A program made the translations under genes and the position numbers. From assembly GCA_016946835.1 (NCBI GenBank), contig JACVTC010000470.1:1-25258 (forward strand): 25,258 bases of DNA. Direction: 5' to 3'. Under the pieces are notes generated by a model. That model made no database searches, had not been told where the DNA came from, and was given only the letters and a program-made list of their open reading frames with translations. Source of the DNA: Neocallimastix lanati (nom. inval.) (taxonomy: Eukaryota > Neocallimastigomycota > Neocallimastigomycetes > Neocallimastigales > Neocallimastigaceae). The stretch's first letter is position 1, and every line of letters begins with the position of its first letter. Positions 1 through 25,258 of the stretch are shown here, piece after piece.

Positions 1-298
1 AATTTGTTATTAGAAATTTTTCATTGTAATTTTTAAAATAAAATTTTTTATTCTTTTGTAATTTTATTTGAAATTTTAGCCAAACGTACTGATCTATCTT
101 AGTAGTAGAACCAGATATACCCTTGACTAAAATTTTATTTTTTAAATTATAAATTTTTAAATTTAGTTTTTGAACTAAATTTTCTGTAATAAAATTACAA
201 AATGATCCAGAATCTAGCATAGATTCAGATGTAATTTTTTGGTTATTTTTAATTTTTAATTTATTATTATTAATTGGTAGTCTTGCTGGAATGTAGCA
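1..298 (-). pseudogene. pol: Retropepsin fragment of the left-edge Ty3/gypsy element (partial)
   Basis: Read on the minus strand from about 298, an open frame gives a retroviral-type aspartic protease segment. The active-site motif LDSGSFCNFI lies at about 196-225, followed by ENLVQKLNL and KGISGSTTKIDQYV, a normal retropepsin order with a canonical D-S-G. It lies downstream of the broken gag at 300-1500 and runs off the left edge of the window, so RT, RNase H and integrase cannot be judged. No ATG is needed, because protease is normally released from a gag-pol precursor. It is probably part of the same decayed element as the gag fragment. Confidence 0.7.
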
Positions 299-299
299 A

Positions 300-1500
300 T
301 GGAATAAAAGAAAAGTTGAAGGTAGTTTTGGTTGTGATGTTATCAAATGAAGGAAAGTTATAACAAATTGTTTTTACATTTTTTGATGAATTGGACTCCG
401 AAGTGAAGTCCTTCATTTAGTTTTTTGAATTATTATTATTTGTCAACTATTTATTATTGTTATTATTAATTTTCATTAAAGTTATTATTATTATGGACTT
501 TATTATAATTATTATTATTATAATATTTGTTATAATTGTTATTATTATTATATTTATTATTGTTGTTGATGTTGTTATTGTGGACATTAGAAGGGCTTTT
601 CTTTAAATTTTTATTACCATTAGATTTAATTGACCTTTAGATTTCAAGGAATTTTCGTAAAGAATACATCTAGTATAAATAGTACTAAGATCAGAAGGAA
701 ATTCATCCATTTTTTCTATTTCTTCCTGGAACCTTGGGGGCAATCCATTATAAAAGAATAAACTAAAGCTTCTTCATTCCAATTCAAACATGTTGTAAGG
801 GTTCGAAATTCATCAATATAATCATTAATTTTCCCAAATGTGTGAGAAATTCTTGCGAGTTGGATCATGGCTAATTTCTTATTGGCAACATTATTAAAAG
901 CTTTCCTTAATTCTTTAATCAATTCTTCTAATGTTGCTGGACTTCTATCTTTATATTGGCATAATACCAATTACGAGCACCATCTCTAAAGCGTGACTTA
1001 ACATAATTAATTTTTACATCCATAGTAGATTCACAGTTAGGATAAGTCTTAAAAGTATCTTCACAGAGCTGACAAAAGAGATCGGTTTCCTTAGTATCCC
1101 CAGTGAAGAATCCAGGTTCTGGGACTTCTTGAAGTGTATTGGGAATAGTATTCCTCATTATTACATCATTGTCTGCCTCTCTTCTTGTTGATATAGAAGC
1201 GTTATCATCTTGATTTTGAGAAGCATTAACATTAGGAATAAAATCGAATTTCTGATTTAAAATGCTGGTAATAGAAGAAAGTTGTTTTATTATATTCTTG
1301 TTATCCCTATTTAAAGTAAAAAGTTTCTTTTGAAGATCTTCATTATATTTATTAAAATCTTCTCCTGATAAGAATGTAACTTCTGCATCTTTTGCCAGTT
1401 CAGAGACAGTAATCTGAGCGTCTGTTCTTAGCTTATTTACTTCCGACATAGGAGCAAAGTCAGGATAGGAGTTTGCCCACACGTTATTATAAAGGGACAT
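300..1500 (-). pseudogene. gag: Ty3/gypsy-type gag remnant, frameshifted
   Basis: This is a retrotransposon capsid gene read leftwards from an ATG at 1500. The first reading frame (1500-928) holds an N-terminal coiled/polar region and then the start of a Retrotrans_gag-like domain, ending near residues reading SRFRDGARNWYY. The domain continues in another frame (about 970-716) with KELRKAFNN, then INDYIDEFRTL and WNEEALVYSFI, which is the usual order for this family. The change of frame near 940-970 shows that the gene is broken. Below 700 the minus strand becomes an AAT-repeat Asn-rich stretch (about 430-600). Near 370-420 there is a possible decayed zinc knuckle. This gag is not obviously similar to the three gags further right, so it represents a different Ty3/gypsy lineage. 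The family call is firm; functionality is very unlikely. Confidence 0.75.
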
Positions 1501-2190
1501 ATCAAGGTGATTCTCTTTTCTTGGGTAAGGTTATTGTTAAAACTTAACCCTTCAAATAAATTATTAATTAAATTATTATATAAATTTGTTTTTCTTTATA
1601 CTAATTGAACTTTCTTATATTTTAAAAAAATTATTATTTTCACAAAATTATTAATAATTATTAGTGTCTTTTAAAATAATTTATGCATTATGATTCAAGA
1701 ATAATAGAATTATTTAATTATTAATTATATTAATAATATTAATTTATATTTATTATTAATATCTTAGTCTCTTTATCAATTTTAAATTTAAATAACTCTT
1801 TTTTAAATAAATAATTTAAACAATAGATTTATTAATATTATTTATTTTTAAATTGTTAAATTGTTTAACTAAATTTTTTTACTAGAAATAGAATAGTTTT
1901 TTATGTTTATATACATTTTTTTCTTATTGAAAAGTAAAAAAAAATTAGCGAATGTAAAAAAAATTTACAATAAAACAAATATTATCTTAAATATAAAATC
2001 TTTTTCTTCTTTTTATATTATGTTTTTCTATCTTTTATAAATATATTTTAACTAATTAAAGTTTTAATATCATTTTCAATAATAGTAATAAAAAAAAAAA
2101 ATAATAATAATTATAATAATAATCTTTATATATATATATATAAATTTTTTATGAAAAATTGAATTAAAAATAATAATATAAAGTCAAAAA
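1501..2190. other. AT-rich non-coding stretch between gag remnant and tRNA
   Basis: No credible reading frame is present. The stretch would hold the leader and perhaps the LTR of the minus-strand gag element, but I find no clear primer-binding site or TG...CA boundary. A block of about 23 bp around 1538-1562 (core TTAACCCTTCAAATAAATT) recurs at about 14529-14553 next to the other tRNA gene. Bases 2186-2190 read TTTTT on the minus strand immediately after the tRNA and serve as its Pol III terminator. Confidence 0.5.
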
Positions 2191-2263
2191 TGCGAAGTGT
2201 GAGGTTCGAACTCACGACCTTAAGATTATGAGACTTACGCGCTGCCGACTGCGCCAACTTCGC
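2191..2263 (-). tRNA. tRNA-Met: tRNA-Met (CAT), elongator type, copy 1
   Basis: A complete 73-nt cloverleaf can be drawn on the minus strand. The acceptor GCGAAGT pairs perfectly with ACTTCGC, the D stem is GCGC/GCGC, the anticodon loop is CTCATAA with anticodon CAT, and the T arm is GTGAG-TTCGAAC-CTCAC. The discriminator is A and no CCA is encoded. The anticodon stem has a T-T apposition at 31/39. The overall layout resembles eukaryotic elongator rather than initiator tRNA-Met. TTTTT follows directly (2190-2186). The internal A and B boxes look intact. Its sequence is identical to copy 2 at 14678-14750. Confidence 0.95.
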
Positions 2264-2950
2264 CTTCTCGAATTTTTTGGCAAATGTTGATTATTATCTT
2301 AATTTAGAATTTACTTCTAAAAGTGATAATAATTTGTCAATTAAAAGGGTAGTTATTAACACAAAAATGTTAATTAAAACACTACAGTTTAAAATAAGAA
2401 AAGAATATTTGTTTTTTTTTATAATAAAACTTTATTTATCAATATAAAATTGTACTTTTTATTATTTTGAATATTTATATTCTTAATAAAAAGTATTTAA
2501 AATAAATGAGAATAAAAGAAAATAATTTATTAAAACTTAAATTTTAAATTTTTAATTCTTGAATTCTGATTTTTTATTTTTAAAGAAATATTTACATGTT
2601 TTTATATTTTTTTTTTAAGTTTAAATTATTTAAAATAAAACTATATAATTATTTTAAGTAAACACTTTTAAGATAAAATAAACAATTTTGTTATTATTAA
2701 TAAGTTTCTTTTTAATTAATATTAATATCAATTTAAACTGAGATTTAATTTAAAATCGTTAAAGTAAAATAAAAGAATAATTTAATATAAAATACATTGT
2801 TCTTTAAATTAAAAAATATTTATTTAATAATTTTAAATCTTTTAATTTATTTTTATTAAAATATTATTTTATAATTATCAATAACTAATTAAGAGGGTTA
2901 TTATTCCATTTTATTGATTTTTCTTAATTTATAATTTGGTTATTTATCAT
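2264..2950. other. AT-rich spacer upstream of tRNA-Met copy 1
   Basis: There is no gene-like reading frame. A short inverted repeat, GATTATTATC with GATAATAAT, lies at about 2288-2334. The -12 to -15 position relative to this tRNA reads TTTT and carries no insertion, unlike the same position at tRNA copy 2. The stretch ends at the TTTA (2951-2954) that flanks the first element of the TTTA chain. Confidence 0.5.
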
Positions 2951-2954
2951 TTTA

Positions 2955-3420
2955 TGATACGTGACCACTATAAAAATGGTATTTAGGTAGATTCTTTAGG
3001 TTAAAGAAATACTTAAATATTATTGGTCAATAATAATTTTATAATAATATATATAATTTTAGAATAATAATTGTTAAACGGAGAATTCTTTTATTTATAA
3101 GTATATACTTATGATAAATTAATTCACATAAATAGCTATTTTTATATTTTATTTTAGTATAGTTAAAAAGAGATATTATGTATATTTGAGATAATTAATT
3201 ATAATATTTATGTAAGAGAGTAGTAATAATAATTGATGTAATAATTAATAATTAATAATAAATAAAGAGTACATTAAAAAGATATATTTATTACTTTATT
3301 TTGTATTATTGTATGTGTTATTTCTATTTAATATTAGAATATATTATTTTGTCATAATTCCTTATTGTCATTGCCCATAAATAAATATTAATTTAGATAC
3401 ATAAATAAAATATCGTATCA
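2955..3420 (+). mobile_element. Solo LTR, family A (copy 1)
   Basis: This 466-bp sequence starts TGATACGTGACC and ends AAATATCGTATCA. The TGATACG/CGTATCA termini are inverted and have the TG...CA form of LTRs. It is flanked by TTTA on both sides (2951-2954 and 3421-3424), a 4-bp target-site duplication. It is the same length as the two LTRs of the gag-only element at 14766-17667 but differs from them at roughly half a dozen positions, so it is an older, separate insertion. The internal region is missing, as expected after LTR-LTR recombination. Confidence 0.85.
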
Positions 3421-3424
3421 TTTA

Positions 3425-4437
3425 TGGTAAAGAATGAATTAATAACCTTTATTTTATTATTAATAATTCTTTACTAAATTGTACTTTCCTATATTCTTGA
3501 TAACCTAAACTTAATAATAAAATTTAATTTATTTTGATATAAATTAATTTTAACTTGTAAATAATGTAAATAAATTTTAATTAATTATTTTATTGTTATA
3601 TTATTAAATATATGTATATTAAAATACAATTGTAAATATTAAAATTATACTTTTAAGATACTAAACTATTAAAACTATTAATTAAATATTATTATAAAAA
3701 TTATTATAAAATTATTAAAATTATTAATTAAATATTATTCTAAAAATTATTATAAATTATTAATATTATAAAATTATTAAAATTATTAAATATTATTATA
3801 AAAATTTATATATTATAACTATTAAATATTATTATAAAATTATTAAGATTATTAATTAAATTTATTATTAAAAATTATTATTAAAAATTTTTACTTATTA
3901 TAAAAATTATTATTTAAATATTATCAAATTTATTAATTAAATATTATAAAAATTTTATTTTATTTTGAAAATAATTACAAGTATTATTTAAAATAATTAA
4001 AGATTATTAAATTTATTATATTAATCTTTAAAAACAATTTATTTAACTTAAAAATATCAAAGAAAATAGTAAAAACTATTTTCTATATATTTATTTTATA
4101 ATTATTTTTAATTAAATTATATTTGAATATTATATTATTATATTTATAAAAATTAAAACAAAAATGAATTATTGATATAAAATTAATTCAATAATTCTAT
4201 AAAATTACTTAAATTATAAACAATTAATTATACTTTAAATTTATAAAAAAATATAAATATTGTAACAATTTCTTAAAAATTAAATATGTGTACTTTAAAT
4301 AATAAAATTTTATATTAATAAAAAAAATAAATAACTTTTAATAAAGAATTATTTTTTTTATTTAAAATCAAAGCAGGGTAATACCCGTCCCCCCCTGCTT
4401 GATTTTAAATATCTAAGTGTCAACCCCGAGTCTACCA
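3425..4437 (+). mobile_element. LTR-like element family B, copy 1 (B1)
   Basis: This 1013-bp non-coding repeat starts TGGTAAAGAATG and ends GAGTCTACCA, with short TGGTA/TACCA inverted ends. It is flanked by TTTA (3421-3424 and 4438-4441). The first 50 bp fold back on themselves (TAAAGAAT near the start against ATTCTTTA near 3467-3474). A rare GC island sits close to the right end: a hairpin with stem GCAGGG/CCCTGC around 4373-4400, then AGTGTCAACCCCGAG. Two further copies lie at 18334-19352 and 19357-20355. It codes for nothing. The TG...CA form and target duplication fit a solo LTR of an element not present here in full; a non-autonomous DNA element is the alternative. Confidence 0.75.
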
Positions 4438-4441
4438 TTTA

Positions 4442-4928
4442 TGATAAGAATGTACTAAATAATGCATTCTTAATTAAATCTACGATTTATTTCTAATACA
4501 TTATGTGTACATTATTATTTTTGTACTTTAATAAATTTTTAAATCCAAAGATCAAAAATTAAATCAAAAATTATATTAAACTTTATATTTTTATATTAAA
4601 TCTTATATTAATAGTTATATTTTTATATATTTAAAACTTATATTAACAATATTAATAATAAATCTTATTTTTTTTATTTTTATATTAATAATGAAAATTT
4701 GTATTAATAATATTTTTATATATTGATAATTAAAAATTTATATATTATATTTTAACTTTTATTATAAAATTTTATATCGAAATGTTTTATTTTATATTGA
4801 AAAATATTTTATTTTATTAAAAACCTTTATATTAGAATAGTTTTTTTATTTTTATTTGAATATTTTAACAGATTGTAATAAAAAATATAGCCAATTAAAT
4901 AAATTCTTATTAGTAATATTTTAGATAG

Positions 4929-4959
<31 letters not shown>

Positions 4960-5273
4960 TGTTTTATTAATATTATAAATGTATTTTATTTATATTGTTA
5001 TAATTAAATTTTATATAATTGATTATAAAACTCAATTTAAATTTAATAGTTTTTATAAAAAAAAAAAATAAATAAAATGTAATTTAGTGGCAAGAACAAC
5101 TTTTATGCCTTGAAAAAAAGTATAAATAGTTGTAAATTTTGCTACTAATTTTTAAATATCATCAAAAAAAAAAATAAATTTAATAAAATAAATTTATAAA
5201 TAAAAATAACAAATAAATAAATAAAATTTGTGTTTCTTACTTTATTTTTATTTAATTCTCTAAAACCTTAACA
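4442..5273 (+). repeat. 5' LTR of element E
   Basis: It is 832 bp long, starting TGATAAGAATGTAC and ending ACCTTAACA, with imperfect inverted ends (TGATAAG against CTTAACA). It matches 11632-12465 almost throughout. The main differences are the length of a poly-A run (about 4936-4959 here, longer in the 3' copy) and scattered substitutions. The promoter and polyadenylation signal of the element should lie inside; I cannot place the transcription start from sequence alone. Confidence 0.92.
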
Positions 5274-5279
5274 TTTATA

Positions 5280-5296
5280 TGGTGGAGATATCGGGG
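5280..5296 (+). promoter_or_regulatory. Primer-binding site of element E
   Basis: TGGTGGAGATATCGGGG lies 6 nt after the 5' LTR. Its complement ends in CCA and has the layout of a tRNA 3' end: T-stem strand CCCGA, acceptor strand TATCTCC, discriminator A, CCA. The primer is therefore a tRNA with acceptor GGAGATA. This is neither the tRNA-Met of this window (acceptor GCGAAGT) nor a typical initiator tRNA-Met. Which tRNA it is cannot be told here. Confidence 0.8.
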
Positions 5297-5594
5297 AATT
5301 AAATAGAAATAATAGTAAATAACATAGATTTTTTTTAATTTTTTTTTTATTTTATATTGATAAACAAGTAAGTCGTTAATCCTTTGATTAACCTATGGCG
5401 CTTGTTTGATATATATATAAAAAAAAAAAATTTTTTTTATTTAAATAAGTAAAATTAAGATTCTAAAAAAACCAAATCTTGTAAAATTATAACAAGGAGC
5501 GGATAGAGCTCATATACAGTGTATTTCCAGAAAACAACAAAATATCTATTATTCATAGTAGGTTATTGGATAATAGTTATTTTGGGAATTAATT

Positions 5595-5724
5595 GGAAAG
5601 TAGACGAAGGTATTTGGTTACCGATCCGGTAATAATAGTTCAGCCTTCAACGTTTCAACACACGAAGGTGCGGGTACTTTCCAAGCACTGGCGAATAAGG
5701 AGCTTACGTCACCGAAGGCGTAAG
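5595..5724 (+). other. Predicted branched RNA structure in the leader of E
   Basis: This part of the leader is far less AT-rich than its surroundings. An 8-bp stem GGAAAGTA (5595-5602) / TACTTTCC (5675-5682) encloses GAAGG (5606-5610) / CCTTC (5644-5648), which in turn encloses TTACC (5618-5622) / GGTAA (5628-5632) with a 5-nt loop. A separate 6-bp hairpin follows, CTTACG (5703-5708) / CGTAAG (5719-5724). Leaders of LTR elements commonly carry packaging and dimerisation signals. Such a role here is an inference. Confidence 0.5.
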
Positions 5725-6310
5725 ATTGTTTTTTTTTATATTTTTTTTTTATTTTTCTTTGTGCTAGTTATAAGGCACTTTATTATATAAAGTATCAGAC
5801 TTTGGCTAACTTCGCCATTTAAATTTTTTTTTTTTATTTTTTTTTTATTATTACTGGTACTTTATTTGTTATATAATTCCTGTAATAGAATCTTAATTTA
5901 CTTTGAAAATATTGTGTTTTTAGTTAATTTTTATTAGTTAATAAAAATATTATTGAATACTTTTAAAATTTTTTTTATTCCGTACATAGATTATCGGATT
6001 AAGTTTATCCTACATAGTAATTGGGCTAGTGGGCTCTGAACTGCTATATTTTATATTGAATATAGTAATCGTGGCACACGCGTGGCATGACACCATTAGG
6101 TAAGCTGCACGTCAGACAGTGTGTACTATCAGATTGTACGACAATAAAGATTATTTTTTTTGTGTTTAATAATTATAATTAATTAATAATTTTATTAGCT
6201 ATAACAATACAATATTTATCGTTTAAAAAGAAAAATTTTTGAAAGGTGAAAATAATAAATAAAACTTTGCTTCTAAATTTATTACTACAAATATACTAAA
6301 TTACAAAATT
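5725..6310 (+). other. Remaining leader of E, with a GC-richer island
   Basis: The stretch is mostly poly-T and AT-rich. An island at about 5980-6145 is more complex and contains GGGCTAGTGGGCTC, a hairpin CTATATT/AATATAG (about 6043-6064), and GTGGCACACGCGTGGC. AG-GTAAGC at 6098-6105 looks like a 5' splice site. I see no credible open reading frame; a 65-codon frame at 5593-5790 looks accidental. Confidence 0.4.
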
Positions 6311-6542
6311 CAAGTGGTCGATAAAGATTTCGAGCTTGAAAAATATTCTTTTAAGTTGTCGATAAAGATTTCGAACTTAAAATTATTCTATTGAGTTGTC
6401 GATAAAGATTTCGAACTTAAAAATTATTCTATTAAGTTGTCGATAAAGATTTCGAACTTAAAAATTATTCTTAATAAAGTAGTCGAAAAGAACCTCGTGC
6501 TTTGTAATTTCTACTAAGTTGTCGATAAGGATTTCGAGCTTA
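6311..6542 (+). repeat. Six 28-nt hairpin repeats upstream of gag in E
   Basis: Six units lie at 6311-6338, 6352-6379, 6392-6419, 6433-6460, 6476-6503 and 6515-6542, each exactly 28 nt and spaced 39-43 nt apart. Each folds as a 5-bp stem, a 2-nt bulge, a TCGA/TCGA 4-bp stem and an 8-nt loop (usually TAAAGATT). The outermost pair changes in step: C-G in unit 1, T-A in units 2, 4 and 6, T-G wobble in unit 3, A-T in unit 5. The fifth pair alternates between T-A and T-G. That pattern suggests selection for RNA structure rather than simple tandem duplication. The function is unknown; packaging or translational control is possible. Confidence 0.75.
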
Positions 6543-6699
6543 TATCTACTAAAGAAAGCAAATAAAATTATTATTTTCAAAAGTTACTAAAATATATTGT
6601 TTTAAAAATTGATTCGATATTAAATTACCTATTAAATTATATTTTGATAGTTGGATTTCCCAAATTTATTCGTATTTAATCACCTCATATTTAGACAAA

Positions 6700-7605
6700 A
6701 TGTCCAAGGAAACAACTTTGAGCTTTAAAGAATTGAAAAAAGAATTGAGAGATATTGTGAAACTTAGCAAGGACAATTTAGATATTAAGTCCTGGGCTAC
6801 TGAATTAAAACTTTGGATCAAGATACAAGGTATCACAGATCCAGAAACAATATTTAATGCTTGTTTACTTACCAGCTCTGGTGAAGTACAACGCGTTATT
6901 GAAGATTTGGGAGAAGATAGTGATGATGAAAGTGATGATTCATCAGATGAAGAAGAAGAAGATGATGAAGAAGAAAATGTTGATGATGATATTAAATTTC
7001 CTTCTCTTGGAAAAATTATTTCAAGTCTTGAAAATTTTTACGGTATTAAAGAAGACCAAAATTTACTTCTTAAAGAACTTCGTGCAATGCGAATTAAAAG
7101 AAACGAAAAGATTAAAGACTTTAATGTAAGATATAGAACTTTGTACACTAAACTTGATAAAAAGAGAAGAAAGCGCATTGGTGTACTAGATTATATTGAT
7201 TCTATTCAAAATAATTATGAAGCCTGGAAGAAATTATCCCTTAAAGATGATATAAGTATGGAGAAAGCTTTCAAAATTGCCGAGAAAGTAGATAGACTTT
7301 CTGTAAGGAACAATAATACCTATAATATTAATAATTCCCAACATAATCAAAATAATCAAAACAGTACTACTTCAAGACTTTATCCTAAAAGAAGAAACGA
7401 AACTTTCCAAACAAGTCAAACAAATAATAAACCGAAACCTCAAGATATTATAGAAGAATCAACCCAAAAAATGAGAAACATATCCGTTAAAACTTGCTTC
7501 TTCTGTAAGGAAGAAGGTCATTACTCATACTATTGCCCTCAATTAAATAAGATTATGGAAAAAAATAAAAAAGAAATATATTCCAAAAAGTCTTTAAACT
7601 TCTAA
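6700..7605 (+). CDS. gag: Gag polyprotein of element E
   Basis: This 301-residue capsid/nucleocapsid precursor should form the virus-like particle in the cytoplasm and bind element RNA. Residues about 20-75 hold a helical segment with KSWATELKLWIKIQG. An acidic run of Asp/Glu follows (about 73-98). Residues about 115-200 hold a second helical part with IKDFNVRYRTLY and MEKAFKIAEKVDR, motifs also seen in the gags of D and A-full. A CCHC zinc knuckle, CFFCKEEGHYSYYC, is at residues 266-279. The ATG at 6700 is the first one after the leader, directly after ATTTAGACAAA. The gene is intact. It ends at TAA 7603-7605, four bases after the frameshift heptamer, so termination yields Gag and slippage yields Gag-Pol. 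Confidence 0.9.
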   Translation: MSKETTLSFKELKKELRDIVKLSKDNLDIKSWATELKLWIKIQGITDPETIFNACLLTSSGEVQRVIEDLGEDSDDESDDSSDEEEEDDEEENVDDDIKFPSLGKIISSLENFYGIKEDQNLLLKELRAMRIKRNEKIKDFNVRYRTLYTKLDKKRRKRIGVLDYIDSIQNNYEAWKKLSLKDDISMEKAFKIAEKVDRLSVRNNNTYNINNSQHNQNNQNSTTSRLYPKRRNETFQTSQTNNKPKPQDIIEESTQKMRNISVKTCFFCKEEGHYSYYCPQLNKIMEKNKKEIYSKKSLNF

Positions 7606-7645
7606 ATGGGAGCAGAAGCACTCCCAATGACAAAACAATAGCTTC
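7593..7645 (+). promoter_or_regulatory. -1 programmed ribosomal frameshift signal of E (heptamer plus pseudoknot)
   Basis: TTTAAAC at 7593-7599 is in the gag frame as T-TTA-AAC, a canonical X-XXY-YYZ slippery site. After an 8-nt spacer comes stem 1, TGGGAG (7607-7612) / CTCCCA (7621-7626). Its loop contains GAAGC (7615-7619), which pairs with GCTTC (7641-7645) to make an H-type pseudoknot with loops of 2, 1 and 14 nt. The pol frame is open from 7569, is -1 relative to gag, and overlaps it up to the gag stop. Element D has the same heptamer, the same 8-nt spacing to its first G-C pair, and the same loop length. Confidence 0.88.
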
Positions 7646-8834
7646 ATTAAATAATTTACAAAATAATACTTTTACTAAGAATACTCCAATTGATAATAAT
7701 TCCTTTAATGAAGAATCTGAAGAATCTGATTTTAGTGACACAACTGAAAGTGAGGATGATATCATTATAAATGCTATAAAAAGAAAAATGAATGATAATA
7801 ACAGCGAAAAAGAAGAAAATAATTCCAAGAAAGAACATAAAAGTTTAAAAGATAATCCACGTCCTTTTGCAACTCCTGCTTTAAGAAAGAAGAAAGAAAA
7901 TGAGCTACATAATAAACCAAATAAAGTTTATAAAAATCAAATACTTCCTTCAATTTTAACTCAACCAAATATTAACAAAGAAAAACAAAAAGAAAAGGAA
8001 TTAAGAAATATGACAAGAGTAAGAGAAAGTAAAGAAGAAAACAACAAATATTCATCAAAAAGAAAGGAAAAAGTTGAATCTGAAGATATACTTGTAATCG
8101 ATAACGAAATAGAAGATCTAGAAATGAATAAAGATAATCAACAAAATAAAACTAATACTTTGGAAAAAATAATTTCAACAAAAACTAAAGAAACTAATAA
8201 TGGAAATACTCAGTTAGTAAAAAGGAATATCAAAATGATGAATAATAAAGAACCTTACAATATTATGGATGATTTAAATAATCTTAAATCCAGTATTACG
8301 ATAGGTCAACTCTTGAATGCATGTCCGAAAATTCGTTCACAATTAACTCAAGGTTTAAAGTTAGAAAAATCTAAAATAATTGGAACTGTAGACAATGTAA
8401 TAGCACGAACTTTATTAGTGAATAACTATGATCATAGCTACATAAGTAAAAGTAATGAAGTAGCCGAAGAAGACTTAGCAATGGTTGATGCAAGTGTTGA
8501 CGGAGTACTAGGAAAACTTTTAATTGATTCTTGTAGTAACCTAAGCATCGTTACTAAGCAGTATTTTGATAAATTACCTGGTGAATATGAAACAGTTGGA
8601 AAAAGTCGTGGAAGAATCCAACTAGCAACACAAGATGAAGAATACTCGGAAGGAATTATTGTTCGATTACCAGTAAAAATTAATAATTATGAATTTAATG
8701 CGGACTTTAGAATTATTGAGAAAGAAGACTCATTTTATGATATGTTAATAAACTTTAAAACTCAAATCGATCATTGTTTATTTATTCATCCAACCTTAAA
8801 CAGTCTATGTAAACTTTTGTCAGAAAGTGAATAA
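7600..8834 (+). pseudogene. pol: Pol N-terminal linker and protease of E
   Basis: This is the first part of Pol, reached by -1 slippage at TTTAAAC. It begins with L-x-N-G-x-R-x-T, conserved in D. A long Lys/Glu/Asn-rich, probably disordered linker runs to about 8280. Then comes LNNLKSSITIGQLLNACPKIR, also matched in D. The aspartic protease has its active site at 8526-8534, reading D-S-C instead of D-S/T-G in LLIDSCSNLSIVT, followed by EDSFYDMLINF near its end. Protease should cut Gag-Pol into its parts. The frame is clean until two adjacent TAA stops at 8832-8837, after which the same frame continues into RT. Those stops would truncate Pol in this copy. Confidence 0.82.
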
Positions 8835-8837
8835 TAA

Positions 8838-9752
8838 GAAATAGCTAAAATAAATAATCAATATTATGATGAAGAAAGTATAATCTGCACTATTAGAAAA
8901 GTTGAAGAAACGAATAATGAAAAGGAAATTATAAAGGAATTAACTCCAATGGAATTTATTGAGAGTGATGAATTTTTAAGTACCTTAAATAAAGATTATA
9001 AAGAACAAATTATTAAAATTCTCAAAGAAATGATTGACATAGTTGCCACTTCAACAGAAGAACTAACTCCTTCTAAACTTTCACCACATAAGATCCGTTT
9101 AAAATCAAATTCAAAGCCAGTAAAATTAAGAAGTTATAGGTTAACTAAATTAAAATCAGATATCTTAAAAGAAGAACTTACAAAACTTATTAAGAAAGGA
9201 TTGATAGAACCATCCTGTTCAGAATGGTCATCTCCAGTAGTGCTCATTCTAAAACCCAATGGAAAGTGGCGTTTGTGCATTGACTACCGAAAAGTCAATG
9301 ATATGACAGAAAAAGATTCTTATTCAATTCCATATATAGATGAAATTTTTGATAGTCTCGGAGGAGCTAAAATATTTACAACTCTTGATTTATTTTCTGG
9401 TTTTCACCAAATCTTAATGGATGAAGAAAGCGTTGAAGTAACCACTTTCACTACTAAGTTTGGAAATTATCAATTTAAGGTTATGCCTTTTGGACTTACT
9501 GGAGCTCCCTCAACCTTCCAAAGAGAAATGAATAAAATTTTATTCCCTTTTATTGGTGAATTTGTTTACGTATTTATTGATGATGTTTTGATCTATTCAA
9601 AAAGTATCGAAGAACATTTAATTCATATTAAACAAGTATTAGAAGTATTTAAAGAAAACAAGTTAAAAATTAATATTGAAAAGTGCCATTTTCTTCAAAC
9701 TGAAGTTGATGTATTAGGCCACAAACTTACTACTACAAAAAAAAAAAAGGAT
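8838..9752 (+). pseudogene. pol: Reverse transcriptase of E
   Basis: This RT is in the same frame as the protease segment, after the double stop. From about 9210 it shows the standard blocks: SSPVVLILKPNGKWRLCIDYRKVN, then TTLDLFSGFHQI with the first catalytic Asp at 9387-9389, KFGNYQFKVMPFGLTGAPSTFQ, and FIDD at 9573-9584 (the YxDD box with Phe in place of Tyr). LGHKL lies near 9720. It copies element RNA into cDNA inside the particle. The frame is lost in a run of A residues at about 9738-9748, where the usual GxxP motif is expected. The GLSP motif continues in another frame, so a homopolymer length change (mutation or sequencing error) split the gene. Confidence 0.88.
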
Positions 9753-10462
9753 TAAGCCCCATGGAAAGCAAAATAACAGCTATTAAGAAGTGGGAAGCCC
9801 CTTCATCACTTCATGAATTAAGATCATTTCTAGGAGCAGTAGGATATTATCGTGACTTTATTCCTAAATATGCTCAAATTACCTCACCTTTATGTAAATT
9901 ATTGAAGAAGAATACTAAATATGAATGGAATAAAGAACAACAAGAAAGCTTTGAACTCCTAAAAGAAAAATTAATCAATGCACCTATTCTAAAATTTCCG
10001 TCATTTGACAAACCTTTTATCATTAGAACTGATGCTTCGTATAATGGAATTGGTGGAGTTCTTTTACAAAAAGAAGAAGAAACCAGTAAGGAGCATCCAA
10101 TACACTTTATAAGTAGAAGTTTGAAGAAAGCTGAAAAGAATTATGGTATCACAGATTTGGAAGGAACCGCTTTGTTTTACTGTATGACTAAATTTAAATC
10201 TTATATTGAAGGAAATCCATTACCTACAACTATTTACACAGATCATAAACCATTAGTTGGTTTATTTAAGAATAAAGAACCTTTGAATGTAAGGCAAACA
10301 AGATGGTGTCTAACCGCTAGTATGTTTGGAATTAATATAAAATATGAATCAGGCAAAAAGAATGTGTTAGCCGATGCTCTTTCAAGAATGAAAAGTAAGG
10401 AAGAGAGAAAGATATTATTAACAAAAATTACTAATGGAAATAATGAAGAATTATTATCTTAA
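9750..10462 (+). pseudogene. pol: RT connection and RNase H of E
   Basis: This is the continuation of Pol after the poly-A frameshift. WEAPSSLHELRSFLGAVGYYRDFIP marks the RT thumb/connection. RNase H follows with its four acidic residues in order: D in RTDAS (10031-10033), E in DLEGTA (10160-10162), D in YTDHKP (10241-10243), D in LADALSR (10373-10375). It removes the RNA strand during cDNA synthesis. An in-frame TAA at 10460-10462 interrupts the chain before the integrase zinc domain, with the same frame open on both sides. The catalytic set is complete, so the break seems recent. Confidence 0.88.
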
Positions 10463-10945
10463 GTTATAAAGGAATTTATTAATGAAAAGTTTACTGTTAT
10501 TGATGGTGAAGATTACTTTATCGACAATGAAAATTATAGAAAATTAATAACGGATGAAAATGAAAAATTTAAATTAATTTTAGAAGCTCATAATATTGGC
10601 CACGAAGGATATTACAAAACATATCAAAGACTTAAGAAAAACTTTTATTGGAATCATATGATTAAAGATATCAAAAGAATTGTTAGTAATTGTGAAAAAT
10701 GCCAGTTAAATCGTCCTCAACCATATCCAGAACCAACCGAAAACCATCCAACTAAAGTGGAGGGTCCCTTTGTGCATTTAGGATTAGATATTATAGGACC
10801 GTTACCAAAAACAAGAAATAATAATCAATATATTATCGTTACAGTTAATTATTTCACTAAATAGGTTGAAGCTGAACCCACCGAGAATATAACTTCCTAT
10901 GATGTAATTAAATTTTTAATAAACGTTTTTGCAAGACATGGTGCC
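10463..10945 (+). pseudogene. pol: Integrase N-terminal part of E
   Basis: It is in the same frame as RNase H, after the TAA. The HHCC zinc domain is visible as AHNIGHEG followed by NCEKCQ. The first catalytic Asp of the integrase core lies in GLDIIGPLP (10787-10789). A TAG at 10862-10864 sits where D has TGG (Trp in TKWVEAEP), a single G-to-A change. The frame then runs on through VEAEPT to about 10945, where a one-base loss shifts it within the sequence encoding ARHGAPQ. Integrase joins cDNA to target DNA and would set the 4-bp target duplications seen around these elements. Confidence 0.85.
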
Positions 10946-11613
10946 TCAAGTTATTACTACTGATAATGAAGTCCAATTCACCTCCGACATGACAAAAATC
11001 TTTCTTGAACTTTATGATGCTTATGTAAAATTCATAGCTACCTATCACCCTGAATCCAATGGTCTCACTGAAAACCGAAATAAAGAAATTGGAAAATTAC
11101 TTCGTTTATTAGGAAGGAAAAATCAAGATTGGGATGAAGTTTTACCTTCTGCTTTATGGGCACTTCGAACTACCAAAAACACAGCTACTGGACATTCTAG
11201 TTTTGAATTAGTATATGGAAGAGAAGACCAACAGCCTTATGATATAGCCATAAGAACAATTGAAAATGCAGGTAAATCGTATGATGAAATTTTAATGGAA
11301 AAATTTGTTCGTCATTATCAATGGACTAGAGAAGCATGCGAAAATGTGAAGAATGCTAACAAGTATTGGGCAACAAGACGAGAAGAACAAATAAGTATGA
11401 AAAAAAGGAAAACAATTAAAGGCTGGTGATCTTGTTCTTGTTAGAAACTTTACCCGCACTAAGCTAGAACCATATTACAATGGACCATTTAAAATTTTAA
11501 AAATTCAATTCAACACGGCAACCCTAATCGATCAGAAAACTGGAAAGCAACTCGATAGGAATGTTCACTTTAAAAATTTAGTAAAGTTTAACTCCGCTTA
11601 CAGAGAAGCTTGA
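10940..11613 (+). pseudogene. pol: Integrase catalytic core and C-terminus of E
   Basis: It resumes after the frameshift at VPQVITTDN. The second catalytic Asp is at 10962-10964 and the Glu at 11070-11072, exactly 35 residues apart, so the D,D(35)E triad is complete. A further frame change occurs at about 11400-11425, within A-rich sequence. The last part reads AGDLVLVRNFTRTKLEPYYNGPFKI, a GPY/F-type module, and ends at TGA 11611-11613. Nothing resembling a chromodomain follows, so target choice would have to come from another integrase surface, as in yeast Ty3. That parallel is an inference. Confidence 0.85.
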
Positions 11614-11617
11614 GTCT

Positions 11618-11631
11618 TCGTCGGGGCATCT
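11618..11631 (+). promoter_or_regulatory. Polypurine-tract region before the 3' LTR of E
   Basis: TCGTCGGGGCATCT directly precedes the 3' LTR start TGATAAG. A short G-rich tract at this place primes plus-strand DNA synthesis in LTR elements. The A-full element has a similar sequence, GTGGGGGCGTCT, at the same place. The match to a pure purine tract is weak, so the exact primer is uncertain. Confidence 0.55.
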
Positions 11632-12117
11632 TGATAAGAATGTACTAAATAATGCATTCTTAATTAAATCTACGATTTATTTCTAATACATTATGTGTAC
11701 ATTATTATTTTTTGTACTTTAATAAATTTTTAAATCCAAAGATTAAAAATTAAATCAAAAATTATATTAAACTTTATATTTTTATATTAAATCTTATATT
11801 AATAGTAATATTTTTATATATTTAAAACTTATATTAGCAATATTAATAATAAATCTTATTTTTTTTTATTTTTATATTAATAATGAAAATTTGTATTAAT
11901 AATATTTTTATATATTGATAATTAAAAATTTATATATTATATTTTAACTTTTATTATAAAATTTTATATCGAAATGTTTTATTTTATATTGAAAAAATAT
12001 TTTATTTTATTAAAAACCTTTATATTAGAATAGTATTTTTATTTTTATTTGAATATTTTAACAGATTGTAATAAAAATTATAGCCAATTAAATAAATTCT
12101 TATTAGTAATATTTTAG

Positions 12118-12165
<48 letters not shown>

Positions 12166-12465
12166 TTTTATTAATATTATAAATGTATTTTATTTATATT
12201 GTTATAATTAAATTTTATATAATTGATTATAAAACTCAATTTAAATTTAATAGTTTTTATAAAAAAAAAAAAATAAATAAAATGTAATTTAGTGGCAAGA
12301 ACAACTTTTATGCCTTGAAAAAAGTATAAATATTTGTAAATTTTGCTACTAATTTTTAAATATCATCAAATAAAATCAAATAAATTTATAAATAAAAATA
12401 ATAAATAAATAAATAAAATTTGTGTTTCTTACTTTATTTTTATTTAATTCTCTAAAACCTTAACA
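11632..12465 (+). repeat. 3' LTR of element E
   Basis: It is 834 bp, starts TGATAAGAATG and ends CTTAACA, followed by TTTA (12466-12469). It carries a pure A run of about 40 bp near 12124-12163, longer than in the 5' LTR. The remaining differences from the 5' LTR are about a dozen scattered changes. Confidence 0.92.
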
Positions 12466-12530
12466 TTTACGATACGGGGTGTCACTAAATACCTTGTATT
12501 TCCTATTAAATACTCTTAATAATAATAAAA

Positions 12531-13925
12531 TAAAATTATTATTAAATATTCTTATTAAAATCTTTTATTAATATTAAATATAATAAAAATTATTATTAAA
12601 TATTCTTATAAATATCTTTTATTAATATTAAATATAATAAAAATTATTATTAAATATTCTTATAAAATTCTTTTATTAATATTAAATATAATAAAAATTA
12701 TTATTAAATATTCTTATAAATTTCTTTTATTAATATTAAATATAATAAAAATTATTATTAAATATTCTTATAAATTTCTTTTATTAATATTAAATATAAT
12801 AAAAATTATTATTAAATATTCTTATTAAAATCTTTTATTAATATCAAATATAATAAAAATTATTATTAAATATTCTTATTAAAATCTTTTATAATAAAAA
12901 TTATTATTAAATATTCTTATAAAATTCTTTTATTAATATCAAATATAATAAAAATTATTATTAAATATTTTAATAAATTTCTTTTATTAATATTAAATAT
13001 AATAAAAATTATTATTAAATATTCTTATAAATTTCTTTTATTAATATTAAATATAATAAAAATTATTATTAAATATTCTTATTAAAATCTTTTATTAATA
13101 TCAAATATAATAAAAATTATTATTAAATATTCTTATTAAAATCTTTTATTAATATCAAATATAATAAAAATTATTATTAAATATTCTTATAAAATTCTTT
13201 TATTAATATTAAATATAATAAAAATTATTATTAAATATTCTTATAAATTTCTTTTATTAATATCAAATATAATAAAAATTATTATTAAATATTCTTATTA
13301 AATATTCTTTTATTAATATCAATTTAATAAAAATTATTATTAAATATTTTTATAAATTTCTTTTATTAATATCAAATATAATAAAAATTATTATTAAATA
13401 TTCTAATAAAAATCTTTTATTAATATCAAATATAATAAAAATTATTATTAAATATTCTTATAAATTTCTTTTATTAATATTAAATATAATAAAAATTATT
13501 ATTAAATATTCTTATAAATTTCTTTTATTAATATTAAATATAATAAAAATTATTATTAAATATTCTTATTAAAATCTTTTATAATAAAAATTATTATTAA
13601 ATATTCTTATAAAATTCTTTTATTAATATCAAATCTAATAAAAATTATTATTAAATATTCTTATTAAAATCTTTTATTAATATCAAATATAATAAAAATT
13701 ATTATTAAATATTCTTATAAAATGCTTTTATTAATATCAAATCTAATAAAAATTATTATTAAATATTCTTATAAAATTCTTTTATTAATATTAAATATAA
13801 TAAAAATTATTATTAAATATTCTTATTAAAATCTTTTATTAATATCAAATCTAATAAAAATAATTATTAAATATTTTATTAATATTAAATATAATAAAAA
13901 TTATTACTAAATATTCTTATTAAAA
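12531..13925. repeat. AT-only minisatellite, about 54-bp unit, roughly 25 copies
   Basis: The repeated unit contains TAAATATTCTTATAAATTTC followed by TTTTATTAATATTAAATATAAT and AAAAATTATTAT. Units come in subtypes (ATAAATTTC, ATTAAAATC or ATAAAATTC in the middle; TATTAAATATA, TATCAAATATA or TATCAAATCTA further on), and the subtypes are interspersed, which suggests repeated unequal exchange or slippage. A few units are shortened. It holds no gene. Confidence 0.9.
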
Positions 13926-14218
13926 ATTATATAATATTTAAATCATTACTAATTCCTATTTTTATATTAAGAATAATAAAAACCTATTTCAATAAATATT
14001 TGATATAAAATACAGAATTATAAGTTTCTGTATAATATTTTCTAAACCTTTGAAATAAACTAAAAATAAATCAAAAATCAAAAATAAATTAAATCTTTAT
14101 TAAAAATAAAAATGAACTAAAATACAGAATTTCAATAATAAAAAAAATGATCTAAAATACAGAAAATATCAATTCTGTATAATTCTCTCTCTGAAAAACA
14201 ATATCAAGAAGAAGCTAC

Positions 14219-14236
14219 CGCCCGGATTCTCCACCA
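14219..14236 (-). promoter_or_regulatory. Primer-binding site of F (inverted copy of that in A-full)
   Basis: On the minus strand it reads TGGTGGAGAATCCGGGCG, identical to 15236-15253 just after the 5' LTR of A-full. Its complement gives T-stem CCCGG, acceptor ATTCTCC, A, CCA. The identity shows that F and A-full use the same tRNA primer and that F was a retroelement. Confidence 0.7.
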
Positions 14237-14244
14237 AATTTTTA

Positions 14245-14474
14245 TGATACGGGCTGGGGTTGAATCACTAAGATATTCAAACCAAAAAAAATTAATATTA
14301 ACACATAACTATAAAAATAAATTTGGGAACAAAAAAATTTTAATTTTAAATTTAAATAAAGAATATTTTAAAATTTAATTTTTTTCTTGTTTCCAAATTT
14401 ATTTTTATAGTTATGCGTTAATATTTATTTTTTTTGTTTTGAATATCTTAGTGTTTCAACCCCAGCCCGTATCA
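14245..14474. repeat. 230-bp foldback (near-perfect palindrome) at the right end of F
   Basis: The two arms (about 14245-14345 and 14375-14474) are inverted copies with only a handful of mismatches. Both ends begin TGATACGGGCTGGGGTTGAA when read inward. TTTA flanks it at 14241-14244 and 14475-14478. The end sequence, ATATCTTAGTG...CAACCCC...TATCA, closely resembles the right end of family B. It may be a palindromic LTR of F or a MITE built by inverted duplication of an LTR end. As RNA it would form a very long hairpin. Confidence 0.8.
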
Positions 14475-14478
14475 TTTA

Positions 14479-14677
14479 GAAATAAATAGTAAAATCTGAA
14501 CAGAAATTGTTATGAAAGTTTACCTAAAAAAACTTAACCCTTCAAATAAATTAACTTTTAAATTTTTACATTTAATTAACCAAAATTTTATTTAGAGATA
14601 AAATAGTCTTTTAATTAAATTATATATATTTTATAAAAAGAAAAAATAAAGACATTTAAGTGATATAAAGTCAAAAA
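14479..14677. other. Short unique spacer downstream of tRNA-Met copy 2
   Basis: It is AT-rich with no gene. The block TTAACCCTTCAAATAAATTA (about 14533-14552) recurs near 1542. The last 15 bp before the tRNA, including the Pol III terminator TTTTT on the minus strand (14673-14677), are the same as at tRNA copy 1. Confidence 0.5.
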
Positions 14678-14750
14678 TGCGAAGTGTGAGGTTCGAACTC
14701 ACGACCTTAAGATTATGAGACTTACGCGCTGCCGACTGCGCCAACTTCGC
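14678..14750 (-). tRNA. tRNA-Met: tRNA-Met (CAT), elongator type, copy 2
   Basis: It is identical over all 73 nt to copy 1 (2191-2263), with intact acceptor, D, anticodon (CAT) and T arms and a TTTTT terminator. Its 5' end is at 14750. Only 11 bp lie between it and the TTGA (14762-14765) where a chain of retroelements begins, so its Pol III start site is almost at the insertion point. Whether the inserted LTR affects its transcription cannot be told. Without the TTTA-chain insertions the two tRNA genes would be about 0.9 kb apart in the same orientation. Confidence 0.95.
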
Positions 14751-14765
14751 TTTCTTGGGTTTTGA

Positions 14766-15231
14766 TGATACGTGACCACTATAAAAATGGTATTTAGGTA
14801 GATTCTTTAGGTTAAAGAAATACTTAAATATTATTGGTCAATAATAATTTTATAATAATATATATAATTTTAGAATAATAATTGTTAAACGGAGAATTCT
14901 TTTATTTATAAGTATATACTTATGATAAATTAATTCACATAAATAGCTATTTTTATATTTTATTTTAGTATAGTTAAAAAGAGATATTATATATATTTGA
15001 GATAATTAATTATAATATTTATATAAGAGAGTAATAATAATAATTTATGTAATAATTAATAATTAATAATAAATAAAGAGAACATTAAAAAGATATATTT
15101 ATTACTTTATTTTGTATTATTGTATGTGTTATTTCTAATTAATATTAGAATATATTATTTTGTCATAATTCCTTATTGTCATTGCCCATAAATAAATATT
15201 AATTTAGATACATAAATAAAATATCGTATCA
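14766..15231 (+). repeat. 5' LTR of A-full (family A)
   Basis: It is 466 bp, TGATACGTGACC to ATCGTATCA. It is preceded by TTGA, 11 bp from the 5' end of tRNA-Met copy 2. By reading it is the same as 17202-17667. Transcription of the LTR runs away from the tRNA gene. Confidence 0.93.
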
Positions 15232-15235
15232 AATT

Positions 15236-15253
15236 TGGTGGAGAATCCGGGCG
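15236..15253 (+). promoter_or_regulatory. Primer-binding site of A-full
   Basis: TGGTGGAGAATCCGGGCG lies 4 nt after the LTR. The complement fits a tRNA 3' end with acceptor GGAGAAT and T stem CCGGG/CCCGG. It is the same as in F and related to, but different from, the site of E. Confidence 0.8.
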
Positions 15254-15467
15254 TGACAATAGCAAAATAATATGAAAATAATATTAATAAAATAATACAT
15301 CTACATAATAAATATATAATAAATATTATTTAGTATATATATAAAAAGAATTTAATTAGTTTAAATTAGTTATTAATAATTATAATAGTAATAGTTATAA
15401 TAATATTAAATTGAATTAGAAAATTGTAATAAAAAATATATATAAAGAATAAATAAAATTTTTAAAG
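15254..15467 (+). other. Leader of A-full
   Basis: About 210 bp of AT-rich leader lie between the primer-binding site and the gag ATG. I see no hairpin array like that of E and no upstream frame of note. Confidence 0.5.
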
Positions 15468-16916
15468 ATGAATGTTTTTAAGATATTAAGTACGTTACCA
15501 TTATTAGAAAATTATAATAATGATATCAATGAATGGATAGAAGAATTAACCGAGTCATTTGAATTATGGGATATAAAAGAACAAGAAAGAAGATTTATTT
15601 TATGTAAAGAATGTGTAAATAAAGAAATTAGGTATGTTCTTGATGAATTAAAGGAAAAAAATAATCAGGTTCCTAGCTTAAAAGAAATAAAAATAGCCTT
15701 AGAAGAATATCTAGAAATAACATCAAGTGTAAAATATTGGAACTTAATTAATTTAAAAATTAATTCAAATGAATCAATTAGTAATTTTAATTATAAATAC
15801 TTAAGAAAATATAATGATATTGATAGTAATATAAAGAAATTAATTACTGTTAATAATTATGTTAATTCAATCAGGTCCAGAATATATCCTTGTTTAAGAA
15901 TATTAGAAGAAGAAATCGAAGATATAAAAGAAGCTATCAAATATGCAGAAAAAGTTGAAAGAATTGAAAAGAAATTAAATTTAAATTTAAATAATATTTA
16001 TAAGAATAATAATCAAAAATGGAATAATAATAATTTCAAAATGAATAAATTAAATAGTAATATAAACAATAAGAATAATAAAATTATGTGCTTTAGATGC
16101 TATGAGTTAGGTCATAAAGCTGTTAATTGTAGACACACATTTAAAGAATTAGCGGAATTAGAAAGAACTGGAATTTTGGAAATAAATAAAAGAAGAAATT
16201 TTATACCTGGAAACCATAATAATTATAATTATAAATTTAATTCATATGATAGAAATAAAAACTATATTAATTATTATCGTAGAAATTATAATTTAAATAG
16301 TAATATTGCTGAAAATCATCATAACATGATTAGTTTTGGTAAAAAGCATAATGGAAATAGAGAAATTTATAGGAATAATTATAATTTAAATAATAATTTT
16401 GGTAATAATAATTATAATAATTTAAATAATTATCTAAATAAAAGTAATTATGATTTAAATAAAAATTTTGGTACCAATAACAATAACAGTAGTTTAAATG
16501 AGAATATGAATACAAAAAAAAATAGAATATACAATAATCATGGTATAAATTATAATATGCAAGGAAATAAAGATGTAAATATTGGAAATGAAATTAATTT
16601 CAACAATAATTTAAATAATAATTGTGTAGAAAATACGTTTAATTCAAATATAGATATTACTCAAGATAATATAATTGGAAATAATATAAATAAAAACAAT
16701 AATGGATATAGTAGAAACATAAATTCAGTAGGAAATAATAGTGGTTTTACTAATAACAATACTAATAACAATGATAATTATACAAATAACGAAAATAAAA
16801 ATGTTAATAATATTAACGAAATGAATTATAATAAAAACAATAATAACAATAACAATAACAATAACAATAATAATAATAAAAATAATAATAATAGAAATAA
16901 AAAAAAAAAAAAATAA
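15468..16916 (+). CDS. gag: Gag of A-full with long Asn-rich tail
   Basis: This intact 482-residue capsid protein starts at the first ATG of the leader. Residues 1-170 match the helical capsid part of D gag, with INEWIEELTESFELW, PSLKEIKIALEEYLEIT and NESISNFNYKYLRKY (compare SIKNFNWRYKKLY in D). A CCHC knuckle, CFRCYELGHKAVNC, is at residues 208-221. It is followed by FKELAELERTGIL, a motif shared with D immediately after its knuckle. From about residue 240 to the end the protein is dominated by Asn with Tyr, Gly and Ser, and finishes in NNN/KKK runs. Such tails can be prion-like or self-assembling in other proteins; a role here is an inference. The gene ends at TAA with no pol frame after it. 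Confidence 0.9.
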   Translation: MNVFKILSTLPLLENYNNDINEWIEELTESFELWDIKEQERRFILCKECVNKEIRYVLDELKEKNNQVPSLKEIKIALEEYLEITSSVKYWNLINLKINSNESISNFNYKYLRKYNDIDSNIKKLITVNNYVNSIRSRIYPCLRILEEEIEDIKEAIKYAEKVERIEKKLNLNLNNIYKNNNQKWNNNNFKMNKLNSNINNKNNKIMCFRCYELGHKAVNCRHTFKELAELERTGILEINKRRNFIPGNHNNYNYKFNSYDRNKNYINYYRRNYNLNSNIAENHHNMISFGKKHNGNREIYRNNYNLNNNFGNNNYNNLNNYLNKSNYDLNKNFGTNNNNSSLNENMNTKKNRIYNNHGINYNMQGNKDVNIGNEINFNNNLNNNCVENTFNSNIDITQDNIIGNNINKNNNGYSRNINSVGNNSGFTNNNTNNNDNYTNNENKNVNNINEMNYNKNNNNNNNNNNNNNNKNNNNRNKKKKK

Positions 16917-17052
16917 ATAAATAATTTAATTATGATGAAGTATTAATAAATAAATAATTATATATATATAACAATAATTTAAATTAAATTAATTCGAAAT
17001 TTCAAGATTTCGAATTTCAAAAATTATAATAATCATTAATTCAAAAATTTAA

Positions 17053-17095
<43 letters not shown>

Positions 17096-17201
17096 CCAAT
17101 AATTAAATTTTAATAAACAAAAAAAAAAAAAAAAAAAAAAAAATTTATTATATTGTTATTGAGACTTCAGGGGACGAAGTCTAATTTAAGTGGGGGCGTC
17201 T
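16917..17201 (+). other. 3' untranslated part of A-full with hairpins, poly-A runs and purine tract
   Basis: A perfect 10-bp hairpin AATTCGAAAT / ATTTCGAATT (16991-17000 / 17007-17016, loop TTCAAG) is followed by two long A runs (about 17060-17086 and 17119-17142). A second hairpin, AGACTTC (17162-17168) / GAAGTCT (17176-17182), precedes the G-rich tract AAGTGGGGGCGTCT (17188-17201) that abuts the 3' LTR and probably primes plus-strand synthesis. Confidence 0.65.
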
Positions 17202-17667
17202 TGATACGTGACCACTATAAAAATGGTATTTAGGTAGATTCTTTAGGTTAAAGAAATACTTAAATATTATTGGTCAATAATAATTTTATAATAATATATA
17301 TAATTTTAGAATAATAATTGTTAAACGGAGAATTCTTTTATTTATAAGTATATACTTATGATAAATTAATTCACATAAATAGCTATTTTTATATTTTATT
17401 TTAGTATAGTTAAAAAGAGATATTATATATATTTGAGATAATTAATTATAATATTTATATAAGAGAGTAATAATAATAATTTATGTAATAATTAATAATT
17501 AATAATAAATAAAGAGAACATTAAAAAGATATATTTATTACTTTATTTTGTATTATTGTATGTGTTATTTCTAATTAATATTAGAATATATTATTTTGTC
17601 ATAATTCCTTATTGTCATTGCCCATAAATAAATATTAATTTAGATACATAAATAAAATATCGTATCA
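17202..17667 (+). repeat. 3' LTR of A-full (family A)
   Basis: It is 466 bp and appears identical to the 5' LTR. It ends CGTATCA and is followed by TTGA (17668-17671), after which LTR C begins at once. Confidence 0.93.
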
Positions 17668-17671
17668 TTGA

Positions 17672-18329
17672 TGATACAATATGAAAAGAAAAATAATGAT
17701 ATTTTAAAATTATTATTAAATTATATTAATTATATAAAGTTTGTAAAATATATATTATTATAAAATTAATTATATAAAAATGATGAATTATTTTAATTAT
17801 AAATCATATAAAATAATATTATTATAGTATAAAATTTAATTATTATAATATAAACTTTTATATTAATGTTTATATAAAATATAACAATTATGATTTAATA
17901 TAGAGATAATAATTATAAAAAAAAAATATATAAAAATATTATAAAAAAAATGTTTTTGTAGAAAAAAAAAAAAAATTATTGATATATGTTAATTAGTAAT
18001 AGTTGATTTAATATAAGAAAAATGTTTTAATTAGTTAAGATAGTAGTTTAGTTATTAGTTTTAATAAAATTAGTTGTTTAAGTAATTAATTGTAGAATAT
18101 TATAATTAAATTATAATTATTAATAGTTAATTAATATGATAAAAATAAAAATAAAATAAAATAAAATAAAATAAAAATAAAATATTACAAAACAAATATC
18201 CTAAAATAAAAATTTTAAATAATTAAATAAAATAATTAATATTATTATTAGAATATATAATTTAGTACAATTCCCCAGTGTAGCGCCCAAAACTATTGTA
18301 AATACGAATATTTAAAATATATCGTATCA
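17672..18329 (+). mobile_element. Solo LTR, family C
   Basis: This 658-bp sequence starts TGATACAATATG and ends ATATATCGTATCA, flanked by TTGA at 17668-17671 and 18330-18333. Its last 70 bp follow the same plan as the end of family A (ATTCC, then GCCCA, then an AT stretch and ATCGTATCA), so the two families are related. A TAAAA microsatellite lies at about 18150-18185. There is no coding region. Confidence 0.75.
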
Positions 18330-18333
18330 TTGA

Positions 18334-19352
18334 CGGTAAAGAATGAATTAATAACCTTTATTTTATTATTAATAATTCTTTACTAAATTGTACTTTCCTA
18401 TATTCTTCATAACCTAAACCTCATTGTAAATTTAATTTATTTTGATATAAATTAATTTTAATTTGTAAATAATGTAAATAAATTTTAATTAATCACTTTA
18501 TTGTTATATTATTAAATATATGTATATATTAAAATACAATTGTAAATATTAAAATTATACTTTTAAGATACTAAATTATTAAAAATATTAATTAAATATT
18601 ATTATAAAAATTATTATAAAATTATTAAAATTATTAATTAAATATTATTCTAAAAATTATTATAAATTATTAATATTATAAAATTATTAAAATTATTAAA
18701 TATTATTATAAAAATTTATATATTATAACTATTAAATATTATTATAAAATTATTAAGATTATTAATTAAATTTATTATTAAAAATTATTATTAAAAATTT
18801 TACTTATTATAAAAATTATTATTTAAATATTATCAAATTTATTAATTAAATATTATAAAAATTTTATTTTATTTTGAAAATAATTACAAGTATTATTTAA
18901 AATAATTAAAGATTATTAAATTTATTATATTAATCTTTAAAAACAATTTATTTAACTTAAAAATATCAAAGAAAATAGTAAAAACTATTTTCTATATATT
19001 TATTTTATAATTATTTTTAATTAAATTATATTTGAATATTATATTATTATATTTATAAAAATTAAAACAAAAATGAATTATTGATATAAAATTAATTCAA
19101 TAATTCTATAAAATTACTTAAATTATAAACAATTAATTATACTTTAAATTTATAAAAAAATATAAATATTGTAACAATTTCTTAAAAAAAATTAAATATG
19201 TGTACTTTAAATATAAAGTTTTATATTAATAAAAAAAATATAAATAACTTTTAATAAAGAAATAATTTTTTTTTATTTAAAATCAAAGCAGGGTAATACC
19301 CGTCCCCCCCTGCTTGATTTTAAATATCTAAGTGTCAACCCCGAGTCTACCA
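18334..19352 (+). mobile_element. LTR-like element family B, copy 2 (B2)
   Basis: This 1019-bp repeat is closely similar to B1 along its whole length, with the same GC island (GCAGGG...CCCTGC) and the same end GAGTCTACCA. Its first base is C instead of T (CGGTAAAG). TTGA flanks it at 18330-18333 and 19353-19356. It is non-coding. Confidence 0.8.
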
Positions 19353-19356
19353 TTGA

Positions 19357-20355
19357 TGGTAAAGAATGAATTAATAATCTTTATTTTATTATTAATAATT
19401 CTTTACTAAATTGTACTTTCCTATATTCTTCATAACCTAAACCTCATTGTAAATTTAATTTATTTTGATATAAATTAATTTACACTTGTAAATAATGTAA
19501 ATAAATTTTAATTAATTACTTTATTGTTATATTATTAAATATATGTATATTAAAATACAATTGTAAATATTAAAATTATACTTTTAAGATACTAAACTAT
19601 TAAAACTATTAATTAAATATTATTATAAAAATTATTATAAAATTATTAAAATTATTAATTAAATATTATTCTAAAAATTATTATAAATTATTAATATTAT
19701 AAAATTATTAAAATTATTAAATATTATTATAAAAATTTATATATTATAACTATTAAATATTATTATAAAATTATTAAGATTATTAATTAAATTTATTATT
19801 AAAAATTATTATTAAAAATTTTTACTTATTATAAAAATTATTATTTAATTATAAAAATTTTATTTTATTTTGAAAATAATTACAAGTATTATTTAAAATA
19901 ATTAAAGATTATTAAATTTATTATATTAATCTTTAAAAACAATTTATTTAACTTAAAAATATCAAAGAAAATAGTAAAAACTATTTTCTATATATTTATT
20001 TTATAATTATTTTTAATTAAATTATATTTGAATATTATATTATTATATTTATAAAAATTAAAACAAAAATGAATTATTGATATAAAATTAATTCAATAAT
20101 TCTATAAAATTATTTAAATTATAAACAATTAATTATACTTTAAATTTATAAAAAAATATAAATATTGTAACAATTTCTTAAAAATTAAATATGTGTACTT
20201 TAAATAAAAAGTTTTATATTAATAAAAAAAAAAATAAATAAATAACTTTTAAAAAAAGAATTTTTTTTTTTTTTTTTATTTAAAATCAAAGCAGGGTAAT
20301 AACCGTCCCCCCCTGCTTGATTTTAAATATCTAAGTGTCAACCCCGAGTCTACCA
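19357..20355 (+). mobile_element. LTR-like element family B, copy 3 (B3)
   Basis: This 999-bp copy of B follows B2 head to tail, with only TTGA between them. It lacks about 20 bp present in B1 and B2 near 19846 and has a T run at about 20261-20278. It ends TCTACCA and is followed by TTGA (20356-20359). The separating TTGA argues for an independent insertion rather than a tandem duplication of B2. Confidence 0.8.
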
Positions 20356-20359
20356 TTGA

Positions 20360-20995
20360 TGATACGGAACTAACTAATAATTCGTATTATACTATTGGAA
20401 ATTATAATTAAGTTTAATAACTTTATGTATTAAATATTTTAAACTATTTTTATAATTCCAAAATTTTATTCTTAATTTAAAATAATTATATAAATTATCA
20501 AATTAAATTGATTAATGACTAATTATTAAAAAATCATTATTTAATTAAATTGATTAATGACTAATTATTAAATAATTATTATCTTATATTAATTAAATTG
20601 TTTTATTATTATATTTAATTATTATTAATATTAAATTGTTTCAAGAATTATATTATCAAAAATATTACCAATAATTTTATTGTTAAATTTTTTAATTTTA
20701 TCATTAATAATATTTGTCATTAAAGATAATATTAATTATATTAGTATTAATATTTTTATTATTAAAATAACTCTTAAAAAATATTATTTATAATCACATG
20801 TAATAATTATACTAATAAGAATTAAAATAATTTAAATTATTATAAAAATTCATGTAGTAAAAAAGTATAAAAGAAAAAGAAAATACTTAATAAAAAATCA
20901 GGTGTTAAAAAAATAAAAAAAACGGAAAGTGAAATTAAATTATTAACTAATATATTATTTTCATTTTTTTTTTTGAAGTTTATTGTGTACCTGCA
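20360..20995 (+). repeat. Probable 5' LTR of D (right boundary uncertain)
   Basis: It starts TGATACGG at the end of the TTGA duplication. The right boundary is a guess placed at ACCTGCA, just before the primer-binding site candidate at 21002. The end does not mirror TGATACG as in family A, and the 3' LTR is not in the window for comparison. The sequence is AT-rich and non-coding. Confidence 0.45.
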
Positions 20996-21001
20996 CCAAA
21001 T

Positions 21002-21017
21002 TGGCGAGCTATGCAGG
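21002..21017 (+). promoter_or_regulatory. Candidate primer-binding site of D
   Basis: TGGCGAGCTATGCAGG is complementary to a plausible tRNA 3' end: T stem CCTGC, acceptor ATAGCTC, discriminator G, CCA. It differs from the sites of E and A-full, so D would use another tRNA. It also forms part of an inverted repeat with CCTGCA at 20990-20995. AT-rich leader without a gene follows to 21140. Confidence 0.5.
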
Positions 21018-21140
21018 ACACAAAGAAAATAATATGAAAAATTAATAATTTAAATGAATATTAAGAAATTTTAATTATAAAAAGAAAAAAATTAATTCTA
21101 TATTAAAAATAATATAATAAAATAAATTAAATTGCCAAGA

Positions 21141-22025
21141 ATGAAAATCTTAGAACTTGAGGAACTACTACCTAGGCTTGATGAAGATGCTAGAGACGTT
21201 GATATCTGGGCCGAAGAATTCACAAGATTAATGAAATTAGCTGGTATTAACAATCCAGCTAGCATTCATACCTGGGCGACTGAATGTGTTGAGGGCAAAC
21301 TCAGGGGAATCTTACAAGATCTGGTGAAAGTCAATGAAGATGAAGAAGAAGAATTTCCTTCTATGAAAAAAATAAAAGAAGCTTTAGAAGAAGCCTTAGA
21401 AATCACTCCACAGGATAAATGTAAAAGATTACAAAGATTAAAAATAAAAAGAGGAGAAAGTATTAAAAATTTTAATTGGCGATATAAAAAACTTTACAAC
21501 AATTTACCAAGACTTTATCAATCTTTCATAACAGTGGAGGATTATACTGAATCCATTTCATACCGACCTTTTGCTAGAGCCCAGGTTATAACTCAAAGAT
21601 GTGTAGATCTCGAGGATGCATTTGAGGAAGCGGAATTAGCCGAAAGAGCCGAAGAGAGGAAAGAAACAAATGAAACTGTAATGTCTACTTTATATACTCG
21701 GGGGGTTTATTCAAACTTTTCTCAATCAAATAGAACTGGGAAACATCCTTTTAGACAATTTTCTGCCAATAATTATATAGAAGTTAACAACCCCAAAAGA
21801 AATACGAGAAGTCGCACTAATGATAAACTCTTAAATAAGAATCCAAAATACGAGACTAACAATACATATAAAAGAACATATAAGTGTTTCAGATGTAACC
21901 AGGAAGGTCATGGTGTCAAGCAATGCCCTTATTCATTTAAGGAATTAGCTGAGTTAGAGGAAAAAGGTCAGATTTCAAAGGAATCTTTAAACTCCCAAAT
22001 GGAAGAAGGAAAACTTCCCTTATAA
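21141..22025 (+). CDS. gag: Gag polyprotein of element D
   Basis: This intact capsid/nucleocapsid gene of 294 residues counts from the ATG at 21141; the frame is open from a TTG nine bases earlier. The N-terminal part has VDIWAEEFTRLMKLAGI. The middle has FPSMKKIKEALEEALEITPQ and GESIKNFNWRYKKLYNN, with counterparts in A-full gag. A CCHC knuckle, CFRCNQEGHGVKQC, is at residues 249-262, followed by SFKELAELEEKGQI. Unlike E gag it has only a short acidic patch. TTTAAAC lies in the gag frame 33 bases before the stop codon at 22023-22025, so normal translation gives Gag and slippage gives Gag-Pol. Confidence 0.9.
   Translation: MKILELEELLPRLDEDARDVDIWAEEFTRLMKLAGINNPASIHTWATECVEGKLRGILQDLVKVNEDEEEEFPSMKKIKEALEEALEITPQDKCKRLQRLKIKRGESIKNFNWRYKKLYNNLPRLYQSFITVEDYTESISYRPFARAQVITQRCVDLEDAFEEAELAERAEERKETNETVMSTLYTRGVYSNFSQSNRTGKHPFRQFSANNYIEVNNPKRNTRSRTNDKLLNKNPKYETNNTYKRTYKCFRCNQEGHGVKQCPYSFKELAELEEKGQISKESLNSQMEEGKLPL
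21986..22018 (+). promoter_or_regulatory. -1 ribosomal frameshift signal of D
   Basis: TTTAAAC (21986-21992) sits in the gag frame as T-TTA-AAC. After an 8-nt spacer comes a stem GGAAG (22001-22005) / CTTCC (22014-22018) with an 8-nt loop, the same geometry as stem 1 of E. I do not find a clear second stem, so it may act as a simple hairpin. Pol is in the -1 frame and its first residues match those of E. Confidence 0.8.
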
Positions 22026-22690
22026 AAACCATAAATGATACTGAAACTGATGATATCGTAGCAGCTGTCACTAGGCAAACAAGACAATTAAATACAAAAA
22101 AGAAACCTTACGATAAACATCAGAAAATAGCCACATTAAAAGAAAATCCTCAACCAATAAAAATGCTTTCGAAATCACAAACAAATGATCGAAAAATGGA
22201 AGTAGAAGTAGAAAATATTAATAATGAACCAAAAAGTAACAATGAAGAAGAACCCTTAAATAACTCAAAAAATAGAGAAGAAACGGAAACCTTAAAAGAA
22301 ATTGACTTGTCTGTGATTGCCAACCCATCAATAAACAAAGCAAAAAGGGATTCAAAGAAGGAAAGAATATCAGAAATAATGGATAAGAAACCCGAAGAAG
22401 AAGAAATGAGAAAAAAGGTTACAGCTAAACTACCCAGTACTCAAATGGAAGAAAAGAAGAATAAATGCGAAAGATTAAAAAATGATAAAAATAAAGAAGA
22501 AATGAGAATCGAAAATAATAATGAAGAGAATCCAAATAACAAAAAGGAGAAGCACATTATTCTAATGGAAAACCAAGCAAAGTACGATCTTGTAACTGAT
22601 TTAACATCTACCACAGCTAATATAACTCTGGCTCAATTGTTGGATATAAGTCCAAAATTGCGAGCTCAACTTAATAAATTGTTAAGCTAA
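21993..22690 (+). pseudogene. pol: Pol N-terminal linker of D
   Basis: This -1 frame product starts L-x-N-G-x-R-x-T-x3-K-T-I, the same pattern as E. A Lys/Glu/Asn-rich linker follows, probably disordered, then LTSTTANITLAQLLDISPKLRAQ, matching the pre-protease block of E. The frame hits TAA at 22688-22690, but the protease continues in the next frame from about 22684, so a single-base change has split it. Confidence 0.78.
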
Positions 22691-23017
22691 AAGAAACACC
22701 TCATAACGGAAAAATGGAAGAAATGGTATTATCTACTGTCTCAAGGAAGGATATAGCTACTACTAAATGTAAAATTAACGGAGAAGATGGATTCGCCTTT
22801 TTAGATACATGTGCAAGCATTAACATAATAACGAGTAAGTTTTTAGGCAAGTTGAAAAAATATAAAACCATTTGGTTATACAACTAACAATATTATACAG
22901 GTAACTTCGAAGACCCACATATCCTCTGAATTATATCATTTAACAGTTGAATTCAACGATTTCATTATTCAAGACGTATTTAGAGTAATAGAACATGATC
23001 AGGATCTGTTTGATATC
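22684..23017 (+). pseudogene. pol: Protease of D, split by two compensating frameshifts
   Basis: Bases 22684 to about 22864 are read in one frame and give the retropepsin core FLDTCASINIIT. The active site is D-T-C (22804-22812), not D-T-G, as in E where it is D-S-C. From about 22865 the original pol frame returns and gives SSELYHLTVEFNDFI and DLFDILIGFRT, the protease C-terminal part. The two indels cancel, and the protein on both sides is well conserved, so sequencing error is as likely as decay. Confidence 0.75.
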
Positions 23018-24119
23018 TTGATAGGTTTCAGGACCTTAAAGGATAATAATTTATTCATTAATCCTATTCGTAATAGTCTATGTAAAATGAAGAAAGATGG
23101 TACATTTACAACAATCTCAGCTTTAGAAATAGATGAAGAAGAAAAAGAAATAGATGAAGAAGTAAAAATTGAAGAAACTGAAATGCAAGATAATCCAGAT
23201 TCCATGTTATTTTGTTTCATAAACAAAGAATCATCAGAAATACAGAATGCAATTACGATTAAGGAAAATAAAAAAGACAAAGAAGAAAATACAATCATTG
23301 AAGAAAAGAAGACAAGAATTGAACAAATTATAAAAAATACAATAGAAGTAGTTAGAGGCCGATTCAAGGAACTATTAAAAGATAATATTGAAATCTTAGC
23401 AATAAAAATAGATGAATTAGGTTCAACAAAGTTATTACCGCACCATATCAGTTTAGAAGAAAATACGATTCCAATCAAACAAAAAGCTTATCGATTATCT
23501 AAAGTACAAGCAGACGCCCTGAAGGAAGAGCTAATTAAATTACTGAACAACCATTTAATTGAACCATCCAGTTCACCATGGTCTTCTCCAGTTATTCTTG
23601 TAAGGAAGAAGAATAATAAATGGAGAATGTGTATAGATTTTCGGAAGCTCAACAACGTTACTATTAAAGACGCTTATTCTCTGCCACTAATAGATGATAT
23701 ACTTTTCTCAATCGGAAAGAAAGTTAAAGTATTTTCAACAATAGATTTATTCTCCGGCTTTTATCAAATTCCAATGTTCCATGAAGACATTCCCAAAACA
23801 AGTTTTACAACAATGTACGGTAATTACCAATTCCGGGTAATGCCGTTTGGTTTATGCAATGCCCCAGGAACCTTCCAGAGAGAGATGAACAGGATATTTT
23901 TTCCGCTCATTGGGAAGTGTATGTTTATATATATCGATGATTTAATCATATTCTCTCCAACTTTTGAACAACACATAGAAGATTTAAAGAAAGTATTTGA
24001 TATCCTAAAGGATAATGGATTAAAAATCAATCTCGACAAATGTGATTTTTTCAAGGAATCAGTTGAATTATTAGGCCACACAGTATCAATTGAAGGAATA
24101 TCACCAATTAATAAAAAAT
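23018..24119 (+). pseudogene. pol: Reverse transcriptase of D
   Basis: The long open stretch begins with an acidic linker and reaches RT at about 23500. Blocks in order: SSPWSSPVILVRKKNNKWRM, CIDFRKLNNVTIKDAYSLP, STIDLFSGFYQIPM (first Asp), NYQFRVMPFGLCNAPGTFQREMN, and YIDD at 23930-23941 (both catalytic Asp present). Then come LKINLDKCDFF and LGHTVSIEGISPINKK. The frame is lost in the A-rich codons at about 24110-24119 and continues in another frame. All residues needed for catalysis are visible. Confidence 0.88.
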
Positions 24120-24775
24120 TGAGATTATACGTGAATGGTTACCTCCTACCAACATCACGCAATTACAATCATTTCTTGGAGCAGTAGGTTATTATAGGAA
24201 GTTTATATACAACTTTGCAACAATTGCCAAACCTCTATTTAAACTACTTAAAAAGAATGTAAAATTCTCTTGGGAAGCTGTTCAACAAGAGAGCTTTGAA
24301 GAACTTAAACGAAGATTAATCACAGCCCCTATTTTATCAATGCCTGATTTCGACAAACAATTTATAATCAGGACAGATGCCTCAAAAGATGGAATAGGTG
24401 GAGTCCTGATACAAAAAGATGAAAATAATATCGAAAAACCAATACATTATATGAGCAGAACTTTGAAACCAGCTGAAGTAAACTATGGGATTACAGATTA
24501 GAAGGAGCTGCCGCCGCTTTTTGTGTTAAAAAAATTTAAATCCTATATTTCGGGAAGTAAATTCGAAATATTGTTGTTCACAGATCACAAACCATTAATA
24601 AGTATATTCAAAAGTAAAGAAACCTTAAATGCCAGACAGTCAAGATGGGTAATTATGTTCTCTATGTTAAAAGTTAAAGTCATTTACGAACCAGGAAAAA
24701 CGTAATGTATTAGCGGATGCGTTATCTCGACTTAGATCAAAACCATCGGAAGTAATAGCTACCTATTTAGAAGAA
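24115..24775 (+). pseudogene. pol: RT connection and RNase H of D
   Basis: It continues with REWLPPTNITQLQSFLGAVGYYRKF. RNase H motifs follow: RTDAS, the D(L)EGAA position, FTDHKP and LADALSR. One-base shifts occur near 24498 (a base missing in the codon before EGAA), near 24530 (an extra A in an A run) and near 24700 (before NVLADA). Between the shifts the protein matches E closely and no stop is caused by a substitution. Confidence 0.8.
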
Positions 24776-25258
24776 ATTAATACAGGAAAAAATTCGTTAT
24801 TAAAGAAGTTTGAAGAAAAATTTTCAAGAATAAACAATGAAGAATATTTTATAGATGGAGGCACATTCAGAAAAGTAATTAAAGAAGATAAAGAAAAAAT
24901 TAAACTATTATTAGAAGCCCATAGGATAGGCCATGAGGGAATCTTCAAAACGTATAACAGGCTCAAACGTGATTACTATTGGAATAACATGGTCTTGGAT
25001 GTAAAATACATAGTCAATACGTGTAAACACTGCCAACTGTTCAAACCACAAACTTTCAATTCAAACACCGAACACATCCCAACAAAGCCGGGATTACCTT
25101 TTACCCAGGTAGGACTGATATAGTAGGCCCTTTACCACAAACAAAAAATGGAAATCAGTATATCCTAGTATTAGTCGATTATTTAACAAAGTGGGTTGAA
25201 GCTGAACCCACTGTCAAGATTGAATCTGATGATATAATAGGCTTCTTAACAAGAGTTT
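24776..25258 (+). pseudogene. pol: Integrase N-terminal part of D (partial, cut by window edge)
   Basis: The zinc domain is present as EAHRIGHEG and NTCKHCQ. The start of the catalytic core shows GL(D)IVGPLP, where one base is missing in GLD (about 25117), then DYLTKWVEAEPT with the Trp codon that is a stop in E. The remaining catalytic Asp and Glu lie beyond the window. Its target preference could not be read here. Confidence 0.8.

Follow-up and report, generated by a model that had tools for sequence, protein, structure and literature searches.

How do LTR elements of several different families come to lie end to end upstream of a single tRNA gene, separated by copies of the same four bases? 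The question is raised by the window analysed here, the whole stretch of 25,258 nucleotides from the gut fungus Neocallimastix lanati. A tRNA-Met (CAT) gene called by ARAGORN occupies 14678–14750 on the reverse strand, and 11 bp from its 5′ end lies the first of five TTGA copies (14762–14765, 17668–17671, 18330–18333, 19353–19356 and 20356–20359), which form a common 4-bp target duplication. Between successive copies are element A (14766–17667, forward strand), with LTRs at 14766–15231 and 17202–17667, and three solo LTRs: C (17672–18329; TGATAC..GTATCA), B2 (18334–19352, forward strand; CGGTAAAG..TACCA) and B3 (19357–20355, forward strand; TGGTAAAG..TACCA). The fifth copy is followed by element D (20360–25258, forward strand), which extends past the window end. 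The chain described in the first-pass annotation, running from tRNA-Met through A, C, B2, B3 and D with five TTGA copies, is present at the positions given there.

The two LTRs of A are 466 bp each and show 0 differences in the LTR comparison. A gag-like ORF (15468–16916), with a CCHC knuckle recognised by eye, is the sole coding entry for A in the ORF list, and the element is probably non-autonomous. The first base of B2 is mutated, with C in place of T. Element D comprises a 5′ LTR (20360–20998), a gag ORF (21132–22025) and an RT region (23018–24187), after which RNase H and integrase zinc-domain pieces continue up to the window end at 25258. Elsewhere, a C-like start lies 16 bp from a tRNA-Arg (locus L059), and a primer-binding-site-like sequence follows a B end (L052).

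The far end of D, which lies beyond the window and was absent from the first-pass annotation, can be read on contigs C594 and C268. In both copies D is followed by a sixth TTGA (at about C594:12141 and C268:971090) and then by native tRNA-Met flank. An empty tRNA-Met paralog (L004) has the order tRNA, 11 bp, TTGA and the same native flank as is found beyond D, and other tRNA-Met paralogs resemble it with base changes. Because this empty site exists and the spacing between LTR and tRNA recurs in the genome sample described below, the arrangement is not due to chance.

A second stack, likewise absent from that annotation, lies at a tRNA-Met (CAT) gene at 2191–2263 (reverse strand; ARAGORN). Here the tRNA is separated from the first duplication by 10 bp, and the elements F, A, B, E and G follow in that order on TTTT/TTTA duplications. 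Element F (2278–2949), which is solo LTR-like (TGGCAAAT..TTTATCA), lies between TTTT at 2274–2277 and 2950–2953; at locus L026 an F-type end and a tRNA (called Ile) are 12 bp apart. A is represented by a solo LTR (2955–3420, forward strand) between TTTA at 2951–2954 and 3421–3424, which differs from the A LTR of the first stack at 6 of 466 positions, and B by a solo LTR (3425–4437, forward strand) with TTTA at 4438–4441 next to it. Element E (4442–12465, forward strand) retains two LTRs (4442–5273 and 11632–12465; differences at 12 of 819 compared sites) and a pol frame in pieces, namely RT (8949–9755), RNase H (9761–10462) and integrase (10463–11613), the last with a zinc domain at 10463–10864. 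Element G (12470–14474; CGATACGG..GTATCA), between TTTA at 12466–12469 and 14475–14478, contains a 54-bp minisatellite, and its right end is an inverted-repeat, LTR-like sequence. Beyond it comes the native flank of the tRNA-Met unit (14479–14560), which in empty paralogs adjoins the tRNA directly. TTTT and TTTA are offset by 1 bp, a shift that was rejected as a marker of order, since either order of insertion yields an identical sequence.

Profile searches gave an RVT_1 match in both E and D, and an integrase zinc domain was found in both. The best PDB match of the RT piece of E is Ty3 RT (4ol8, E 4.8e-48), and its domain order (RT, RNase H, integrase) and LTRs with TG..CA ends are as in Ty3/gypsy elements. 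By RT type, E and D are classed as Ty3/gypsy (Metaviridae) LTR retrotransposons. Element A, which has no pol, may be placed in the same group on the strength of LTR structure and a primer-binding-like site only. The integrase piece of E matched PFV integrase in the PDB (6.7e-12) above Ty3 (1e-4). In its 70-aa tail piece (11401–11613) no chromodomain family was matched, with one weak MLVIN_C match below the cut-off. The same piece contains NGPF, recognised by eye, a motif as described in the available portion of a study of dictyostelid elements (PMC5006619).

To what extent the same spacing recurs was judged from a flank sample of 50 5′ ends of A, E and D, taken from best-scoring copies only, with B, C, F and G outside the sample; the LTR queries returned 616–2455 first-look candidates each, which are candidates rather than confirmed copies. 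Thirteen of the 50 ends lie 14–17 bp from a called tRNA gene, at bare tRNA flank with no older element between, and the tRNA genes involved are of nine called identities. About 0.005 such ends would be expected, supposing that all 9278 first-look tRNA candidates are real. Another eight, at loci such as L042, L043, L070, L074 and L082, adjoin sequence that is tRNA-like and contains motifs resembling A and B boxes, in which no tRNA was called by ARAGORN, nor by Rfam in the five of them searched; run on nine loci, Rfam returned two ordinary tRNAs, both in L059. At the apparent end of another element are 28 ends, at least 21 of whose flanks recur in the fetched DNA (≥90% over ≥60 bases), while seven are without a strong repeat match there. 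One end fits none of these classes.

As for orientation, nine of 35 5′ ends of A and E face a tRNA versus none of 35 3′ ends (for D, only 5′ ends were sampled), the exception being a reversed E copy on C268. Among individual flanks, D flank L108 is without explanation and D flank L092 is irregular. On contig C187, an A copy that is stacked on E lies within a B LTR around position 46, at neither a junction nor a tRNA.

Four-base duplications match in nine of nine A pairs and six of seven E pairs, and their sequences vary (TTGA, TTTA, TTTT, TTTG, TATC, AAAA, ACTC, ATTT). A fixed target sequence was rejected because the duplications differ between insertions. In a genome-wide scan, junctions of the form GTATCA-n-TGATACG peak at n=4, which accounts for 45 of the 63 unique places represented by the 100 of 299 matches listed; on the same basis, eight have n=3 and four n=5. 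The total numbers of matches to the junction pattern (151 and 148, versus 102 and 109 for the reversed control) amount to a modest excess. The proposal of repeated integration at one site upstream of Pol III genes is upheld by the same spacing at other tRNA genes and by 4-bp duplications, and further by the empty paralog and the junction peak.

Insertion order can be read directly in one case. On C268 the extra, reversed E copy lies between tRNA-Met and A, in the interval C268:951199–959237, with a TTTG duplication and 0 of 853 substitutions between its LTRs; C413 and C594 are without it and have no substitutions relative to C268 in the compared stretches. Since this E is on C268 and not on C413 or C594, the latest insertion is the one nearest the gene. 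This is a single direct instance of the earlier proposal that every new element inserts nearest the gene. The identical LTRs of A, on which that proposal had drawn, are not diagnostic; we rejected them as proof of youngest age because the LTRs of D are likewise identical (0 of 638, C413 5′ LTR versus the 3′ LTR on C594 and C268). Because D sits at the far end, LTR age in the first stack does not increase with distance from the tRNA. The claim of a readable time order thus stands in part: family E shows a gradient of LTR age with distance (four versus four copies, one-sided P = 0.014), whereas in family A the gradient is absent and all 16 pairs pooled give a weak trend (P = 0.095). As a general rule, we infer, new insertions wedge in on the gene-proximal side.

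Taken as a whole, the evidence makes it highly probable that several Ty3/gypsy families integrate at Pol III transcription start regions, as judged from mature tRNA 5′ ends rather than mapped start sites, and that reuse of the site results in stacks. Integrase would cut with a 4-bp stagger some 10–13 bp upstream of where the mature tRNA begins, which would put the LTR start at 14–17 bp from the gene. Neither the tRNA nor its short leader would be disrupted, and the site would therefore be reusable. Later elements would wedge between the gene and the preceding element, and the same 4 bp would be used again, in some cases with a 1-bp shift; subsequent LTR recombination would leave solo LTRs and hence a stack. 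Presumably the integrase is guided by bound TFIIIB/TFIIIC or by Pol III itself.

Could the pattern instead reflect survivorship, with wide insertion and persistence of those copies that fell near tRNA genes or inside old elements as safe havens? The sampled copies are what remains in the genome, and insertions would presumably be tolerated in gene-free AT-rich sequence as well as in the vicinity of tRNA genes. We regard this as very unlikely, given that copies with as few as 0–1 LTR substitutions already sit at tRNAs or within stacks, that selection leaves the base-pair precision of the position and of the 4-bp junctions unexplained, and that the extra E on C268 entered at the same place and has no LTR substitution. 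It is just as improbable that the targets are other LTR ends or short AT-rich sequences such as TTTA/TTGA, tRNA proximity being incidental for some sites. The 28 ends at other elements and the many T-rich duplications would suit such targeting, but the 13 bare tRNA flanks, the variety of the duplication sequences and the entry of the new E copy on the tRNA side of its stack argue against it. An origin of the stacks in recombination, segmental duplication or misassembly, which the clustered and repeated tRNA-Met genes, the repeats that invite misassembly and the duplication of part of C268 by the short contigs C413 and C594 might suggest, has almost no plausibility, since each stack keeps its own duplication through the last element and then returns to native flank, the three contigs agree at the common junctions read, and the published N. 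lanati genome was assembled from long PacBio reads (PMC8561657). Two further readings were rejected: that one element had been duplicated in tandem, because the families differ, and that the elements carry the tRNA, because the duplications do not include the tRNA or its 10–13 bp leader and one paralogous site is empty.

Among known systems, Ty3 of Saccharomyces cerevisiae is alike in its Ty3/gypsy RT and in where it integrates. Its target duplication is 5 bp, versus 4 bp here, where several families also share one site in stacks and the 199 Mb genome, unlike that of the Ty3 host, is not compact. The available text on dictyostelid amoebae (PMC5006619) describes DGLT-A as a Ty3/gypsy element that in D. 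discoideum sits 13–33 bp upstream of tRNA genes, with a short integrase extension without a chromodomain, and a table note there states that one tRNA gene may host several elements. The absence of a chromodomain from the integrase tail is shared with the E piece, the tail of D lying beyond the window. DGLT-A belongs to another host lineage, its likeness to the present elements is one of features rather than of a tree, and the table gives at most 32 copies per family (PMC5006619), versus the hundreds to thousands of first-look candidates per LTR query here. Tj1 of Schizosaccharomyces japonicus, a gypsy-type element, is described in the accessible part of its report as inserting 5–11 bp upstream of tRNA genes, and at 5S genes too, with a 5-bp duplication and with Pol III-gene insertions co-directional with the gene (PMC4600332). 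Here, by contrast, the duplication is 4 bp, and it is the 5′ LTR that faces the tRNA, with the reversed E on C268 as an exception.

A search of a viral contig collection returned no relatives outside this genome. In a genome contig collection there was one relative, on a contig in a Methanosphaera MAG with no tRNA called, which is likely a misbinned fungal fragment. A shallow literature search on gut-fungus retrotransposons and tRNA genes found no such targeting described among the papers listed, and earlier publication is possible.

In the passages available to us, tRNA-gene targeting has been linked to genome compactness in yeasts and amoebae (PMC5006619; PMC5911963). Here it occurs in a large, 199-Mb gut-fungus genome, in several families at once and with near base-pair precision, and one insertion is recent, being on one contig and missing from two that are otherwise substitution-free. 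Precise targeting by several families together with a recent insertion makes targeting, site reuse and insertion order testable directly from sequence, and the stacks may lead to Pol III loci that are so far unannotated. More tentatively, and at somewhat less than even confidence, Pol III promoters, including many uncalled orphan tRNA-like loci, could be a genome-wide landing site for many Ty3/gypsy families. The stacks would then be an in vivo record of Pol III factor occupancy built up through many insertions, loci known from stacks only would be cryptic Pol III genes, and tRNA targeting would not be just an adaptation to compact genomes.

Behind the tRNA-Met gene at 14678-14750 (minus strand), 11 bp and a TTGA lead into the chain A-TTGA-C-TTGA-B2-TTGA-B3-TTGA-D, in which letters denote LTR element families, B2 and B3 are B copies, C is a solo LTR and D is a Ty3/gypsy element. 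The first-pass annotation had claimed this layout, and reading the window confirmed it exactly at the base level. Element A is 2902 bp long, with 466-bp LTRs (0/466 differences), and contains one gag-like ORF with no pol among ORFs of at least 100 aa, suggesting that it is probably non-autonomous. Element D contains gag, RT, RNase H and integrase pieces and extends past the window end. Its 3′ LTR was located on contigs C594 and C268 of the same genome, where the terminus CACCA is followed by a sixth TTGA and then AGAATAAATAATAAAATCTGAACAG. The empty tRNA-Met paralog L004 reads tRNA-TTTCTCGGATT-TTGA-AGAATAAATAGTAAAATCTGAACAG, and further unoccupied paralogs share this flank apart from base changes. 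Taken together, the sixth TTGA, the native flank beyond D and the empty paralog indicate that the entire stack was inserted at a single 4-bp target 11 bp from tRNA-Met, in agreement with the repeated use of one TTGA proposed earlier.

A similar arrangement, missing from the first-pass annotation, starts at the tRNA-Met gene at 2191-2263 (minus strand): 10 bp, TTTT, the solo LTR-like element F and TTTT, then A, B, E (also Ty3/gypsy) and G split by TTTA. Immediately after the final TTTA (14475-14478) come the native flank and then the next tRNA-Met, so the two tRNA-Met genes of the window look like neighbours within a repeated tRNA-Met cluster. Such clusters, with many genes unoccupied, occur in the genome (G000) at C555:460304-467049, where seven listed matches are spaced 0.8-1.7 kb, and at C268:873440-951202. 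A whole-genome tRNA family search gave 9278 first-look candidates; 63 were scored, and the top score was common to 31 of the 63, on C555. The LTR-like end of element G (14246-14474) is itself an inverted repeat (94-nt arms, 94% complementary) that adjoins reversed primer-binding-site-like sequence, and the G interior holds a 54-bp minisatellite of about 25 units (12516-13885; GC 5-9% in 1-kb windows). Two primer-binding-site-like sequences, TGGTGGAGAATCCGGG and TGGTGGAGATATCGGGG, are common to different LTR families (window 15232-15260 and 5274-5300; loci L028, L052 and L053). Near native tRNA-type flank, a minus-strand ORF of 190 aa at 928-1500 is gag-like by eye and has no Pfam match.

LTR searches of the genome returned 835 (A), 1163 (E), 2455 (D) and 616 (B) first-look candidates, of which 40 per family were scored. 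We read the 30 best-ranked loci each for A and E, together with 20 D flanks. The latter came from scored matches that looked like 5′ ends and started at the first or second base of the query; split matches (C22, C257), partial starts, apparent 3′ LTRs and the main-stack D copy were left out. Places that proved to be the 3′ LTR of a complete element (10 A, 16 E, 5 D) were removed before the count, which covers 50 5′ ends (20 A, 15 E, 15 D), a few haplotype-like contig duplicates included; being the best-scoring copies, these are mostly young. The association with tRNA genes anticipated by the first-pass annotation was found: ARAGORN places a tRNA 5′ end 14-17 bp away in 13 of these 50 best-scoring ends, versus 0.005 of 50 expected by chance if all 9278 first-look tRNA candidates are taken as real. 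With duplicates removed, the count is 10 of 44. Family A lies next to Met, Val and Asn tRNAs, family E next to Thr, Trp and Ser, and family D next to Cys, Glu, Met and Ile, the Ile call (L106) resembling by eye an altered copy of the Met gene at L105. Seen from the tRNA side, 12 of the 36 distinct tRNA 5′ flanks among the retrieved sequences have a recognised LTR end at 12-17 bp, three of the 12 being forms of one gene; the loci had been retrieved through their tRNA-Met or LTR matches and are not a random tRNA sample, and flanks below 30 bp, including those of the four D tRNAs, were dropped.

Another 28 of the 50 ends abut what looks like the terminus of another element (CA plus 3-5 bp in 27, irregular in L092). 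At least 21 of these 28 flanks have a further match of at least 90%, across at least 60 bases, at another place in the retrieved sequences; no such match was found there for L053, L054, L068, L093, L094, L100 and L101. Eight ends (L042, L043, L046, L052, L070, L071, L074 and L082, with L046 and L071 duplicates) lie beside motifs that resemble A and B boxes and are spaced as in a tRNA gene. Scored with consensus box sequences on flanks picked after inspection, six sequences were equalled by 4, 22, 6, 48, 0 and 19 per 2000 base shuffles. ARAGORN found no tRNA in the eight flanks, nor did Rfam in five of them. The last end, D flank L108, fits no class. A further exception is an A copy on C187 (L037/L038), inserted neither at a junction nor at a tRNA: it is stacked on an E end with TTTA on both sides, and its right flank is B LTR interior near position 46. 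The right flanks of L056, L069 and L081 start TTTT-TAAGATTCGTTACA and diverge after.

The 4-bp duplication claimed for each element holds in 9/9 A pairs (7 distinct insertions) and in 6/7 E pairs, the odd pair being AAGC/TAGC. A genome scan for GTATCA-N(0-12)-TGATACG gave 151 and 148 matches on the two strands, a total only modestly above that of the reversed control (102 and 109). Junction spacing is uneven: among 63 unique places in the 100 matches listed out of 299, it is 4 bp in 45, 3 bp in 8, 5 bp in 4 and other values in 6, figures for the real pattern alone, the control having been compared by totals.

Contigs C413 (the window), C594 and C268 differ by indels only, with 0 substitutions, in the corresponding stretches compared. 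C268 alone has a reversed E (951203-959233) between the main-stack tRNA-Met and A, with TTTG on both sides and LTRs differing at 0/853 sites, with one indel. C413 and C594 have A but lack this E copy, so the E copy arrived after A; it is also the element adjoining tRNA-Met. That the newest insertion lands closest to the gene, as first proposed, is thus seen on C268, whereas an age gradient was not established in the main stack, where the D LTRs at the far end show 0/638 substitutions. E copies next to a tRNA or tRNA-like sequence have 0, 0, 0 and 0 LTR substitutions, two contigs that share one tRNA-Ser flank being counted as one, versus 1, 2, 2 and 12 elsewhere (one-sided P = 0.014). A pairs show no LTR-age difference by site, and all 16 pairs pooled give P = 0.095. 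As a general rule, newest-nearest is plausible.

A tRNA is faced by 9/35 A and E 5′ ends versus 0/35 3′ ends (P = 0.002), or 6/29 versus 0/31 with duplicates removed (P = 0.009), D having been sampled at 5′ ends only; A and E are mostly directed away from the tRNA gene, the E copy on C268 being an exception. The position, precision and many tRNA identities fit the Ty3 model, in which a Pol III complex located at the start site guides the integrase; the identity of the guiding factor is inferred from Ty3. The RT is of the Ty3 type. The short tail of the E integrase contains a GPF motif, and no chromodomain was called in it; the zinc-domain piece of the E integrase is a better match to PFV integrase than to Ty3.

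The D gag has named relatives in Neocallimastix californiae, N. lanati, N. sp. 'constans', Piromyces, the Orpsp1 set (presumably Orpinomyces) and one Methanosphaera MAG. The contig binned to the latter (L111, SUTQ01000043.1) encodes a relative at 50% identity and is probably a misbinned gut-fungus fragment. The assembly holding C413 comprises 199 Mb in 762 contigs; the published N. lanati genome is described as 200 Mb, sequenced with PacBio at 62x depth (PMC8561657). tRNA-directed Ty3/gypsy elements are already described in yeasts and amoebae, and repeated use of a single tRNA gene has been noted in amoebae (PMC5006619). As far as our literature searches go, what is new is the occurrence in the gut-fungus lineage, the duplication length of 4 bp, the sharing of one site by several families of high copy number in a large genome, and the frequent occurrence of stacks.
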